From: Anaerolineales bacterium
Lineage (GTDB): Bacteria; Chloroflexota; Anaerolineae; Anaerolineales; Villigracilaceae
NCBI GenBank assembly: GCA_919902735.1
Contig: CAKKRM010000252.1
Coordinates: 1 to 59,424 of the forward strand
Direction of reading: 5' to 3'
DNA: 59,424 nt
Shown here: piece after piece, positions 1 to 59,424 of the stretch
Numbering within the stretch: position 1 is the first letter of the stretch
How the letters are laid out: each line of letters starts with the position of its first letter
Position numbers and translations under genes: made by a program
The notes under the pieces: model-generated
What the model saw: only the letters and a program-made list of their open reading frames with translations
Databases searched by the model: none
Told to the model about the DNA's origin: nothing

Positions 1-1040
1 GTTGCCATGGAGATAAAGTTCCGAAGGCGCCTGATAAGGAAAGCGCCCTAAAGATTATTTCTTCAGGCGGAGCTCACATCACAATGCCTATATGGGGGGA
101 CATTCTTACCACCGAACAACTTGACGCGCTTGTAAAATATACATTTGAGGCAAGCAAAGGCGGCGGCCCTGCAATTGGAGCAAACTTATTTTCGGAAAAT
201 TGCAGCGATTGTCATGGGAAATCTGGTCAGGGCGGTCCAAATCCCTCCCTGTCTGGCGATACCATCGCTCCCATAAGTTCCAGCGAATATTTAAAGACTC
301 GTGATGACGCCACCATTCGAAATATCGTCTCATTTGGGCAACCAGATTTTGGCATGTCGCCCTTTGGCGCTGAAAACGGCGGACCTCTTGATGATGAACA
401 ACTGGATGCAATTGTGGCATTCATACGAAATTGGGAATCCAACCCGCCTGCCGAAGCGCCAACCGCAAGCGCCGATGTTCAAACTCCGACCCCAACCGCT
501 GCTCCGTCCAGTTTGACCGGCGCACAACTATTCGGCATTGCATGCGCCAGTTGCCACGGCTCCGCAGGAGAAGGAGGCGCTGGACCTGCATTCAACACAA
601 AGGAATTCCAGGCCGGATATACCAATCAGTCCTTGTTCGATACGATCAGCAACGATCACACTGTGACGCCCACAGTTGCATGGGGCGATAACCTCTCTGC
701 AAGTCAGATCGAATTATTGGTTGGATTCATCCGAACAGTGGACCCTGATTATGCGGCTTCCCTGACCTACTCTGGCGCGGTAAGCGCCATCTTCGATGCA
801 AATTGTCAGGCATGTCATAACCCAGAGAAGGCACGCGGAGGCTGGGACTATACTTCATATCAATCCCTTATGACAAGCGGCGACAACGGACCCGTCATTA
901 TCCCCGGCAATGTCGCAGACAGCATCCTTGCCCAGAGTATTCTGGGGCAACTTTCACCGATGCCTCCGTTGGGGTCTTTACCCCAATTCGATATCCAAAT
1001 AATTCTGGATTGGATTGCGGCTGGCGCCCCGGAAAACTAA
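1..1040 (+). CDS. Multi-domain cytochrome c, 5'-truncated by the window edge
   Basis: Partial extracytoplasmic electron carrier. The frame is open from base 3, where the first two codons read Cys-His, the tail of a CxxCH heme site whose start lies outside the window; the first internal ATG (84) is therefore not the start. Three further CxxCH sites follow: CSDCH at about 201, CASCH at about 542 and CQACH at about 805. The first three domains look like small class I cytochrome c modules with Gly-rich loops and possible Met ligands. They are separated by a Pro/Thr-rich linker at about 435-510. The last domain, from about 775, matches the C-terminal domain of the next gene. The stop lies 13 bases before the next start, so the two are probably co-transcribed. 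Specific redox partner unknown. Confidence 0.85.
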   Translation, partial: CHGDKVPKAPDKESALKIISSGGAHITMPIWGDILTTEQLDALVKYTFEASKGGGPAIGANLFSENCSDCHGKSGQGGPNPSLSGDTIAPISSSEYLKTRDDATIRNIVSFGQPDFGMSPFGAENGGPLDDEQLDAIVAFIRNWESNPPAEAPTASADVQTPTPTAAPSSLTGAQLFGIACASCHGSAGEGGAGPAFNTKEFQAGYTNQSLFDTISNDHTVTPTVAWGDNLSASQIELLVGFIRTVDPDYAASLTYSGAVSAIFDANCQACHNPEKARGGWDYTSYQSLMTSGDNGPVIIPGNVADSILAQSILGQLSPMPPLGSLPQFDIQIILDWIAAGAPEN

Positions 1041-1053
1041 ACAGGAGCAAAGC

Positions 1054-2751
1054 ATGACTACATTTCGCCGCAAAGTTCGCAACTTCCTATTTCCACCTCA
1101 CGGCTCCCCGCGTTTGATGTATATCATCCCTTACGCAATATTTAGCGCGCTGATTGTTTCGCTTTTCGTAAGCGGGGCATACGTTTGGGATTACACCAAT
1201 TCCCCCACGTTTTGCGGAACCTCCTGCCATACCATGCCTCCTGAGTACGCGGCCTATCAGGTCTCGCCTCACGCGCGCATTGCTTGCGTTGAATGTCACA
1301 TCGGTCGTGAATTCATTGGCAACCAGATTTTTCGCAAAGCAGGAGACATGAGGCATGTGTTTGCCACGCTCTTCGTGACCTACGAATACCCTATCCGCGT
1401 CAAGAACATGCGCCCGGCGCCTGAGATCTGCGAAAAATGCCACTCTCCTGAAAAATTCTCGGATGATAGTTTGCGAGTCGCCACTCACTATAATGAGGAC
1501 ATGTCAGCCTATAATTTATATCTGATCCTCAAAACAGGCGGAGGCACAGAGCGCGAGGGACTGGGACGCGGAATTCATTGGCATATTGAAAATACCATCT
1601 ACTACTATCCGACAGATGAAGTGGCCCAGACAATCCCTTACGTGAAAGTGATTCAGGATGACGGTTCAGCGGTTGAGTATGTGGATATTGAAGCCAACTT
1701 TGACCCAGCCTCCATTGACGAGAGCCAACTCAGGCAAATGGATTGCGTTACCTGTCATAACCGCATCACGCACCGCATCTATACGCCGGAAGAATCTCTT
1801 GACAACGCATTCACTCTTAGCAAAATCGCCAAAGATATACCCGGCATTCAACAAAAAGGAGTTGAAGTCTTGCGCGGCGAATATGCCACTCAGGAGGAAG
1901 GCTTGAATGCAATCGGCGAATTGGATACCTACTACAAAGACACTTTTCCAGAGTATTACTCATCCAATTCCGAAAAGGTCAAACAAGCGATTGAGGTATT
2001 GCAAAAAATTTATGTTGATTCCGTCTTCATCGAACAGAAAGTGGATTGGGACTCTCACCCTACGAATGTCGGTCATATCAACTCGCCGGGTTGTTTTCGC
2101 TGTCACGATGGAAAACACTTGAACGCGGCAGATGAAGCGATCCGCCTGGAATGTAATCTCTGCCACGCCATTCCTGTGGTCGCTGGCGAAGATGACTTTA
2201 TCACAAACATCGAGATCAGCCGCGGAAAAGAGCCCGAATCGCACCTTAACCCAAACTGGATCAACCTTCATAATCAGGCGTTTGGTCCTTCGTGTTCCAA
2301 TTGCCACGACACCGCAGACCCGGGCGGCACAAGCAATACTTCCTTCTGTTCCAACAGTGCCTGTCATGGCAGTGTATTCACCTATGCCGGCTTCGATGCG
2401 CCCGCGTTGCGCGAAATTCTGAAAGCGCAATTGCCCACGCCCGAACCTGAACTTGAACTGGCACATCCCACCCTCACAGGCGACCCAACATTTAATAATT
2501 ACATCGGCCCGCTTTTCGAATTCCAATGCTCCGGGTGCCATACGAATGATGGAGCGGCGGCGGCGCAACTTGATTTCTCCAGTTACGCCTCTGCAATGAA
2601 AGGCAGTGAAAACGGAGCGGTGATCATCCCCGGCGATTCAGCCAACAGCCTGATCGTTCAGATCCAATCGAAAAAACATTTCAGCAATTTCAGCGCAGAG
2701 GATCTGAATATTCTTATCCAATGGATTGATGGGGGTGTGCCGGAGAAGTAG
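1054..2751 (+). CDS. NapC/NrfH-type membrane-anchored multiheme cytochrome c
   Basis: 565 residues. An N-terminal membrane segment (about residues 24-44) is followed by a NapC/NrfH-like region, then more heme sites and a C-terminal domain like that of the preceding gene. NapC/NrfH proteins oxidise membrane quinol and pass electrons to periplasmic carriers; that role here is inferred. Seven canonical CxxCH sites are visible: CVECH, CEKCH, CVTCH, CFRCH, CNLCH, CSNCH and CSGCH. Two more are spaced unusually: CGTSCH (CX3CH, about 1213) and CSNSACH (CX4CH, about 2347). That makes up to nine hemes. ATG 1054 is chosen over an upstream in-frame ATG at 1015 because an AGGAGC ribosome site sits at about 1042 and the upstream start would lie inside the previous gene. 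Confidence 0.85.
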   Translation: MTTFRRKVRNFLFPPHGSPRLMYIIPYAIFSALIVSLFVSGAYVWDYTNSPTFCGTSCHTMPPEYAAYQVSPHARIACVECHIGREFIGNQIFRKAGDMRHVFATLFVTYEYPIRVKNMRPAPEICEKCHSPEKFSDDSLRVATHYNEDMSAYNLYLILKTGGGTEREGLGRGIHWHIENTIYYYPTDEVAQTIPYVKVIQDDGSAVEYVDIEANFDPASIDESQLRQMDCVTCHNRITHRIYTPEESLDNAFTLSKIAKDIPGIQQKGVEVLRGEYATQEEGLNAIGELDTYYKDTFPEYYSSNSEKVKQAIEVLQKIYVDSVFIEQKVDWDSHPTNVGHINSPGCFRCHDGKHLNAADEAIRLECNLCHAIPVVAGEDDFITNIEISRGKEPESHLNPNWINLHNQAFGPSCSNCHDTADPGGTSNTSFCSNSACHGSVFTYAGFDAPALREILKAQLPTPEPELELAHPTLTGDPTFNNYIGPLFEFQCSGCHTNDGAAAAQLDFSSYASAMKGSENGAVIIPGDSANSLIVQIQSKKHFSNFSAEDLNILIQWIDGGVPEK

Positions 2752-2783
2752 GGAGAGGTATACAGGTATACAAATAGAACCCC

Positions 2784-2816
2784 AAGTGCCAGTCACCTTT
2801 AAGGTGACTGGCACTT
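2784..2816. repeat. 16-bp inverted repeat after the cytochrome genes
   Basis: Arms 2784-2799 and 2801-2816 are perfect reverse complements around one base. No T-run follows directly. It sits 33 bases after the cytochrome stop and could work as a terminator or RNA-stabilising hairpin, or be one copy of a dispersed palindromic element. Confidence 0.75.
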
Positions 2817-2834
2817 CGCTATCTGGGGACAAAT

Positions 2835-2864
2835 TTGTAAAACTAAAATAAAAGTGCGTATAAT
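2835..2864 (+). promoter_or_regulatory. Sigma70-type promoter for the gene at 2921
   Basis: TTGTAA at 2835-2840 and TATAAT at 2859-2864, 18 bases apart. Placed 57 bases before the start codon of the next gene. Confidence 0.6.
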
Positions 2865-2920
2865 GAGGCAGATCTAATATCGAAAACACTGTTTGTCCAG
2901 AATGTTCTGCAGGGATTTGT

Positions 2921-3697
2921 ATGAAAACAGATAGAAACTATAAGCCAAAAACTGAGTCGCGGGATTGGTATTTTGTTCAGTATTACCCTTTTAACTTTGA
3001 AGGCTTTTCCACTCTACAATTAACAATAACAATTGGAAATGCAATTAAAAATGATGTCATCGCGGCAATGGAAAAAGAGGCAGAAATTTGGCTTAGGCTA
3101 TATCCAGTCCCTCTCTTAGTTTCTGCTTTTGATAATGCGGAAAACACCTATGATTTCAGCGAAATAAAAGAGCGAAATATCTTAATGGGGTTCCTTAATA
3201 CAGGCGGAAAAATTTGTTTATATTGGAGACCATTGAAGAAAGATGAAGAAGGTCCGAATAAAGATTTGAGCAAAGATTATTTAGATAATTTATTCTCGGA
3301 TTTTCCTTTTACTACTGACGCCAAATATAATGCCGATAAAAAGATAAGGCGTCACCAGATAGAGAAGGGATACTTATTGTTATTATTTGTACCTTTTGCG
3401 GCCGCTTTGATTTACGAAAGTATTATCTACTTTAATAGACTATTCTCATTACTTGCTTTTTTTTATATTATATTCAAAATTGTTCAGAAAGCGCTCAAGT
3501 TTATGGGCAAGTGGCCGAAGTCTAAGAGGGAAAAAGAAAAAGAGCGTGTAGATAGATTGAAAGATCATTATTACTATTATTGTGACAAGAATCCTGAAGG
3601 ATTTAAAAAACTAATATCAGAAACTCTTGAGAAAGAGGCGAGAGAGAAAGTAAAAAAAGAAGCAGAATCTCTCCAAAAAAATAATCATTTCTCTTAA
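2921..3697 (+). CDS. Hypothetical membrane protein with lysine-rich C-terminus
   Basis: 258 residues; family not recognised. The N-terminal two thirds look soluble and charged. Two adjacent hydrophobic segments lie at about residues 151-190, followed by a Lys/Glu-rich helical tail that could form a coiled coil. The gene is clearly richer in A and T than its cytochrome neighbours and has its own promoter and a downstream hairpin terminator, so it is an independent unit between two converging respiratory operons and possibly acquired. No catalytic motif seen. Confidence 0.7.
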   Translation: MKTDRNYKPKTESRDWYFVQYYPFNFEGFSTLQLTITIGNAIKNDVIAAMEKEAEIWLRLYPVPLLVSAFDNAENTYDFSEIKERNILMGFLNTGGKICLYWRPLKKDEEGPNKDLSKDYLDNLFSDFPFTTDAKYNADKKIRRHQIEKGYLLLLFVPFAAALIYESIIYFNRLFSLLAFFYIIFKIVQKALKFMGKWPKSKREKEKERVDRLKDHYYYYCDKNPEGFKKLISETLEKEAREKVKKEAESLQKNNHFS

Positions 3698-3719
3698 GAT
3701 AATTTGTTAGTTGAAAATG

Positions 3720-3778
3720 TACTTCAATAGGATTGAATCCTAAACCGCTAGGTTCTAGGCTCAAGTCCTAAAGAAGTA
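3720..3778. repeat. Structured repeat-like segment with nested hairpins
   Basis: TACTTC at 3720-3725 pairs with GAAGTA at 3773-3778. Inside is a perfect 7-bp hairpin with one-base loop at 3728-3742. It looks like a small folded repeat, not a tRNA: no anticodon arm or acceptor of proper length fits. Confidence 0.4.
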
Positions 3779-3796
3779 GCAACCCTAAGAATACAA

Positions 3797-3827
3797 AAGC
3801 CCTCGACAGCGTTCCCGCCGAGGGCTT
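3797..3827. terminator. Hairpin terminator between convergent genes
   Basis: Arms 3798-3805 and 3819-3826 (AGCCCTCG / CGAGGGCT), with A-rich sequence on the left side. It can serve the gene ending at 3697 and the operon ending at 3862. Confidence 0.6.
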
Positions 3828-3861
3828 AGCTTTGTAAATTTATGTTCAACTAACTGTATAA

Positions 3862-5124
3862 CTACGCCTGCACAGCCTCATCAGCTTTGACATGCACAGT
3901 TTCATGTTCTTCGCTTACCAAACGATGATCTACAACCCGCAGGTATTTCACGCCAAGCGAGAAGGCTAGCAGGCCATAAGCGATGATTCCCGAACCCGCC
4001 GCCCACTCAACAAGCGAGGGAGTATATGAGGTGTACGAAACCACTGCTTCACCGGGCAGGTAGGAGATGACCGCCAGGAAGCCTACCATGTTCGTGTCGA
4101 AGCGGAAGGCCACCACGCCGCCCACGATCATCGCCAGGCCGAGCATCCGCCAAAAGGGAGATAAACGCATGGGTTGGTAGAGCAGGATGAAGGTCGGAAG
4201 AAGCGCGCCGAAGATCATCTCACCGAACCAGAAGTTGAAGGAGAGAGTCCCCTTGGTGAGGATTTCAAAGGCTTCGGTGCGTCCAGGTTCGTAGGTGTAG
4301 GTTTGGGCGAGCCAATCCCAGAAGCGCCAGTAGAGATAGCCGATCATCAAATAGCCGAGGAAGTGGGCCACGCGCTCGATGAGAATGTCGTTGACTTTGG
4401 CTTTGGAGGTCAGCCGCGCGGAAAGCATGGAGGCCAGCAGGGTGAGCGCGATGCCGCCGACGATGGCCGAGAACATGAACAGGACCGCCATTTCAGGTTT
4501 GTACCAAATGGGGCGGGCTTTGATGACGCCATACATTGCGCCCAGCGAGGATTGATGCAGGCTGGAAAGCCCGAGGCCGATGATGGCAAGCGCAGGCGCG
4601 TAATGATGGACTCGTTCCATTTTCTGTGCGAGGCGTGGATATTTTCCACGCAGCCATTCAAAGGTGGCGAAGATGGGCATGGATTCAAAGACGAGCACGG
4701 TGAGATAGAGCATGACGCACATCGTCACTTCCCACATCAGGGAATGGGTGTTCCAGAATACGAGCGCCTTCCAAAAACGGTCGGGGCGGCCAATATCGAG
4801 GATGAGCGCAAGCATGGCCATGGTGTAGCCGATGAGACCCACGAAGGTGGCCGTGCGCGCAATTGGTTCATAGCGTTTGAGGCCGAAGAGATACACGCCC
4901 GCGCACAAGCTGAATGCGCCCGCGCTGACTGCAATGGACGAGAGATCAATGGTGATCCACAACCCCCAGGGGACAATATCCGTGAGGTTGGTGATGGAAA
5001 GACCAAACCAGAAAACGGAAAGCCCGGCTGCCAATGCCATCGCCAAAAGCGTTCCTAAAAAGGCCAGCCACAGGCCCCACGGGGTTTTGATGTTTTCACG
5101 AATGGTTTTGAAAATAGTCTTCAT
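3862..5124 (-). CDS. NrfD/PsrC-like integral membrane subunit
   Basis: 420 residues, mostly hydrophobic, with about nine or ten membrane segments. The N-terminus (short amphipathic stretch, then TPWGLWLAF) and the charged loops match the NrfD/PsrC family, which binds quinone in the membrane and pairs with a four-cluster iron-sulfur protein. The ATG at 5124 is one base after the stop of the iron-sulfur gene and has GGAGGG upstream; a longer in-frame start at 5196 would lie inside that gene. Last gene of a cytochrome / Fe-S / NrfD operon, suggesting electron exchange between the quinone pool and extracytoplasmic hemes. The direction of electron flow cannot be told from sequence. Confidence 0.88.
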   Translation of the reverse strand: MKTIFKTIRENIKTPWGLWLAFLGTLLAMALAAGLSVFWFGLSITNLTDIVPWGLWITIDLSSIAVSAGAFSLCAGVYLFGLKRYEPIARTATFVGLIGYTMAMLALILDIGRPDRFWKALVFWNTHSLMWEVTMCVMLYLTVLVFESMPIFATFEWLRGKYPRLAQKMERVHHYAPALAIIGLGLSSLHQSSLGAMYGVIKARPIWYKPEMAVLFMFSAIVGGIALTLLASMLSARLTSKAKVNDILIERVAHFLGYLMIGYLYWRFWDWLAQTYTYEPGRTEAFEILTKGTLSFNFWFGEMIFGALLPTFILLYQPMRLSPFWRMLGLAMIVGGVVAFRFDTNMVGFLAVISYLPGEAVVSYTSYTPSLVEWAAGSGIIAYGLLAFSLGVKYLRVVDHRLVSEEHETVHVKADEAVQA

Positions 5125-5125
5125 A

Positions 5126-5899
5126 TCAGCCCTCCACAATTTCTTCTTCGACAACGGGCAGGTAATACACGCGCGGACCGGTTCCCAAATTCTCACGCAG
5201 GCGATAGGATGGGTGTTTCTTCAATAGTTGGCTGACGTTTGAGTCGGGATCGTTGAGATCGCCGAACATGCGGGCTCCCGTCGGGCAGGTCACTACACAG
5301 GCGGGGGTTGCTTCCGCATCCACGCCGGGGACGAGGCCCACAGACATGCCGCGGTCGATGCGGTTATAGCAGAAGGAGCATTTCTCAGGCACGCCGCGCG
5401 GACGCCGTTCCACTTCGGGTTCGCCCCATTCGGGCACGGCGGGGTTCCCGCCTGTGAAGGCTTTCCAGTTGAAGACGCGCGCGTCGTACGGACAGGCCAC
5501 CATGCAATAGCGGCAGCCAATGCACTTGTCATAATCCATCATCACGATGCCGTCTTCACGGTAGTAGGATGCGCCCACCGGGCAGACTTCCACACATGGC
5601 GCATGTTCGCACTGCATACAGGGCCGTGGCAGGTACACCTTTTTACCGTTGACTTCGCCCGCATCCAAAACCTTATTCCAATCCAGTTCGGGGTTGATGT
5701 CATTGTTCGCATGGCAGGCCAGGTTGCATTGTCCACAGCCTGTGCATTTGGACTGGTCAATCACCATGGCCCATTGATGCTTACCCTTTGTGCCATCGGA
5801 AGCCCCCACCTTTGTGAGCGCATTGGCTCCCGCGGCAACCGCAAGCCCAACCGCAGAGAGTTTGATGAAATCACGGCGGTTGAAATTATTTTTCGTCAT
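5126..5899 (-). CDS. Tat-exported 4x[4Fe-4S] ferredoxin-like subunit (NrfC/HybA/DmsB type)
   Basis: 257 residues. A twin-arginine signal (NRRDFIK at about residues 7-13, then a hydrophobic stretch to about residue 27) indicates export of the folded protein. Sixteen cysteines form four cluster motifs: CTGCGQC...C, CMQC...CVEVC, CIGCRYC...C and CSFC...C...C. In this family the clusters relay electrons between a catalytic or heme subunit and the NrfD-type membrane protein. The start overlaps the end of the octaheme cytochrome gene by 14 bases, and the NrfD gene follows after one base, so translation of all three is probably coupled. Confidence 0.9.
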   Translation of the reverse strand: MTKNNFNRRDFIKLSAVGLAVAAGANALTKVGASDGTKGKHQWAMVIDQSKCTGCGQCNLACHANNDINPELDWNKVLDAGEVNGKKVYLPRPCMQCEHAPCVEVCPVGASYYREDGIVMMDYDKCIGCRYCMVACPYDARVFNWKAFTGGNPAVPEWGEPEVERRPRGVPEKCSFCYNRIDRGMSVGLVPGVDAEATPACVVTCPTGARMFGDLNDPDSNVSQLLKKHPSYRLRENLGTGPRVYYLPVVEEEIVEG

Positions 5900-6875
5900 G
5901 GTGCGCCTCCTCGGATTTCTTCACGGCAGTTCGATACCAGCGTTCCAGGTTTGGCGCCAGCAACATGCCTGCCGCCAGGCCGATAAGGCTGGCAATGCCG
6001 GCATAACCCACCGGGGAAACAGGTTTCGGTTCAGGCGTAATGGATGCCATTTCAAGGGCGGGTGTCGGCTCGCTCACAGGTTCGGCTGTTGCAATATTAC
6101 TGGCAACAGCTTCTGTGATGGCCGCTTCCCCATCCGCGTGCATTTGCTCGGAATGGCAATCGGCACAGGATTTTACACTGGCCTTGAAGGAGTGGTCCGC
6201 GATCCTGTGAATATCCGGGTTCCTGCTTTCAAGATGCTCAAGATGGCAGTCGATACAGGTAACGCCCTGTTTGCTATGCGTCGAATACGGGAAGTTCATG
6301 CTGGCTTCCTCATGGCAGCTAATGCACAACCGCGAAGCGTCGGTGGAAGTTGGATTCTTTAAATTGACCGTGATTTTCAAAGAGGCATTGTGTGGGTCGT
6401 GGCAGGTGGAACAATCCATGCCCTTTTGAAAATGAACGCTGCCCTCCCAACTCTCCAAAACAAAACGAGCATCGGTGTGACACATGCCGCAGGTCTTGGA
6501 AGTGGTATCCACACTCATAGTGGTCTTCGGATGATCCCCGCCTTCATCGATGTGGCAGGCCGCGCAGGTCACACCGTCTTCCTGCCAGGTTCCTGTGGCT
6601 TCGTCAAACCCGGTTACATGGCAGGCCAGGCAGGCCGCAGGCTTGCCCTGATCCGTCCATGCGTTTACAAAGATCGGATCCTGTTTGGCATTTCCATGCG
6701 GGCCGTTCTGCCAGCTCATTTGCGAATCTTCATGGCACTTGGCGCACGAATCGCTTCCCTGCGCGGCAACAGGCGGCGGAGTCGCGTCCTGGGCAGAAAC
6801 AGCAACAAGGGTCGCGCCTGCAAAAAGCAGGGCAAACATCAGAGCGATCAAAGCCTTTTCAAAACGTGAAAACAT
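5886..6875 (-). CDS. Octaheme cytochrome c with C-terminal membrane anchor
   Basis: 329 residues. An N-terminal signal peptide ends near VSAQ. Eight CxxCH sites follow: CAKCH, CLACH, CAACH, CGMCH, CSTCH, CISCH, CIDCH and CADCH. Then comes a Pro/Glu-rich linker and one C-terminal membrane helix (about residues 286-305), so the heme domain should sit outside the membrane. ATG 6875 gives better spacing (7 bases) to AAGGAG than ATG 6881, which nearly touches it; both are in frame. First of three overlapping genes with the Fe-S and NrfD subunits. No molybdopterin subunit is nearby, so this may be a pure electron-transfer complex rather than a reductase. Confidence 0.87.
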   Translation of the reverse strand: MFSRFEKALIALMFALLFAGATLVAVSAQDATPPPVAAQGSDSCAKCHEDSQMSWQNGPHGNAKQDPIFVNAWTDQGKPAACLACHVTGFDEATGTWQEDGVTCAACHIDEGGDHPKTTMSVDTTSKTCGMCHTDARFVLESWEGSVHFQKGMDCSTCHDPHNASLKITVNLKNPTSTDASRLCISCHEEASMNFPYSTHSKQGVTCIDCHLEHLESRNPDIHRIADHSFKASVKSCADCHSEQMHADGEAAITEAVASNIATAEPVSEPTPALEMASITPEPKPVSPVGYAGIASLIGLAAGMLLAPNLERWYRTAVKKSEEAHHDEK

Positions 6876-6890
6876 ATTCATTCTCCTTAT

Positions 6891-7164
6891 TAACTCACCT
6901 TACGCAGTTTTGCGTGTTTTAGGGTCATGTCGCCCTGAGCGGAGCGAAGGGTCTCTACGACTATCTTAGAGACCCTTCGCTCCGCTCACATCGTCCCGAT
7001 GTCCTTCGGGAGGGAATCATGGGCGGTGCGTAAGGTGAGTTATTAACTTACACACGTCATTGCGAGGGCGATAGCCCGAAGCAATCTCTTCGCGTGCTGG
7101 GATTGCTTCGTCGCGAAGAACAAGAGCGCTCCTCGCAATGACGGTTAAACTGTAAGGCGACTTA
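6891..7164. repeat. Compound repeat between cytochrome operon and upstream small gene
   Basis: A 16-bp inverted repeat (6891-6906 and 7027-7042) encloses a palindrome at about 6930-6985 made of a GCGGAGCGAAGGGTCTC-type arm and its complement. A second palindromic unit follows at about 7055-7141, starting GTCATTGCGAGG and ending CCTCGCAATGAC. Near-identical stretches at 7028-7046 and 7152-7170 flank that second unit as direct repeats. The stop codon of the next gene (7165) lies in the right copy. Confidence 0.65.
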
Positions 7165-7512
7165 TTAAGCATGGGCTTCTTTATGTTTTGGGCTTGGCAT
7201 CGGCGCAGAAAGAAACGCTTCACAGCCCAGGCATTCCTCGCGCAGATACCCATTGGGCAGGCGCTTGATCTGCCAGCAAGGCTTGCCGCTGGCCGCAGAC
7301 ATCTGCTCGATCCTATCCAACGAAAGACCTTGCTCCCTCCAACAGGGCGTTTCGTCTTTTGCAAGCAATTTCATTTCCAGTTCGGCTTCTGCCTGCCAGC
7401 GCGCATCCAGTTTGCGGAGCACAAAAACCACCAGCGCAGTCAACGACAACGGCACGAGCAAGCGCAGCAAAACACCGCTCAGAAGGACAAGTATCGAAGT
7501 CAATGTATCCAT
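7165..7512 (-). CDS. Small membrane protein with Cys-containing soluble tail
   Basis: 115 residues; family not recognised. One or two N-terminal membrane segments (about residues 5-30) precede a soluble region containing CW, PCW and ECLGCE motifs, which could bind a metal or be redox active. ATG 7512 is chosen over an in-frame GTG at 7518 because AGGTGAG lies just upstream. It is second in line after a 40-residue membrane protein and upstream, in the same direction, of the octaheme/Fe-S/NrfD genes, from which it is now separated by a repeat block. An accessory role in that complex is plausible but unproven. Confidence 0.65.
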   Translation of the reverse strand: MDTLTSILVLLSGVLLRLLVPLSLTALVVFVLRKLDARWQAEAELEMKLLAKDETPCWREQGLSLDRIEQMSAASGKPCWQIKRLPNGYLREECLGCEAFLSAPMPSPKHKEAHA

Positions 7513-7519
7513 ACTCACC

Positions 7520-7642
7520 TCACGATCTCAGCCAGTAATTGGCATCTCGGCGGCGAACCATTTCACCAACGAGCAGGAGCAATCCGAACGGAATGACCAG
7601 GCGGGCCAGGAAGAGCGTCAAGATAATTTCAGAACCGTTCAT
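7520..7642 (-). CDS. 40-residue single-span membrane protein
   Basis: A very short gene: ATG at 7642 with AAGGAG a few bases upstream, TGA at 7520-7522. The product has one hydrophobic helix (about residues 5-27) followed by a basic stretch (VRRRD) and ends NYWLRS. It ends eight bases before the next start, an operon-like spacing. It could be a small stabilising subunit of the downstream electron-transfer complex. Support comes from the ribosome site, membrane-helix composition and spacing only. Confidence 0.55.
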   Translation of the reverse strand: MNGSEIILTLFLARLVIPFGLLLLVGEMVRRRDANYWLRS

Positions 7643-7849
7643 GTCAATCTCCTTTCTTTATCCTGACTTCAATATATGATTTTCACAATGGAAAGTAAAT
7701 TCGGCTCACCCCCCATTCTGGATGAAAGACCCCCGCATCTTTCCCCGCCCCAACCTGCGGATTCCACCCCACACATTTCCCACGCTGATAGGGGATTCAC
7801 CCCACCTCCAATCTCTAATTTCCAATCTCCCATCCCCACCCAACCCAGC

Positions 7850-7861
7850 TATAATCCCCCC
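7850..7861 (+). promoter_or_regulatory. -10 element set for a leaderless transcript
   Basis: TATAAT at 7850-7855 is followed by six C residues and then ATG 7862. Transcription would begin at or next to the start codon, and no ribosome site fits. Confidence 0.5.
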
Positions 7862-8857
7862 ATGTCCACCATTACCATCCCCGCGCGCACGAACGCGAAC
7901 ACGCACCCCAACCTGCGCCCCCTCAGCATATTGCGAGACCTGCCCGCCGTCGCAGACCTCATCGAACTATGCTTCTCCGAAACCATGGACAGCGAAGGCA
8001 AACGCTACGTGCAGGATATGCGCCGCGCAGGCAGCGACAACTCCTTCATCAAATGGGCCAACCGCGCCGCCGAAACCACCTCGCTTCCGCTCACTGGCTA
8101 CATTTGGGAGGAAGACGGACGCATCGTCGGCAACGCCAGCCTCGTGCCCTTCAAGCATCGCAAACAACGCATCTACCTCATCGCCAACGTCGCCGTCCAT
8201 CCAACCCATCGCGGCAGGGGCATAGCCCGTGCCCTCACCGAACGCGCCGTCCAGCATGCCCGCGAAAAAAAGATAAACAACATCTGGCTTCACGTCCGCC
8301 ACGACAATCCCCAGGCCATCCACCTCTACACCCAACTCGGATTCATCGAACGCGCGCGCCGCACCTCCTGGCAGGCCGCCACTGACCTTCATCTTCAAAA
8401 ACTGGATACAGACATCGCCATCACAAGCAGATATTCAACCCTCTGGCAGACTCAACTCAACTGGCTTTTGCGCCTCTATCCCCCCGCCCTGGCCTGGCAC
8501 CGCGACTGGAACATAAACTCGCTGAGGCCTGGTTTCTGGAACTGGCTCTACCTGCTTTTCATAGACATGAACATCCGTCAATGGGCTGCAATGCGTCCTT
8601 CGACAGGCTCAGGAACCGACCTGCAAGCCACGCTCTCGTGGATTCCCAACAGGCGGGGAGAAAGCCTGTTTGCAGCAGCAGGCCAAAAGTCCGACCCCGA
8701 AGCGTTGACCGCTTTGCTCATTCATGCGCGCCGCGAAATCTATCATCACTACCCAAACATCGCCTTCGATTTCCCCGTCAGCCAGTTTGACGAAGCCATT
8801 GCCGCCGCAGGCTTCAAACCCACCCGCACCCTCATCTGGATGCAGGCAACTTCCTAG
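7862..8857 (+). CDS. GNAT-family N-acetyltransferase
   Basis: 331 residues. The N-terminal half carries a GNAT fold: the sequence VAVHPTHRGRGIARALTE (about residues 116-133) is the acetyl-CoA-binding motif A, followed by the LYTQLGF strand typical of motif B. The C-terminal half is less conserved and may be a second, degenerate GNAT-like domain. Substrate not predictable. The open frame runs upstream to 7676, but that extension is Pro-rich and includes heptamer repeat sequence, so ATG 7862 after the -10 box is preferred. No obvious operon partner. Confidence 0.75.
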   Translation: MSTITIPARTNANTHPNLRPLSILRDLPAVADLIELCFSETMDSEGKRYVQDMRRAGSDNSFIKWANRAAETTSLPLTGYIWEEDGRIVGNASLVPFKHRKQRIYLIANVAVHPTHRGRGIARALTERAVQHAREKKINNIWLHVRHDNPQAIHLYTQLGFIERARRTSWQAATDLHLQKLDTDIAITSRYSTLWQTQLNWLLRLYPPALAWHRDWNINSLRPGFWNWLYLLFIDMNIRQWAAMRPSTGSGTDLQATLSWIPNRRGESLFAAAGQKSDPEALTALLIHARREIYHHYPNIAFDFPVSQFDEAIAAAGFKPTRTLIWMQATS

Positions 8858-8872
8858 AAAAATTTGCGTATG

Positions 8873-8980
8873 TCATTGCGAGCGTACTTTGCGAAGCAAC
8901 CCTCTGTTAAATATGAGATTGCTTCGTCACACACCGCCCTGCGTTTTGTGCAGGGAAGAACGCTCTTCGCAATGACATAA
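8873..8980. repeat. Palindromic repeat of the ATTGCGAG/CGCAATGA family
   Basis: Starts with TGTCATTGCGAGCG and ends with CTCTTCGCAATGACATA, with an inner pair GCGAAGCAA / TTGCTTCG. It is the same family as the unit at 7055-7141. Confidence 0.55.
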
Positions 8981-8997
8981 CAACAAAAGGAGTACGA

Positions 8998-9372
8998 ATG
9001 ACAAAATTTTTAATTCGCTGGGGCATCAATGCGCTTGCCTTATATCTGGCAGTGCTCATCGTGCCGGGCATCGAATACTTTGGCGAGTGGACGGGCTTTC
9101 TCTGGCTGGCGCTTATCTTTGGCCTGCTCAATGCGCTCCTGCGCCCCCTGCTCAAATTTCTCACCTGCCCATTGATCCTGCTTACGCTGGGCTTGTTCAG
9201 CATCCTGATTAACACGCTCATGCTCATCCTCACCAGCAACATCGGCCAATCCTTCGGCATTGGTTTCACTGTGGACGGCTTCTGGCAGGCTCTGCTCGGC
9301 AGTTTGGTGATCAGCTTCGTCAGCGTGGTCATGAGCCTCATCCTGCGCGATGAATTGAAGGGCAAGAAATAA
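8998..9372 (+). CDS. Phage-holin-family (type 4) membrane protein
   Basis: 124 residues with four membrane helices covering almost the whole chain. It has the conserved pattern of the Phage_holin_4_2 / DUF360-like family: an N-terminal LIRWGINALALYLA helix, a FGLLNALLRPLLKFL segment and a LTLGLFSILINTLML helix. Family members are widespread in bacterial chromosomes; most are not near phage genes and their function is unknown. Strong AAAGGAG ribosome site before ATG 8998. A hairpin terminator lies about 80 bases downstream, so it is probably transcribed alone. Confidence 0.85.
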   Translation: MTKFLIRWGINALALYLAVLIVPGIEYFGEWTGFLWLALIFGLLNALLRPLLKFLTCPLILLTLGLFSILINTLMLILTSNIGQSFGIGFTVDGFWQALLGSLVISFVSVVMSLILRDELKGKK

Positions 9373-9452
9373 AGCGCCTATCCGTATAACGGATTGCAGG
9401 CTTCAGTCTGCCTGGGCAAGCGGACTGAGACCCGCGTTGCGAATGGCAAAAC

Positions 9453-9489
9453 AAAAACCGCGACTTTTTGAACAAGTCGCGGTTTTTTG
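9453..9489. terminator. Hairpin terminator
   Basis: AAAACCGCGACTT pairs with AAGTCGCGGTTTT and a T-run follows. Lies between convergent genes ending at 9372 and 9507 and can serve both. Confidence 0.75.
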
Positions 9490-9506
9490 TTAATGAAGCT
9501 GGGATG

Positions 9507-11162
9507 CTACTTGATATGCAAAGCGGATGCGCTCAACATCGTAATTATCAACTGTAAATTGTTGGCGAGCAACAAGCCAATGAACACAAGCAGTGAAACC
9601 TGAAACCATCTTTTATCGGCAAGTTCCCTCCATGCCAGCGCAAGGAAAAGAAGAATGGCGTAGGTCCAGTTGGCGGCGTAGAGAAAGACGTCTTTGCCGT
9701 AGCGTAGGTGAAGAGCAAAATAGAATAACAGAAGCAGGATGAAGGTAAGCGGGAAGCGGTTATCCTGCTTTGTAAAATTTTTCAGGAACAATATCCCGCC
9801 AAGCGTTATAAATCCCAGCCAGATAAATGCGGTGGTTGTGCCAAGCGATGTTTCGTACTGGCTGATGCGCATTGGTTCTTTTTTGATGGAAGCCCTGAAC
9901 ATCCATACTTTCAGGAAAGGGATTTCCTCTTCGAGGATCAACGGGGTGGGGGCCACGAAACTGTGTAGGAACATGACCCGCGCCAGGTACGCACCGCGCT
10001 GGAGGGTGGGCGGGAAGGAATTGTGCCCTTCACTGCCGTAGGTGGAGAGATCGAAAAAATAGGGCTGGGAGTTGGGATAAACCCAGTTGCTGAGCAGGGT
10101 CAATGGGACAACCAGCGCGGCAACGATCAACCCATACTTGACCCATGCTTTGATATTTCGCTTCACCAGCAGGTGCGCGATGACTGTCTGCCCAAAGTTG
10201 GAGATCGTAATTCCGAAGGCTGCCAGGCCGGCAATCACCAGGGCGGGCAGGGGCTTGTCTTTTAGCAGGAGCACGAGGAAGATCAACGCCGCCGCTGCCA
10301 GAAAGATATATGTCTCGATCAGTGAGCTGAATACAAGCTGAGCTGTCGAAGCCCCGAACAGCGCGGCCATGAGCATGGCGTACAACGAATTGCCGATGAC
10401 GTTCTTCACAAAATACCAGACGAGGAAAACGCAGAGCGCGCCCGTCAAAGCCACTAGCACGAAGGTGGCGTTTAGCTTGTCGCCTTTAAGCAGGAATGCG
10501 GTCAGCGCAACCAGCGGGCGGATGATGATGAGGACGAAGGGATGCACCGAACGCCAGTAGTAATCGCGGTAGTTTTCGGTGGCAAACCGCCAGCGCCAAA
10601 GGTTGCTGTCTGCATCAAAGAAAATATCGTCCACGTCAAAGGCGGGCTGGCTGAATATGGAAACGAGGATCAAATACAGCGAGAAGAAAAAAACGGCGAG
10701 GATCAAGCCGCCGAGGTTTTCATCGACCCATTTGAGGAAGCTGGATTGATCGAGTTTTTTGCTTTTGGCAAATGACAGCCCCCACATGGAAAGCGGCAGG
10801 GATAAAATAACCGCCGCGATGAAGCCGCCTAATGAACTGGCCTCAATCTGATAAGTCCCTGCATTGAACAGGCTGGGGAAGTTTCCAGCGGTTTTGAATA
10901 GGGTCCCTGCAAAGGCGGAGAGAATGCCGAAGAGGGCAGCGATTATGCCAAAGTCGGAAAGAGGCGTTTTTTTTCTTTCAAGCAGGCGCTGAACGATCAG
11001 GCCGATGCAGGAGTGAGTCAGCAGGGTCAGCAGGAAAGTTTCATAATTTGTTGGGTAGAAGTTGGTCAGGAATGCGACAATAAAATAGGTGAAGGGAATT
11101 CCCAGCAGCGAGGCTGTGAGGAAGCGTGTGTTTATGAAGCGCACGTTTGCCAGCCTGGTCAT
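9507..11162 (-). CDS. GT-C-like polytopic membrane protein (paralog of the upstream gene)
   Basis: 551 residues with about 12 or more membrane segments. It is clearly related to the upstream gene: both carry an acidic loop (FFDADSNLWRWR here, VFEADAGPWFAI there) followed by a VHP-containing segment and RPLVAL / RPFVSL. Acidic first loops are usual in GT-C glycosyltransferases, which use lipid-linked sugars, but no known family signature was recognised, so the sugar role is an inference. Start overlaps the upstream stop by four bases, indicating coupled translation. No signal peptide apart from the first membrane helix. Confidence 0.7.
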   Translation of the reverse strand: MTRLANVRFINTRFLTASLLGIPFTYFIVAFLTNFYPTNYETFLLTLLTHSCIGLIVQRLLERKKTPLSDFGIIAALFGILSAFAGTLFKTAGNFPSLFNAGTYQIEASSLGGFIAAVILSLPLSMWGLSFAKSKKLDQSSFLKWVDENLGGLILAVFFFSLYLILVSIFSQPAFDVDDIFFDADSNLWRWRFATENYRDYYWRSVHPFVLIIIRPLVALTAFLLKGDKLNATFVLVALTGALCVFLVWYFVKNVIGNSLYAMLMAALFGASTAQLVFSSLIETYIFLAAAALIFLVLLLKDKPLPALVIAGLAAFGITISNFGQTVIAHLLVKRNIKAWVKYGLIVAALVVPLTLLSNWVYPNSQPYFFDLSTYGSEGHNSFPPTLQRGAYLARVMFLHSFVAPTPLILEEEIPFLKVWMFRASIKKEPMRISQYETSLGTTTAFIWLGFITLGGILFLKNFTKQDNRFPLTFILLLLFYFALHLRYGKDVFLYAANWTYAILLFLALAWRELADKRWFQVSLLVFIGLLLANNLQLIITMLSASALHIK

Positions 11163-13213
11163 CCGCCAAAATAGGGCGACAGTCCGCGTAAAATGATAAA
11201 GATGAAGCGGGCGTTGTTTGCCATTGCCATGAGCAGGAAAAGGGTTAGTGCGATTTGAAACCAGCGTTTTTCCGCCAGCTCTTTTAAGGAGACTGCCACG
11301 AAAAAGACAACCAGGAAGGTGAAATAGGGGGTGTACAGGAATAACTCAGTGCCGTAATTCATGTGCAGGAAAAAGTTGAAGGCAATACTCCCCAGCAGGC
11401 CGAGCAGGAGGGGGGTATCTTCGGAATGGATATTTTTCAGGAAGAACGCCAGCGATGCTGCAAGCAGGATGAGCCAGAAAGCGAGTGGGATGTTTGCCAG
11501 TCCCTGGTACCATGCGACAACGCGGTCTTTATAATCGTAGGTCTTGAAGTCGATGAGTTGAGTACCCGTCTGTTTGCCAGTGAAATCCTCGATGGGCGTG
11601 GGGGCCAGCATTCCATACAGGAATACGGTTCTTCCCACGACCTTGGCGCGGTTCACCATCTTTTCAATTGGATTCCCCGCAACAGGCTGTGAAAAACGGG
11701 CTTCAAAGAGAATATCCTGAGGCACATAAAAGAAGGACTGGTTGCCGGGATACAGCACGCTCACAAAGGCCGTCAGGGCAATTCCCGTTGCAAGCAAAAT
11801 GACGCCATAGCGCACCAGCCGCCAGAAGCCAAATTTTTTGAAGAACAGGCCGATCATACTTTGCGCGATGTTGGTGAGGGTGACGCCGAAAACAAGCAGG
11901 CCTGCCGGTACCAGCACGGAAAAGCGCTTTTCGTCCGCTTGAATGAGGAGGAAGAAGAAAACCAGGGAAGCCATGCCAAAAACATAGGTTTCGGTGAGCG
12001 ACCCGAAGAGCAGGTGCGAGGCCGTTGTGCCGAGCAGCGCGGCAAAGAGGAAGGCATAGGTATCCTTTTGCGCCGCGCGTTTGACGAAGATCCACGCCAT
12101 CAGTGCGGCCGATCCGCTCATTGTTGCGATGGCGATCATGGGGGCCAGGAACCATTTTTCGGCTACGAAGAGGCGGATCAAACTGACGAAGGGACGGAGG
12201 GTGAGCAACACCAGCGGATGCACGGCGCGGTTGACGTTAAATCCTTCGGGCAAGCCGAGGATGGCAAACCAAGGCCCGGCGTCCGCCTCGAAGACGATGC
12301 TGTTTAAACTAAAGGTGGGATGGTTGAAAGCGCGCGCAAGGATTAAGTTCACCAGAAAGATCATGGCGCCCGCATAGATACCCGGCAGGTTTTCTTTAAT
12401 GAAGGAAAAGATTTTTGTTTTTCTGAAGGCTCGATACATGCCGCGTGTTTCAATTTGCTCCAGCGCTAAAATGCCCCAGGCTCCGCCAACTATAGCGCTG
12501 GAAAGATAAAGATCGAGCCATTCGCCGGGGATTTGAAAATACCCTGCCTGGAACATGGCCGGAAACCGGGCGCTGATGTAAAAAATGATCGCCGCGAATA
12601 TGGGCGGGGTTAAGGCAAGCAGGATATTCAACCCGTTGCTTAGAAATCCATCCTTAAGGGAATGCGCGGCGCGGCGTACGAGATAGTAGCCAAGGATGTT
12701 GATGGGAAGGATGAATGACATCGAGAAGGTAATGATGTGAAACCTGCCGTCCAGCGTGCCGCTGAAAAAGCCCACTATCCCATAGGTAACCGACAAGCTC
12801 AATAAAAACCCAAGGAGGTAATGCCAGACGGAATGAGTTGGACTCAGCCGTTCCAGGGCTGGCGCGGCTGGGAGCATTAAGGTGAATAAGGCAAGCGCAA
12901 AGGCAAAGGCGCCGAGATAATAGATACGCGACGTTCCAACGGGCAGCACGGTTTCGATTGCGGCGATGAGGGCAAACAGGCCAAATGCGAGAAGAATGCC
13001 GGGCTTTCGTTGTACGAACCACGCCCAGAATTTTGGGAATATTTCAAATAGCAGGAATCCCATTGCAAGTGTGGGGACGGCGACGAGCATAAAACGATCC
13101 ATGCTGTTCTCATACCCGGAGTAATCAAAATAGATGACGGCAGAGGGAAAGCTGACGGCGAATGCGATGGATAAACTGAATCCCACCCTGAATAAAAATT
13201 GAAATAATTTCAT
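11159..13213 (-). CDS. GT-C-like polytopic membrane protein
   Basis: 684 residues with roughly 15 hydrophobic segments. The N-terminal third is an extra membrane block absent or shorter in its downstream paralog. The middle carries the shared acidic-loop segment (EADAGPW, then RAVHPLVLLTLRPF), which resembles the first extracytoplasmic loop of GT-C glycosyltransferases. The family is not recognised with certainty. It leads a two-gene unit with the gene ending at 9507. ATG 13213 is the first Met of a clean signal-anchor-like start. The pair may be an old tandem duplication. Confidence 0.7.
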   Translation of the reverse strand: MKLFQFLFRVGFSLSIAFAVSFPSAVIYFDYSGYENSMDRFMLVAVPTLAMGFLLFEIFPKFWAWFVQRKPGILLAFGLFALIAAIETVLPVGTSRIYYLGAFAFALALFTLMLPAAPALERLSPTHSVWHYLLGFLLSLSVTYGIVGFFSGTLDGRFHIITFSMSFILPINILGYYLVRRAAHSLKDGFLSNGLNILLALTPPIFAAIIFYISARFPAMFQAGYFQIPGEWLDLYLSSAIVGGAWGILALEQIETRGMYRAFRKTKIFSFIKENLPGIYAGAMIFLVNLILARAFNHPTFSLNSIVFEADAGPWFAILGLPEGFNVNRAVHPLVLLTLRPFVSLIRLFVAEKWFLAPMIAIATMSGSAALMAWIFVKRAAQKDTYAFLFAALLGTTASHLLFGSLTETYVFGMASLVFFFLLIQADEKRFSVLVPAGLLVFGVTLTNIAQSMIGLFFKKFGFWRLVRYGVILLATGIALTAFVSVLYPGNQSFFYVPQDILFEARFSQPVAGNPIEKMVNRAKVVGRTVFLYGMLAPTPIEDFTGKQTGTQLIDFKTYDYKDRVVAWYQGLANIPLAFWLILLAASLAFFLKNIHSEDTPLLLGLLGSIAFNFFLHMNYGTELFLYTPYFTFLVVFFVAVSLKELAEKRWFQIALTLFLLMAMANNARFIFIILRGLSPYFGG

Positions 13214-13237
13214 TCAATAAAATCTCCAGATATTTGT

Positions 13238-13267
13238 ATGGAGTCCGATGTAATGATCGGACTCCAT
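13238..13267. terminator. 12-bp inverted repeat between small gene and membrane-protein pair
   Basis: Arms 13238-13249 and 13256-13267 (ATGGAGTCCGAT and its complement). No clear T-run, so termination is only possible. Confidence 0.4.
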
Positions 13268-13282
13268 CGTTGTTGCAGGGTG

Positions 13283-13465
13283 TTACTTTAATTCGCGCAC
13301 GAGCTGCAGGAACTCCGTCCATTCCTCCTGAAAGAAGTGTACGGTGACGTTGTTTATGTCGATGTGATAGGTGACTTCGCCATCGGGTTCTTCGGCTTTC
13401 CAGGCGAGGAAGTTTTCGGTCTCTGCGAGGGTGCCGGTGCGGGGTTCGTTGTTATTGTTGGTCAT
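13283..13465 (-). CDS. Small acidic hypothetical protein
   Basis: 60 residues, acidic, no membrane segment. It begins with an Asn-rich stretch and has a compact beta-rich core (about residues 25-60, with YHIDINNVTVHFF). ATG 13465 follows AAGGAGAATATC, a good ribosome site. It lies 48 bases downstream of the AI-2E-type transporter gene on the same strand. Function unknown; the composition suggests a small cytosolic domain rather than a chance frame. Confidence 0.6.
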   Translation of the reverse strand: MTNNNNEPRTGTLAETENFLAWKAEEPDGEVTYHIDINNVTVHFFQEEWTEFLQLVRELK

Positions 13466-13513
13466 GATATTCTCCTTGGGTGGATATCGTTTTAAAACAA
13501 TGCTGCGGGGAGG

Positions 13514-14728
13514 TTATTTCCCTTTTTTGAGTTTCAAGCTGAGGGTACGCAGGAAGCGTCTGATCAAGACGAGGAGGCGTGACCCGAAGGGAGGGGGCGT
13601 TTGATGAAGTTCCTCTTCGGGCCAGGGATTCACATCCAGCATTTTTCGCATGGTGTATTTCCAGAGCAATGTGGCTGTGGCAAGCATGGGGGCGGCGATA
13701 ACGACGCCTAGAATTCCAAGCAGGTTGGCGGCGACGATGGCCGCGACCAGCACCGCAGCGGGGTGGACTTTGAGCGCGTCGGAAAGGATGCGCGGGGAGA
13801 CGATGTTGTCGAAGACCTGGTCTATCACCAGCGCAATGAGGAGCACCAGAAGGGTGTAGTAGAAGGGCGAAAGGCCGAGTAGTTTGTAAACTTGAAAATA
13901 GGAGACGAGCACGAGGATGACCCAGTTGATGGCGGGGCCAATGTATGGAACAAAACGCGCAAGCCCCGCGAGGAATGCGAGGCCGATGGCGTAATGCACC
14001 CCGAGGACGCTCAATACGATGGAGTAAACAATGACGGTGAGGAAGAAGATGATGACTTGTCCGCGCAGGAATGCGTTCCAGATGCGCCCGAGTTCGCGGG
14101 TGAGGCGGGCCAGGTCCTGGGCGTAGCCGGGGACGTCTACAATGATGATGCGGTCTCGCAGGCCGCCGCTTTCGGCAAGCACAAAGTAGGAGACGAGGAT
14201 GACGAATAACGTCCAGCCGAGGAAGTTGGCGGCGCTGCCTGCCACGGTTCCAAGCAATGTGCCGGTGCGGCTTAATAAGGGTTGCACCATGCCGAGTACC
14301 TGACTGCTCAGGTCTCTCAAGTCGAGCGCGCTAAAATCCAGTTTGAAGGGGCCAAATTGATAGACTTTCCCTGAAATATTTGCGATGAGTTCAGGGAGGG
14401 TTTTGATCGCATCCTGCAGGATGATGACCAGGCTTTGGATCTGTTGCACCAGCCCCACGCCGCCGAGTGTGAGCAGGCTCAGAAAAATAATGATGATGAC
14501 AAGGTAGATGATGCCAACGGATGCGTTCCAGGAGAAGCGCAGTTTCCTTTGGAAAAAATCGGCGATGGGGTGAAATAGATAGGAAAAGACAAGCGCAATC
14601 AGCAGGGGGCCGATGATGAACTGGAATTTGACGAGCAATGCGCCAATGATGACGATAATGGTGAGGGCGACGACCAGTTTGGTATTTGTGCCCCAGGAGG
14701 GGGAGGCGGGATTTTGTGGCTGTGTCAT
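13514..14728 (-). CDS. AI-2E family transporter
   Basis: 404 residues. The layout fits PF01594: two N-terminal helices, a central hydrophilic region (about residues 110-185), then closely spaced helices with GLARFVPYIGPAINW and the late segment VLVAAIVAANLLGILGVVIAAP. Family members export or exchange small molecules (autoinducer-2, or sodium/proton exchange in some); the substrate here is unknown. The cytoplasmic C-terminus is basic and Pro-rich. Probably co-transcribed with the 60-residue gene that follows. Confidence 0.9.
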   Translation of the reverse strand: MTQPQNPASPSWGTNTKLVVALTIIVIIGALLVKFQFIIGPLLIALVFSYLFHPIADFFQRKLRFSWNASVGIIYLVIIIIFLSLLTLGGVGLVQQIQSLVIILQDAIKTLPELIANISGKVYQFGPFKLDFSALDLRDLSSQVLGMVQPLLSRTGTLLGTVAGSAANFLGWTLFVILVSYFVLAESGGLRDRIIIVDVPGYAQDLARLTRELGRIWNAFLRGQVIIFFLTVIVYSIVLSVLGVHYAIGLAFLAGLARFVPYIGPAINWVILVLVSYFQVYKLLGLSPFYYTLLVLLIALVIDQVFDNIVSPRILSDALKVHPAAVLVAAIVAANLLGILGVVIAAPMLATATLLWKYTMRKMLDVNPWPEEELHQTPPPFGSRLLVLIRRFLRTLSLKLKKGK

Positions 14729-14843
14729 TTGGTTTAGTCCATGCGGTACATTATGCGGTGAAAGGGCTGGGAATTGGTTGTTTTCATTTTATCAAAGATG
14801 AATGATTTTACAACATTAACGGGTATGGCGGGGATTGGATAAA

Positions 14844-15026
14844 AAAACGGGTACATGGCTATTCCAAGGTCAGGAAAATCTTAACGCGAATTCCGCGAAA
14901 AGGCGAAAGACGCGAATTTTTCATTTATTTTCGCGTAAATTTGCCTGATTTGCGTTTTTCGCGTTAAGCCTTGCTACAAAATTAAAAAGATGTCAAGCGA
15001 CCTTGGAAAAGCCATGAAAACGGGTA
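14844..15026. mobile_element. MITE-like element copy 1 with 10-bp flanking direct repeats
   Basis: Terminal inverted repeats begin CATGGCTATTCCAAGGTC (14854) and end GACCTTGGAAAAGCCATG (15016). The direct repeat AAAACGGGTA lies immediately outside on both sides (14844-14853 and 15017-15026), like a target-site duplication. The interior is a second palindrome beginning TTAACGCGAATTCCGCG and ending TTTTTCGCGTTAAG. No coding capacity. Confidence 0.7.
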
Positions 15027-15152
15027 TAGCGCAAAAGTTTCGGTAAATTTCTGCAACAACCGTCTAACGCAAAGGCGCAGAGCCGCAAAGCATTAAAATC
15101 CTGGCGCCTTTGCGGTTTGGCGTTAAAGCTCACGGCAGTTTTGCGCCATACA
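15024..15152. repeat. Second inverted-repeat unit with GCGCAAAA ends
   Basis: Ends GTATAGCGCAAAAG (about 15024) and TTTTGCGCCATACAC (about 15139-15153) are near complements. Inside, CTAACGCAAAGGCGCAGAG pairs with a CTTTGCGGTTTGGCGTTA segment. Built on the same nested plan as the adjacent MITE. Confidence 0.45.
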
Positions 15153-15335
15153 CTAAAAAAACTTGGCTTAATCAGGTATGGCTTCTTTTTTTGATTAAAA
15201 ACCTACGCGTCGTTAACAGAATTCTTGCATAATTCGTTTAAGATAAACCCACATAAAAAGTGACGATCATCTTCTTACTCTAAAGGGCGCTTCGCAAGAT
15301 GACTGTCACTTACAAGATCATGTAAGGAGTTCATT

Positions 15336-17222
15336 ATGGGAAAAATCATAGGCATTGACCTGGGCACGACCAACAGTGTTGTCTCTGTTATCGAAGGAGG
15401 CACACCCACTGTGATTACCACAGCCGAAGGCGGGCGTTTATGCCCGTCTGTTGTGGCGTTTAATAAAAATGGCGAGCGCATGGTGGGGCAAACCGCAAAA
15501 CGCCAGGCGGTTGTGAATGCGGATAATACAATCTATTCCATCAAACGCTTCATTGGCCGCCATTTTGAGGAAACCAGCACAGAACGAAGCATGGTTTCCT
15601 ATCAAGTAATGCAAGGGCCTGCGGGCGATGTGCGCGTCAAAATCCCGGTAACGGGACGGGAATATTCCCCGCAGGAGATCAGCGCCATGGTGCTGGGCAA
15701 GCTAAAGTCGGATGCGGAGGCATATTTGGGCGAGCCTGTCACGCAGGCGGTCATCACCGTGCCCGCGTATTTCAATGACAGCCAGCGCCAGGCTACAAAG
15801 GATGCGGGCAAGATCGCGGGATTGGAAGTCCTGCGCATCATCAACGAACCAACCGCTTCCGCCCTCGCCTATGGGCTGGATAGGAAAAAGAATGAAACGA
15901 TCCTCGTCTTTGACCTGGGCGGGGGCACCTTCGATGTGTCTATCCTTGAAGTTGGGGAAGGCGTGATTGAAGTAAAAGCCACGAATGGCGACACGCACCT
16001 CGGCGGCGATGACTGGGATCAGAAGATCACCAACTGGGCCGCGGACGAATTCAAGAAGGACCAGGGCATTGACCTGCGGTCTGACAAACAGGCGTTACAG
16101 CGTATGCGCGAAGCCGCCGAAAAAGCGAAGATCGAACTCTCTACCGTAATGGAGACGGAGATCAACCTGCCCTATATCACAGCCGACGCGAGCGGGCCGA
16201 AACACTTGCAATTGAAACTCAGCCGCGCAAAATTCGAGCAGATGACCGAAGACCTGCTCACCCGTTGCCGCCATCCGTTTGAAGCGGCTTTGAAAGATTC
16301 TGGTTTAAGCGCGGATAAACTCGATGAAGTGGTTCTGGTGGGCGGTTCCACCCGGATGCCGATGGTTGCAGACCTGGTGCGGAAATTAACTCAAAAGGAG
16401 CCCAACAAGGGCGTGAATCCTGATGAGGTTGTGGCGATTGGCGCGGCCATTCAAGGCGGCGTGCTCGGCGGCGAAGTGAAGGATATTTTGCTGCTCGATG
16501 TGACCCCGCTCTCCCTGGGTGTGGAAACGATGGGCAGTGTGATGACCGTGATGATCGAACGCAACACCACCATCCCTGTCCGCAAGACGGAGGTGTATTC
16601 CACGGCTGGGGATAATCAGACGGCTGTGGACATCCACGTTTTGCAGGGCGAGCGCCCGATGGCGAACGACAACATGAGCCTGGGCAGATTCCGACTCGAT
16701 GGAATTCCACCTGCTCCGCGCGGCATTCCACAGGTGGAAGTGACCTTTGACATCGACGCGAACGGCATTTTGCATGTGACAGCAAAAGACAAAGCCACAG
16801 GCAAGGAACAAAAGGTTGCCATTACTGCATCCACAAATTTGAACAAGAACGATATTGACCGCATGATGCAGGAAGCCCGCCAGAACGAAGCCGCAGACAA
16901 GAAACGCCGCGAGGTGATCGAGGTAAAGAACAACGCGGATAACCTTTCGTACCAGATCGAGAAGTCACTGCGTGAGCTTGGCGACAAAGTTCCCGCCGCT
17001 GAAAGAAGCTCCATCGAAGGCAAGGTTAGTGAACTGAAGCAGGCCGCGCAGGGCGATGATGTGGACAAGATCAAGAAGCTCACTGAAGAATTGCAGAATA
17101 CCTTCCACGCGCTTAGCCAGCAGTTGTACGCGCAGGGGCAGCAGCAGGCTGAGCCTGAAGGCGGCCCATCGTCAAGCCCGTCACAGGATGGGGATGTGAT
17201 CGATGGGGAAGTGAAAGAGTGA
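15336..17222 (+). CDS. dnaK: Chaperone DnaK (Hsp70)
   Basis: 628 residues, full length. ATPase domain from residue 1 with GIDLGTTNS (phosphate loop 1), [29 protein letters not shown] (phosphate 2) and [14 protein letters not shown] substrate-binding domain follows with [14 protein letters not shown], then a helical lid and a disordered Gln/Pro/Ser tail. The tail ends DVIDGEVKE rather than the EEVD-like ends of other kingdoms. Prevents aggregation and refolds proteins with DnaJ and GrpE, neither of which is adjacent. Strong GTAAGGAG ribosome site. The upstream gap shows no CIRCE element; heat-shock control by another factor is possible. Confidence 0.97.
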
Positions 17223-17261
17223 AGTGCATATTACGTGGTACGTATTGCGTAATTTGTAAAA

Positions 17262-17305
17262 ACAGAACGGGCGATCAGTTTATGCTGGTGGCCCGTTCTG
17301 TTGTC
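17262..17305. terminator. Hairpin terminator after dnaK
   Basis: ACAGAACGGGC (17262-17272) pairs with GCCCGTTCTGT (17291-17301) around an 18-base loop. Convergent with the gene ending at 17338. Short repeats of a TTACGTR-like unit lie just before it. Confidence 0.55.
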
Positions 17306-17337
17306 AGCGGGGAAAATGAATCTCGAAACCGAATCAG

Positions 17338-18069
17338 TTATCCCTGAGTGGGACGCGGGGCGGGGGCTTGTTTTTTCATGGGGAATAAAGAGTCGATCAC
17401 AACTCCGACAAGGCGGATGAAGAATAGGAATATCAGGCTTCCGGCAGAGTACCAGTAATAGTTTTGCGCCCAGCTCAGGCTGGTGTCTGTGCCGCTGAAG
17501 ATGCCGTGCAGGATGCCAAGAAGGTACAAGCCGAAACTGGCGTAGTGCAGAAAGCGCCAGAATTTTTGACCGATGGACGGGCGGATGTAAAAACTTAAGG
17601 CCACAATTGCCCAAACGTAAAAACCGATCTGCCCGATGCCCACCCAAAAGGGACGATAGTCTACGGCGCTGAAGGGCACGAGTAATTGCAACAGGGTGAA
17701 ATTTATGTAATGGTCGCCTAAAATAACGAGGGCGTGGAATACAGCGAAAGCCAGGCCAAGCAAACTTACATATTCATGGATGGCAAATGTGGCGGGCAGG
17801 CCGGGCCACAGGCGTGACATTTTCGTTGTGATGCCCAGCCCCAACGCCATCGAGACCCAGAGCAGGGATAGCGAAACAAAGGCGGTGGCGCGCGAAAGAT
17901 ACCAATAGGCTTTGGGGCTGTCTCCTCCCAGTGAGTAGGCCATGTTGGGTAAAAAGATCGGCAGTAAAAGAATTGCAACCAGCAGGCCAACGACCGATGC
18001 AAAAAGAAAAAGGATGAATGATTGCAAATTTATAGATGATTCGTTGAATTCAGTGGGGGTTTGATTCAT
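17338..18069 (-). CDS. Ferric-reductase-like transmembrane protein
   Basis: 243 residues, six or seven membrane helices. The central four-helix block carries paired histidines in FAIHEY...VFHALV and FLHYASFGLYLLGILHG, as in the heme-b-binding ferric reductase / MsrQ-like family (PF01794). There is no C-terminal FAD/NAD domain, so it is a stand-alone heme membrane component moving electrons across the membrane. AAGGAGT precedes ATG 18069. It lies downstream of apbE on the same strand, with a 218-base repeat-bearing gap between. Together they suggest a flavin-linked transmembrane electron route. Confidence 0.8.
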   Translation of the reverse strand: MNQTPTEFNESSINLQSFILFLFASVVGLLVAILLLPIFLPNMAYSLGGDSPKAYWYLSRATAFVSLSLLWVSMALGLGITTKMSRLWPGLPATFAIHEYVSLLGLAFAVFHALVILGDHYINFTLLQLLVPFSAVDYRPFWVGIGQIGFYVWAIVALSFYIRPSIGQKFWRFLHYASFGLYLLGILHGIFSGTDTSLSWAQNYYWYSAGSLIFLFFIRLVGVVIDSLFPMKKQAPAPRPTQG

Positions 18070-18103
18070 GATTGACTCCTTGGTTAGACTGTTTCTTAAC
18101 AGG

Positions 18104-18262
18104 ACTTTCGCTTGTCATTCTCCCGATGTCCTTCGGGAGGGTGACATGCAAAACAAGAGGAGCGAGCGAAAGTCCTACTTAAATGATCTTGCCTCCTCTT
18201 CGTGTACACGGATTTTTAAAGGTTTTTCCGTTCGAATCCGCATAATCCGTTTATTCCGTGTA
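18104..18262. repeat. Two palindromic repeats between apbE and the membrane reductase gene
   Basis: AGGACTTTCGCT (from about 18102) pairs with AGCGAAAGTCCT (to about 18174), enclosing a short TCCCGATG...CTTCGGGA hairpin. A second unit starts CGTGTACACGGATT (about 18201) and ends AATCCG...CCGTGTAC (about 18262). Confidence 0.55.
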
Positions 18263-18287
18263 CAAAAAGGCGTTTAGAAACAGGCTC

Positions 18288-19208
18288 TTACAAATATTCC
18301 TGCATTTTGCGGCTGTGTATGAGTTCACCGTTTTCGAGGATCATGACACATGCAAATGCGGGGCGAGACTCGATCCATTCCAGCCCCTTTTGCCAGCCGA
18401 GGATAAAGGTTGTTTTGGCGACAGCTTCGGCTTCCAGCACGGTGGGAGCCACTGCCGTCACACGCAGCAAGTCGGTTTCGGCGGGCAGGCCGGTAAATGG
18501 ATTAATGATGTGATGGCGGGGCGTTCCATTTCGATTCCAATGACGGCGATCCTTGCCGGAAGATGCAATACCGCAGCGCTTCAAGTGCAGGACCTCGAGG
18601 TCTGTCCCTGCCTGAAAGGGATTGGACACGCCGATGGGCCAGGGCTTGCCATCCGTTTGCGGGCCGCTGAGGGCAATGTCGCCGCCGGCATTCATTAAAC
18701 ATGGGCCATATTCCTGCAACCGTTCCACGGTTTGATGCGCCGCCCAGCCTTTTGCCAGGCCGCCAAAATCAAGGCGGACTCCCTGCGGGAGGTTGACGGT
18801 GTGCGAACATGCGTCTGCAACGATCATGGAAAGCGGGTGGTTCTGAATCGGGGTTGGTTGCATTGCAGCGTTTTGATAATAAGCGGGGATGTCGTTGAAG
18901 GGACGGTTGTAGCCGGCTTCGATGACCGCATCCAACACTGTGGGCGTGACGAGGCCTTCTGTTAACTCGTCTGCCCACAGTGCGGTTTGAAAGACATCCC
19001 AGAATGCCTCGCTGACTTCCACAGGCTGGTCGAATGTGCGGTTGAGGCGGGACAGCTCCGAGTTAAGTCGGAAGCGGCTGAACGTCTCTTCCCATTCTTC
19101 GAACCAGGCCGGGATGTCGTTCAAAATAAGCGGCTTGGATTCAGTGTCCTGCTCGAGGATGGCGAGCATTTCACAGCCCATTGCGCGAAAAGGCAAACGG
19201 TGCCACAT
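18288..19208 (-). CDS. apbE: FAD:protein FMN transferase (ApbE family)
   Basis: 306 residues. Contains the family hallmarks FRAMGCEM near the N-terminus, RLDFGGLAKGWAAH, LMNAGGDIALSG and a late region with HHIINPFTGLPA and VTAVAPTVLEAEAVAKT. ApbE attaches FMN to Ser/Thr of exported redox proteins using FAD and magnesium. No lipobox or clear signal peptide is seen, so this copy may act in the cytoplasm or be non-classically exported. The start overlaps the preceding stop as TAATG. The target is not obvious: neither upstream protein shows a clear flavinylation motif. Confidence 0.9.
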   Translation of the reverse strand: MWHRLPFRAMGCEMLAILEQDTESKPLILNDIPAWFEEWEETFSRFRLNSELSRLNRTFDQPVEVSEAFWDVFQTALWADELTEGLVTPTVLDAVIEAGYNRPFNDIPAYYQNAAMQPTPIQNHPLSMIVADACSHTVNLPQGVRLDFGGLAKGWAAHQTVERLQEYGPCLMNAGGDIALSGPQTDGKPWPIGVSNPFQAGTDLEVLHLKRCGIASSGKDRRHWNRNGTPRHHIINPFTGLPAETDLLRVTAVAPTVLEAEAVAKTTFILGWQKGLEWIESRPAFACVMILENGELIHSRKMQEYL

Positions 19209-19558
19209 TATGAAGAAGTGGTGGATGTGGCTGGGGGCTGCTCGCCGCCGCCGTTGTTTCCACCACCGCCGCCAGGCCGCTGTACGACAATCACCTGTGG
19301 TTTTGGGGCTTCGCCGCCAAACAGGATGGTGTATCCAGTTGGGGGCATGGTGGGCAGGGGTGTGGGAGGCGGAGTTTCAAGGAAGGCCGTTGCAGTGGGG
19401 ATCAATAACGCTTGTTGCTCTGCCGCGGCTTTTTCATCCGCTTTGGCTTTGTCCGGGCCGGCAAACATATTCCAGAACGCCAGCACGAACGTCATTGAAA
19501 TTGCGGCAATTGCCAGTTGCACATCCGTCCATTTATTTGCATTGGGTTTGGGAGCCAT
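19208..19558 (-). CDS. Small membrane-anchored protein with Gly/Pro-rich tail
   Basis: 116 residues; family not recognised. One membrane helix (about residues 13-32) is followed by an Ala/Lys-rich helix, a Pro/Thr-rich linker and a Gly/Asn-rich C-terminus (about residues 94-105) that looks disordered. GAGGTGAG precedes ATG 19558, 14 bases after the upstream stop, and its stop overlaps the apbE start. The tight packing argues for a shared role with ApbE, perhaps as an anchored partner or scaffold. Confidence 0.65.
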   Translation of the reverse strand: MAPKPNANKWTDVQLAIAAISMTFVLAFWNMFAGPDKAKADEKAAAEQQALLIPTATAFLETPPPTPLPTMPPTGYTILFGGEAPKPQVIVVQRPGGGGGNNGGGEQPPATSTTSS

Positions 19559-19571
19559 TCAGCCTCACCTC

Positions 19572-20069
19572 TTAATCGTCATCGTCATCGTCGTCATCAT
19601 CATCGTCATCATCATCGTCAGAGCCGCCGGAGTTGCGTCCAGGGTTCTCGGCCTGACCGTTATTGCCGCCATTGCCGCCGCTGGCGGCAACCACAATCAC
19701 AGGCTCAAGTTTGGCGTTTGCAAGAATTTCTCCAGTCGGGCTAACGTACACCAGGTCGCCTGAACTAAAAGTGACAAGGTAGGCAAGCGCGCCTTCATAG
19801 CTCACAGATTCAACACTATACACGCTGGTATCTCCCATGAAATCCATGGCCAGGGTGGTGGCCTGTTCCGGGGAAATCACAAGAATTTGAGCAATGGGGG
19901 GCACGGCAGCCGTTGGTACTATATTGACTGCCATTGGCTCGGCCGCCGTCTTCGCAGCTTGAGCCTCCTTATTCCTGACGATCTGCTGATACGCAGAAAC
20001 CACCCCAAACAAGGTTGCCATGAGGAACATCGTCAACATGGCTGAAATAAACAAGGTACTTTTTCGCAT
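19572..20069 (-). CDS. PepSY-like exported protein with 15-aspartate tail
   Basis: 165 residues. N-terminal membrane/signal helix (about residues 5-27), a linker, then a PepSY-like domain (about residues 63-115: EQATTLAMDFMG, SVESVSYEGALAYLVTF, YVSPTGEIL), a Gly/Asn-rich stretch, and 15 consecutive Asp codons (19575-19619) before the stop. A poly-Asp tail can bind divalent metals; here that is speculation. ATG 20069 with AGAAGGAG is preferred over a longer frame to 20243. First gene of the PepSY / small membrane / ApbE operon, a set seen in extracytoplasmic flavin electron-transfer systems. The GAY codon run is also a potential slippage tract. Confidence 0.75.
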   Translation of the reverse strand: MRKSTLFISAMLTMFLMATLFGVVSAYQQIVRNKEAQAAKTAAEPMAVNIVPTAAVPPIAQILVISPEQATTLAMDFMGDTSVYSVESVSYEGALAYLVTFSSGDLVYVSPTGEILANAKLEPVIVVAASGGNGGNNGQAENPGRNSGGSDDDDDDDDDDDDDDD

Positions 20070-20503
20070 TTTTAAACTCCTTCTATCACTGGTTGATGAT
20101 CTGGTCTTAATAAGACCAGTCGCTATTGGGGCAAAAAGGTTACTGGCTAGCATTAATGCCTTATTAGAAGAATAGACTTTATCGGTAATTAGAAAAAACG
20201 TCCCGAAGGCATTGCCCTGAGCCTGTCGAAGGGTTGTCGTCAAACGCTCAAATTACTCGAAATAAACCTCACCGCGCTAGTACCCGAACAACATGAAGAT
20301 GTAGGGTAAAAGCGGCTGAATTTCGCCGCTTTTACCCTACATCTTCATGTTGTTCGGGTACTAGCGCGCGGCGCAAGTGTCGGGATGGTGTCTGTATGTT
20401 ATTTCCGATAATGTCTATTAGTTATCATTCCAGTAGGAATTGCAGGGGGTATGGGCAGTCGTATTCTTGCGGTAAAATATTTTAAATCCAGGAGAAGAAA
20501 CTC
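20070..20503. other. Divergent intergenic region with large hairpin
   Basis: No gene. Contains an 8-bp operator-like palindrome at 20101-20119 (CTGGTCTT and its complement), a CCCTGAGCCTGTCGAAGGG repeat fragment at about 20215, the 44-bp inverted repeat at 20273-20368, and a TAAAAT box at about 20473-20478 before the gene at 20504. Confidence 0.6.
20273..20368. repeat. Perfect 44-bp inverted repeat with 8-base loop
   Basis: Arms 20273-20316 and 20325-20368 are exact reverse complements over all 44 bases, loop 20317-20324. No T-run follows. Far longer than a normal terminator; a recent inverted duplication, a MITE or a structured site would fit. Confidence 0.9.
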
Positions 20504-21415
20504 ATGAACAAAAAAAGCCGCTTATTCAACCTGTTTCTCATCATTGCCCTGTTCCTCGGCGCATGTAACCTGCCATCAGGAAGCCAGGGCGAAGAAGCAA
20601 GCCTCACTGCCGCCGCCCAAACTGTGGAGGCTCTGCTCAGCGCAACCCCGGTCATCACCAATACCTTTACCCCCCTCCCAGCCCCGGCAACCGCAAGCCT
20701 TACCCCGATCCCCCTGCCTGTTTCTTCAAACACGCCGGTCCCAAGCGCCACATCGAATTGCAACGCCATGCAATTCATCTCAGATGTAACCTACCCCGAT
20801 GGAACCGTTGTCACCCCCGGGCAAGTCTTTACAAAAACATGGCGGCTCAAAAACATCGGCGCCTGCGCATGGACACCCTCCTACGCAATCGTATTCTCTG
20901 ATGGCAACTCCATGGGCGGCCCATCCACACAAGCCCTGGCGGGCAACGTCAATCCCGGCCAAACCATAGACATTTCAGTCAACTTAACCGCCCCCGCCTC
21001 CACCGGCGACTACACCGGAAACTGGAAAATACGAGACGCAGCCGGCGTTTTATTTGGGAAATTCTATGTACAGATCAAGGTGCAAAACCCCGCGGAACCC
21101 ACAAAGACATTCACCCCTGTGCCGGCCGCGTTTGCAGTAACCAGCGTAACTTTTTCTGTTTCAGGCACATGCCCCAACTTCAGCTATACGGTCAGCGTCA
21201 CCACAAATGGAGCGGGCACAGTAAACCTGCACAGAATTTTCAGCGACGGCGGCGTCGATACAACCCCCAGAACCTTGACCTATGCCTCAGCGGGAACGCA
21301 ATCGTTTACGGAAGCGGTTTATTATGGCGTAGCCGGCAGCAGTTCCTGGACCGATATCTATATTGACAGCCCCAACCACCAGCAATTCGGGCGGGCTACA
21401 TTTACCTGTCCGTAA
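20504..21415 (+). CDS. Lipoprotein with NBR1-type Ig-like domain (array member 1)
   Basis: 303 residues. Signal peptide with lipobox LGAC (Cys 21), so lipid-anchored on the outer face of the membrane. An Ala/Thr-rich helix and Pro/Thr linker follow, then an NBR1-type Ig-like domain (about residues 85-195; PF16158 style) with the family pattern PGQVFTKTWRLKNIGACAW and a later GDYTGNWKIRD. A second C-terminal beta domain (about 205-303) recurs in the next gene. Such domains in bacteria are thought to be surface-binding modules; the ligand is unknown. CAGGAG precedes ATG 20504. First of five related genes. Confidence 0.85.
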   Translation: MNKKSRLFNLFLIIALFLGACNLPSGSQGEEASLTAAAQTVEALLSATPVITNTFTPLPAPATASLTPIPLPVSSNTPVPSATSNCNAMQFISDVTYPDGTVVTPGQVFTKTWRLKNIGACAWTPSYAIVFSDGNSMGGPSTQALAGNVNPGQTIDISVNLTAPASTGDYTGNWKIRDAAGVLFGKFYVQIKVQNPAEPTKTFTPVPAAFAVTSVTFSVSGTCPNFSYTVSVTTNGAGTVNLHRIFSDGGVDTTPRTLTYASAGTQSFTEAVYYGVAGSSSWTDIYIDSPNHQQFGRATFTCP

Positions 21416-21441
21416 AAAGAATTAGCATCCATTCATATTGG

Positions 21442-21472
21442 GAACGCCCGGGAAAACCGGGCGTTCTTATTT
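21442..21472 (+). terminator. Hairpin terminator between array genes 1 and 2
   Basis: GAACGCCCGG (21442-21451) and CCGGGCGTTC (21457-21466), then TTATTT. Followed by TATAAT at 21478-21483, a likely promoter for the next gene. Confidence 0.7.
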
Positions 21473-21509
21473 AACAGTATAATAATTTCCAACAAATGAA
21501 AGGAAAAAA

Positions 21510-22451
21510 ATGACCCGATCTATAAAATATTTACTTTTCGCTGTACCCGTAATCACAACCCTGCTTATCACATCCTGCGGCGAAGGCGCCCCCACACAGG
21601 ATGCAACCACCGCCATTCAAACCGCCGTAGCGCTGACCGTCGCCGCACAAAATACGCTCGAAGTACCAGCCACCCAAACGCCAGATGCAGCGGCCATCCC
21701 TACAAAAACACCCTTCCAATTATTGACCCCGCTTGCGTCTCCCCTGCCAACCCTGCCCGCCGGTTCATCCAAGGCTCAGTGCGCCAGCGCCAGCCTCACC
21801 AGCGAGACCATCAACGATGGCACGATCTTCAAACCTGGCGAACAATTTACAAAGACCTGGCAGATCACCAACACCAGCCCCTGCTATTGGGATACAACCT
21901 ACAAGATCGTTTTCTGGGATGGCAACGTTCTCGGCGGAGGGTATGTGTACAATCTCCCTCAAGCCGCCGCACCCGGGCAAACCCTGCCGATCTCCCTCGT
22001 GCTGACCGCCCCAACAACCGAGGGAACCTACCGTTCCGAGTGGAAACTGCAAACCCCCGATAATATTAATTTCGGTGTAGGCCTGTACAATGCCTCCTTC
22101 TACACGGAGATCGTTGTCTCTTCCGCAGCAAAGCCGAAATATGGCATCACATCCGTTACCACCAGCTTTACCCGCGAACCGTCAACCGGCTGCCCGGCCA
22201 ACACCACCTTCACCGTATATGCCACAGTCGCAACAAACGGCCCACTTGAATTCACATACCGCTGGGATCAAAAAGACGGCAATAACTCAAGCCCAAAAAC
22301 CTACTTCATGGAATCCGCCACTACAAAAACCTTCACCCGTGAATGGAAGTTTGGCCGCGCAAACACCCAGGGTTCCAAGTGGATCACATTTGTGATCACC
22401 TCCCCCACCCAGCAGGAATATAAGGTGGATTTTGAATTTGTCTGCCCATGA
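21510..22451 (+). CDS. Lipoprotein with NBR1-type Ig-like domain (array member 2)
   Basis: 313 residues. Lipobox ITSC with Cys 23; the following Ala/Thr-rich helix and Thr/Pro linker run to about residue 85. The NBR1-Ig domain (about 90-200) shows KPGEQFTKTWQITNTSPCYW and a matching GTYRSEWKLQ strand. The C-terminal domain (about 210-313) ends in a SPTQQEY...FEFVCP segment that aligns by eye with the end of array member 1, so these two share both domains. AAAGGA ribosome site, own promoter and upstream terminator, so it may be controlled separately from its neighbours. Confidence 0.85.
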   Translation: MTRSIKYLLFAVPVITTLLITSCGEGAPTQDATTAIQTAVALTVAAQNTLEVPATQTPDAAAIPTKTPFQLLTPLASPLPTLPAGSSKAQCASASLTSETINDGTIFKPGEQFTKTWQITNTSPCYWDTTYKIVFWDGNVLGGGYVYNLPQAAAPGQTLPISLVLTAPTTEGTYRSEWKLQTPDNINFGVGLYNASFYTEIVVSSAAKPKYGITSVTTSFTREPSTGCPANTTFTVYATVATNGPLEFTYRWDQKDGNNSSPKTYFMESATTKTFTREWKFGRANTQGSKWITFVITSPTQQEYKVDFEFVCP

Positions 22452-22523
22452 CAGGGGCTGGTTCTGGGAACCGATTCCACCCATCCTTCGTCTTTTTCCC
22501 TAAAACACCTAAACGGAGGAACC

Positions 22524-23774
22524 ATGCCATCCAAAAAATCAACCCTTATTCTCCCGCTCATTATCCTGCTGGCCGCCCAACTGGCATGTAACTCAGCCGG
22601 GATTTCGACAACGCCAGATACATTCGCCACCCTCAATGGACTTTACACCGCCTCTGCCCTGACCCTTGAAGCTGGCGGCACACCAAACAGCCTGACCGCC
22701 ACCCCCGGCCTGCCTCTGCCAACCGCCACCGTGGATGGAACTCTATCAGCGACGAACACTGCCACTTCGGGCGGACCAGCCCCAACGTCCAGGTGTGATG
22801 CGGCGCAATTCCTGGCCGACGTCACCTACCCGGACGGGAGCGTCGTCTCCAGCAGCAGCGCCTTCACCAAAATCTGGCGCATCAAAAATGTGGGCGCCTG
22901 CCCGTGGACAACTTCCTACTCTGTGGTCTTCACCAGCGGAGACAGCATGAACGGGCCGGCATCCATCGCCATGCCTGGAACAGTGAACCCCGGCCAGTAT
23001 ATTGAAATCCCGATCACTTTTACCGCGCCCAACAAGGATGGGAATTATCGCGGCTATTGGAAACTGCGCAACGCATCCTCTGTTTTGTTCGGCATTGGCG
23101 AACAGGCCGATACCGCTTTTTGGGTGGATATTAAAGTTGCGGGGCCTTCGTACGTCGCCTATAACTTTGCGGGCAAATACTGCAAGGCAGATTGGGAAAA
23201 CGAAAAAACCTCCCTACCCTGCCCCGGCACAGAGGATGACCCCAAGGGCTATGTGTTGAAGCTAAATTCACCCAGGATGGAAAATGGCGTTAAAGAAGAT
23301 GTGCCCGGCCTGCTCACCTATCCGCGGGACAGGGACAACGGCACGATCAGCGGAGAATACCCGGCCTTTGCCGTGCAATCCGGCGACCGCTTTCGCACGG
23401 TGATCAACTGCCAGTACAACGCCGCCAAATGTGACGTGATCTTCCGCCTCGATTACAGAAATAACGGGCAGGTGAAAACCCTGGCAAGCTGGCATGAAGT
23501 GTACGAAGGCAAAACCTTTACAGTGGACCTGGACCTAAGCGGCCTGGCCGGGCAGACGGTGAAGTTCATCCTTGTGGTAAACGCAAACGGCGCGAACAAT
23601 AACGATTTTGCGCTATGGCTTAATCCCCGCATTGTTCGTCAGGGCAACCCGCCGCCTACGCAGCCATCCTCCGCCACCCCCACGTTCACGTTGACCCACA
23701 CCGTAACTTCAACTTTCACACCCTCCCCAACCTTTACCGAGACGCCCACGCCGACGAGCACGCCCACTCCATAG
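22524..23774 (+). CDS. Lipoprotein with NBR1-type Ig-like domain and beta-sandwich domain (array member 3)
   Basis: 416 residues, the longest of the array. Lipobox AQLAC, Cys 22. NBR1-Ig domain about residues 88-210, with SAFTKIWRIKNVGACPW. A further domain (about 215-375) has alternating beta-type strands and Cys pairs (YCKADWEN...LPCPG, VINCQYNAAKCDV) and ends WLNPRIV, resembling carbohydrate-binding beta-sandwiches; this is a shape-based guess. The last 40 residues are almost pure Thr/Pro/Ser. CGGAGGA precedes ATG 22524. The tail at the C-terminus rather than only after the lipobox is unusual within the array. Confidence 0.82.
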   Translation: MPSKKSTLILPLIILLAAQLACNSAGISTTPDTFATLNGLYTASALTLEAGGTPNSLTATPGLPLPTATVDGTLSATNTATSGGPAPTSRCDAAQFLADVTYPDGSVVSSSSAFTKIWRIKNVGACPWTTSYSVVFTSGDSMNGPASIAMPGTVNPGQYIEIPITFTAPNKDGNYRGYWKLRNASSVLFGIGEQADTAFWVDIKVAGPSYVAYNFAGKYCKADWENEKTSLPCPGTEDDPKGYVLKLNSPRMENGVKEDVPGLLTYPRDRDNGTISGEYPAFAVQSGDRFRTVINCQYNAAKCDVIFRLDYRNNGQVKTLASWHEVYEGKTFTVDLDLSGLAGQTVKFILVVNANGANNNDFALWLNPRIVRQGNPPPTQPSSATPTFTLTHTVTSTFTPSPTFTETPTPTSTPTP

Positions 23775-23830
23775 GTGCGTAATATAATGCCCGCGGTCAC
23801 AAATGCCCAAGTTCGGGCACGATGTTACGC

Positions 23831-24014
23831 TGTCCACGCTTATGGTTGTTGCAAAGTCGCTTGACGTGGTTCTGAATTCATGGCGTCGTTTTAACGCGAA
23901 CGCCGCGAAAAAAGCGAAAGAGCGCGAATTTTTCCTTTTTCGCGTCCATTCGCCAATTTCGCGTATTTCGCGCTAAGATTTTCCTGACTTTGCTACAGCC
24001 ATGTGTCCACGCTT
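23831..24014. mobile_element. MITE-like element copy 2 with 11-bp flanking direct repeats
   Basis: TGTCCACGCTT occurs at 23831-23841 and 24004-24014. Just inside, ATGGTTGTTGCAAAGTC and GACTTTGCTACAGCCATG are imperfect inverted ends. The core is a palindrome beginning TTAACGCGAACGCCGCG and ending TTTCGCGCTAAG, closely matching the core of copy 1. Confidence 0.65.
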
Positions 24015-24045
24015 GTCAAAGAGCGCAATTTGTGAGCGTGACGGG

Positions 24046-24051
24046 TATAAT
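24046..24051 (+). promoter_or_regulatory. -10 box adjoining a conserved half-palindrome
   Basis: TATAAT seven bases after GCGCAATTTGTGAGCG; the same order occurs before ilvE at 54764-54794. Confidence 0.5.
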
Positions 24052-24080
24052 AAAGACAACCATTTTTGGAGGCTATAAAT

Positions 24081-24821
24081 ATGATCTCTCGCAAGTCCAT
24101 CTGGCTGGTGGGCGCCGTGTTACTGACTGTTATCTTAAGTTCCTGTAATGTGGGAGCCACCCCTGTGCCTACCCAGGATTCGGGCGCGATCCAAACGCAG
24201 GCTTTCAACGTTGTTCTCACCCAGGTTTCCCTGAATCAAACCCAAACCGCGCAGGCGCTTCCGCCCACCGCCCTGCCGACAAACACGCCGCTGCCAACCG
24301 CCACCCTGGGTTTAATTCCCACTGCTTCGTTCCTCGGCACAAATACGCCTTTCGCATTCAACACCCAGCAGGCTGGCCTCACTCCGCTGGCGCTGCCATC
24401 CGTCGCGCCAACCGTGGGCGTTCACTCCACCATTACAACCGCCAATGGATGCAACAACGGCGTCATGGTCAGCGAATCCTCGCCTTATGATGGGGCCACC
24501 ATCAAAGCCGGCAAGGAATTTACCAAAAGCTGGGACTTATTAAACACCGGAACATGCGTCTGGGACGAGGGCTATTCCTTCTCCTTCAGGCCTGAATTTT
24601 CCTCCAGCCCGGACGGCGCCTCCATTGGATATTACAGCAAGGATGAAGTGATTGCTAAAAACGGCGCCTTCACCAAACCCGGTGAAACGAGAACCTTCAT
24701 CGTTCAATTAAGATCCCCCACTAAAATCGGCCAATATGTCTGGAGCTGGAAACTAAAAGATGATGCAGGCAACCTCTTCGGCTCGCTTGTCTTCATCAAG
24801 TTCACTTCCGTCGAAAACTAA
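24081..24821 (+). CDS. Lipoprotein with NBR1-type Ig-like domain (array member 4)
   Basis: 246 residues. Signal peptide with lipobox LSSC; a Gln/Thr-rich helix and a long Thr/Pro linker run to about residue 120. A single NBR1-Ig domain (about 125-245) includes KAGKEFTKSWDLLNTGTCVW and GQYVWSWKLKD. It has no extra C-terminal domain. ATG 24081 is preferred over the in-frame TTG at 24066 because TTGGAGG lies where the ribosome site should be. The next array gene starts 12 bases after its stop, so these two form an operon. Confidence 0.85.
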   Translation: MISRKSIWLVGAVLLTVILSSCNVGATPVPTQDSGAIQTQAFNVVLTQVSLNQTQTAQALPPTALPTNTPLPTATLGLIPTASFLGTNTPFAFNTQQAGLTPLALPSVAPTVGVHSTITTANGCNNGVMVSESSPYDGATIKAGKEFTKSWDLLNTGTCVWDEGYSFSFRPEFSSSPDGASIGYYSKDEVIAKNGAFTKPGETRTFIVQLRSPTKIGQYVWSWKLKDDAGNLFGSLVFIKFTSVEN

Positions 24822-24832
24822 GAGAGGATTCC

Positions 24833-25447
24833 ATGAACACGAGAGCATTCATCTTCCTGCTGCTAACTGCAATTCTGCTAGCCGCCTGCGCGCCCGCCAC
24901 GCCCATCGAACCAACTCCCGATGTTCTGGCGATCCGCACTTCCGCGGCCAACACCGTGGTGGCAGAATTTACGTTGACCGCCGCCGCCTTCACACCCACA
25001 CCCCTGCCGCCCACACAGACGCCCACACCGGAAACTCCAACCGCAACCCCCACCGTCGCCTTCGCAACAGACCCAACCCAAATTGCGCTTGGCACACCAG
25101 GCCTGCTTTGTGATGACCTCTCCTTTGATCCCGCCACCGTGGATGTAACCATCCTCGACGGAACATCCATGACCCCTGGACAGGAATTTGTAAAAACCTG
25201 GAAGATCAAAAACACCGGCTCCTGCGCCTGGGGCGATGGATACACTCTCACCTTCTCTTACGGCCAAAAAATGGACGGACAGCCCGTGCCGCTTGGCACA
25301 GTTGTACAGGTTGGGCAGGAAGTGGAAATATCCGTCAACTTCAAAGCTCCCACCGCCATTGGCGAATACACAAGCGCATGGCAGATGGCCAATGCCGCAG
25401 GAGTCACATTCGGCAAAGCCGTCTTTGTCAAAATCCTCGTCCAGTAA
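24833..25447 (+). CDS. Lipoprotein with NBR1-type Ig-like domain (array member 5)
   Basis: 204 residues, the most compact member. Lipobox LAAC, then PATPIEPTPD and a short Thr/Pro linker. The NBR1-Ig domain (about residues 95-204) has TPGQEFVKTWKIKNTGSCAW and GEYTSAWQMANAAGVTFG. GAGAGGA ribosome site. Two bases after its stop lies the TTG start of the original queG gene, now cut by the integrative element, so in the ancestral state this gene and queG were probably one transcript. Confidence 0.85.
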   Translation: MNTRAFIFLLLTAILLAACAPATPIEPTPDVLAIRTSAANTVVAEFTLTAAAFTPTPLPPTQTPTPETPTATPTVAFATDPTQIALGTPGLLCDDLSFDPATVDVTILDGTSMTPGQEFVKTWKIKNTGSCAWGDGYTLTFSYGQKMDGQPVPLGTVVQVGQEVEISVNFKAPTAIGEYTSAWQMANAAGVTFGKAVFVKILVQ

Positions 25448-25448
25448 T

Positions 25449-25520
25449 TTGACAACGCTCACACAAGCCATCAAAGAAAAAGCGCGCCAGCTGGGATTCG
25501 TCCCAATAAATCAGATTTAA
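25449..25520 (+). pseudogene. queG: 5' remnant of queG left of the integrative element
   Basis: A short frame from TTG 25449 reads TTLTQAIKEKARQLGFV, the typical N-terminus of epoxyqueuosine reductase. It then leaves the family at the attachment core and stops at 25518-25520. The continuation, LAGVTSCEPPAHYN, appears after the matching core at 34162, so the remnant and the distal gene were one reading frame before insertion. Confidence 0.85.
25488..25503. other. Left attachment site (attL)
   Basis: CAGCTGGGATTCGTCC, matching the right site at 34147-34162 in 15 of 16 positions; 25492-25503 is the identical 12-bp core. Confidence 0.8.
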
Positions 25521-25556
25521 TCACGCCGGTATATTTGACAGTAATCTTATGACCCT

Positions 25557-25591
25557 AAACAGGGCAGACTTAACCGCTTGCCCTGTTTTTA
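25557..25591 (+). terminator. Hairpin terminator inside the element's left end
   Basis: AACAGGGCA and TGCCCTGTT arms flank an ACTTAACCGCT-type loop, followed by a T-run. Confidence 0.65.
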
Positions 25592-25666
25592 TTACAAATG
25601 GCAGATGCCCTCATTTCGTAAAGATGCTAGAATCAACTTATCAATTTCATTCAAATGGAGGTTATG

Positions 25667-26416
25667 ATGAAAAAGCAAATTGCCTTTTCCTTGATAGTGT
25701 TTTTCTTGATTGCTGGCTGTCAACCATCTGAGACCGCTATACAAACCGCGTTGGCTCAAACACAAGCCGCTTTGCCAACTGCGACCCTATTTCCACCAAC
25801 AAATACCCTACAGCCAACAAACACAACACAACCGACAAGTACCCCTACAATAACTCCTACGCAAATACCCCTTGAATTTTTCGGGGCATTAGATTTTGTA
25901 GAATCTTTGAGAAGTAACCCCGCCTCGTATAACGGAACTTTGATTAAGGCAATTGCATATTATCTTGATTTTCCAGGAACTGAGGCCGATTACTCTTTGA
26001 TTTCCGCTGATGTTAATAGCCCTCTTGGAATCAAAGTAGCAGTAGTAGATCAATTGTCAGATCAAACATCAAAACAACTGCTTAAAGGTAACGAATGGAT
26101 TTGGATATATGGAAAAATAATAGAGCCTGAGGGGGATTCTCCAAAAGTTGTTGTTTACTATGTTGAGTCAATCCCAAAATTAATCCAGCCTAAATCAAGC
26201 GGCGTTTTTAAGGTGGGGGTAGATATTGCTCCCGGCACATGGAAATCAATGAGTGATGCTACGGTTACACAAGAATGCTATTGGGCAAGGTCTGATAAAA
26301 ATGGAAATATTATAGAAAACTATTTTGGTTATGGCGGCACTACAATTTATATTGCCGAAACAGATTATGCTTTTGAAAATAAGGCTTGTGGCACTTTAGT
26401 TTATTTGGGTACATAA
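25667..26416 (+). CDS. Element-borne lipoprotein
   Basis: 249 residues. Lipobox IAGC, then a Gln/Ala helix and a Thr/Pro/Asn linker of the same style as the host NBR1-Ig lipoproteins next door. There is no NBR1-Ig domain. Middle region (about residues 75-180) is a mixed alpha/beta domain of unknown type. The C-terminal part (VGVDIAPGTWKS, CYWARS, ACGTLVYLG) resembles a small beta domain common in exported bacterial proteins. GGAGG lies five bases before ATG 25667; ATG 25664 is also possible. More AT-rich than the host array. As the only non-mobility gene at the left end it looks like cargo that alters the cell surface. Confidence 0.75.
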   Translation: MKKQIAFSLIVFFLIAGCQPSETAIQTALAQTQAALPTATLFPPTNTLQPTNTTQPTSTPTITPTQIPLEFFGALDFVESLRSNPASYNGTLIKAIAYYLDFPGTEADYSLISADVNSPLGIKVAVVDQLSDQTSKQLLKGNEWIWIYGKIIEPEGDSPKVVVYYVESIPKLIQPKSSGVFKVGVDIAPGTWKSMSDATVTQECYWARSDKNGNIIENYFGYGGTTIYIAETDYAFENKACGTLVYLGT

Positions 26417-26444
26417 TAACTTTTCATATGAGTTGTACGCAGAG

Positions 26445-26479
26445 CGGGGCAGGCTTTACGGCTTGCCCCGTTTGCTTTT
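26445..26479 (+). terminator. Hairpin terminator after the element lipoprotein
   Basis: CGGGGCA (26445-26451) and TGCCCCG (26464-26470) followed by TTTGCTTTT. Confidence 0.65.
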
Positions 26480-26512
26480 AATGCCCTTGACGGTATCTTT
26501 TTCATGCTGTAA

Positions 26513-26546
26513 AATACTTGCGTATATATACATTTACGTAAGTATT
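26513..26546. promoter_or_regulatory. Operator-like inverted repeat before the tyrosine recombinase
   Basis: AATACTTGCGTA (26513-26524) and TACGTAAGTATT (26535-26546) pair at 11 of 12 positions around TATATACATT. Overlaps the likely promoter, so it could be a repressor site or a recombinase-binding site. Confidence 0.5.
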
Positions 26547-26569
26547 GACCAATGAAAGGATACCAAGCC

Positions 26570-27505
26570 ATGACAACCCAGACCGCAATTATTACCCAGG
26601 CCCAGAGCCCAAGCCTTGACTTGAAAGCGATAGATCGCGCCGACTTGCAACCCACTACCAAAGCAAAATATAAGCGCGAGATCGCAAACCTTATGCAGGC
26701 AGGAATAAACCCGCTTGACCTTGACGGGTTGACGGCATACGCGGACGGCTTGAAGTCTTCACGCAAATCTTTTCTTAAGTCGGCATTGCGGCTTATGTCG
26801 GCAGACTTTGAACAAAACATAAAAGGGCGGGCAACCCCTGAGAATATCGCCCAAATACAGGCGGGCGTTTATCGGCTTGAAGCGATGCGCGGCGCGGTAA
26901 AGGTAAAAGCCCATAAAGGGACAAAGGCGCATACTTGGCTAAGTCAAAAGCAGGTTACAGAGATAACCAAACTTTGCAAAGATGACCTTGAAGGGCGGCG
27001 CGATTGGATTGTATTGGGCTTGTTGCTTGGCGCGGGCTTGCGGCGGGATGAATTAGCAACCTTGACCTTTGACGCATTGAAACAGCAACCCATGAAAGGC
27101 GGTAAAGTCCGCGATGTGCTACAAGTCAAAGGCAAGGGCGCAAAGGATAGGGTTATCCCCATAAAGCCCATTCTTGCAGAGCATTTGCACGCATGGAAGG
27201 AAACCGTAAAGGGCGGGCTGGTTGTGCGTTCTTTGGGCATGAGGAAGAAATTAGGCGGCAGTATGTCGGCAGTTGCGATTTTTCAGCTTGTCCGCAAGTA
27301 TGGCGGGGTGATAGGATTGCCCGAACTTGCCCCGCATGATTTAAGGCGTACTTACGCCCAATTGGGGTATGAGGCGGGTGTACCGATTACACAGATAAGC
27401 GTTCTATTAGGTCATTCAAGCGTTGCCACTACTCAAAAGTATTTGAACTTGAATCTTGACCTTGAAACAACGGCAAGCGATTTTATTCCCCTATCAGGTG
27501 ATTAG
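26570..27505 (+). CDS. Tyrosine recombinase / integrase
   Basis: 311 residues, typical length. An N-terminal SAM-like core-binding domain (to about residue 110) is followed by the catalytic domain with all expected residues: Arg158 (GAGLRRDEL), Lys189 (KGKGAKDR), His256-x-x-Arg259 (HDLRRTY), His282 (LLGHSS) and Tyr291 (TQKYLNL). Strand-exchange enzyme of the phage integrase / XerC-D class. The in-frame ATG at 26552 is possible, but AAAGGA lies between it and 26570. Because the element's own boundary fits the serine recombinase, this enzyme may instead resolve multimers, invert DNA or drive a second mobility mode. Confidence 0.9.
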   Translation: MTTQTAIITQAQSPSLDLKAIDRADLQPTTKAKYKREIANLMQAGINPLDLDGLTAYADGLKSSRKSFLKSALRLMSADFEQNIKGRATPENIAQIQAGVYRLEAMRGAVKVKAHKGTKAHTWLSQKQVTEITKLCKDDLEGRRDWIVLGLLLGAGLRRDELATLTFDALKQQPMKGGKVRDVLQVKGKGAKDRVIPIKPILAEHLHAWKETVKGGLVVRSLGMRKKLGGSMSAVAIFQLVRKYGGVIGLPELAPHDLRRTYAQLGYEAGVPITQISVLLGHSSVATTQKYLNLNLDLETTASDFIPLSGD

Positions 27506-27530
27506 GCCGTAAAATTCCGAACGCCTGTGC

Positions 27531-27536
27531 TATAAT
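27531..27536 (+). promoter_or_regulatory. -10 box before candidate small RNA
   Basis: TATAAT, 26 bases after the tyrosine recombinase stop. No good -35 hexamer is visible. Confidence 0.4.
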
Positions 27537-27542
27537 GCCGGC

Positions 27543-27666
27543 AATGAAATAAAAACCGCCCCGCGATGCTGATAACATCCGAGGCGACGGTCTGCCGATA
27601 GGTGCGGCGTGACAAAGCATAGTATACCAAACTTGCGCGCCCGTCCTATCTTGGACGGGCTTTTTG
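27543..27666 (+). ncRNA. Candidate structured RNA 1 of the element
   Basis: About 125 bases between a TATAAT box and a strong hairpin terminator (arms 27639-27646 and 27653-27660, then TTTTT). Within it ACCGCC...GATG pairs with CATC...GGCGACGGT and GCCG pairs with CGGC. No open frame with a ribosome site. Could be a regulatory RNA or a terminating leader of the next gene, which starts 16 bases later. Confidence 0.4.
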
Positions 27667-27681
27667 TTTGGAGTACGCAAG

Positions 27682-28326
27682 ATGACGCAACAGGTGATAA
27701 TTTATGATGGGCGATTAAGAGCAAGTAAAGAGGAGTTGATTGTATTTTTGGATAACAAGGTTAATGAAGTGCGCTTACCTTCACCTCAGGAATTAAATCG
27801 TGATGACTATTTTCCACCTGATACCCATTTACTTATCGATCATTTCATTCAAAAACACAGCGAGGAAATTGCTACCCAAGAGCAAATCGAAAACACAATC
27901 AACAGCGTTATGGGTAAACCCCATCCGGGCAAAGTATTCTTGCACACCCACTGGTATGGTGATATTCAAATTACTTGGGGATGGATGTATTTGCAAGAAG
28001 AGGGTGGATTGGTAGAATTTAACGACGGACAGATTGAATTGTATCCTTCAAAAAAAAGTAAGAAACCGTTTACGAATGTTATTATTAAGAGTGAATTACC
28101 GGAAAGACGTTCCTATTGGGAATGGATGGTAAAACGCTTGAAAAATCGTTTCAAAGAATTGCGTAAGGGGGGGCCAAAAGCAACGCCTCGTAACGAAAAA
28201 ATCAGGATAGTGAGAGAATGGAGGGAAAAGCAAGGTAAGATACTTAAGGAAAATTTTTGTTCAAACCACGCGATAAGTATTTCCACTCTTCGGAATTGGG
28301 AAAAAGAATTAAAGGGGTTGGTCTAA
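27682..28326 (+). CDS. Hypothetical protein with C-terminal helix-turn-helix-like region
   Basis: 214 residues; not recognised. The first 140 residues form a mixed, mostly acidic domain. The last 75 are basic and end in a segment (SISTLRNWEKELKGL) that looks like the recognition helix region of Hin/transposase-type HTH domains, preceded by GGPKATPRNEKIRIVREW. A DNA-binding role within the element is likely. ATG 27682 is taken rather than 27664, which lies in the terminator. Ends before a strong hairpin. Confidence 0.6.
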   Translation: MTQQVIIYDGRLRASKEELIVFLDNKVNEVRLPSPQELNRDDYFPPDTHLLIDHFIQKHSEEIATQEQIENTINSVMGKPHPGKVFLHTHWYGDIQITWGWMYLQEEGGLVEFNDGQIELYPSKKSKKPFTNVIIKSELPERRSYWEWMVKRLKNRFKELRKGGPKATPRNEKIRIVREWREKQGKILKENFCSNHAISISTLRNWEKELKGLV

Positions 28327-28354
28327 GTTAGTAACAGTTATTACGCCTTAGATA

Positions 28355-28395
28355 AATTATCCTGCTATTGAATCGGATAGCAGGATAATTTTTTA
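28355..28395 (+). terminator. Strong hairpin terminator
   Basis: 14-bp arms 28355-28368 and 28377-28390, followed by TTTTT. Separates the HTH-like gene from the next operon. Confidence 0.75.
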
Positions 28396-28409
28396 AGGAC
28401 GATACGACC

Positions 28410-28625
28410 ATGACACGATTACTAATTTATCTTTCGGAAGAAGAAAAAACAGCATTACAAGCGATGGCCGAGAGGGAAATGCGCGGATTGAGAGAACAGA
28501 CACGCCTTATTTTGAGACAAGAATTAGAACGATGCGGGCTATTGCAAGCCGGCCCGGCTCGTGCTGATACCTTGCCAAAGCAAGTAAATAAGATCAAACA
28601 AGAGGGAATGAATGTTACAGGATAA
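28410..28625 (+). CDS. Small ribbon-helix-helix-like regulator
   Basis: 71 residues. Begins with a short beta-type stretch (MTRLLIYLSEE) and two helices (EEKTALQAMAEREMRG, LREQTRLILRQELERC), the order expected of Arc/CopG-type ribbon-helix-helix DNA-binding proteins. First gene of a tightly packed operon that runs to 31535; its end overlaps the next start by 14 bases. Likely a copy-control or operon repressor of the element. Confidence 0.6.
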   Translation: MTRLLIYLSEEEKTALQAMAEREMRGLREQTRLILRQELERCGLLQAGPARADTLPKQVNKIKQEGMNVTG

Positions 28626-28794
28626 CATCCAGACCGCCCCCGCCTTGCAACAAGTTGACCTTATGGCAATTGACGCCCTCTTTAGGCGCATTGCCGAACG
28701 TGGGCGCAAGATTAGAACCCAAGCGCAACCCCAAGCGGTTGACGAAAAGACAAAAGAACCCAAAGAGGTGACGAATGAAAAGCAATCAAAATAA
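28612..28794 (+). CDS. Small hypothetical protein
   Basis: 60 residues, basic and Gln/Lys-rich, with one predicted helix (LMAIDALFRRIAERGRKI). Its start overlaps the previous gene and its end overlaps the next. Function unknown; existence rests on position in a chain of overlapping genes. Confidence 0.5.
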   Translation: MLQDNIQTAPALQQVDLMAIDALFRRIAERGRKIRTQAQPQAVDEKTKEPKEVTNEKQSK

Positions 28795-28930
28795 GCAAGT
28801 CGTTTATGTCAACGTATGCCAGTATTGCGGTAGTGAAAAAGAGTTGAGACCGATAAAAACGCGGTGGGGTACTTATCATATTTGCCGCGATTGTGAGATC
28901 AAACAAGAAAAGGCGCAAGGCGGTAAGTAA
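28775..28930 (+). CDS. 51-residue zinc-finger-like protein
   Basis: ATG 28775 follows AGAGGTG. Two CxxC pairs, VCQYCGSE and ICRDCEIK, 19 residues apart, make a treble-clef or zinc-ribbon-like knuckle, otherwise Lys-rich. It overlaps the preceding gene by 20 bases and ends four bases before the Toprim-protein start. Likely a small nucleic-acid-binding protein. Confidence 0.6.
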   Translation: MKSNQNKQVVYVNVCQYCGSEKELRPIKTRWGTYHICRDCEIKQEKAQGGK

Positions 28931-28934
28931 TTCT

Positions 28935-30581
28935 ATGGGCAATCTTGTTGACGTGGCGGTTATGTTAGGCGGGGTATTGGTTGCCCCAGAGCATACCGTC
29001 ATGCAAAGATTAGCAGAGCGGCGAATCACGCCCGAAGTGATAACCGTTTTTGATATTCAACCGTTTAACAATGGTTGGAAGTATCCCACGCCAAGCGGCG
29101 GTTATCGTTGGAAAAATGCCGACAGTAAAGCCGACCCAAAATATAAATGGCTTGATGACGGCAAGCCTGAGACCGATAATTTTTATCATGCCCAAGACAT
29201 TGCACACGCAATTTATAACGCCGGCGGTGCTTGCTGGTTTGTATCAGGTGAGGCAGATGTATGGGCTATGCAGTCGGCAGGCGTAACCCATGTAATGAGC
29301 GGGTACACAGAGGCGCAAGTATCCACAGAACTGCCCGCATATCTTGAAAGCATGGGCGTAACCGTTTTGTATATCGCTCCAGACCTTGACCAAGCGGGCG
29401 CAAGATGGGCGCGGCTTATCGCCCAAGCATTGCAGGAAAGCAGTATAGAACTTGATGCGCGGCAATTGCCTGATACTTTGGGCGATAAAGGCGATATTGG
29501 GAAAGCATGGGCAGGCTATACAAAGCGTCAACCGTTTGAAAGGTGGTTACTTGGTTTGTCACGGTTTACCCCCGAACCAGAACCCAAGACCGAACTCCCC
29601 GCCCTGATTAATGACGCGGCAGTTATCCCCATAGGATACCGCCAATTAATTGCCGATATTTTACTGGCAACCGAATATCAAAGCGATGGATTTACTAAAA
29701 AAAATGTTCGTTGTCCATTCCATGATGACGGTAAACATGCGGACGCGAGTCTACACAAAGAAAAAGGGCTTTACTGCCATGTATGCGGCAGGTGGTTTAC
29801 ATGGAATGAAACAGGTATCAAGATCGGCGCGGGCAGTTTGCAAGAATGGCGATTAACGAATACTTATGCCCTTTCAACCGAACTAAGAGAGGCGTTAATA
29901 AGAGATAACAAAACAAGTCTTTCCCGCTTGCTTGATGCGGTTGCCCTCAAAGATTGGCGGGCAGGTAAAGAGTTTACCCGCAAGGATGCGGTTACTGCTT
30001 GCAATGATTGGCTATCATCTAAAACAATTCGCAATGCTACTAATCAATTGAATACTTATTGCCCTTTTCTTCTCTCTTTTTTCATTACAACAAGTATGAA
30101 GGAAAAAAAGGGCATTAAGTCACGCCCGCAAATGGTTTACAGCCTGCCCAAACTTTCAGAACTGGCAAACAAATTACAGGTAAGGCAATATCACTTTGAC
30201 GAAATGCCCCCGCATAAGATCAAACGGGCGGCAGATTATCGGGCAGAGGTTTACGCGGCATTGCCAAGAAGAAAAGCAGGCAAATACGCCCGCAAAACAT
30301 TAACCGAACGCATAGGGGTAAGCACAAGAACGGGGCAGAGTTATGACAAGCGGGCTAATCTACTTGTGACGCCAAACATAGAGAAGCAAGAATTGACGCC
30401 CGCTGAAATAGCGGGCTTGCCTGAAAAGGTATTCAAAAATCGTAAATATAACGTATGGCTAGAGGATGAAAAAGGCAAAAGACACAAGCCTGATAAAGAG
30501 AGCATAAAACGTATTACAGATAATGGCGGCGGGAAAGTTTACCGCGTAACGCAATTAGCGAATACTTATCAAGCAGGATAA
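28935..30581 (+). CDS. Toprim and zinc-finger replication-type protein (primase-like, inverted domain order)
   Basis: 548 residues. A Toprim-like domain lies at about residues 95-170, with FVSGEADVWAMQSAG (Glu106) and YIAPDLDQAG (Asp150, Asp152). A CHC2-like zinc finger follows at 260-284 (CPFH, then CHVC). In bacterial DnaG and phage primases the zinc finger precedes Toprim, so the order is reversed. The C-terminal third (about 395-548) is basic and contains a likely winged-helix or HTH (KTLTERIGVSTRTGQSYDKR). Probably binds or primes DNA for element replication. ATG 28935 is preferred over an in-frame GTG at 28893 inside the previous gene. No helicase motifs seen. Confidence 0.65.
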   Translation: MGNLVDVAVMLGGVLVAPEHTVMQRLAERRITPEVITVFDIQPFNNGWKYPTPSGGYRWKNADSKADPKYKWLDDGKPETDNFYHAQDIAHAIYNAGGACWFVSGEADVWAMQSAGVTHVMSGYTEAQVSTELPAYLESMGVTVLYIAPDLDQAGARWARLIAQALQESSIELDARQLPDTLGDKGDIGKAWAGYTKRQPFERWLLGLSRFTPEPEPKTELPALINDAAVIPIGYRQLIADILLATEYQSDGFTKKNVRCPFHDDGKHADASLHKEKGLYCHVCGRWFTWNETGIKIGAGSLQEWRLTNTYALSTELREALIRDNKTSLSRLLDAVALKDWRAGKEFTRKDAVTACNDWLSSKTIRNATNQLNTYCPFLLSFFITTSMKEKKGIKSRPQMVYSLPKLSELANKLQVRQYHFDEMPPHKIKRAADYRAEVYAALPRRKAGKYARKTLTERIGVSTRTGQSYDKRANLLVTPNIEKQELTPAEIAGLPEKVFKNRKYNVWLEDEKGKRHKPDKESIKRITDNGGGKVYRVTQLANTYQAG

Positions 30582-30609
30582 GCAAGGCAATCATAACCAG
30601 AGGTAACAA

Positions 30610-30987
30610 ATGAAATGTAGATCAAAGACAACAAGCGGGCAAGCCTGCCAAGCCCAGGCAATCAAAGGCAGTAAGTTTTGTTTTACCCATGACCCCGCAA
30701 GCGGCGCGGCAAGGGCAAAGGCGCGCAAGATCGGCGGGCAACGTAACCGAACGCCCCACGCGGGCAACCCTGAGACCATGCCCGCAAAAGTGCGAACTAT
30801 TGAAGATGTCTTAGCCGTTCTTGATTACGCCCTTGCCGAGTCAATGCCCCTTGAAAATTCAATACAGCGCGGGCGGTTGCTGGTTGCAATATGCGGCGCG
30901 TTTATTGACGCTATCAAAACGGGCGAACTTGAACGCCGACTCATGGCAATTGAATCCGCGTTGAAAGCAAGAGAGGTTACGCAATGA
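30610..30987 (+). CDS. Small Cys/His metal-knuckle protein
   Basis: 125 residues. The N-terminus carries CRSKTTSGQACQAQAIKG...FCFTH, a C...C...C...H pattern common in small phage- and element-encoded proteins. A Gly/Ala/Arg-rich segment (ARKIGGQRNRTPHAG) and a C-terminal helical region follow. Probably zinc binding; cellular role unknown. AGAGGTAAC precedes ATG 30610. Overlaps the next gene by four bases. Confidence 0.65.
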   Translation: MKCRSKTTSGQACQAQAIKGSKFCFTHDPASGAARAKARKIGGQRNRTPHAGNPETMPAKVRTIEDVLAVLDYALAESMPLENSIQRGRLLVAICGAFIDAIKTGELERRLMAIESALKAREVTQ

Positions 30988-31535
30988 ACATAAACGCAAT
31001 TCAAAAGCATTATGACAAGTTGACTATCAAAGAACGCTTTGCCTTATTGGTTGCGGCGGGCGCGCGCAAGGATGACCAAGACCGTGACGCATTATTAAGA
31101 TCCGCCCCGCGTAAGGTTTTTTCATTTCCCAATACTTACGGGTTATCAGATGCATTTGAGTGGCTTGCCATGTGGCACGTTATGAATCAATTGGGACTTT
31201 GTGCGAGTGCTTATTACATAACCATAGTGGTAGAGGATGAAAGCGAACTTACAGGCGTAAAGATTGCGGGCAGGCCTTTTAATTTTGAGGATGCGCTGGA
31301 TTTTCTCTTTATGCGAATTATGACCAATTGCGAAGCATGGCGCGCAATCTGTAAAGAATACGGAATAGACCCTGAAAAGATTTTAGAGGGCTTGCCCTAT
31401 ATTGAAATGATAGAACTTTCCGAATTAACCGCAAGAGCGGCATACCTTGACGCCCCGCTTGAATTGCCCGAATTGCAAGAGACCGTAAACGGGTATAGAG
31501 AAGTGATTGAAACAAAACGCAAGCAATGGGAGTAA
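30984..31535 (+). CDS. Hypothetical element protein
   Basis: 183 residues, mostly helical and acidic, no membrane segment; family not recognised. Starts inside the stop of the preceding gene (ATGA overlap), so translation is coupled. The segment TIKERFALLVAAGARKDDQDRDALLRSAPRKVF near the start is shared in style with phage-like genes, but no function can be given. Last gene of the operon beginning at 28410. Confidence 0.6.
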   Translation: MNINAIQKHYDKLTIKERFALLVAAGARKDDQDRDALLRSAPRKVFSFPNTYGLSDAFEWLAMWHVMNQLGLCASAYYITIVVEDESELTGVKIAGRPFNFEDALDFLFMRIMTNCEAWRAICKEYGIDPEKILEGLPYIEMIELSELTARAAYLDAPLELPELQETVNGYREVIETKRKQWE

Positions 31536-31651
31536 ATGCCCCTGTATAACTCGCAGACACCTCAGGATGGGCGCAATGGCGGCAGTCGGCATAGTTTGAC
31601 CCGAACCTTTACAACCGAATAATGCAAGCGTGTACCACGTTAGGCGGCGGG

Positions 31652-31657
31652 TATAAT
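31652..31657 (+). promoter_or_regulatory. -10 box of the excisionase-like gene
   Basis: TATAAT 22 bases before ATG 31679, with ATGGAGTG as ribosome site between. Confidence 0.45.
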
Positions 31658-31678
31658 TCTATTTATGGAGTGTGACAC

Positions 31679-31888
31679 ATGGCAACAAATGGCGAATGGT
31701 TGACCGTGAGAGACGCGGCAAAACTAAGCGGGTATGACCCAGAACATATTAGACGGCTTGTCCGTGAGGATAAAATCAAGGCGCGTAAATTTTCAATCGT
31801 TTGGATGGTTGACCGCAAATCACTCTTAGCATACTTGGATAAAGCGCAAGCAATGGGGGAAAAGCGCGGGCGCAAGCCTGAGAAGTGA
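31679..31888 (+). CDS. Excisionase-like / MerR-type helix-turn-helix protein
   Basis: 69 residues. WLTVRDAAKLSGYDPEHIRRLVREDKIKARK is the standard HTH_17 pattern of recombination directionality factors and small MerR-like regulators, with a wing ending in WMVDRKSLLAYL. A basic tail (KRGRKPEK) follows. It is placed upstream of the serine recombinase gene and separately promoted, which fits an excision factor or a controller of integrase expression. Confidence 0.75.
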   Translation: MATNGEWLTVRDAAKLSGYDPEHIRRLVREDKIKARKFSIVWMVDRKSLLAYLDKAQAMGEKRGRKPEK

Positions 31889-32193
31889 CCGTAACAAATC
31901 CCCCGAACAGTAGTATAATTCTTTTGTAGTAAGTCACTACAATTCAACCCGTTAAATCGGGCGAGTAAAGTGTTACTAGCACAATACACGCCCTAACCCC
32001 CACGCCAGAGAGCGGCGTAAGGGCTGAGACAGATTCTATCATGTCTCACCTTTTAACCGCTTGCGGCATTGCCCAAGCGGTTTTTGTTTTTGGCGCGGGG
32101 ACAGTCACGAAAGGAGTCTTATGACCAATACCCCGCGAATACTTCCCTATTGATGAATCGAACCTGTCTAACCAAAAACAAAAGGAGTCAACC
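31889..32193. other. Non-coding stretch holding a candidate structured RNA and a leader ORF
   Basis: No gene of normal size. Holds TATAAT at 31914-31919, the candidate RNA at 31925-32091, and a ten-codon frame (32121-32153) with an AAAGGAG ribosome site that could be a leader peptide. Confidence 0.5.
31925..32091 (+). ncRNA. Candidate structured RNA 2 of the element (five stem-loops)
   Basis: Starts just after TATAAT (31914-31919) and ends at a terminator hairpin (arms 32055-32063 and 32074-32082, then TTTTTGTTTTT). In order: GTAGT/ACTAC, CCCG/CGGG, a two-part stem GCCCT...CGCC with GGCG...AGGGC, and TGAGACA/TGTCTCA, then the terminator. No open frame with a ribosome site. A regulatory RNA or attenuating leader for the serine recombinase region. 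Confidence 0.5.
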
Positions 32194-32418
32194 ATGTATC
32201 ACCAAGTTGTTTTCAATTTCGATGATGACGACAACGATCCCCGTTTTAGTATCCGCGCTGAAGTAAGCGGGGACGCGCCAGAAGATACCAACATAGTATT
32301 GATTGACCCCACGCTTGCAGAGAGGCAAGGAATAACAACCGACAGCCAGGGTTTTCCCAAATCCGAATCTCTTGAAGCGTGGCATAGGAAACATAATCCG
32401 CAACTGTTTACCGAATAA
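32194..32418 (+). CDS. Small acidic hypothetical protein
   Basis: 74 residues, Asp-rich in the first 20, no membrane segment; family not recognised. AAAGGAG precedes ATG 32194. The tail (SLEAWHRKHNPQLF) is a probable helix. Lies between the structured RNA and the serine recombinase, on the same strand. Confidence 0.55.
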   Translation: MYHQVVFNFDDDDNDPRFSIRAEVSGDAPEDTNIVLIDPTLAERQGITTDSQGFPKSESLEAWHRKHNPQLFTE

Positions 32419-32510
32419 GTAACTCATATTTTTACGCCCTGCCCGTCATTGGTAACTATGGCGGGCAGTTGTAAGAACGTGAGACTTAACAAACGAAAGG
32501 ATAAAATACA

Positions 32511-34211
32511 ATGAGCAAAAAGGCAGTAATTTATGTTCGGACTTCGTCCGAACGTCAAGGCGAAAAAGTAAGCCCCGTAGAACAAGAGGCGGATTGCCGA
32601 AAATACGCGGCAGAGAATGATTTGACCGTTATCAATGTTTACAAGGATATAGAGCGTTACCGCGTAAAGAATAAACTGGTTGAACCCTCAGGTACGCGTC
32701 CAGACCGCCCCGCCCTGCTTGCCATGTTAAGAGACGCGGGGCAAGCACAATTTGACGTTATCCTTGCATGGCGTGAAGATCGCTTATATCGCGGGATGCG
32801 TGCAATGCTTACGGTATTAGAGACCATTCAGGAAAATAAGATAACCATCATGCTTGCACGTGAAACCTTTGACGCCAAAATGGCCCCACTTAAGGCCTGG
32901 GTTGCACAAATGGAATTAGACGGCATGAAAGAACGTATGACAATGGGGGTAAAAGCCCGCTTGCGCGCGGGCAAAGCAAATGCAGGGCGTGACCGCTATG
33001 GTTATCGGCGGAATGGGGAAGTAATCGAAGTAGTAGAAGATGAAGCAAATTGGGTAAGGCAAATTTTCGCATGGTATAACGAGCATATCCCACTTTTAGA
33101 AATACGACAGCGATTAATCAATGCCGCTGTTCCACAAAAGGGTGGTAATGCTTTTCGTAAAACCGAATGGTCAAAAAATGTTATTCAATTCATATTAGGG
33201 GCAGCAAAAGAGTACGCCTTTGGAGTAAAAACACAATCGAGGGGTGGTGAAACATTCACCATGCCTGTTGAATCCATTATAGATATGACAACCTACGAGA
33301 AGTTTTTACAGGTAAGAGAGGCAAACATAAAACACCCCGCCCGCCATATAAAACAAAATTACCTTATCGGCGGTTTGCTCTATTGCGCTTGTGATAGAAA
33401 ATGGGGAGCGCGAACCGTACCCGCCATGCGGCGCAATCAAGAAGGGCAATGGGTAAAAAAAACGGAATATGGACGGTACTATTGCAGGCAAGAGCATGAA
33501 GAGCATATATCGCCTGATTGCCCGCGTACCATAGCAAGCGGGAAAGCCGATTCAGTTGCTTGGGAAAAAGTTTGTGAGGCTATCAATAAGCCTGAAATTC
33601 TTTTAACCCAAGCTAAAAAGATGGTTGCCGAATTGCAGGATAACGCAAATACATTAAACGACGAACAAGACCGAATACAAAAAGAACTTGACACCCTCAC
33701 TATGGAGCGGCAATGGATAATCACCCAAGCCCGCAAAGGCGCGATAACTGAAAACGATATGGATTATCAATTAGGCGTAATTGCTTTACAAGAATTAAGC
33801 CTAAAGCGCGAATATGCAGATATTGGGCAAGCGGTAAATATCTATGCTTTGGGTGATTGGGAAACCAGAGTCGTAGAATATTTAGCCGACTTGCGAGCGG
33901 GGCTTGACTCATTAAATGTCATACCCAAAAACGATGAAGAGCGGCTAGAGATATTTGAGTTCAAAAAGCAGGTTGTAAATACTTTGGTCAAGCGGGTTAC
34001 AATAGACTGCAACCGCGAATTGCAGGTAGAGATTAGTATTAATCTGCTAAACTTATTCCATGATGACCCGCCCCCAAGCGATGACCCCAACAAAAGAGGA
34101 AGCCATACCCAAAGGCTTAAAAGAACTAATAAAGATAAAATCAAAACAGTTGGGATTCGTCCTGGCTGGCGTTACTTCTTGCGAGCCGCCCGCGCATTAC
34201 AACATCTTTGA
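32511..34211 (+). CDS. Large serine recombinase (site-specific integrase)
   Basis: 566 residues. N-terminal resolvase domain with YVRTSSERQ; Ser12 is the likely nucleophile. Then comes a recombinase domain (about 170-275), a zinc-ribbon (CACDRKW...YYC...DC, about 290-345) and a coiled coil (about 365-440), the full layout of large serine integrases. AACGAAAGGA ribosome site. Transcribed toward the right end and crossing the attachment core at 34151-34162, so its last 17 or so residues are read from host queG DNA in another frame. In an excised circle the end would instead come from the element's left end. Probable integrase for this element. Confidence 0.93.
   Translation: MSKKAVIYVRTSSERQGEKVSPVEQEADCRKYAAENDLTVINVYKDIERYRVKNKLVEPSGTRPDRPALLAMLRDAGQAQFDVILAWREDRLYRGMRAMLTVLETIQENKITIMLARETFDAKMAPLKAWVAQMELDGMKERMTMGVKARLRAGKANAGRDRYGYRRNGEVIEVVEDEANWVRQIFAWYNEHIPLLEIRQRLINAAVPQKGGNAFRKTEWSKNVIQFILGAAKEYAFGVKTQSRGGETFTMPVESIIDMTTYEKFLQVREANIKHPARHIKQNYLIGGLLYCACDRKWGARTVPAMRRNQEGQWVKKTEYGRYYCRQEHEEHISPDCPRTIASGKADSVAWEKVCEAINKPEILLTQAKKMVAELQDNANTLNDEQDRIQKELDTLTMERQWIITQARKGAITENDMDYQLGVIALQELSLKREYADIGQAVNIYALGDWETRVVEYLADLRAGLDSLNVIPKNDEERLEIFEFKKQVVNTLVKRVTIDCNRELQVEISINLLNLFHDDPPPSDDPNKRGSHTQRLKRTNKDKIKTVGIRPGWRYFLRAARALQHL
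34147..34162. other. Right attachment site (attR)
   Basis: CAGTTGGGATTCGTCC; identical to attL over the 12-bp core at 34151-34162. Lies within both the serine recombinase and queG reading frames. Confidence 0.8.
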
Positions 34212-34344
34212 AGCCTGGCTCGATCAAAACAAGCACGGCACGATGCAATACCTCGCCGAAGAACGCAGCCGCATCCGCCGCGCAGACCCCAAACAAATTC
34301 TCCCCGAATGTAGCTCCATCCTCGTCCTTGCCCTGCCTTATGCA

Positions 34345-34369
34345 AATTCAGAATTCAGAATTCAGAATT
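34345..34369. repeat. Heptamer tandem repeat at the queG frameshift
   Basis: ATTCAGA at 34346-34352, 34353-34359 and 34360-34366, with partial units on both sides (3.6 copies). Confidence 0.9.
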
Positions 34370-35183
34370 TCAAATCGCGGCTTATGCCCTCGGCGATGAT
34401 TATCACGACATCATCCCCCCGCGCCTGCAACAGATTGTCCAGTTCATCGAAGAACAGGTCGGGCATCCAATCCCCAACCGTTATTACACAGACACCGGCC
34501 CCATCCTCGAACGCGAACTCGCGCAACGCGCAGGGCTGGGCTGGGTCGGCAAAAATTCCATGCTCATCAACCCGCGCGCAGGCTCCACATTTTTCCTCGC
34601 CGAAATTCTGCTCGGCATCCAACTCGAACCCGACGACCCCTTCCCCACAGACCACTGCGGCGCCTGCACGCGCTGTATCACCGCCTGCCCCACTCAATGC
34701 ATTCTCCCAAACCGCAGCATAGACGCGCGCCGCTGCATCTCCTACCTTACCATCGAACTTAAAGATGACATCCCCGAAAACCTGCGCCCGCAAATAGGAA
34801 ATTGGATTTTCGGCTGCGACATCTGCCAGCAAGCCTGCCCATGGAATCGATTCTCCCTCCCGGCAGATTCTGCCTTCGAGCCGAAAATCCCGCTTCCTGT
34901 CTTAACCTCAGACCTGCTCCTGTCATCCGTTGAGTTTAATCAACGCTTCAAAAAAAGCCCCATCAAACGCGCCAAGCGACGCGGCTATCTGCGAAATCTG
35001 GCAGTCGCAATCGGAAACAACGAAAATGAGAACGAGAATGACATCCCCATTTTGGAAAAAGCCATGCAAGACAATGAACCCACGATTCGCGAACATGCAA
35101 AATGGGCGCAAGAAAAAAGGACTGCGAAAAAAGGGACTGCGGACTTCAGTCCGCATTTATTAGCGCAAACTGAAATCCGCAAT

Positions 35184-35789
35184 CTGAAAAAACTTCTCAT
35201 CGCAACCAACAACAAAGGCAAAGTAAAAGAACTGCAAGACCTGCTGAAAGATACAGGCATCGAACTCGTCACGCCAGCGGATATCAACTTAATTCTCGAG
35301 GTCGAAGAGGATGGCAAAAATTACTCCGAGAACGCGGGCAAAAAAGCCATCGCCTTCGCCGCTGCCAGCGGGCTGGTTTCCCTTGCCGACGACTCCGGTC
35401 TCGAAGTGGACGCGCTTGGCGGCGCGCCCGGACTTTATTCCGCGAGGTACGCCCCTCACGGAGAGAAAGAGGGGGGTGACGCAGACCGCCGCGCCTTTCT
35501 ATTGCAGAATTTACAGGATAAGCCGCGTCCGTGGAAGGCGCATTTCCATGCGACGATTGCCATTGCAACGCCCTCCGCTGAAGTGGAATTTGCGGAGGGT
35601 AATTGCTTCGGCGAGATCATCCCCGAAGAACGCGGCAACAACGGCTTCGGCTACGACCCGGTCTTTCTCTTTCCCGAATTGAATCAAACCATGGCCGAGT
35701 TGGACATGGCCCGTAAAAACCGTCTCAGCCACCGCGCGCTGGCGGTGATGAACGCAATGCCTATTTTAAAGAAACTGTTTGGGGTGTAG
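35184..35789 (+). CDS. rdgB: XTP/dITP pyrophosphatase (RdgB/HAM1), fused in frame to queG
   Basis: About 201 residues from the likely start codon CTG 35184, which replaces the ATG expected at KKLLIATNNKGKVKEL. Hydrolyses non-canonical purine triphosphates such as XTP and ITP to prevent their use in DNA. Motifs: ATNNKGK (substrate loop), ADDSGLEVDALGGAPGLYSARYAP, GNNGFGYDPVF and AELDMARKNRLSHRALA. The frame is open upstream through queG, with a 22-residue linker that contains a palindrome (TGCGGACTTCAGTCCGCA). Its 3' end overlaps the convergent hydrolase gene by 29 bases. Confidence 0.9.
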   Translation: MKKLLIATNNKGKVKELQDLLKDTGIELVTPADINLILEVEEDGKNYSENAGKKAIAFAAASGLVSLADDSGLEVDALGGAPGLYSARYAPHGEKEGGDADRRAFLLQNLQDKPRPWKAHFHATIAIATPSAEVEFAEGNCFGEIIPEERGNNGFGYDPVFLFPELNQTMAELDMARKNRLSHRALAVMNAMPILKKLFGV

Positions 35790-36579
35790 CGGCAGGCCGG
35801 GGTGCGGAACGAGGCGAAAGCCCATCCAGAAATTGCTTCAACAGTTCCGCAACTTCATCAGGTTGTTCGAGCATTACCATGTGACCCGCATGGTCAAGAA
35901 TATGCAGTGTGGATTTTGCAATTCCATCCCGCAGGGATTCTGAAAATTTTGGGGGCGTCATTTTATCCTGCGCGCCGCAGATGATAAGTGTGGGGATGTT
36001 TATTTTTTCAAGCTGATCCATCACGTTGAATTCATTGCACGCGAGAAAATCGCCGAGTAAAACGGGCGGGCGCATTTTCAACATGTGCTGTCTTGAAAGT
36101 TGAAGCAGGCCTGGCAGGGCGTTCTTGCTGAAACAATTTGTGTTGATCAAATCCACTGCCGCTTCAAAGGTGTTGGGGTTGCCCGCAGTTTCAAGGACGC
36201 TGGCGGCCACGCGCATTTTCGCGCCGCCGCCCAGCAATGCCAGCCCTGTAACTTTTTTTGGATATTTCAATGCAAGCGTTAGCGCAATGGCGCTGCCCAT
36301 GGATATTCCCGCCATGACTGCCGCGCGAATTTTGAGCGATTGCATAAATGAAATCACATCATCCGCATAGGCTTCGATGGATTGCCTGCCAGCGCCTTCG
36401 GATTGCCCATGCCCGGGCAGGTCTGGCGCGTGGATGGTTTCGCCCGCCAGCCTGCGAATTTGCGGAGGCCAGGATAAATGATTACCGCCCGCGCCGTGGA
36501 TCAAGATAACGGGCGGGCGATTGGGTTTGGCATCTTCTGCCGTGTGGGCAAAATAATAAAGTCCTGCGGAGGTGGGCAT
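35761..36579 (-). CDS. Alpha/beta-hydrolase
   Basis: 272 residues. LIHGAGGNHLSWPPQI near residue 26 (oxyanion loop), nucleophile elbow AGISMGSA (Ser about 94), the late Asp in CGAQDKMTPP and catalytic His in LDHAGHMVMLEQPDEV complete the triad. Cytosolic; substrate not predictable (lactonase, esterase or haloperoxidase-like). It begins at the TAATG overlap with the histidine kinase stop, so the two are co-translated. The last 20 residues are Ala/Pro/Arg-rich and extend over the end of convergent rdgB. Confidence 0.85.
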   Translation of the reverse strand: MPTSAGLYYFAHTAEDAKPNRPPVILIHGAGGNHLSWPPQIRRLAGETIHAPDLPGHGQSEGAGRQSIEAYADDVISFMQSLKIRAAVMAGISMGSAIALTLALKYPKKVTGLALLGGGAKMRVAASVLETAGNPNTFEAAVDLINTNCFSKNALPGLLQLSRQHMLKMRPPVLLGDFLACNEFNVMDQLEKINIPTLIICGAQDKMTPPKFSESLRDGIAKSTLHILDHAGHMVMLEQPDEVAELLKQFLDGLSPRSAPRPAATPQTVSLK

Positions 36580-38345
36580 TATTTGGTCCTGGCTTTTGAA
36601 TGGCGCGGGTGATGCACGCGGTCTGCGGCATCTTCGGTGAGAGGGATAAACACCTGCACTTTTGTGCCTTTCCCTTCGGCAGAGTCGATTTGCAGGAGGC
36701 CGTTGACAAGTTCGGCGCGTTCGCGCAGGTTGACCATGCCGAGGCTGGAATTGGAGCGCTTATCGTAGGATTGCGACATGGCTTTCACATCGAAGCCCAC
36801 TCCGTTATCATTGATCTCCAGCAGGGCTATTCCAACTTCCATCTGGCTCAGGCGCACGGTGATGGCTTCAGCAGCGGCATGTTTGCGGGCGTTGTTGACA
36901 GCCTCTTCAATGATGTAAAAGATCACGCCCTGCTTGCCCATCTCCAACTGGCTGGTGATGCGTTCATCGATGTTTACCACTACTTTTTGTGTGAAGGTTT
37001 CCATCATTTTATCGCCCATGGCTTGCACTGCTGCCTTCAACCCCTGCGATTCGAGAATGAGCGGGCGCAGGGTAAAGAGCATGTGGCGGATCTCTTTGGT
37101 GGTGCGATGCGCCAGTTCCTCCAGTTTGACAATTTCCTCGGTTGCGCCTTTTACATCCTTGGTCAACATACGGCGGGTAATATTAAGCCGCATTGCCATG
37201 GCCGCAACAGACTGGGTGGGGCCGTCGTGCAGGTCACGCGCCAGCTTCTTGCGCGCCTCTTCATGGACTTCGATCATGCGTTCCTTTTCCTCGACCAAAT
37301 CCTGGTACAGGCGCGCATTCTGGATCGCAATCACCGCCTGCCTGCCGATAATATCGAGCAGTTTCAATCGGTCTGAATTAAAGTAACCAGCGTTTGGGTG
37401 GGCAAACAACAAAACGCCATAGACGTTGAAGCCGCTGCGCAACGGAAAACAATATCCGCTGATGCAGTTTCGGAGCGCGATCACCCGCCCAAGTTCAGGG
37501 TCATAGCCAATATCCTTGAAGGTAACAGGCTCGCCTTCATCCAATGCTTTTTTCAGCACGCCTTCCGCCCCGTCGAAAGTGACGCGCATATCGGCGCTGG
37601 TAAAACGCCTGGCGGAGCCGATGCGCAATTTGCCGCCGTTGAACAACATCACCGCGCCCACCAACGGGTCACTGACCAATTGATCGGGGTCGGGGTTGAG
37701 CGCGGCGGCGCTCATGTTCAACGCGGAATCGAGCACGCGTTTATAGCTCAACGTGGAGGAAAGGGTGGAGGTGAGTTCGTAAATGGCGCGCAGACGTTCG
37801 CTTTGAATGGCGCCTTTCTTTTCCTCTGAATCCATCCACAGGCTGCGGTTCTTCCGCATATGCTGCATCATGCGGCGGCCAAGAAAACCGAACACAAGGC
37901 TCAACCCAACCAGGATCACAGAAATTAGAATGGCAAGGAAAAAATTTCCATCCGATTGGAAGCCCACGTACAAGACAATGCTGGAAAATAAGAACGAAAC
38001 GATCAATGCCCCGAAGATCTCAAAATAAATGGAAGCGGTCAGGATCGGCAGCAACCCGGTCCAAAATGCCGGGCCGCGCAAACCGCCCTGCACCCAGAAA
38101 AAAGCCCCCGCCAGAATCAAATCCACGGCGATGTTAAGGCGGCGATGAAAACGAATGCGGGCATTCAAACTCGCCATGGCGGTCATGGTGAGGTTCCAAA
38201 CGATCATTAAGCCCAGCGGCCAGGTGGAGCTGATATCCAACTGTAGCGCCAGGCCAAGCGATACGATCAGGCCCACCAGCATGATCCAGCGTAATGATAT
38301 GGCAAACCAGTCTGCCATGTAGGGGGTGTCAAATTTGCGCATCAT
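36579..38345 (-). CDS. Membrane sensor histidine kinase (HisKA_3/NarL-type partner)
   Basis: 588 residues. Five or six N-terminal membrane helices (to about residue 165), a GAF-like domain (about 185-345), a dimerisation helix with the phospho-acceptor in ARDLHDGPTQSVAA, and an HATPase domain with EEAVNNARKHA (N box), NDNGVGFD (G1) and GLGMVNLRERA-like SLGMVNLRERAELVNG (G2). This class signals to LuxR/NarL-type response regulators; none is in the window. ATG 38345 or 38342 is taken over TTG 38354 because a TATGAT box lies a few bases before, fitting a leaderless start. The input signal is unknown. Confidence 0.9.
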   Translation of the reverse strand: MMRKFDTPYMADWFAISLRWIMLVGLIVSLGLALQLDISSTWPLGLMIVWNLTMTAMASLNARIRFHRRLNIAVDLILAGAFFWVQGGLRGPAFWTGLLPILTASIYFEIFGALIVSFLFSSIVLYVGFQSDGNFFLAILISVILVGLSLVFGFLGRRMMQHMRKNRSLWMDSEEKKGAIQSERLRAIYELTSTLSSTLSYKRVLDSALNMSAAALNPDPDQLVSDPLVGAVMLFNGGKLRIGSARRFTSADMRVTFDGAEGVLKKALDEGEPVTFKDIGYDPELGRVIALRNCISGYCFPLRSGFNVYGVLLFAHPNAGYFNSDRLKLLDIIGRQAVIAIQNARLYQDLVEEKERMIEVHEEARKKLARDLHDGPTQSVAAMAMRLNITRRMLTKDVKGATEEIVKLEELAHRTTKEIRHMLFTLRPLILESQGLKAAVQAMGDKMMETFTQKVVVNIDERITSQLEMGKQGVIFYIIEEAVNNARKHAAAEAITVRLSQMEVGIALLEINDNGVGFDVKAMSQSYDKRSNSSLGMVNLRERAELVNGLLQIDSAEGKGTKVQVFIPLTEDAADRVHHPRHSKARTK

Positions 38346-38413
38346 ACCAGCCAATCATATCAAAAATGCACAGGAAGACAACTCGAATGACGTTACAGCT
38401 AATTTACACGTTA

Positions 38414-39142
38414 TCAGGCATCATACTTCATGCGGGGCAAAAACGCGGCCAGTTTCTCTTTTAAGACCTGCTGTTGCCCATCATTATAGGAAGAGCGGAA
38501 CCGCCCAATCTTACCCTTGTAAAAATGGAGTCCCTGCTGGCCGTTCGACACCCCGGGGCGATACTGCTCGATCACTTTTTGGACCTCGAACCTGTTCCCG
38601 TCCAATTTAAGATAATTTAGCAGACGGACAGATTCTTCGTCATAATTTATCAGCAGGTCTTCGTAACGGGCAACCAGCACATTCTTCTCGCTGATCCACT
38701 TTTCCCAAATGTGAACGTATTCCATCATAAAATCCACGCTCTTTTCAAAATCGGAGAGGTGTGAAAAAGCGTTGGGGTGTCCCTTGGCGAGCGCACGCTG
38801 GCCGAAGTCATACGCGGAGAGCATGGCGTCGCGCGGGTCACGGTAAATGTATGTGATGCGCAGCAGGCCCAGGGCGGAGAGAAGACGCGAGGCGCTGGTT
38901 GGCGCGGCGTGAGCCTTGACCACAAAGGTATTCCCAAACAAGGCGGGCAGGGCCGCCATCCCCAGCCTGCGTGCTGACAGAACGCCGATATTGCAATTGA
39001 CTTCGGTAAGAATTTTTTGCAGGCGGTATTTCTCGCGGATGTCATGCGCGTCGGCGCAGCCTGTGGTTTTCATGAGATCATGAATGAGATTGTAGTGCCA
39101 GCCTGATCCCGCGCGCGGCATCCCAACGGAAAGAACGATCAT
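38414..39142 (-). CDS. Sulfotransferase-family protein
   Basis: 242 residues. VGMPRAGSGWHYNLIHDL near the N-terminus is the PAPS 5'-phosphosulfate-binding loop, and ITYIYRDPRDAMLSAY the 3'-phosphate-binding motif. Transfers sulfate from PAPS to a hydroxyl group, here most plausibly on a polysaccharide or glycolipid. Start overlaps the stop of the O-antigen ligase-like gene, so it belongs to the surface-polysaccharide operon. Shorter than many family members but both motifs are present. Confidence 0.8.
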   Translation of the reverse strand: MIVLSVGMPRAGSGWHYNLIHDLMKTTGCADAHDIREKYRLQKILTEVNCNIGVLSARRLGMAALPALFGNTFVVKAHAAPTSASRLLSALGLLRITYIYRDPRDAMLSAYDFGQRALAKGHPNAFSHLSDFEKSVDFMMEYVHIWEKWISEKNVLVARYEDLLINYDEESVRLLNYLKLDGNRFEVQKVIEQYRPGVSNGQQGLHFYKGKIGRFRSSYNDGQQQVLKEKLAAFLPRMKYDA

Positions 39143-40578
39143 TAGATTTCCTTGTTCGATGAAGTAGCAGACAGCCCCACCAGTATGCCAGAAACCAGCC
39201 AGATGTTCGGCGTGGTGAGCGAATCCTGGGTGAAATTATAAAAGGTGATTGCCAGCCATGCAAATACCCCGGCAGCGGCGGCAAAACGCGCCCAAGCCTC
39301 TTTGAGGAGCAGAAGGGACAGCATATCACCAAGCGCATAAAATTGAAATGCGAGGAACAAGACGAATCCGAACAACCCGGTTTCCGCCAGCAGGCGCACG
39401 TACAGATTTTTCGGGTTGGGATATAGGCGGCTTTCAGGGTTCAATTGTTTCGCAATTTCAGGCACGCTGGTCAATGACCAATCCGGCAGGTTTGGATAGA
39501 TATAAAACCCGCTCGCGCCAAGCCCCACGCCTGTGAGCGGATATTTCTCGAAGGCGGCGAATGCCGCAGTGGAGTATGCGCCGCGTGCGCCCGCGTTGAT
39601 ATCCACCATGTATTCGCTCAGGCTGGCGGCATCGATCTGCCATAGGCGGCGAAAGAGTCCTTTTTGATTCAGGAAGAGAAAGGAACCAACAAGCGCGCCA
39701 AAGATTGCAACGATCACCCCAACACGAAAGAGCTTGTCGAGGATGCGTCCGCGAAACCCATGGACGAACCAGGCCCACATCGAACGAATGGCATCGCGCC
39801 CAAGGAATAAAAATGTCAAGCCTGCCGCGGCCACCGTGGTCAACAATCCACCGCGCGAATAGGTGGCTAACAGCGTCAGCGAAGAGAATGCCAGTAGAAC
39901 AGGCTCCAGCCACTTCACGCGGGTGAGGCGGTACTTCGTCAGCACGGATGCAAACAGGAACGGGATGAATATCGTAGCCAGTTGTCCCGCCAGCCAGGCG
40001 GGTTCATACGCAAAGCCTGAGATGCGGTTCGTGCGGACCAGCTCGCGCATGGAGAATGCAAGCTGCCAATGCGTGACCATTTCTTTTTCAAGCAAACCTG
40101 TATAAAAGGTGACGGCTTGCAAAGCGCTCCAGGCAAGGTCAAAACATAAGCCAGCCAAAATCCATTTGACTGTAAAACGCAAATCGGATTCGTCCCTGTT
40201 CATCCACACCGCGCTGACGAAGAAGGCCAGGCCGATGAGGAGGGTTGCCAATGCGCGGATCGCCCGCCCGAAATATTCCTGCCCGCGCAAGGGGAGCGGA
40301 TCGATCAGCGCCCCAAAGCTGGTTGCAAAAACTACAAACAGAATCAACGCCCCAAGCGCCACGAACGCGCCCGCCCAATGTAGTTTTGTTTTTTTGCGAA
40401 ACGCCTGAATTAATAAAAGTGGAAGCAGCAACGCCAGCGGATACAACGCCAGCGGGCGGACCAGCGTACCTTCGCCCAAAAATGGAAACCAGCGAAAACT
40501 GGTGACGGGCAAAGTGAGCATGGCCGCAGCCCACAGGATGCGGGGGAGTTGATTGAGAAAAACCGAAAATCGTTTCAT
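39142..40578 (-). CDS. O-antigen ligase / Wzy-like polysaccharide membrane protein
   Basis: 478 residues, about 12 membrane helices. A large extracytoplasmic loop (about residues 325-395) contains the family pattern of O-antigen ligases and polymerases: AAFEKYPLTGVGLGASGFYIYPNLP and a late NPKNLYVRLLAETGLFG. Such enzymes join or polymerise lipid-linked glycans outside the membrane. It overlaps the following sulfotransferase gene. Ligase versus polymerase cannot be separated by sequence alone. Confidence 0.8.
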   Translation of the reverse strand: MKRFSVFLNQLPRILWAAAMLTLPVTSFRWFPFLGEGTLVRPLALYPLALLLPLLLIQAFRKKTKLHWAGAFVALGALILFVVFATSFGALIDPLPLRGQEYFGRAIRALATLLIGLAFFVSAVWMNRDESDLRFTVKWILAGLCFDLAWSALQAVTFYTGLLEKEMVTHWQLAFSMRELVRTNRISGFAYEPAWLAGQLATIFIPFLFASVLTKYRLTRVKWLEPVLLAFSSLTLLATYSRGGLLTTVAAAGLTFLFLGRDAIRSMWAWFVHGFRGRILDKLFRVGVIVAIFGALVGSFLFLNQKGLFRRLWQIDAASLSEYMVDINAGARGAYSTAAFAAFEKYPLTGVGLGASGFYIYPNLPDWSLTSVPEIAKQLNPESRLYPNPKNLYVRLLAETGLFGFVLFLAFQFYALGDMLSLLLLKEAWARFAAAAGVFAWLAITFYNFTQDSLTTPNIWLVSGILVGLSATSSNKEI

Positions 40579-40629
40579 ACCTAAAGACTAAAGAAAATTT
40601 GGACGCAGATGAACGCTGAAAACGCAGAT

Positions 40630-41064
40630 TTAAAGATTGTTTTTAGCGACAAACCATTCCTTGCGGTTGTTGTCGAATGAACGGCGTTTGGTTTCGGGTT
40701 TCGGGCCAAAATTCAGCAACAGCCCAACCTCGTAAGGCGTCGCTTTCAGATAGTTCAATAATTGCGCTTCATGTTCTGCGACAAGAGTTTTGACGGCTTT
40801 TAATTCAACAATAACAAGATCATTTACGACAATATCGGCATAATACTTTCCGATCAATTGCTCTGCATAATAGACCTCGATGGGTTGTTCGGTATTTGGG
40901 ATTAACCCGCGTTTTTTTAATTCTATAACCAATGCTTTGACATAAACATCTTCAAGAAAGCCATAGCCCAATGCCGAGTATACAGCATAGAACGCCCCAA
41001 TGATCTGTTCCGTTAAATCAGAATGTTTGTACAAGACCCCGTTATATAAAGGCTTTTTATCCAT
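40630..41064 (-). CDS. GxxExxY protein
   Basis: 144 residues. GFLEDVY (about residues 35-41) is the name-giving motif; YYADIVVNDLVIVELKAVK and the late HEAQLLNYLKAT resemble the PD-(D/E)XK nuclease-like core that this family is thought to share. Function undetermined. GAGG lies before ATG 41064. Flanking DNA holds repeats of CGCTGA/CTGCGT type on both sides, often seen around these genes, so it may be a small mobile passenger in the polysaccharide cluster. Confidence 0.8.
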   Translation of the reverse strand: MDKKPLYNGVLYKHSDLTEQIIGAFYAVYSALGYGFLEDVYVKALVIELKKRGLIPNTEQPIEVYYAEQLIGKYYADIVVNDLVIVELKAVKTLVAEHEAQLLNYLKATPYEVGLLLNFGPKPETKRRSFDNNRKEWFVAKNNL

Positions 41065-41084
41065 CCATCCTCGTATCAAAACAT

Positions 41085-41115
41085 CAGCGTCATCAGCGTT
41101 CTTCAGCGTCCCGTA
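41085..41115. repeat. CAGCGT-type direct repeats beside the GxxExxY gene
   Basis: Three spaced copies of a CATCAGCGT / TTCAGCGT unit lie just upstream of the gene; a related CGCAGATGAACGCTGAAAACG stretch (about 40601-40622) lies just downstream. Confidence 0.45.
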
Positions 41116-41720
41116 TTTGGTTTTACGAACAACACAACAAACACGGCAAGCATGAGAAAGCCCGTGGAGCCCGTTAGCAAATACCCACTTAAAGGCACGC
41201 TTCGTTCTTTGGGTATTTTTTCAGTTTGGGTGACTTCGAGTTTTACGAATTCGTTGATGTTCCCAGCGGCTATCTCCGCTTGAACCCGCTGAACGAATGT
41301 CTCTGCCCAGGCGGCGGCAAGCGCGGCGGCGGTTTGCGGATCGCTGTCGTCGGCGTAGAAATGCCAGCCAGCTTCGGCGGGCTGGCTGAGTTGTAATTTA
41401 TGGCCGAGCAGGTCTTCAAACGGAATGGCATACACCGAAGACAACTGGCTCATGATTTCATCATGCGAGGCGATCTCTTCCAGCTTGCGAGATTCGCGCT
41501 CGAGATAATAAAATTGCTGGCGATCTGTATCCTGCGGCCAGGCCTGCTCGAGGTTGAAATCCACATTGACGGTGGCGCGCGCCCGGTAAGGCGGCGGGGC
41601 GATGAAATAAACGGCGGCGCCGATTAACGCGCCGAGCATTGTGCCCAATACCCAAAAGCGCCAGGCACGCAGCAGGCGGATGAGGTCTTCGAGGGAGGGG
41701 GGGGTGAGAATAAAATTCAT
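41103..41720 (-). CDS. Wzz-like chain-length determinant protein
   Basis: 205 residues. Two membrane helices, near residues 20-40 and 178-198, bracket a periplasmic domain, as in polysaccharide co-polymerases (PF02706). The short N-terminal EDLIRLLRAWRFWVLG and the PPYRARATVNVD strand after helix 1 are typical. It lacks a C-terminal kinase domain. Probably sets the length of the glycan made by neighbouring genes. ATG 41720 is preferred; the frame continues to 41765 through heptamer repeats of TAATGCG/TGATGCG type. Confidence 0.75.
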   Translation of the reverse strand: MNFILTPPSLEDLIRLLRAWRFWVLGTMLGALIGAAVYFIAPPPYRARATVNVDFNLEQAWPQDTDRQQFYYLERESRKLEEIASHDEIMSQLSSVYAIPFEDLLGHKLQLSQPAEAGWHFYADDSDPQTAAALAAAWAETFVQRVQAEIAAGNINEFVKLEVTQTEKIPKERSVPLSGYLLTGSTGFLMLAVFVVLFVKPNTGR

Positions 41721-41768
41721 GGTTGAGTTTTTTGCGTAATGCGTGATGCGTAAATTACGGGTCACGCA

Positions 41769-42587
41769 TTACGCATTATTTTTTATGCGCCACTTCCAAA
41801 GTGGGCCGGTGATTTTTCTTAAATAATATTTTGCCACAATCAGGGAGAAAAAACCACCGCCGTCGCGGTAATGCACGCGCAGCATTTCGTCCCAGCCGCG
41901 CACGTCGGCAACGTTGGTTTTGCTGGTGGTGTGGATGCGGAAGTTCGCCCAAACTTTTCCTGGCAGATATTGGATCGGCGCGTGCGCGGCAATGCGCGTC
42001 CACAGATCGTAATCCATTGCGAAGTAAAAGGAGGGGTCGAGCGGGCCAAGCTCCCGCCAGTATTTTGCGCGGAAGAACATCGTCTGCTGGGGGATGTGGA
42101 CGAAGCCTTCGCGCAGGCGGCGGTAATCGGTTTGCGCCGATTTGAATTTGCCGATCACTTTGTCATCTTCGTTGATGAAGTTGCAGTCGGCGTACACCAT
42201 CCCCACCTCAGGATTTTCGATGAGATATTTTACAGCCTCGCCAACTGCGCCTGGATTGTAGGTATCGTCTGAATTGATCCAGGCGAGGATTTCACCCTGG
42301 GCGCGGTTGAATCCTTTATTGATCGCATCGGTCTGACCTTTATCCTGCTCGCTGACCCACCAGCCGATTCCAACCTCGTGTTTTTTGATGATTTCCACAC
42401 TGCCATCTTGCGAGCCGCCATCCACGATGATGTATTCGATGTTCGGGTAATCCTGCGTAAGCACAGATTGAATTGTCTTTTCAAGGAACTGGGCTTGATT
42501 ATAGGAGGGGGTGATGATGGAGACGAGAGGGGGAGTGGGCATGGGTAATTGGAGGTTGGAGATTAGAGATTGGAGATTGGTTACCAT
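41769..42587 (-). CDS. Family 2 glycosyltransferase
   Basis: 272 residues. GT-A fold with VSIITPSYNQAQFLEKTIQSVL, DGGSQDGS (nucleotide-binding DGGS) and AWINSDDTY (metal-binding DxD-like). Transfers an activated sugar in the cytoplasm during glycan assembly. ATG 42587 overlaps the stop of the sulfotransferase gene, but its first 15 residues (NLQSLISNLQ) come from a GAGATTG heptamer repeat; ATG 42542 would give a more typical start. The conserved QTMFFRAKYWRELG is usual for GT2 enzymes of this group. Confidence 0.88.
   Translation of the reverse strand: MVTNLQSLISNLQLPMPTPPLVSIITPSYNQAQFLEKTIQSVLTQDYPNIEYIIVDGGSQDGSVEIIKKHEVGIGWWVSEQDKGQTDAINKGFNRAQGEILAWINSDDTYNPGAVGEAVKYLIENPEVGMVYADCNFINEDDKVIGKFKSAQTDYRRLREGFVHIPQQTMFFRAKYWRELGPLDPSFYFAMDYDLWTRIAAHAPIQYLPGKVWANFRIHTTSKTNVADVRGWDEMLRVHYRDGGGFFSLIVAKYYLRKITGPLWKWRIKNNA
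42545..42586. repeat. ATTGGAG-type heptamer repeat in a coding start region
   Basis: About five imperfect copies of a seven-base GGAGATT/GAGATTG unit within the N-terminal codons of the glycosyltransferase. Confidence 0.7.
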
Positions 42588-43501
42588 TCAGTGTCTGAGT
42601 AATATAGATGGGAAACGGGTTCGGTGATTTGGCGGACGCGGGTGATCTCTGCGGGGGTTAATATTTTTTTCCAGTTGTCGAGGCTGGCGCGGCTGTCTAG
42701 CTTGACGGAGTGGGTTTTGTTCCTGGCAAGTTTGGCGGGGTTTTCGGAACTGCTGGAGTTGCGAATCGTATTTTTTACTTTTTCATCAAAGGTCAGGCCG
42801 AGAGATTCGTACAGAGATTTATATCCCGCAATGGGGTCGAGGGAAAGGTCTTCGTGGCGGACAATGTCGAATTGGGGAATCAGTTGTCGGCTGGAATGAA
42901 CGAAGCGGTAGATCATCCGCCAGAGCAATGCGGCCTGACTGACAACGTCCGCAGGTTGAATCGATTCCATGTCGGCGCGGTCGGCTTGCAAGTGGTCGCG
43001 CATGAGCAGGGGCTGGCCGAGCAGGTTGTTAAAGTCAAAGGGCCAGTTCAGGCGTTTGAGGCTGGCGGCAAATGCGGCAGGGTGGCGGAGGGTGACGACA
43101 ACGCGGCAATTCAATTTTTTTGCAAACCAGGGAGTTGAAAAAACAGCAAAAGGGTCCTTGAGCAGGATGCGCTGACCGTGCATGGAGCCGATGAAGAAGG
43201 TGTGAAAGTCGCGGCCCATACGCAGGAAGTCTCTGTGCGAGCGAATGGATTTGATCTCCAGCCAGGTGTGATATTGAAAATTAAACAGTTCTCGAAAGGC
43301 AGGGAGGTATTCCGATTCGTTTTCATCGTGAATGCAGGTGTACCAATGTTTGACAGGGACGCGGAATACGCCAGGGCGGTGCAAGACATTCAACGGCTCG
43401 CTGATGTAGGCGGTGTCGGCGTCGGCGGCCAGCATTTTGCCGACCCAGGTTGTGCCGCTGCGATGTGCGCCTGTGACGAGGATGGGGTTTTGATCACTCA
43501 C
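42581..43501 (-). CDS. Sulfotransferase-family protein
   Basis: 306 residues from GTG 43501. ILVTGAHRSGTTWVGKML is the PAPS-binding loop; later VVVTLRHPAAFAASLKRL is the 3'-phosphate site, then SRQLIPQFDIVRHEDL. Probably sulfates a glycan of this cluster. The open frame continues to 43735 but that part overlaps the upstream membrane gene; the GTG overlaps that gene's TGA by eight bases and has AAGGA upstream. Second sulfotransferase in the cluster, with low similarity to the first. Confidence 0.8.
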   Translation of the reverse strand: MSDQNPILVTGAHRSGTTWVGKMLAADADTAYISEPLNVLHRPGVFRVPVKHWYTCIHDENESEYLPAFRELFNFQYHTWLEIKSIRSHRDFLRMGRDFHTFFIGSMHGQRILLKDPFAVFSTPWFAKKLNCRVVVTLRHPAAFAASLKRLNWPFDFNNLLGQPLLMRDHLQADRADMESIQPADVVSQAALLWRMIYRFVHSSRQLIPQFDIVRHEDLSLDPIAGYKSLYESLGLTFDEKVKNTIRNSSSSENPAKLARNKTHSVKLDSRASLDNWKKILTPAEITRVRQITEPVSHLYYSDTEW

Positions 43502-44957
43502 TGAAAAAGTCCTTGATCTCTTCAGGATGCACTGAAAAGGTGGCGATTGAATTGACGCCGTAATATTCAGCCGCGCAACGATTGACCCAGAAATTCGCCT
43601 GCAAGTCCAATTCTTTTGTGCCTTCGTAGCCGTCGAGTGCAGGGATGGCAAGGTCTGTTTCGCCCGCTGCGATGAGGCTGTGGAGATAGGCTTCGCGTTC
43701 GTCCCAGCGCTGCGCCCACAAGCGGCGTTCGGCATAGGTCTGCACAGGCTGTCGTATCATCCAAAAGGGATAGAGCATGGCTAACGCGGCAGCGAGAATG
43801 GCAACTTGCGGCGCATATTTCGGGAGCTTGTTTTGTGCGGCCACAACCCCAATGCAAACTCCAAGCGAAAGCAGGGCGGCGTTCAAAACAAAATGCGCAG
43901 GGAAACGCACCCGCTCCACAGGATAAGACTGTCCATAGGCGCTGGGGGCTACGATGGCAAAGATCAAGCCATAGGTGATGAGAGGAATTAACACAAAGAC
44001 CAGCCAAAAACGCGGATCAATTTTGCGGTTCGGTTTTTCGATAAAAAGCAGGTAGGAAACCAGCGCAGAAATACCAAAGACAGCCAGGGATGGGGTCGGC
44101 AGAATGCTCAGTGTATCGATAATGAAAGACCAGGCATATTGCAGGGAGCGGGAGAGGACGAGGAAAAACGAAGGCGCATCATCACTGATGCGCAGGGAGT
44201 TGGCGGGGGCAAAGAGCATGGCAAGCAGGGCGGCGAATGCGCCGATGAGGAGGGCCGTGAGCAAGGTCAATGCAGGTTTGCGGCGGGGGGATTTGTCGAA
44301 GAAGATGATGGCAAGCGTTGCCAGCAGGAGGGCTGCAATATGAAATGCGCCGATGGTTTCGGAGAGTCCGCCGATGAAGAAGGCTGCAAGCGCAAAAGAA
44401 ACAAAAATTACAAATGATTCAAAGGCTGTGGAAATACTTTGCTTGCGTACCACTCTGACAAGCCAGGCGGCAAGGAAGACGAAGAACACCAGCGGGGTGA
44501 AATACGTTACCTGCCCCGGACGCCAGTAGACGGACTGGAAAAGATTGGGGGTCATGTAAAAGGTGAAGACCGCCAGGGCCTCGGCAGCCAGCAACATAAC
44601 GGGGAAGTTCAATTTCAGGTTGTAAAGTTTGTTGGTTTCTTTGAACAGCCAGAACAGACCGCCCACCCACAACAGAATCAACAAGGCGGGGGTGTAGGCA
44701 ACATTGTGCGAACCGAAGAGTTCCCACAAGCCGAGCACGAACAGGTTGGAAAAACGGTTTGAGCTGAAAAGATATTTATTCCAACTGGCGGCGAAGATAT
44801 TGCCTGAGTTCAAATCCACGAGCAGGCAGTAATCATCGGACATGTAGCGGGTGAAGGTTCCGAAATACATGTAGACGGTGATGGCAACAGATGCCGCAAG
44901 CACGCCAAGCCAGGGCAGGTATTTTACGATCTGGGAACGGGTTGAGGGGGATAGCAT
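43494..44957 (-). CDS. Polytopic membrane protein, GT-C-like (DUF6056-type)
   Basis: 487 residues, about 12 helices. The first outer loop holds YMSDDYCLLVD, an acidic pair after helix 1 as in GT-C glycosyltransferases and the DUF6056-like group; WRPGQVTYFTPLVFF follows. Likely transfers a sugar from a lipid donor on the outer face, but this rests on topology. It lies between the GT39-like gene (11 bases upstream) and the sulfotransferase (overlapping), so it belongs to the polysaccharide operon. Confidence 0.72.
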   Translation of the reverse strand: MLSPSTRSQIVKYLPWLGVLAASVAITVYMYFGTFTRYMSDDYCLLVDLNSGNIFAASWNKYLFSSNRFSNLFVLGLWELFGSHNVAYTPALLILLWVGGLFWLFKETNKLYNLKLNFPVMLLAAEALAVFTFYMTPNLFQSVYWRPGQVTYFTPLVFFVFLAAWLVRVVRKQSISTAFESFVIFVSFALAAFFIGGLSETIGAFHIAALLLATLAIIFFDKSPRRKPALTLLTALLIGAFAALLAMLFAPANSLRISDDAPSFFLVLSRSLQYAWSFIIDTLSILPTPSLAVFGISALVSYLLFIEKPNRKIDPRFWLVFVLIPLITYGLIFAIVAPSAYGQSYPVERVRFPAHFVLNAALLSLGVCIGVVAAQNKLPKYAPQVAILAAALAMLYPFWMIRQPVQTYAERRLWAQRWDEREAYLHSLIAAGETDLAIPALDGYEGTKELDLQANFWVNRCAAEYYGVNSIATFSVHPEEIKDFFSE

Positions 44958-44968
44958 AATTTAAAAGT

Positions 44969-46504
44969 CTATTCTTCTCTTAAGTCGTAGATCACATAGC
45001 CAGCGCCTTCGGCAAAAATAGGATGTTGCTCCAACTTTGTCTTGAGGAATGGCTGGCGGTCCAGGTCGGTGAAGTCGGTGACGATGAACAAATCTTTTTT
45101 GGAGGCGATCTCTGCGAATTGATTCTCGAAATCACGTTGCGCGCCGCGCAGGTCGTCGTGGTAGAGCAGGTCGCCATAGGTGGGCCAGGAGGTGATGTTG
45201 CGCCAGCCCCAGTAGGCCATGCGCGAGCCGTAATCCTGGGTGAGGCCTGCTAAATTATACCCGTCAACTTTTTGGCCGATCTCAGCCCACATCTGCGCTT
45301 CGGGGCGATAGTCCACAGATTTCATTTGGGCGCGGGCGCTCCAGAGAGACATGAAGATTCCAGTAAGCAGTAAACAGTAAACAGTGAAGCGCAGCCAGCG
45401 AGTTGTTGTGAGGTTTGCAAGTTGTTTGAAAAACAGATCGGCAAGCGGCGCAAGCGATAATGCGGCGATGGGAATCAACGGCAGGGAGTAGTAGTCGTGG
45501 GTGGAGATGTGGTAGTTGAAGGTAATGCCAAAGAGGGCGTACCCGGCCCAAAGTCCAGGAATGAAGCGGCGCTTTTCATCTTCAAAGAAAAATATTCCGA
45601 GCAGGGCCATCATCAAAGGGATGCCGCCGATGACAAGGTTGAGCATGTTTACCCATCCAAGATAATATGCTGGGTTTAGAAAATAGGATGGGATGAAACG
45701 TCCGCCAAACTGTTGGCCGAGATAGCCCGCGATGAAGACGCCGTAGATGACGTATGCCGCGCCCGGCAGGATGCCCAGCACGCTCATGACGTAAACCTGG
45801 GGCTGTTTCAACACCTCGAACATTGACCTACGCCCGAGCAGCAGCGCGCCCACCCCGCCACCGATGACGAAGAATGCGGCGACGAATTTGATGAAGATGG
45901 CGAAGCCGCCGAAGAGGCCTGCGAGGATGGCGAAGCGCCAAGAACCCCTCACCCCAACCCCTCTCCCAGAGGGAGAGGGGCTAGTAGACCATTCGTAGAC
46001 TGCCCACCAAAAGATGATGATGAGCATGACCATGAGTGGGTCAGGTTGAAAACTGCGGCTGGCGGTGACGGCGTAGGGGAGGAAGAGGTAAAAGGCTGTG
46101 GCGGCGAGTGCGCCATCGGTGGAGGTTAATTTGCGGGCAAGCAAAAAAAGAAAGACTGCGCCGATGATCCAAAAGATGGATGAATAAATGCGCGAGACCC
46201 AAAGTTGTTCGCCCGTGAATTTGTAGGTAAAGGCGACGATGCGCTCGAAGAATTCAGGCTCGACAGAGGCGCGGAATTTCCATTGCTGGATGGCGAAGGT
46301 CCGTTCTTCGGCGGGGGCGTCCGGCAGGGTTTGGTAATACATGCCGCGGGCTTTGAGGGCCGAGAGCATTTGGCGGGTGGGGTGAAAATCAAGGGGCAGG
46401 TCGGTGAGGTCGTAGAAGCGGATGGCGAGGCCAAGGATGAGAAGAGAGATTAAGGCCGCAATCCACGCTGCGCGGGGGATGAAAAATGAAGGGGTTTCTT
46501 TCAT
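44969..46504 (-). CDS. GT39/PMT-like membrane glycosyltransferase
   Basis: 511 residues, about 11 helices. The outer loop after helix 1 carries DLTDLPLDFHPTRQ, the acidic-His pattern of ArnT/PMT-type GT-C enzymes, followed by RIYSSIFWIIGAVFLFLLARKLT. Transfers a sugar from a polyprenyl donor. A 37-bp palindromic repeat (45944-45980) lies inside the gene in frame, coding PSPSGRGVGVRGS in a loop between helices, so the protein tolerates a repeat insertion. First gene of the polysaccharide operon on this strand. Confidence 0.8.
   Translation of the reverse strand: MKETPSFFIPRAAWIAALISLLILGLAIRFYDLTDLPLDFHPTRQMLSALKARGMYYQTLPDAPAEERTFAIQQWKFRASVEPEFFERIVAFTYKFTGEQLWVSRIYSSIFWIIGAVFLFLLARKLTSTDGALAATAFYLFLPYAVTASRSFQPDPLMVMLIIIFWWAVYEWSTSPSPSGRGVGVRGSWRFAILAGLFGGFAIFIKFVAAFFVIGGGVGALLLGRRSMFEVLKQPQVYVMSVLGILPGAAYVIYGVFIAGYLGQQFGGRFIPSYFLNPAYYLGWVNMLNLVIGGIPLMMALLGIFFFEDEKRRFIPGLWAGYALFGITFNYHISTHDYYSLPLIPIAALSLAPLADLFFKQLANLTTTRWLRFTVYCLLLTGIFMSLWSARAQMKSVDYRPEAQMWAEIGQKVDGYNLAGLTQDYGSRMAYWGWRNITSWPTYGDLLYHDDLRGAQRDFENQFAEIASKKDLFIVTDFTDLDRQPFLKTKLEQHPIFAEGAGYVIYDLREE
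45944..45980. repeat. CCCCTCTCCC-type palindromic repeat inside a coding region
   Basis: Copies of CCCCTC/CCCCTCTCCC facing GGGAGAGGGG. The same unit occurs at 58043-58068 outside genes. Confidence 0.75.
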
Positions 46505-46532
46505 GGGAGAACTTATTGTAACGTGAATGAGG

Positions 46533-46607
46533 AGATTGGAGGGTTAGAGCTGGATGCGGGGGGATTGGAGACTGGGCGACTGGAGATTGGAGATTGGAGA
46601 CTGGGGG
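46533..46607. repeat. ATTGGAG-type heptamer repeats
   Basis: About seven imperfect copies of GGAGATT / GGAGACT between the GT39 gene and the promoter at 46625. Confidence 0.7.
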
Positions 46608-46624
46608 CGGCTCATTTTCCCATG

Positions 46625-46653
46625 TTGACCTTCCCCGGACGACTGCGTATAAT
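46625..46653 (+). promoter_or_regulatory. Strong sigma70-type promoter
   Basis: TTGACC (46625-46630), 17-base spacer, TATAAT (46648-46653). It reads toward the HEPN gene, leaving a 5' leader of about 125 bases. Confidence 0.75.
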
Positions 46654-46782
46654 CTGCTCATATTATTTTAATCGCTTGCCGCCTATAAGCAGTTCGGTGG
46701 ACAGTGGTAGCATAAACACTAGTTCGGCGTTTGCAAAATAACAGCTATCGCCTTTCTTAAGGAATACAGAGTTTAGTTATGT

Positions 46783-48198
46783 ATGAATGAACAGATCATT
46801 GGGGTACTCCCCTTTATTAGCTTTGCAGAAGAAGTTATCAGGCTAGATGGATTCCTGATATTTTCCGAATCTAAAATTCATGAAATCACTGAGTTGAGCG
46901 AAAATGTTCAAAAAATGCTTAACGAATTCAGCCAAAATCAAAGAACCTTCATCCAAAATACTTATGGCAACCGAGAGAATAAAGTAACATTTTTATTGCC
47001 AATTGGCATCAATACAACCCAACAAAAAATTGAGCTTTTCTTGGATATTTTGTTATTTTACATGCACAAGGGCGGCAAATTATCACAATTATTATCTACC
47101 CCAAACATTTTCTGCCGAGAAGATTTTAGGCTTTTTATTCTTACAATTCTTGATTCAGATAATGCGAATGACAGTCAATTTCTTGCCAAGAAAAAGTTTA
47201 AATTCCATATTGTTGAAAAAACAAGCCATCACATTATCTTGCCCATTGGATGTGAGAATATAGTGACCCAAAATCAGCAGTATGGATATATCTATAATAA
47301 TCTCCAGATTGACCATCAAGATCAGCTATTTCAATATCTAATTCAAAGTTTGAATAATAGTGAAAAGCATAATCTTTTGCGTAGTATCTCATTCTACAAT
47401 AAGGCTTTAAGTTGCGACATTAAAGATCAAGAGAGATTTGTCTGGCTTTCCAGTTCATTAGAGTCTTTTTTTCAAATCGGAAGGCAAAATGATAAAGCAC
47501 AAGTAATAAAGCAAGGAGTTGAAGATGTACTTCGTACAAAAGTATTTAAGTTAATTAATACGGATGATGCTATAACCAGCATGATTGAATTGATAACATT
47601 GGTTTATGATTATCGCTCGTCTTACATTCACGGTGGAGAAAAACTAACTGAACATGGTTCTATTGAAACCAAGTTGCTACAAAAGGTAGGAAAACTTAAC
47701 TTCATAGAAGCTTTGATGAATTTCATATCTTTGTTGCTAATACATGACGTGATTCCTGACAATAGGATTGAAGGTATTTTACATTTGCTCTTTTACAATC
47801 AAGAATGTTTTGAATGTGTGGTTAGAATATATAAACATTCTGCTGATAAGGCTATCAAAAAACTGGAAGTCTTGGAGAACATTTTGATTATTCATAGATT
47901 CTTGTTTGCAGCCGACCTGCAAACAATTTCATTTGATAAGCGAATCGTTGAAAAATGCTTGGATAATATCCTTCACATTTTCGGGAAATTTGCACATGTG
48001 TATCAAGGCCAAAGCCTAGCAATTGAAATACAAGAGCAAATTGAGAATGTTAGCGTTACTGACACAGAAAAATTCTTAAAGTGGAATGAATTCATAAAAA
48101 GATTAGATATTTCAACCGCTCCTGAACCAATCTATAACAGCATATTGGTTTTTCAACAGCTATTCAGGTTATTGCAGTACGAATTTGCTCTTTATTAA
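46783..48198 (+). CDS. HEPN-domain-like protein (RX4H motif), possibly defence-related
   Basis: 471 residues, AT-rich compared with neighbours. The first 200 residues form a domain of unknown type. The middle (about residues 220-300) has ERFVWLSSSLESFFQIG and, about 60 residues on, YDYRSSYIHGGEKL. The spacing of a conserved helix and R-x4-H resembles ApeA-type HEPN domains, which are often RNases in toxin or anti-phage systems. The C-terminal 170 residues are helical with no motif recognised. It stands alone with its own promoter, flanked by TTCGGYGGAC inverted repeats, and could be an acquired cassette. No antitoxin partner is visible. Confidence 0.6.
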   Translation: MNEQIIGVLPFISFAEEVIRLDGFLIFSESKIHEITELSENVQKMLNEFSQNQRTFIQNTYGNRENKVTFLLPIGINTTQQKIELFLDILLFYMHKGGKLSQLLSTPNIFCREDFRLFILTILDSDNANDSQFLAKKKFKFHIVEKTSHHIILPIGCENIVTQNQQYGYIYNNLQIDHQDQLFQYLIQSLNNSEKHNLLRSISFYNKALSCDIKDQERFVWLSSSLESFFQIGRQNDKAQVIKQGVEDVLRTKVFKLINTDDAITSMIELITLVYDYRSSYIHGGEKLTEHGSIETKLLQKVGKLNFIEALMNFISLLLIHDVIPDNRIEGILHLLFYNQECFECVVRIYKHSADKAIKKLEVLENILIIHRFLFAADLQTISFDKRIVEKCLDNILHIFGKFAHVYQGQSLAIEIQEQIENVSVTDTEKFLKWNEFIKRLDISTAPEPIYNSILVFQQLFRLLQYEFALY

Positions 48199-48614
48199 AA
48201 TCAATGATTTGTTTGACAAATGACCAATGATAAGATCGCTTCAAATAAACATTGTCATATCGGCATAAGTCCGCCGAACACAGCCTGCATTGGACGCTGG
48301 GGATTCTGCGCCATTTTCAAGCATTTTTCTGGCTTCGAGTTTCTTCTGCTTCCAAGCAGAGTCCACACCCGCCCCAGCGCAGGTAACGCGATCCGTTGGC
48401 TGGAAACGAAAAAACGCTCAAGCCATGTTAGCGGCATTGAGCGAATTCCATAGCGGACGTTTTCAACTAACTTGGCAAGGTCACATCTACCTTACCGACA
48501 CTTTTGCGCTATACACTTTTATTGACGACTCTCCCGCCTTCGTGGTATTATTCGCCCGCTAAAAAACCAGCCAAAGGCTGGCTTTGTTGTATCGAAAACA
48601 AGAGGAGAATACTC
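48199..48614. other. Gene-free region with attC-like structure and infC leader
   Basis: No gene. In order: the attC-like palindrome (48273-48400), a hairpin CGCTCAA...TTGAGCG (48415-48443), a CTTTTGCGCTATACAC stretch (about 48503) like the ends of the repeat at 15024, and a short GC hairpin (48567-48581) ahead of infC. Confidence 0.6.
48273..48400. repeat. attC-like imperfect palindrome of about 128 bp
   Basis: Outer arms GCCGAAC (48273-48279) and GTTGGC (48395-48400). Inner arms CCTG/CAGG and CGCTGGGG (48295-48302) with CCCCAGCG (48372-48379), the left side carrying a seven-base bulge. A central hairpin CTGCTT/AAGCAG lies at 48346-48359. Length and nested arms resemble long integron attC sites, but the end boxes deviate from the RYYYAAC/GTTRRRY consensus. 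No integron integrase is in the window. Confidence 0.4.
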
Positions 48615-49187
48615 ATAAGCGCTAACGAATTTCGAGTGAACGAAGGCATCCGCGTTGCGGAAGTTCGCCTTATTGGTCCAGATGGCGGTAATGTCGGGGT
48701 TGTGCCGATTCGCCAGGCCTTGCAAATTGCCCGTGATGCTGAGATGGACCTGGTTGAAGTCTCCCCCGGCGCCACTCCTCCCGTTTGCCGCGTAATGGAT
48801 TTTGGCAAGTTCATCTACGAAAAAACGAAGAAGGAACGCGAGGCCAAGAAGGCCCAGACCAAGATCGAGATCAAAGAGATTCGCTTGCGCCCAAAGACGA
48901 ACGAAGCGCATCGCGGGTTCAAGGTGGATGATGCCCGCCGCTGGCTCGGGCAGGGTCACAAAGTTCGTGTGACCGTCAAGTTCCGTGGCCGCGAAATGGA
49001 TTATCCCGAAATCGCGTTGGAAGACCTGAAAGAAATTGCACAGGATCTTGCCGATATCGCCACGATCGAAGTTCCTCCGCAAATGGAAGGGCGCACCATG
49101 CTCGTGGTTCTTGTCCCTGCCAAGGGTGCGGTAAAAAAGAAAGAGAAAACCGATCAGGCCGAGGTTAAGAACGAAGCGGAAGCCTGA
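48615..49187 (+). CDS. infC: Translation initiation factor IF-3, ATA start
   Basis: 190 residues. SANEFRVNEGIRVAEVRLIGPDG, DLVEVSPGATPPVCRVMDFGKF, KTKKEREAKKAQ and the C-terminal VRVTVKFRGREMDYPEIA mark IF-3, which checks start-codon pairing and splits 70S ribosomes. There is no ATG, GTG or TTG in frame between the terminator-like hairpin (48567-48581) and the conserved start of the protein. The AGAGGAG ribosome site (48601-48607) is seven bases before ATA 48615. infC is known to use rare start codons (AUU in E. coli) for self-regulation, so ATA is plausible. The Lys/Glu/Ala-rich tail is somewhat longer than usual. First gene of infC-rpmI-rplT. Confidence 0.92.
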   Translation: MSANEFRVNEGIRVAEVRLIGPDGGNVGVVPIRQALQIARDAEMDLVEVSPGATPPVCRVMDFGKFIYEKTKKEREAKKAQTKIEIKEIRLRPKTNEAHRGFKVDDARRWLGQGHKVRVTVKFRGREMDYPEIALEDLKEIAQDLADIATIEVPPQMEGRTMLVVLVPAKGAVKKKEKTDQAEVKNEAEA

Positions 49188-49218
49188 GAGTCGGTAAGTC
49201 CCAAAAGATGTAGATCGT

Positions 49219-49247
49219 CCGCGGGTGCAGTGTGATATGTCCCGCGG
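49219..49247 (+). promoter_or_regulatory. Hairpin in the infC-rpmI spacer
   Basis: CCGCGGG and CCCGCGG arms enclose about 15 bases in the spacer before rpmI. Ribosomal leader structures bound by L20 occur in this operon type; equivalence is not shown. Confidence 0.4.
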
Positions 49248-49277
49248 TTAATTTTGTGTGAAAGGAGAAAACCAGCA

Positions 49278-49508
49278 ATGCCTCGCAAAGCAAAAAAGTC
49301 TGGAAAAATAAAGCTGAAGACCCACAAGGCGACATCCAAAAGATTTCGCATGACGGGCTCCGGCCTACTCGTGCGAACCAAAGGTGGCAAAAGCCATTTG
49401 CGCCGCCGCACGTCTGACCGCACGAAGGCGTTATTGAGCGAGATGGTTCCCGTATTGGGACGCAAGTACATCAAACGCATCAAGCGCCTTGCTCCAAATA
49501 TGAAATAG
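49278..49508 (+). CDS. rpmI: Ribosomal protein bL35
   Basis: 76 residues from ATG 49278 with AAAGGAG upstream. KLKTHKATSKRFRMTGSG and a basic tail ending YIKRIKRLAPNMK are diagnostic. Structural protein of the 50S subunit. Lies between infC and rplT, the conserved bacterial order. A frame start at 49254 is discounted since the ribosome site is inside it. Confidence 0.95.
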   Translation: MPRKAKKSGKIKLKTHKATSKRFRMTGSGLLVRTKGGKSHLRRRTSDRTKALLSEMVPVLGRKYIKRIKRLAPNMK

Positions 49509-49612
49509 GTCTTTCGACCCAACGTTGTAGTCAATTTTTATTTGCGGCTTACGGGTGTTCGCAACTGGCATTAACCTGCCGACGCCCGCGAGTTTGCAGG
49601 AGGTAAAGTAAC

Positions 49613-49954
49613 ATGCGCGTAAAAGGCGGCCCGCAAGGGCATCTACGTCACAAGAAAGTTTTGAAGATCACAAAGGGCCAGCGCGGCTCGAAGCATCTTT
49701 TGTTCAGACGAGCGAACGAGGCGATGCTGAAGAGTTTGTGGTACGCCACTCGTGATCGCCGCGTTCGCAAACGCGATCTGCGCAAGTTGTGGATCGCCCG
49801 TATCAACGCCGCGGCCCGTTTGAACGGCACGACATACAGCAAGTTGGTGTCTGCGCTCAAGAAGGCGAATATCGAGCTCAATCGCAAGATGCTGGCCGAT
49901 ATCGCAGTCCGCAACCCGCAGGCCTTCGCCGCAGTTGTGGCAAAAACAAAATAA
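49613..49954 (+). CDS. rplT: Ribosomal protein bL20
   Basis: 113 residues, standard length. [18 protein letters not shown], a long basic helix and the C-terminal [21 protein letters not shown] are typical. L20 assembles the 50S subunit early and in many bacteria represses its own operon. GCAGGAGGTAAAG precedes the ATG. Followed by a strong terminator. Confidence 0.95.
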
Positions 49955-49957
49955 CTT

Positions 49958-49992
49958 GTAGGGGCACAGCGTCGCTGTGCCCCTACTCTTTT
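49958..49992 (+). terminator. Rho-independent terminator of infC-rpmI-rplT
   Basis: 13-bp arms (GTAGGGGCACAGC 49958-49970 and its complement 49974-49986) followed by TCTTTTT. Confidence 0.85.
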
Positions 49993-50001
49993 TATTGGGG
50001 G

Positions 50002-50007
50002 TAAAAT
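50002..50007 (+). promoter_or_regulatory. -10 box for the macro-domain gene
   Basis: TAAAAT six bases before ATG 50014, leaving no room for a ribosome site; leaderless start likely. Confidence 0.4.
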
Positions 50008-50013
50008 ATTTGA

Positions 50014-50577
50014 ATGAACGCCATTTTAGCGGAAAAGAAATTAGCAACAGGCCAAACCCTGCAAATCGTGCAGGGTGATATTACGGTTGATGAAGTGGAT
50101 GCCATCGTCAATGCGGCGAATGAGCAGTTGCAGCATGGCGGAGGCGTGGCGTGGGCGATATCCAAACGCGGCGGGCCGACTGTGCAGGAAGAAAGCGATG
50201 AGTGGATTCGCAAACACGGCCCCGTCTCCCATTCGCATCCTGCCTGGACTTTGGGCGGGTTGCTGCCTGCGAAGTACATTATCCACGCTGTGGGTCCCGT
50301 CTGGGGAGACGGTGACGAGGATAAAAAATTGTCAGACGCGGTTACAGGCTCCCTGCGCGTGGCCGACGAATTGAAATGCAAATCCATTTCCATGCCAGCC
50401 ATTTCAACAGGCATCTTCGGTTTCCCCAAAGACCGCGCGGCAAAAATTATTTTTTCTGCAATTGAAACATATTTTGCCGAAATCGAAAATTCAGCTATTC
50501 AAACTGTGCGCTTGGTTTTGTTTGACGATGCAACCGTCAAAGTTTTTCTTGACAGTTGGGATTCAACCAATTCATAA
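50014..50577 (+). CDS. Macro-domain protein (ADP-ribose / O-acetyl-ADP-ribose hydrolase type)
   Basis: 187 residues, a single macro domain. GDITVDEVDAIVNAANEQLQHGGGVAWAI holds the adenine-binding Asp and the Asn-Ala-Ala-Asn / Gly loop; AISTGIFGFP is the phosphate loop. Such proteins remove ADP-ribose adducts or deacetylate O-acetyl-ADP-ribose. HAVGPVWGDGDED is also conserved. Probably leaderless. 27 bases before the rRNA/tRNA methyltransferase gene, so they may share a transcript. Confidence 0.9.
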   Translation: MNAILAEKKLATGQTLQIVQGDITVDEVDAIVNAANEQLQHGGGVAWAISKRGGPTVQEESDEWIRKHGPVSHSHPAWTLGGLLPAKYIIHAVGPVWGDGDEDKKLSDAVTGSLRVADELKCKSISMPAISTGIFGFPKDRAAKIIFSAIETYFAEIENSAIQTVRLVLFDDATVKVFLDSWDSTNS

Positions 50578-50604
50578 TTCATCCTTCATCATTCATCCCT
50601 GTAT

Positions 50605-51384
50605 ATGATCACATCCAACCACAACCCAAAAATAAAACTCATCCGCGCACTGCTCAACCGCGCAAGGGACCGCCGCGAGGCGGGGGCATTCGTCGTGGAA
50701 GGTGTGCGGCTGGTGGAAGAAGCGGAAAATAGAGACTGGAGATTTGAGACAGCGCTCTATGATGATTCATTGAATAATCGGGGGAAGTTGCTGGTGGAAC
50801 GCTTAAAATCAGGCGGCATCGAAGTAGAAGAAATTTCGCCAAGTGTGATGAAATCCCTAAGCGATACAGAATCTCCGCAAGGCATTCTCGCAATCCTCAA
50901 ATTCACCCAGTCTCCAATCTCCAGTCTCTTGAATTTCATCCTCATCCCAGACCAAATCCGTGACCCTGGCAATTTGGGCACATTGCTCCGTTCTGCCGCA
51001 GCGACAGGTGTGCAGGCTGTCTTAATCCCGCCTGAAACGACCGATGCCTTTGCGCCAAAGGTTCTCCGTTCTGGGATGGGAGCGCATTTCAAGCTGCCAA
51101 TCCACTCGATGAGTTGGGATGAGATTGATAAGGTTGTAAAGTTAGAAAGTTTGCAGGTTTTGATTGCAGACATGGACGGTCAATCATGCTGGGAGGCCGA
51201 CTTGCGTCAGCCTGTGGCTTTGGTGATTGGAAGTGAAGCTGAGGGTGCAAGTGAGTCCGCGAGAAAGTTGGCGCATCAGAAGATCAGCATCCCCATGTCA
51301 GGAGAAATGGAATCTCTGAATGCAGGGGTCGCAGGGTCCGTGTTGATGTTTGAGGTGGTGAGGCAGAGGGGGGGTGGGCAGTGA
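50605..51384 (+). CDS. SpoU/TrmH-family RNA 2'-O-methyltransferase
   Basis: 259 residues. The N-terminal substrate-binding domain resembles L30e-like RNA-binding domains. The C-terminal SPOUT knot has the three motifs IRDPGNLGTLLRSAAATG, VALVIGSEAEGAS and ISIPMSGEMESLNAGVAGSVLMFE, binding S-adenosylmethionine. Methylates a ribose 2'-OH of 23S rRNA or tRNA; the exact target is uncertain. A heptamer-repeat-like stretch (CAGTCTCCAATCTCCAGTCTC, about 50910-50930) codes QSPISSLL in a variable loop between motifs. Confidence 0.88.
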   Translation: MITSNHNPKIKLIRALLNRARDRREAGAFVVEGVRLVEEAENRDWRFETALYDDSLNNRGKLLVERLKSGGIEVEEISPSVMKSLSDTESPQGILAILKFTQSPISSLLNFILIPDQIRDPGNLGTLLRSAAATGVQAVLIPPETTDAFAPKVLRSGMGAHFKLPIHSMSWDEIDKVVKLESLQVLIADMDGQSCWEADLRQPVALVIGSEAEGASESARKLAHQKISIPMSGEMESLNAGVAGSVLMFEVVRQRGGGQ

Positions 51385-51450
51385 TCAGTAGGCAGTAATC
51401 AGTAGGCAGTAATCAGTAATCAGTGAACAGTGAACAGTGATCAGTGGTCA
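51385..51450. repeat. CAGTAAT/CAGTGAA heptamer tandem repeat
   Basis: About nine seven-base units of CAGTRRN type between two genes. A smaller relative lies at 45362-45386 inside the GT39 gene. Confidence 0.8.
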
Positions 51451-51474
51451 GAAACGAGTGACGAGAAAAGCGCT

Positions 51475-52770
51475 ATGAAAATTAGATCAATCACCTATTT
51501 TTGCAATCCAAAATTCCCGCTCGAGGAAAAGATACTGCAAGATGCAGGAAAATTTTTATCTGAGGCGAAGTCCGCTTATGAGGCGGCGGGTTATGAAGTG
51601 CAGACGGTGCGGCTGGCGACGATTCCGTTCCCAAAATTATTAAGTGGCAACGACTTTAATCGTTCTGGCAGTAAAGCGACTGAAGTCGCTACTACAAAAT
51701 CCTTGAATGAATTGCCAAAATTTGCAAATCAATTTGCGAAGGCGATTAAAGATGCGGGAATTGCGTACGGGTCCTTGGGGCCAGCGCTGCCTGAGTTTCC
51801 GCGCAGTTATCAGGTGATTCCTGAGGCGATTGCGGCGAGTGAGGATATTTTCTTTGGCGGCATGATGACAGGCAAGTCGGGCAGCGAGCTGTCTGACTCC
51901 AGAATTTTTATGTCAGCGGTCAAAGCCTGTGCGGATGTCATCGTCAAATGCGCGCCGCTCGACCCGAACGGGTTTGCCAACCTAAAATTTGCCGCGCTGG
52001 CGAATGTCCATGCAGGGGCGCCGTTTTTCCCTGCCGCGTATCACGATGGCGACGCGCCTGCATTTGCAATTGCGGTAGAGTCTGCGGATGTGGCGGTGAA
52101 TGCTTTTGCGGGGCAACCAACTTTGGACGAGGGGCGAAGCGCGCTTATCGCTGAAATCACAAAACATGGTCAAGCCATCTCACACGTTGCACAATCACTA
52201 ATCTCCAATCTCCAATCCCCAAAGTTTCTCGGCATTGATTTTTCCCTCGCGCCCTTCCCCGATGACGCGCATTCGCTTGGCAATGCGGTTGAGAAAATGG
52301 GCGTGCAGAAAATTGGTTTGCATGGTTCGCTTGCATCTGCGGCGATCCTGACCGAAGCCATCGAACGCGCGGACTTTCCACACATTGGCTTCAACGGTTT
52401 CATGCAGCCCGTGCTCGAAGATACCATCCTTGCAAAACGCGCGGCGGAGGGAACGCTCACGATCAAAGATGCCCTGCTGTATTCTGCGGTTTGCGGCACA
52501 GGGCTGGATACGATTCCGCTGGCAGGCGATACCACCGCGGATCAAATCTCCCCGCTTCTGCTTGACCTGTGCGCTCTTGCGCTGCGATTGGACAAACCGC
52601 TCACTGCGCGGCTGATGCCTGTTCCCGGTAAACGGGCAGGGGAAGCCACTGAATTTGATTTCGCCTTCTTTGCGAACAGCAGGGTGATGGCATTGGATTC
52701 AAGTCCGTTGGGTTTGCCATTGGGCGGGGATGAAAAAATTACACTTAACGCAAAACTTCCCAGATCATAG
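51475..52770 (+). CDS. DUF711-family protein
   Basis: 431 residues. KIRSITYFCNPKFPLEEK near the start and AFAGQPTLDEGR, KIGLHGSLASAAILTEAIERADFPHIGFNGFMQPVLED and VCGTGLDTIPLAGDTTADQI match the DUF711 / UPF0210-like family, whose biochemical role is not known. ATG 51475 excludes repeat-derived residues upstream. Two further insertions lie within: a palindrome (about 51671-51689, coding SKATEVAT) and a heptamer run (about 52195-52218, coding SLISNLQSP), both in variable loops. Stop codon sits in the loop of a terminator hairpin. Confidence 0.85.
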   Translation: MKIRSITYFCNPKFPLEEKILQDAGKFLSEAKSAYEAAGYEVQTVRLATIPFPKLLSGNDFNRSGSKATEVATTKSLNELPKFANQFAKAIKDAGIAYGSLGPALPEFPRSYQVIPEAIAASEDIFFGGMMTGKSGSELSDSRIFMSAVKACADVIVKCAPLDPNGFANLKFAALANVHAGAPFFPAAYHDGDAPAFAIAVESADVAVNAFAGQPTLDEGRSALIAEITKHGQAISHVAQSLISNLQSPKFLGIDFSLAPFPDDAHSLGNAVEKMGVQKIGLHGSLASAAILTEAIERADFPHIGFNGFMQPVLEDTILAKRAAEGTLTIKDALLYSAVCGTGLDTIPLAGDTTADQISPLLLDLCALALRLDKPLTARLMPVPGKRAGEATEFDFAFFANSRVMALDSSPLGLPLGGDEKITLNAKLPRS

Positions 52771-52784
52771 GTCTGGGAAGTTTT
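52752..52784. terminator. Bidirectional terminator
   Basis: 13-bp arms AAAACTTCCCAGA (52752-52764) and complement (52772-52784), then a T-run. Convergent with the ArsR-type gene ending at 52786. Confidence 0.8.
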
Positions 52785-52785
52785 T

Positions 52786-53340
52786 TTATTCTTCTCGCCA
52801 ATATTCCCCACCCCCGCCTTCACGTTTCATCAAGCCGTACCCTGCCAGTTCGCGCCGCAGGGATGCGGTGTCTGCGTGATAGCCGCTTAATATCTCGTTG
52901 ACCTTTTTCTCGCTGTATCTTCTATTGACTTCAAACGCTTTCACCACATAACGCAAGATAGCTTCCAGTTTCTTACGTTGGGCAGGGATGGTCTTCAGGC
53001 TTCCATCCTTGCGAACAAAATCCTTGACTACTTTGTTGTCATAGGCGTCAGCATCCACATCCACGATAGAGGCGGTGAGATTCTCCTGCGAGAAAATATT
53101 GCGGGATTTTGCCTCCAGCGCTTTTTCATCCAATTGATAGACGCTGTAATAACTCTCCATTTTCGCGCTGACCAAACCAACCTGTGAGAGCTTCGCGAGA
53201 TGATGCGAGACTGTGGGCGCTTTGAGACTCAACAACGCGGCAAGTTCCTCCACGCTGTAGGGCTGTTGGGCAAGCAAGCCGATGATCTTCAGGCGGTTCG
53301 CGTCTGAGAGAGCTTTGACAAAATCAAGCATTTCGTTCAT
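52786..53340 (-). CDS. ArsR-type regulator with DUF2087 domain
   Basis: 184 residues. N-terminal winged helix (about residues 5-75) with ALSDANRLKIIGLLAQQPYSVEELAALLSLKAPTVSHHLAKLSQVGLV; no obvious metal-binding Cys pair of ArsR/SmtB type. C-terminal DUF2087 (about 95-175) with KDGSLKTIPAQRKKLEAILRYVV and the late EKKVNEILSGYHADTASLRRELAGYGLM, found with HTH domains in one-component regulators. A palindrome ATCTAATTAGAT (53372-53383) and a half site (about 53355-53363) lie before the gene and may be its own operator. Confidence 0.85.
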   Translation of the reverse strand: MNEMLDFVKALSDANRLKIIGLLAQQPYSVEELAALLSLKAPTVSHHLAKLSQVGLVSAKMESYYSVYQLDEKALEAKSRNIFSQENLTASIVDVDADAYDNKVVKDFVRKDGSLKTIPAQRKKLEAILRYVVKAFEVNRRYSEKKVNEILSGYHADTASLRRELAGYGLMKREGGGGEYWREE

Positions 53341-53371
53341 GGTTCACTTCCGTAAATCTAATTCGATGATT

Positions 53372-53383
53372 ATCTAATTAGAT
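53372..53383. promoter_or_regulatory. Operator palindrome
   Basis: ATCTAATTAGAT, a perfect 12-bp palindrome in the 5' region of the ArsR-type gene. Confidence 0.6.
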
Positions 53384-53488
53384 TTTAGGAGCGAATCTAC
53401 ATTTTGTCAAGACGTTTTTTGGGCAATAAGCCAGTAAGAGACTGTTTCTTGATTTCTCTTTCCCTTTGGCACACGGATTCTACGGACA

Positions 53489-53672
53489 AAAGTCTTGGCT
53501 CATGTGTAGACTCTGTGCAATAAAGCAAGCCTTTTTTAACGCGAATTACGCAAAAAAGGCGAAGGGCGCGAATTTTTCGCGTAAGTCGCTTCATTCGGGA
53601 AATTCGCGTTAAGATTTTCGCTCTTTGAAAAAACCACATGGCTACCTGCACACTCTTTACACATGAGCCAAA
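53489..53672. mobile_element. MITE-like element copy 3
   Basis: Outer imperfect inverted repeats of about 28 bp (53489-53517 and 53644-53672, both with GGCTCATGTGTA or its complement). The inner palindrome begins TTAACGCGAATTACGC (about 53536) and ends TTCGCGTTAAG (about 53612), matching the cores of copies 1 and 2. Flanking target duplication not clear. Confidence 0.55.
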
Positions 53673-53676
53673 GTCT

Positions 53677-54594
53677 TTAGTTCAAAACTTCGATATTCGG
53701 TTCAAGCGGAATGCGGTTGATCAGGTCAAGGAAATCTGCCTGGGTCACTTCAGATTGCGGCTTGTCCATCAAGGCAAGCAGGGTTGCTTCCATTACGTTT
53801 GTCCCAAAACTGCGGCCTTCGAGGCGCGGCGTGACAGTGACCAAAATATGCAGGTTGCGACTTCTTAATTCCTCCACATTTTTGGCTGTGGTTGTATTTG
53901 TGACGATGATCTTGCCAGAGAGGTCGTCAGGCATGTATTGACGGATCTGCAAAAAATCTCCTGCAATGACCTGAGACTGTTGATAGTATTTTGTCCATTT
54001 TGGCTGCGGGGGTTTATCCTGCTCCGAGCCGAGGGGATATAACCATGAAAACGGCAACTGTGTGATGACAGGGAGTAGCACAGCCGCAAGCAGCCGCGCG
54101 GCGCTGAGCCTTTTGAGGGCAATGGGCAGGCCCAACGCAAACATAAAATCGCCAAAGGTGACATCCAGCCCCACATCTACCATGGCTTTGCCCATGCTGT
54201 AGCGGTCGACCACCGTTGTTTGCAACGCTGGCAGACCTTTGAGCGACCTGTTCTCTTTCTCGTTCAGGTATTTTTCAAGATATTCAAAGGCGCGTTTTTC
54301 AAGCAGGCCTTTGACTCCACAGCCATCGCCTACCTTGCTGATCTTAATTGCATCACGAATCCGTTTTACATCGCGAAAGTAATATTTTTTATCCTCAACC
54401 TGCAAAAAAAATTCAACCCCGCCGATGCCAAAGGCATCCACTTTGCCGTCCAATTCCCTGTAGAGTTGGATGGCTTTTTTGAAATCCCCGTTGGTGCCCC
54501 GCCTCGATATTTCACAGTCCTGCCCCAGGAATTCGCGCCTTGTGGTGTGATCACGGGCCGACGACCCTACACTGATGGAAATTATCTTTTTCAT
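53677..54594 (-). CDS. Conserved hypothetical protein (sometimes named quinate 5-dehydrogenase)
   Basis: 305 residues. Begins MKKIISISVGSSARDH and includes GTNGDFKKAIQLYRELDGKVDAFGIGG, VDRYSMGKAMVDVG and a late IIVTNTTTAKNVEELRSRNLHILVTVTPRLEGRSFGTNV. I recall similar proteins annotated as quinate 5-dehydrogenase, but no experimentally known active site was recognised, so the name is not adopted. A hydrophobic stretch (about residues 165-185) may be buried rather than membrane-spanning. Divergent from ilvE. Starts at ATG 54594 with GGAG upstream. Confidence 0.6.
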   Translation of the reverse strand: MKKIISISVGSSARDHTTRREFLGQDCEISRRGTNGDFKKAIQLYRELDGKVDAFGIGGVEFFLQVEDKKYYFRDVKRIRDAIKISKVGDGCGVKGLLEKRAFEYLEKYLNEKENRSLKGLPALQTTVVDRYSMGKAMVDVGLDVTFGDFMFALGLPIALKRLSAARLLAAVLLPVITQLPFSWLYPLGSEQDKPPQPKWTKYYQQSQVIAGDFLQIRQYMPDDLSGKIIVTNTTTAKNVEELRSRNLHILVTVTPRLEGRSFGTNVMEATLLALMDKPQSEVTQADFLDLINRIPLEPNIEVLN

Positions 54595-54831
54595 CTGCGC
54601 CTCCGTAAAGTGAGATGGTGTATTTTATCAACAATCCTCTTCGGGTGTGAAAATGACCGGGCGGCTGAAGCAGGCGCGGGCGGGGAAAGAGGCGAAGCGT
54701 TCAAATGGCGGCGGGGTTGTATCAGTTATATAATACCCACGCTCACAAATTGCGCTTTTGAAAAAGCGCAATTTGTGAGCGCGTTGGGTATAATTTCAAA
54801 AGATCAATTCAATTTAATTTTGGAGGTGTCC
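54595..54831. other. Divergent control region before ilvE
   Basis: 237 bases. A 19-bp perfect palindrome lies at 54741-54780, with TATAAT boxes on both sides (54729-54734 and 54789-54794). Confidence 0.6.
54741..54794 (+). promoter_or_regulatory. Palindrome plus -10 box upstream of ilvE
   Basis: Arms 54741-54759 and 54762-54780, exact complements with a two-base loop; GGGTATAAT follows. The right half (GCGCAATTTGTGAGCG) recurs before the gene at 24081. Confidence 0.6.
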
Positions 54832-55752
54832 GTGGATCTCACGAAGCACGCTTTCTTTGAGGGAAAAATCGTCCCCCTGGGCGAGGCAAAGATCAACATC
54901 GCAACACATGGCTTTTTATATGGAACCGCCGTTTTCGGTGGAATGCGGGCATACTGGAACGAAGAGAAGAAACGTCTCTTCGTTTTTCGTCCCTACGATC
55001 ATTTTCGCCGTTTGCTGAATTCGGGCAAGATGATGGCGATGAAGATTCAATACGATGAAGAGAGTTTGACCCAACTCACGCTGGATGTGTTGCGGACAGA
55101 TAACTGGAAACAGGATATCTACCTGCGCCCCACCATTTATAAATCGGACATGGGCATCGGCGTGCGCCTGCATGACTTGAAGGATGAGTTCTGCATGTTC
55201 GTGATGGCATTCGAGAAATACGTCAAGAATGACACGAACGCGCATGTGACCTTTTCTTCGTGGCGGCGCATCGACGATAATGTCATTCCCGCGCGCGGCA
55301 AGGTGGCGGGCGCATACGCCAATTCGGCGCTGATCAAAACGGATGCAAACCGCGCTGGTTTCGACGAAGCCATTGTGCTGGACCAGAACGGCCATGTCTC
55401 CGAGGGTTCGGCGATGAATATTTTCATGGTGCGCGACGGGGCGCTCGTGACTCCGCCGGTAACTGATAACATTCTCGAAGGCATTACCCGCCGCTCGATC
55501 ATCGAAATCGCGCGCAATGATCTTGGCATTCCAGTGGTGGAACGCTCCATCGATCGCACGGAAGTATTCATCGCCGAGGAGATGTTCATGACCGGCACGG
55601 CAGCGCAGGTGGTGGCCGTGACGCAGATCGATCACCGTCCGGTTGGCATCGGGTCGATGGGGCCGATCACAACAAAATTACGCAGCCTGTTCGATGATGT
55701 GGTGCGGGCAAAACATCCAAAATATCACGGTTGGAATTTGGAAGTGGGATAG
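54832..55752 (+). CDS. ilvE: Branched-chain amino acid aminotransferase (class IV)
   Basis: 306 residues, normal length. PLP-dependent enzyme that interconverts Val/Leu/Ile and their keto acids. HGFLYGTAVFGGMRAYW, RGKVAGAYANSAL with Lys157 at the PLP-lysine position, GFDEAIVLDQNGHVSEGSAMNIF and EEMFMTGTAAQV are typical of BCATs. GTG 54832 is taken because GGAGGT lies five bases upstream and the longer frame to 54220 crosses the divergent promoter and reads the opposite strand of another gene. Followed by a terminator. Confidence 0.93.
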   Translation: MDLTKHAFFEGKIVPLGEAKINIATHGFLYGTAVFGGMRAYWNEEKKRLFVFRPYDHFRRLLNSGKMMAMKIQYDEESLTQLTLDVLRTDNWKQDIYLRPTIYKSDMGIGVRLHDLKDEFCMFVMAFEKYVKNDTNAHVTFSSWRRIDDNVIPARGKVAGAYANSALIKTDANRAGFDEAIVLDQNGHVSEGSAMNIFMVRDGALVTPPVTDNILEGITRRSIIEIARNDLGIPVVERSIDRTEVFIAEEMFMTGTAAQVVAVTQIDHRPVGIGSMGPITTKLRSLFDDVVRAKHPKYHGWNLEVG

Positions 55753-55786
55753 AAAAGGCAGATCGGTAATTTGTAATTTAGGGAAC

Positions 55787-55824
55787 AAAAAAAGTCCGTT
55801 GTTTTTTCAGCAACGGACTTTTTT
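55787..55824. terminator. Bidirectional terminator
   Basis: AAAAAAAGTCCGTTG (55787-55801) pairs with CAACGGACTTTTTTT (55811-55825). Between convergent ilvE and the gene ending at 55826. Confidence 0.85.
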
Positions 55825-55825
55825 A

Positions 55826-56293
55826 TCATTTCTTTCTTCTTACTTCTTTCTTCCCCCTGCCCTTCTTTAATTTCTCAAGTTCCAGCTTGCTCTTTTCAAG
55901 CTCGGTTTCCAGTTTTTTGTGTTCCACATCTGCCAGGGAGGCATCGCGCTTTTCCCTGCGCCAGGTGATGACGGTGGTGGTGGCAAAGCCAACCAGCGAA
56001 GTGACCGAAGTAATGATCGTACCGATCAACGCGCCGAAATCTGTCTTTGTGGAAGGGGGAGGAGGAGGATTGCTGGGGGCAGGAGTTGAAGTTGGATTTG
56101 GATTTGGAGTGGTTGTACCACCTGGCTCATCAGTTGCCACAGGAACTGGCGTTGCGGTGGCGGGCGGTTGAGGAGATGAAGTAAACTCGGAAAAAATATC
56201 TCCGGCGCTTCTCCCGTTGCTCAATAAAACGAAAAGCGCCGTGGACGCAACGAAGATAACGAGAAATATATTTCGCAGAATTTCAGGTTTCAT
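55826..56293 (-). CDS. Membrane protein with Pro/Thr linker and coiled-coil tail
   Basis: 155 residues. One membrane helix (about 7-25), a Pro/Thr/Asn-rich linker, a second helix (about 95-115) and a Lys/Glu coiled coil to the end (KKLETELEKSKLELEKLKKG). No enzymatic motif. ATG 56293 is chosen; the frame upstream to 56500 reads the opposite strand of the next gene's 3' part. Probably co-transcribed with the next two upstream genes; function unknown. Confidence 0.6.
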   Translation of the reverse strand: MKPEILRNIFLVIFVASTALFVLLSNGRSAGDIFSEFTSSPQPPATATPVPVATDEPGGTTTPNPNPTSTPAPSNPPPPPSTKTDFGALIGTIITSVTSLVGFATTTVITWRREKRDASLADVEHKKLETELEKSKLELEKLKKGRGKKEVRRKK

Positions 56294-56324
56294 GGTCTTG
56301 CCTGCTTCCCAACGGAAATCGAGT

Positions 56325-57053
56325 TTACGGATTCTTCTTGAACCGCACCAGCGCCAGGTTCTTGCCGCAGTCATTGAAGGTGTCGATGTAAATATTATCA
56401 GAGAGCGGCAGGCCAGCCTGGTCGAGTATCTGGATGTACAACAGCCCATCAGACAGGATCGGAACCTTCCCGAGGAAAAATTCGTATCCCGATTTTCCAT
56501 AGGCAGGCGCGATACTGCTGACCGTCAACTCGTTCTTCGATTTGTTGTTATAAAATCCGACGAGCCGCACCGTAATGCGGAGCATGTCTGTATTGCTGGC
56601 ATCCACGATGGTGCCGCCCACGCCCTGCCAGTTACAGCCCAGTTCGGGGTGAATGATGGTGCTGTCGATGTAGGTGACAGTGGCTGAAAAAGGAGCTTTG
56701 GGAGTCTTCGTTGGCAGCGGAGTGACGGAAGGAGTAACCAGCGACAAAAGCGTTGGCGAAGGTTCCAAAGTAAACGTCGGCAAAAGGGTTGGGATCTCCG
56801 TCACATTAATCGGCGTATGCGTCCACGTGGGCAGGAGTTGGATCTGCGTGATGGTTGCGGTGGGAGGCAGGTTGGCGCTTAAGCGCGCCGGGCTGAGGGG
56901 GTTGATGGCCGAATTCGGCATGAGATAAACCGCCACAAAATACGCCGCAACGCAAACCGTGAGGATCAGAGTAAATATACTAAGCACATCCCAAAACGCA
57001 AGGCGTGAACCCCTTTTGGGCGCGGGGGAGTCGTCATAGTTGTATTTGCTCAT
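56325..57053 (-). CDS. Membrane-anchored hypothetical protein with Thr/Pro linker
   Basis: 242 residues. Short cytoplasmic start, one membrane helix (about residues 22-45), a long Thr/Pro/Leu linker to about residue 120, then a beta-rich extracytoplasmic domain (about 122-242) with CNWQGVGGTIVDASN and a late NIYIDTFNDCGKNLALVRFKK. The two Cys could form a disulfide. Related in style to surface lipoproteins elsewhere here, but a membrane helix replaces the lipobox. Family not recognised. Confidence 0.65.
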   Translation of the reverse strand: MSKYNYDDSPAPKRGSRLAFWDVLSIFTLILTVCVAAYFVAVYLMPNSAINPLSPARLSANLPPTATITQIQLLPTWTHTPINVTEIPTLLPTFTLEPSPTLLSLVTPSVTPLPTKTPKAPFSATVTYIDSTIIHPELGCNWQGVGGTIVDASNTDMLRITVRLVGFYNNKSKNELTVSSIAPAYGKSGYEFFLGKVPILSDGLLYIQILDQAGLPLSDNIYIDTFNDCGKNLALVRFKKNP

Positions 57054-57087
57054 TATTCTCTCCGAAAAATAATCTTATCCAACCCAA

Positions 57088-57975
57088 TTACGGGGCCAGA
57101 ACAATATCACTGCTTGCGCGTTTTTCAGCGATCCAGTTTTTTAATGCCAGTTCCTGCATAGTCAATAAAGCGTCCGGGGTGAGCGGATGATCGCTGCGTT
57201 CCAATGCTTTAAAAATATGAAAGCCTGCGTCCGTTGCGATGACCTCGCTATACTGGCCCGCTTGCAACGCAAAGACTGCCTCATCCGCATTTGCATCCAG
57301 TAAATAGCCGCGCGGCGCCCAGCCTAATTCGCCGAGTGTGATCGGGTCGTACAATGCGGCGAGTTCGTCAAAATCAGCGCCGGTCTTCAACTGCTGCAAC
57401 GCTGCCTGCGCATCGCCCTGATTATAGGTCAAAATCTGGCGCAAGTGGATTTGCTCCGCAACGGCTGGCACATCCGCAATGATTTTGTCACGCATCCACG
57501 CCGCTTCAGCAGAACGCTTCAATGCGATTCGGAACGACGCATCATCATATCCGTGAGCCGCCTGCCATTGACTTAACGCATCCGCGCTTCCAAGCTGACT
57601 CACCAACGCATCGATTCTTAACTGGAGGTCTGATTCTGTCAAATTGAAATTCGCTTCTCTGGCGGCTTGTGCCAGCAAGAACTGCGCGATCATATCTTCG
57701 AGAACAGCCTTGTTCGCATCCTCATCTATGAAGGAGAGGCCCAGCGCGGTTTGTGCAGCTTTGTATCGATCCAACTCTGCTTGAAATTCAGCAGTGGTGA
57801 TGTACTCCCCATTGACGGTTGCCGCCGAAGGCGGCGGAGTGGCAGTAGGAGGTATGGGCGTAAAAGTCGGCAATTCGGGAGTGGGCGTGCTTGAGGTCCC
57901 GAGCGAAGCGCAGGCGCTTAATCCCAAAACAAAAGCCAGAGTCAATTGAGCTAAAAATCGGGGAGGTGAAGACAT
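57088..57975 (-). CDS. SurA/PrsA-like peptidyl-prolyl isomerase lipoprotein
   Basis: 295 residues. Lipobox GLSAC (Cys 22), a Thr/Pro linker, then the helical SurA N-terminal-type region (VNGEYITTAEFQAEL..., about 55-175) and a parvulin-like domain (about 180-270) with IHLRQILTYNQGDAQAALQQLKTGADFDELA and LGELGWAPRGYL. Assists folding of exported proteins. ATG 57975 is the Met directly before the signal peptide; the frame extends to 58020 through a palindrome. Confidence 0.85.
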   Translation of the reverse strand: MSSPPRFLAQLTLAFVLGLSACASLGTSSTPTPELPTFTPIPPTATPPPSAATVNGEYITTAEFQAELDRYKAAQTALGLSFIDEDANKAVLEDMIAQFLLAQAAREANFNLTESDLQLRIDALVSQLGSADALSQWQAAHGYDDASFRIALKRSAEAAWMRDKIIADVPAVAEQIHLRQILTYNQGDAQAALQQLKTGADFDELAALYDPITLGELGWAPRGYLLDANADEAVFALQAGQYSEVIATDAGFHIFKALERSDHPLTPDALLTMQELALKNWIAEKRASSDIVLAP

Positions 57976-57997
57976 ACTGGAATTATAAATTAAAAAC

Positions 57998-58068
57998 GTA
58001 GGGACGCAGCGGCGCTGCATCCCTACAAATTTGTTTACAAAACCCCTCTCCCGTTTTTGGGAGAGGGG
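57998..58068. repeat. Two palindromic repeats between groEL and the foldase gene
   Basis: 13-bp arms at 57998-58010 and 58014-58026 (GTAGGGACGCAGC type, one mismatch). Then CCCCTCTCCC / GGGAGAGGGG at 58043-58052 and 58059-58068, the same unit as inside the GT39 gene. Confidence 0.7.
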
Positions 58069-58084
58069 TAGAGGTGAGGGCGAT

Positions 58085-59424
58085 TTAGTAATCCATACCG
58101 CCCATGCCGCCAGGAGGCATGGCAGGAGCGCTTTCCTTCGCGGGCATGTCGGTGATGAGTACGTCGGTGGTGAGGATCATCGCGGCGATGGAGGCGGCGT
58201 TTTCGAGCGCGCCACGAACCACTTTCACGGGATCGATCACACCGGCCTTGATCATGTCGGTATATTCGCCGGTGAGCACGTTGAAGCCGATGTTCGGGTT
58301 CTTCTTCTCGGAGGCAGTGCGGCGGACGGTGTCGATGATAACGGAACCATCTTCGCCAGCGTTGGAAGCCAGTTTGCGGATCGGGGCTTCGAGCGCCTTC
58401 TTGACAATGTTGATGCCGACTTTAATTTCTTCGTTCTCGTCTTCGGCATGAGCCTTGGCGAGTTTGTCGAGTTTGGCAGCGGCATTGATGAGGGAGATTT
58501 CGCCGCCAGGGACGATACCTTCTTCAACTGCGGCGCGAGCGGCAGAAAGAGCGTCTTCCACGCGGTGCTTCTTTTCCTTCATTTCAGTTTCGGTCGCGGC
58601 GCCTACGCGGATGATGGCAACACCACCGCTGAGCTTGGCGAGACGTTCCTGAAGTTTTTCCTTGTCGTAATCGCTGGTGCTCTTGTCCATCTCGATGCGG
58701 ATTTCCTTGATGCGGCCTTCGATTTCGCTCTTCTTGCCTTTGCCGCCGATGATGGTTGTATTCTCTTTGTCAGAGACAACCTTCTCAGCGCGGCCAAGGT
58801 CGGCAACAGTGGCAGATTCAAGTTTGCGGCCAGTCTCTTCGGAGACAACCTGCCCACCAGTGAGGGAGGCGATATCCTGCAACATGGCCTTGCGACGATC
58901 ACCAAAGCCAGGGGCCTTGATGGCGAGCACGTTCAACATGCCGCGGATTTTGTTCAAGATCAAAGTGGCGAGAGCTTCGCCGTCCACATCTTCAGCGATG
59001 ATGACAAGTTCGCGCTTGCCAAGCTGGACGAGTTTTTCGAGCAAAGGAACGATGTCCTGTGCGGCGGAGATTTTCTTGTCATAGATCAGGACATAAGCAT
59101 CGCTGATCTGGGCTTCCATCTGGTCGCCGTTGGTGATGAAGTAGGGGGAGAGATAACCGCGGTCGAACTGCATCCCTTCGACGAATTCAGTTTCGAACTG
59201 CATGGTCTTGGATTCTTCGACGGTGATAACGCCGTCTTTGCCGACCTTGTCCATCACGTCTGCGATCAATTCGCCGATCTCAACATCTGCGGCAGAGTTG
59301 GTAGCCACGGAAGCGATTTCTTCGCGGGTGTCGATCTTGACGGAATTCTTCTTGAGTTCGGTTACGATGGTCTCGGTGGCGAGTTCAATGCCCTTCTTGA
59401 GCAGCATCGGGTTGTAACCAGCTT
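58085..59424 (-). CDS. groEL: Chaperonin GroEL, C-terminal part (runs off the window)
   Basis: 446 residues visible; the first roughly 100 lie beyond the window edge, since the frame is open to base 59422 ([11 protein letters not shown]). [15 protein letters not shown], apical domain [21 protein letters not shown] and [17 protein letters not shown], then [43 protein letters not shown] are typical Cpn60. Ends in a short GGMGGMDY tail, the usual Gly/Met-rich C-terminus. Folds proteins with GroES in an ATP-driven cage. Confidence 0.97.

Follow-up and report, generated by a model that had tools for sequence, protein, structure and literature searches.

The window, a stretch of 59,424 nucleotides from an Anaerolineales-type MAG of 356 contigs (G000), carries a site-specific integrative element of 8,659 bp between two identical 12-bp cores that lie inside the 5' end of queG (Table 1). 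The initial annotation had placed an element at this position and had proposed that the QueG N-terminus and its continuation join in frame, and we confirmed both points: joining the flanks gives LTTLTQAIKEKARQLGFVLAGVTSCEPP in frame, counted from the TTG at 25449. In an alignment to the nearest relative, G065, whose locus is uninterrupted, the joined flanks agree at 892 of 1001 nucleotides and the core is identical. Element-free relatives without an intact queG had been named as evidence against an insertion, and the opposite was found. Among 53 queG loci in the same genus, 52 of them readable at the core, the core is uninterrupted in 44, including that of G065, with the same upstream gene ending 35-71 bp before it. 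Given the alignment to G065 and these uninterrupted loci, the restored reading frame is more than chance. A large serine recombinase (LSR) or a remnant of one sits at the core in five of the 53 loci (G000, G020, G026, G035 and G064), and the remaining three readable loci received no call as empty or occupied. Neither the circular attP junction nor an empty attB was matched in the G000 assembly at up to two mismatches.

Table 1. Features of the queG element and its flanks, in window coordinates.
Feature	Position	Strand	Evidence or comment
Host gene of the left flank, upstream; Ig-like-domain lipoprotein, conserved queG neighbour in the genus	24833..25447	+	PF16158 93.9 bits
Stub of the native queG 5' end (displaced), with TTG start; frame enters element and stops at 25520	25449..25503	+	Same sequence type in relatives' empty sites
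attL core TGGGATTCGTCC, 12 bp	25492..25503	+	
Integrated element, 8,659 bp	25504..34162	+	Between two identical cores; missing from G065 empty site
Possible cargo: lipoprotein with Rv1352/Rv1906c domain	25655..26416	+	NF053833 56.7 bits, cut-off 25; no Pfam or PHROG match
Tyrosine recombinase, XerC/XerA-like	26552..27505	+	PF00589 69.1 bits; all NCBIfam Xer models below cut-off
Candidate structured transcript ending in intrinsic terminator (27639-27660)	27540..27672	+	z -3.02; 3/200 shuffles fold as well
ORF, 220 aa	27664..28326	+	No Pfam, PHROG or NCBIfam match
Primase/Toprim-like protein, 562 aa	28893..30581	+	Toprim_2 and primase matches, both weak
Small conserved element protein, 125 aa	30610..30987	+	79% identical in G012 element, 59% in L005; family matches all below cut-off
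ORF, 183 aa	30984..31535	+	34% identical in L005; no Pfam, PHROG or NCBIfam match
HTH protein resembling excisionases, possible directionality factor	31679..31888	+	PF12728 39.6 bits; excisionase hits in PHROG, E 1e-4
Structured RNA (R1 model) preceding the LSR; hairpins, the terminal one with T-run	31958..32088	+	Fold z -6.75 for 31925-32100; covariation
Small ORF between RNA and LSR, 74 aa	32194..32418	+	Conserved in G020 and L005, 65-68% identity
LSR, 566 aa, likely integrase; 3' end crosses attR into queG	32511..34211	+	PF00239 69.6 bits; PF07508 23.0 bits, cut-off 21.1
Element-borne replacement 5' end of queG, ATG 34060/34063/34081; overlaps LSR ORF in a different frame	34060..34162	+	Like ends in G020, G026, G035, G064
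attR core TGGGATTCGTCC, 12 bp	34151..34162	+	
queG continuation: in frame with element start up to AATTCAG tract (34345-34369), then out of frame, stop 34720-34722	34163..34722	+	
QueG C-terminal part, one ORF reading through into RdgB/HAM1; frame open from 34314	34560..35789	+	PF13484, PF01725; TIGR00276 203 bits

We scanned nine element ORFs against Pfam, ten against PHROG and seven against NCBIfam, leaving out a 60-aa ORF at 28612-28794. No capsid, terminase or packaging family was found among the scanned ORFs, so the element does not classify as a prophage or phage satellite, and no relaxase or T4SS family was found among them, so it does not classify as an ICE or mobilizable element. For the scanned ORFs this agrees with the initial annotation, which had listed neither capsid nor conjugation genes, and the tyrosine and serine recombinases that it reported are both present, with their Pfam domains above cut-off. 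Its primase-like protein is a weak call, as the Toprim_2 match scores 18.7 bits against a cut-off of 22.1. An AlphaFold model of this protein alone was unusable (mean pLDDT 36.2), and homologues occur in three other genomes of the 61 searched.

The LSR has the domain order of its class, a resolvase catalytic domain followed by a Recombinase domain, both above the Pfam cut-offs, and the catalytic serine with its active-site motif, R10-T-S12 and E-D-R-L-Y-R, can be identified by eye. The residues compared are those listed for Bxb1 and phiC31 (PMC12884075). The model PF13408 for the zinc beta-ribbon, a usual domain of LSRs, matches the LSR of G012 and gives no match in that of G000, in which cysteines 292, 294, 325 and 337 fit a ribbon by eye. 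No viral relatives of the LSR were confirmed in a scan of viral_contigs. Because its ORF runs across attR into queG, the LSR is likely the integrase of the element. The LSR and queG ORFs, read in different frames, share up to 152 nt; the integrated and circular forms of the LSR differ in the last 15 residues, with a length of 566 aa both ways. On the axis between GGGATT and CGTCC, attP shows dyad symmetry at 15 of 25 positions (the best of 250 axes; letter-shuffle p 0.00035) and attB at 10 of 14 (the best of 277 axes; p 0.0003), with arm lengths picked after the fact; the other arm lengths give weaker dyads (attP 7/14, p 0.078, rank 4; attB 13/25, p 0.012, rank 2).

Alternatively, the tyrosine recombinase might integrate the element at queG, with the LSR being a passenger or active at another step. 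The protein carries a Phage_integrase domain (PF00589), tyrosine integrases act at prfC, and at one locus (L146, in G080) the gene after the structured RNA R1 encodes a tyrosine integrase, not an LSR. Tyrosine integrases are also the agents described at dusA (PMC4482086). We nevertheless consider this improbable, since the gene or C-terminal remnant adjoining the core in all five carriers is that of an LSR and not of a tyrosine recombinase. Moreover, the L005 element, which has a related LSR, shows no match to the G000 tyrosine recombinase at E 1e-4 across 21.6 kb, and the nearest families of the latter are Xer-like, so that dimer resolution would fit it as well. The G020 contig starts inside the element, and the tyrosine recombinase region falls outside its coverage. 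The earlier designation as a serine-integrase element is favoured by the position of the LSR, the dyad symmetry and the remnants.

The insertion does more than interrupt queG: the right end of the element brings an in-frame start for the gene, and a hybrid reading frame results at attR. An ATG-started QueG-like N-terminus, [L]K..IK.K[SA][KR]QLGF, is in frame in all five carriers. In the four other carriers, full-length QueG with the element-type N-terminus (349, up to 376, 344 and 362 aa) has both the QueG_DUF1730 and Fer4_16 domains. G026 and G035 retain the hybrid start next to a recognisable LSR of only 109 and 24 residues, respectively, and the reading frame can therefore be followed, at the level of sequence, into relatives with a decayed LSR. 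By supplying a predicted in-frame replacement coding end, the element is a gene-restoring island of the dusA/prfC type. The hybrid QueG is probably active; the G000 copy itself is frameshifted, its frame being lost within an AATTCAG repeat about 180-210 bp past the core, and excision by itself would not bring QueG back. The initial picture of a split queG with a restorable target consequently stands as regards the empty site, which is real in relatives, and gives way as regards the split, given the element's own start and the second frame loss at 34345-34369. That downstream break would suit an insertion that simply knocks out queG, with the in-frame element end being coincidental and QueG lost in the carriers. 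This is very unlikely in view of the conserved in-frame N-terminus and the four full-length QueG proteins, two of them beside a decayed LSR. Although G000 is a fragmented MAG, we reject an assembly or binning artefact at the junction, since an LSR with 83% identity occupies the same position in queG in an independent record (VGOX01000012.1, L004, from G020), and an LSR remnant persists in G026, a genome of one contig.

An integrative element moved by its own LSR, through recombination of attP with attB within the 5' end of queG and with the host keeping a hybrid QueG, is very probably what this locus holds. The attP of the circle would consist of the right end of the element joined to its left end and would recombine with attB inside the queG 5' end, with the exchange falling within TGGGATTCGTCC, likely at a central dinucleotide TC. 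Integration would shift the native start of queG to the element's left end and fuse the element's ATG and N-terminus in frame to the remainder of the gene, leaving the host with a hybrid QueG. The replacement queG start would at the same time be the 3' end of the LSR gene, and integration would swap the last 15 LSR residues. The HTH protein is a likely excision factor, and replicating the circle after excision is the probable role of the primase-like protein.

Related LSRs appear to sit at other gene ends. Judging by position and overlapping ORFs, these are the 3' end of an OB-fold gene (L005) and the 5' end of mvaD (G012). The L005 LSR, among the closest with another site, is 70-71% identical, and its element likewise has the small genes, the HTH gene and the RNA but adjoins another gene end, which suggests that the site changes with the LSR. 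The RNA of about 130 nt was found in 25 of 57 genomes of the genus, at 41 loci in total. An LSR follows it at 39 of the 41, and it has covariation support in both a 10-sequence and a 41-sequence set. The RNA interval had no Rfam match, and two unrelated sub-gathering matches (E up to 1) within 25000-35000 both lie elsewhere. The RNA is near-identical across elements at queG (G000 and G020), the OB-fold gene and mvaD, which speaks against its guiding target choice, and a guide RNA function is unlikely. We tentatively suggest that a dedicated structured RNA belongs to the serine-integrase modules of Anaerolineales and acts together with the integrase, for example as a leader switch that sets how strongly the integrase is expressed or which way recombination runs, and that the swap of LSR tails at integration may belong to this control as well. 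A published study reportedly deals with RNA-based replication of extrachromosomal prophages (PMC7157519). A promoter scan gave 15 sites where shuffling predicts 14.9, and none of our conclusions draws on it; a terminator scan gave 16 against 11.9 expected (sd 3.3).

Here a serine integrase would rely on the gene-sparing replacement of a 5' end for which the documented cases are tyrosine integrases at dusA and prfC. As the remnant loci show, the replaced queG start can outlast the element, and its retention there indicates that the start of a housekeeping gene has been rewritten several times by mobile elements in one genus. With a conserved RNA upstream of many LSRs, how a serine integrase is silenced or switched on becomes testable.

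Among known systems, the nearest NCBIfam equivalog models of the LSR are the SCC recombinases CcrA/B/C (E 8e-12 to 3e-11), with scores of 43-44 bits far below cut-offs of 700-900 (CcrC 44.4 against 900), so the protein is not an SCC-type Ccr. The target of SCC is the 3' end of rlmH. Closer in outcome are the dusA islands and IMEVchUSA3, described as inserting in the 5' end of a tRNA-modification gene and replacing its 5' coding end with a new N-terminus (PMC4482086, PMC8409611), as the queG element does; IMEVchUSA3 also brings a new promoter, tested with lacZ (PMC8409611). The dusA islands, as described there, have tyrosine integrases and occur in Proteobacteria, whereas the queG element has a serine recombinase, is found in Chloroflexota and has an integrase ORF overlapping the replaced gene end. 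The SXT/R391 ICE in prfC, cited in PMC8409611, is a further precedent that is conjugative, uses another integrase and targets prfC rather than queG. In the same phylum, the ssrA islands of Dehalococcoides encode a CcrB-like serine recombinase, DsiB. The 3' end of DsiB extends over the attachment site, which makes its stop codon dependent on integration, and the authors raised a functional role (PMC3146451). The likeness to the queG element is one of description, and as presented in that account the DsiB islands differ in their ssrA target, in a second small recombinase, DsiA, and in replacing no protein N-terminus. A survey that groups LSRs by disrupted gene, in which 82.8-88.3% of clusters hit one to three target gene clusters (PMC10083194), mentions neither queG nor epoxyqueuosine in its main text, and queG is likewise absent from the main text of PMC12884075. 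Our literature searches, at the level of main texts, found no published insertion at queG, in keeping with the initial remark that it is not known as a common site for serine-integrase elements. Replacement of a 5' gene end is thus already known from other islands, while the queG target and the conserved RNA beside the integrase appear to be new.

An integrative element interrupts queG in G000, a MAG of 4.26 Mb in 356 contigs (C252 being the one studied here); related records are named either Anaerolineales or Chloroflexota. The 12-bp core TGGGATTCGTCC is present twice and bounds the element. To the left, a QueG-like start lies immediately 3' of an Ig-domain lipoprotein gene (PF16158), and to the right is the continuation of queG. 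The initial annotation held that the core joins the two parts in frame, and when the flanks are joined in silico the queG frame is indeed unbroken across it. Its claim of a restorable queG stands at this junction but not further downstream, where the G000 frame that starts in the element stays open only as far as an AATTCAG tract; the rest of QueG, its C-terminal part, is encoded in a different frame that continues into RdgB. The break may be genuine or an artefact of assembly, and the tract could be a slippage-prone loop. The same loop in relatives holds other low-complexity sequence or repeats (CTCATCC in G065), and intact queG copies are present in G065 and G020. The C-terminal part and RdgB/HAM1 form a single ORF with no intervening stop in G000 and are two separate genes in G020.

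Positions of the element, its neighbors and related features
Feature	Location	Position
QueG-like start (TTG)	window	25449
Left core (attL)	window	25492-25503
Element between cores (8,659 bp)	window	25504-34162
Tyrosine recombinase	window	26552-27505
Second candidate structured transcript	window	27540-27672
Stretch folded	window	31925-32100
Conserved RNA	window	31958-32088 (+)
Large serine recombinase (LSR)	window	32511-34211
Right core (attR)	window	34151-34162
AATTCAG tract	window	34345-34369
QueG C-terminal part + RdgB/HAM1	window	34560-35789
RNA homologue	L004 (G020)	1509-1639
RNA homologue	L005	9440
RNA homologue	L093 (G012)	8177-8303
LSR	L093 (G012)	4989-6665
Second LSR 3' end	L093 (G012)	13765-14238
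Stub to LSR remnant, ~14 kb	L073 (G026)	200-14270

The C-terminal part of QueG, used as a query against 57 genus genomes, matched 53 (36 of 37 in a first set and 17 of 20 others), with the core readable at 52 of these loci; G063 begins downstream of it. The initial annotation had proposed looking for the core in queG of relatives with and without the element, and both kinds exist. The core is uninterrupted at 44 loci, with the lipoprotein gene ending 35-71 bp upstream, and an LSR or LSR remnant directly precedes it at five. The LSR is whole in G000 and G020 and reduced to 109 residues in G026, 33 in G064 and 24 in G035. Left outside both groups are G014 (contig edge start with an element-type end), G032 (contig edge start) and G070 (native-type start without the lipoprotein gene). 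Beyond the genus, 11 genomes from the same order showed no LSR at queG. The site is empty in the nearest relative, G065 (QueG fragment 91% identical), whose sequence agrees with the joined G000 flanks at 892 of 1001 nt.

At its right end, the element supplies an ATG start in the queG frame (MTPTKEEAIPKGLKELIKIKSKQLGF), and the same kind of end occurs in G020, G026, G035 and G064 (MTETQTIPKGLKERIKEKSRQLGF and so on). These N-termini differ from the native KARQLGF type, which uses other codons. From element-type starts, QueG is full length in G020 (349 aa), G026 (up to 376), G035 (344) and G064 (362), each with QueG_DUF1730 and Fe-S domains. Because G026 keeps an element-type start beside an LSR remnant, the replaced start has outlived decay of the LSR. 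The native queG stub in G026 stops at the core edge, with 14.4 kb between stub and remnant; by eye, this stretch carries sugar-catabolism and branched-chain ABC transporter genes, and it is possibly a domesticated island.

Both recombinases named in the initial annotation were recovered inside the element. A Pfam scan found both standard domains in the LSR, the likely integrase. The tyrosine enzyme is a genuine additional recombinase whose nearest families are Xer-like; it may serve in dimer resolution or be an older integrase. The LSR ORF ends 49 bp past the core, within queG, and shares up to 152 nt with the hybrid reading frame; its tail would differ between the integrated and circular forms (…GIRPNKSDLITPVYLTVIL against …GIRPGWRYFLRAARALQHL; both 566 aa). 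The empty site (attB) and the joined element ends (attP) hold dyads on a common axis between GGGATT and CGTCC. With p values from simple letter shuffles and arm length picked afterwards, the attP dyad has 15 matching positions out of 25 and ranks first among 250 axes (p 0.00035), and the attB dyad has 10 out of 14 and ranks first among 277 (p 0.0003); both are weaker at other arm lengths (attP, 7 at 14, p 0.078; attB, 13 at 25, p 0.012).

A search of genome contigs gave 28 LSR loci. The LSR adjoins queG at one, L004 in G020, and an OB-fold gene (PF01796/PF12172) is present at 16, including L017, where it lies 2 kb off behind a truncated LSR; at the other 11, the available DNA showed no queG, mvaD or OB-fold gene. 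At 11 loci with the OB-fold gene (ChsH2-type), the tail of the LSR ORF runs antisense into its 3' end, overlapping it by 53-92 nt. Two tandem LSRs are seen at many OB-fold loci (L006, L008, L010, L011, L013, L014 and others). The closest OB-fold-site LSR, at L005, is 70-71% identical to that of the window; a 21-row tree, its root unsure owing to the distant L093, places it as sister of the two LSRs at queG (97/96), nested among OB-fold-site LSRs. The G012 element (L093) adjoins the 5' end of mvaD (PF22700); the mvaD open frame and the LSR have 142 nt in common, or 121 nt counted from the first mvaD ATG. Its primase-like protein is 78% identical to that of the window, and its HTH protein and RNA are similar; its recombinases are others (LSR 21% and tyrosine recombinase 25% identical). 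The LSR 3' end is duplicated at the other end of this element, as if left over from an earlier insertion.

Upstream of the window LSR is a conserved, covarying RNA, in a stretch that folds with z -6.75, with homologues at the three loci tabulated and 37 further loci. A 10-sequence alignment contains 23 pairs, six with double-sided changes, and searching with the resulting model gave 43 matches, spread over 25 of the 57 genus genomes; two weak matches, each overlapping a stronger one on the opposite strand, were removed, leaving 41. In the 41-sequence alignment, whose fitting to the model biases covariation in the model's favor, 85 cells changed on both sides; shuffles averaged 34.5 (sd 3.8), and none of 500 reached the observed count. 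The covariation score was 0.259 versus 0.092 in shuffles and 0.017-0.083 in slid versions. Among these RNAs, neither pairs with a double change (10 vs 8.3; 49 of 500 as high) nor further pair types (24 vs 22.2; 100 of 500) went beyond shuffles. A same-strand LSR follows 3' at 39 of 41 genus loci (split at L160, cut at a contig end at L149), 9-425 nt away to its open frame or start, except in G012 (1.5 kb and two ORFs). At the other two, the DNA ends 11 bp past the RNA (L145) or a tyrosine integrase (PF00589) follows with no LSR (L146). In a phylum sample, the model matched 14 of 301 genomes: six of the genus, five of the family and three beyond. The stretch holding the RNA had no relevant Rfam match. 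We infer that the RNA may regulate the integrase, as a leader switch or as a small RNA. A second candidate structured transcript (z -3.0), which has a strong terminator hairpin, follows the tyrosine recombinase.

Neither a serine-integrase element at queG nor this conserved RNA was found in the literature searched, and the RNA merits separate study. The element at queG is well supported as a new version of an established element type. PMC4482086 and PMC8409611 document islands replacing the 5' end of dusA, and prfC undergoes such replacement as cited in PMC8409611; the window element likewise replaces the 5' end of its target gene. For dsiB in Dehalococcoides, of the same phylum, PMC3146451 describes a serine integrase gene overlapping its own attachment site, and the window LSR ORF likewise runs over its attachment site.
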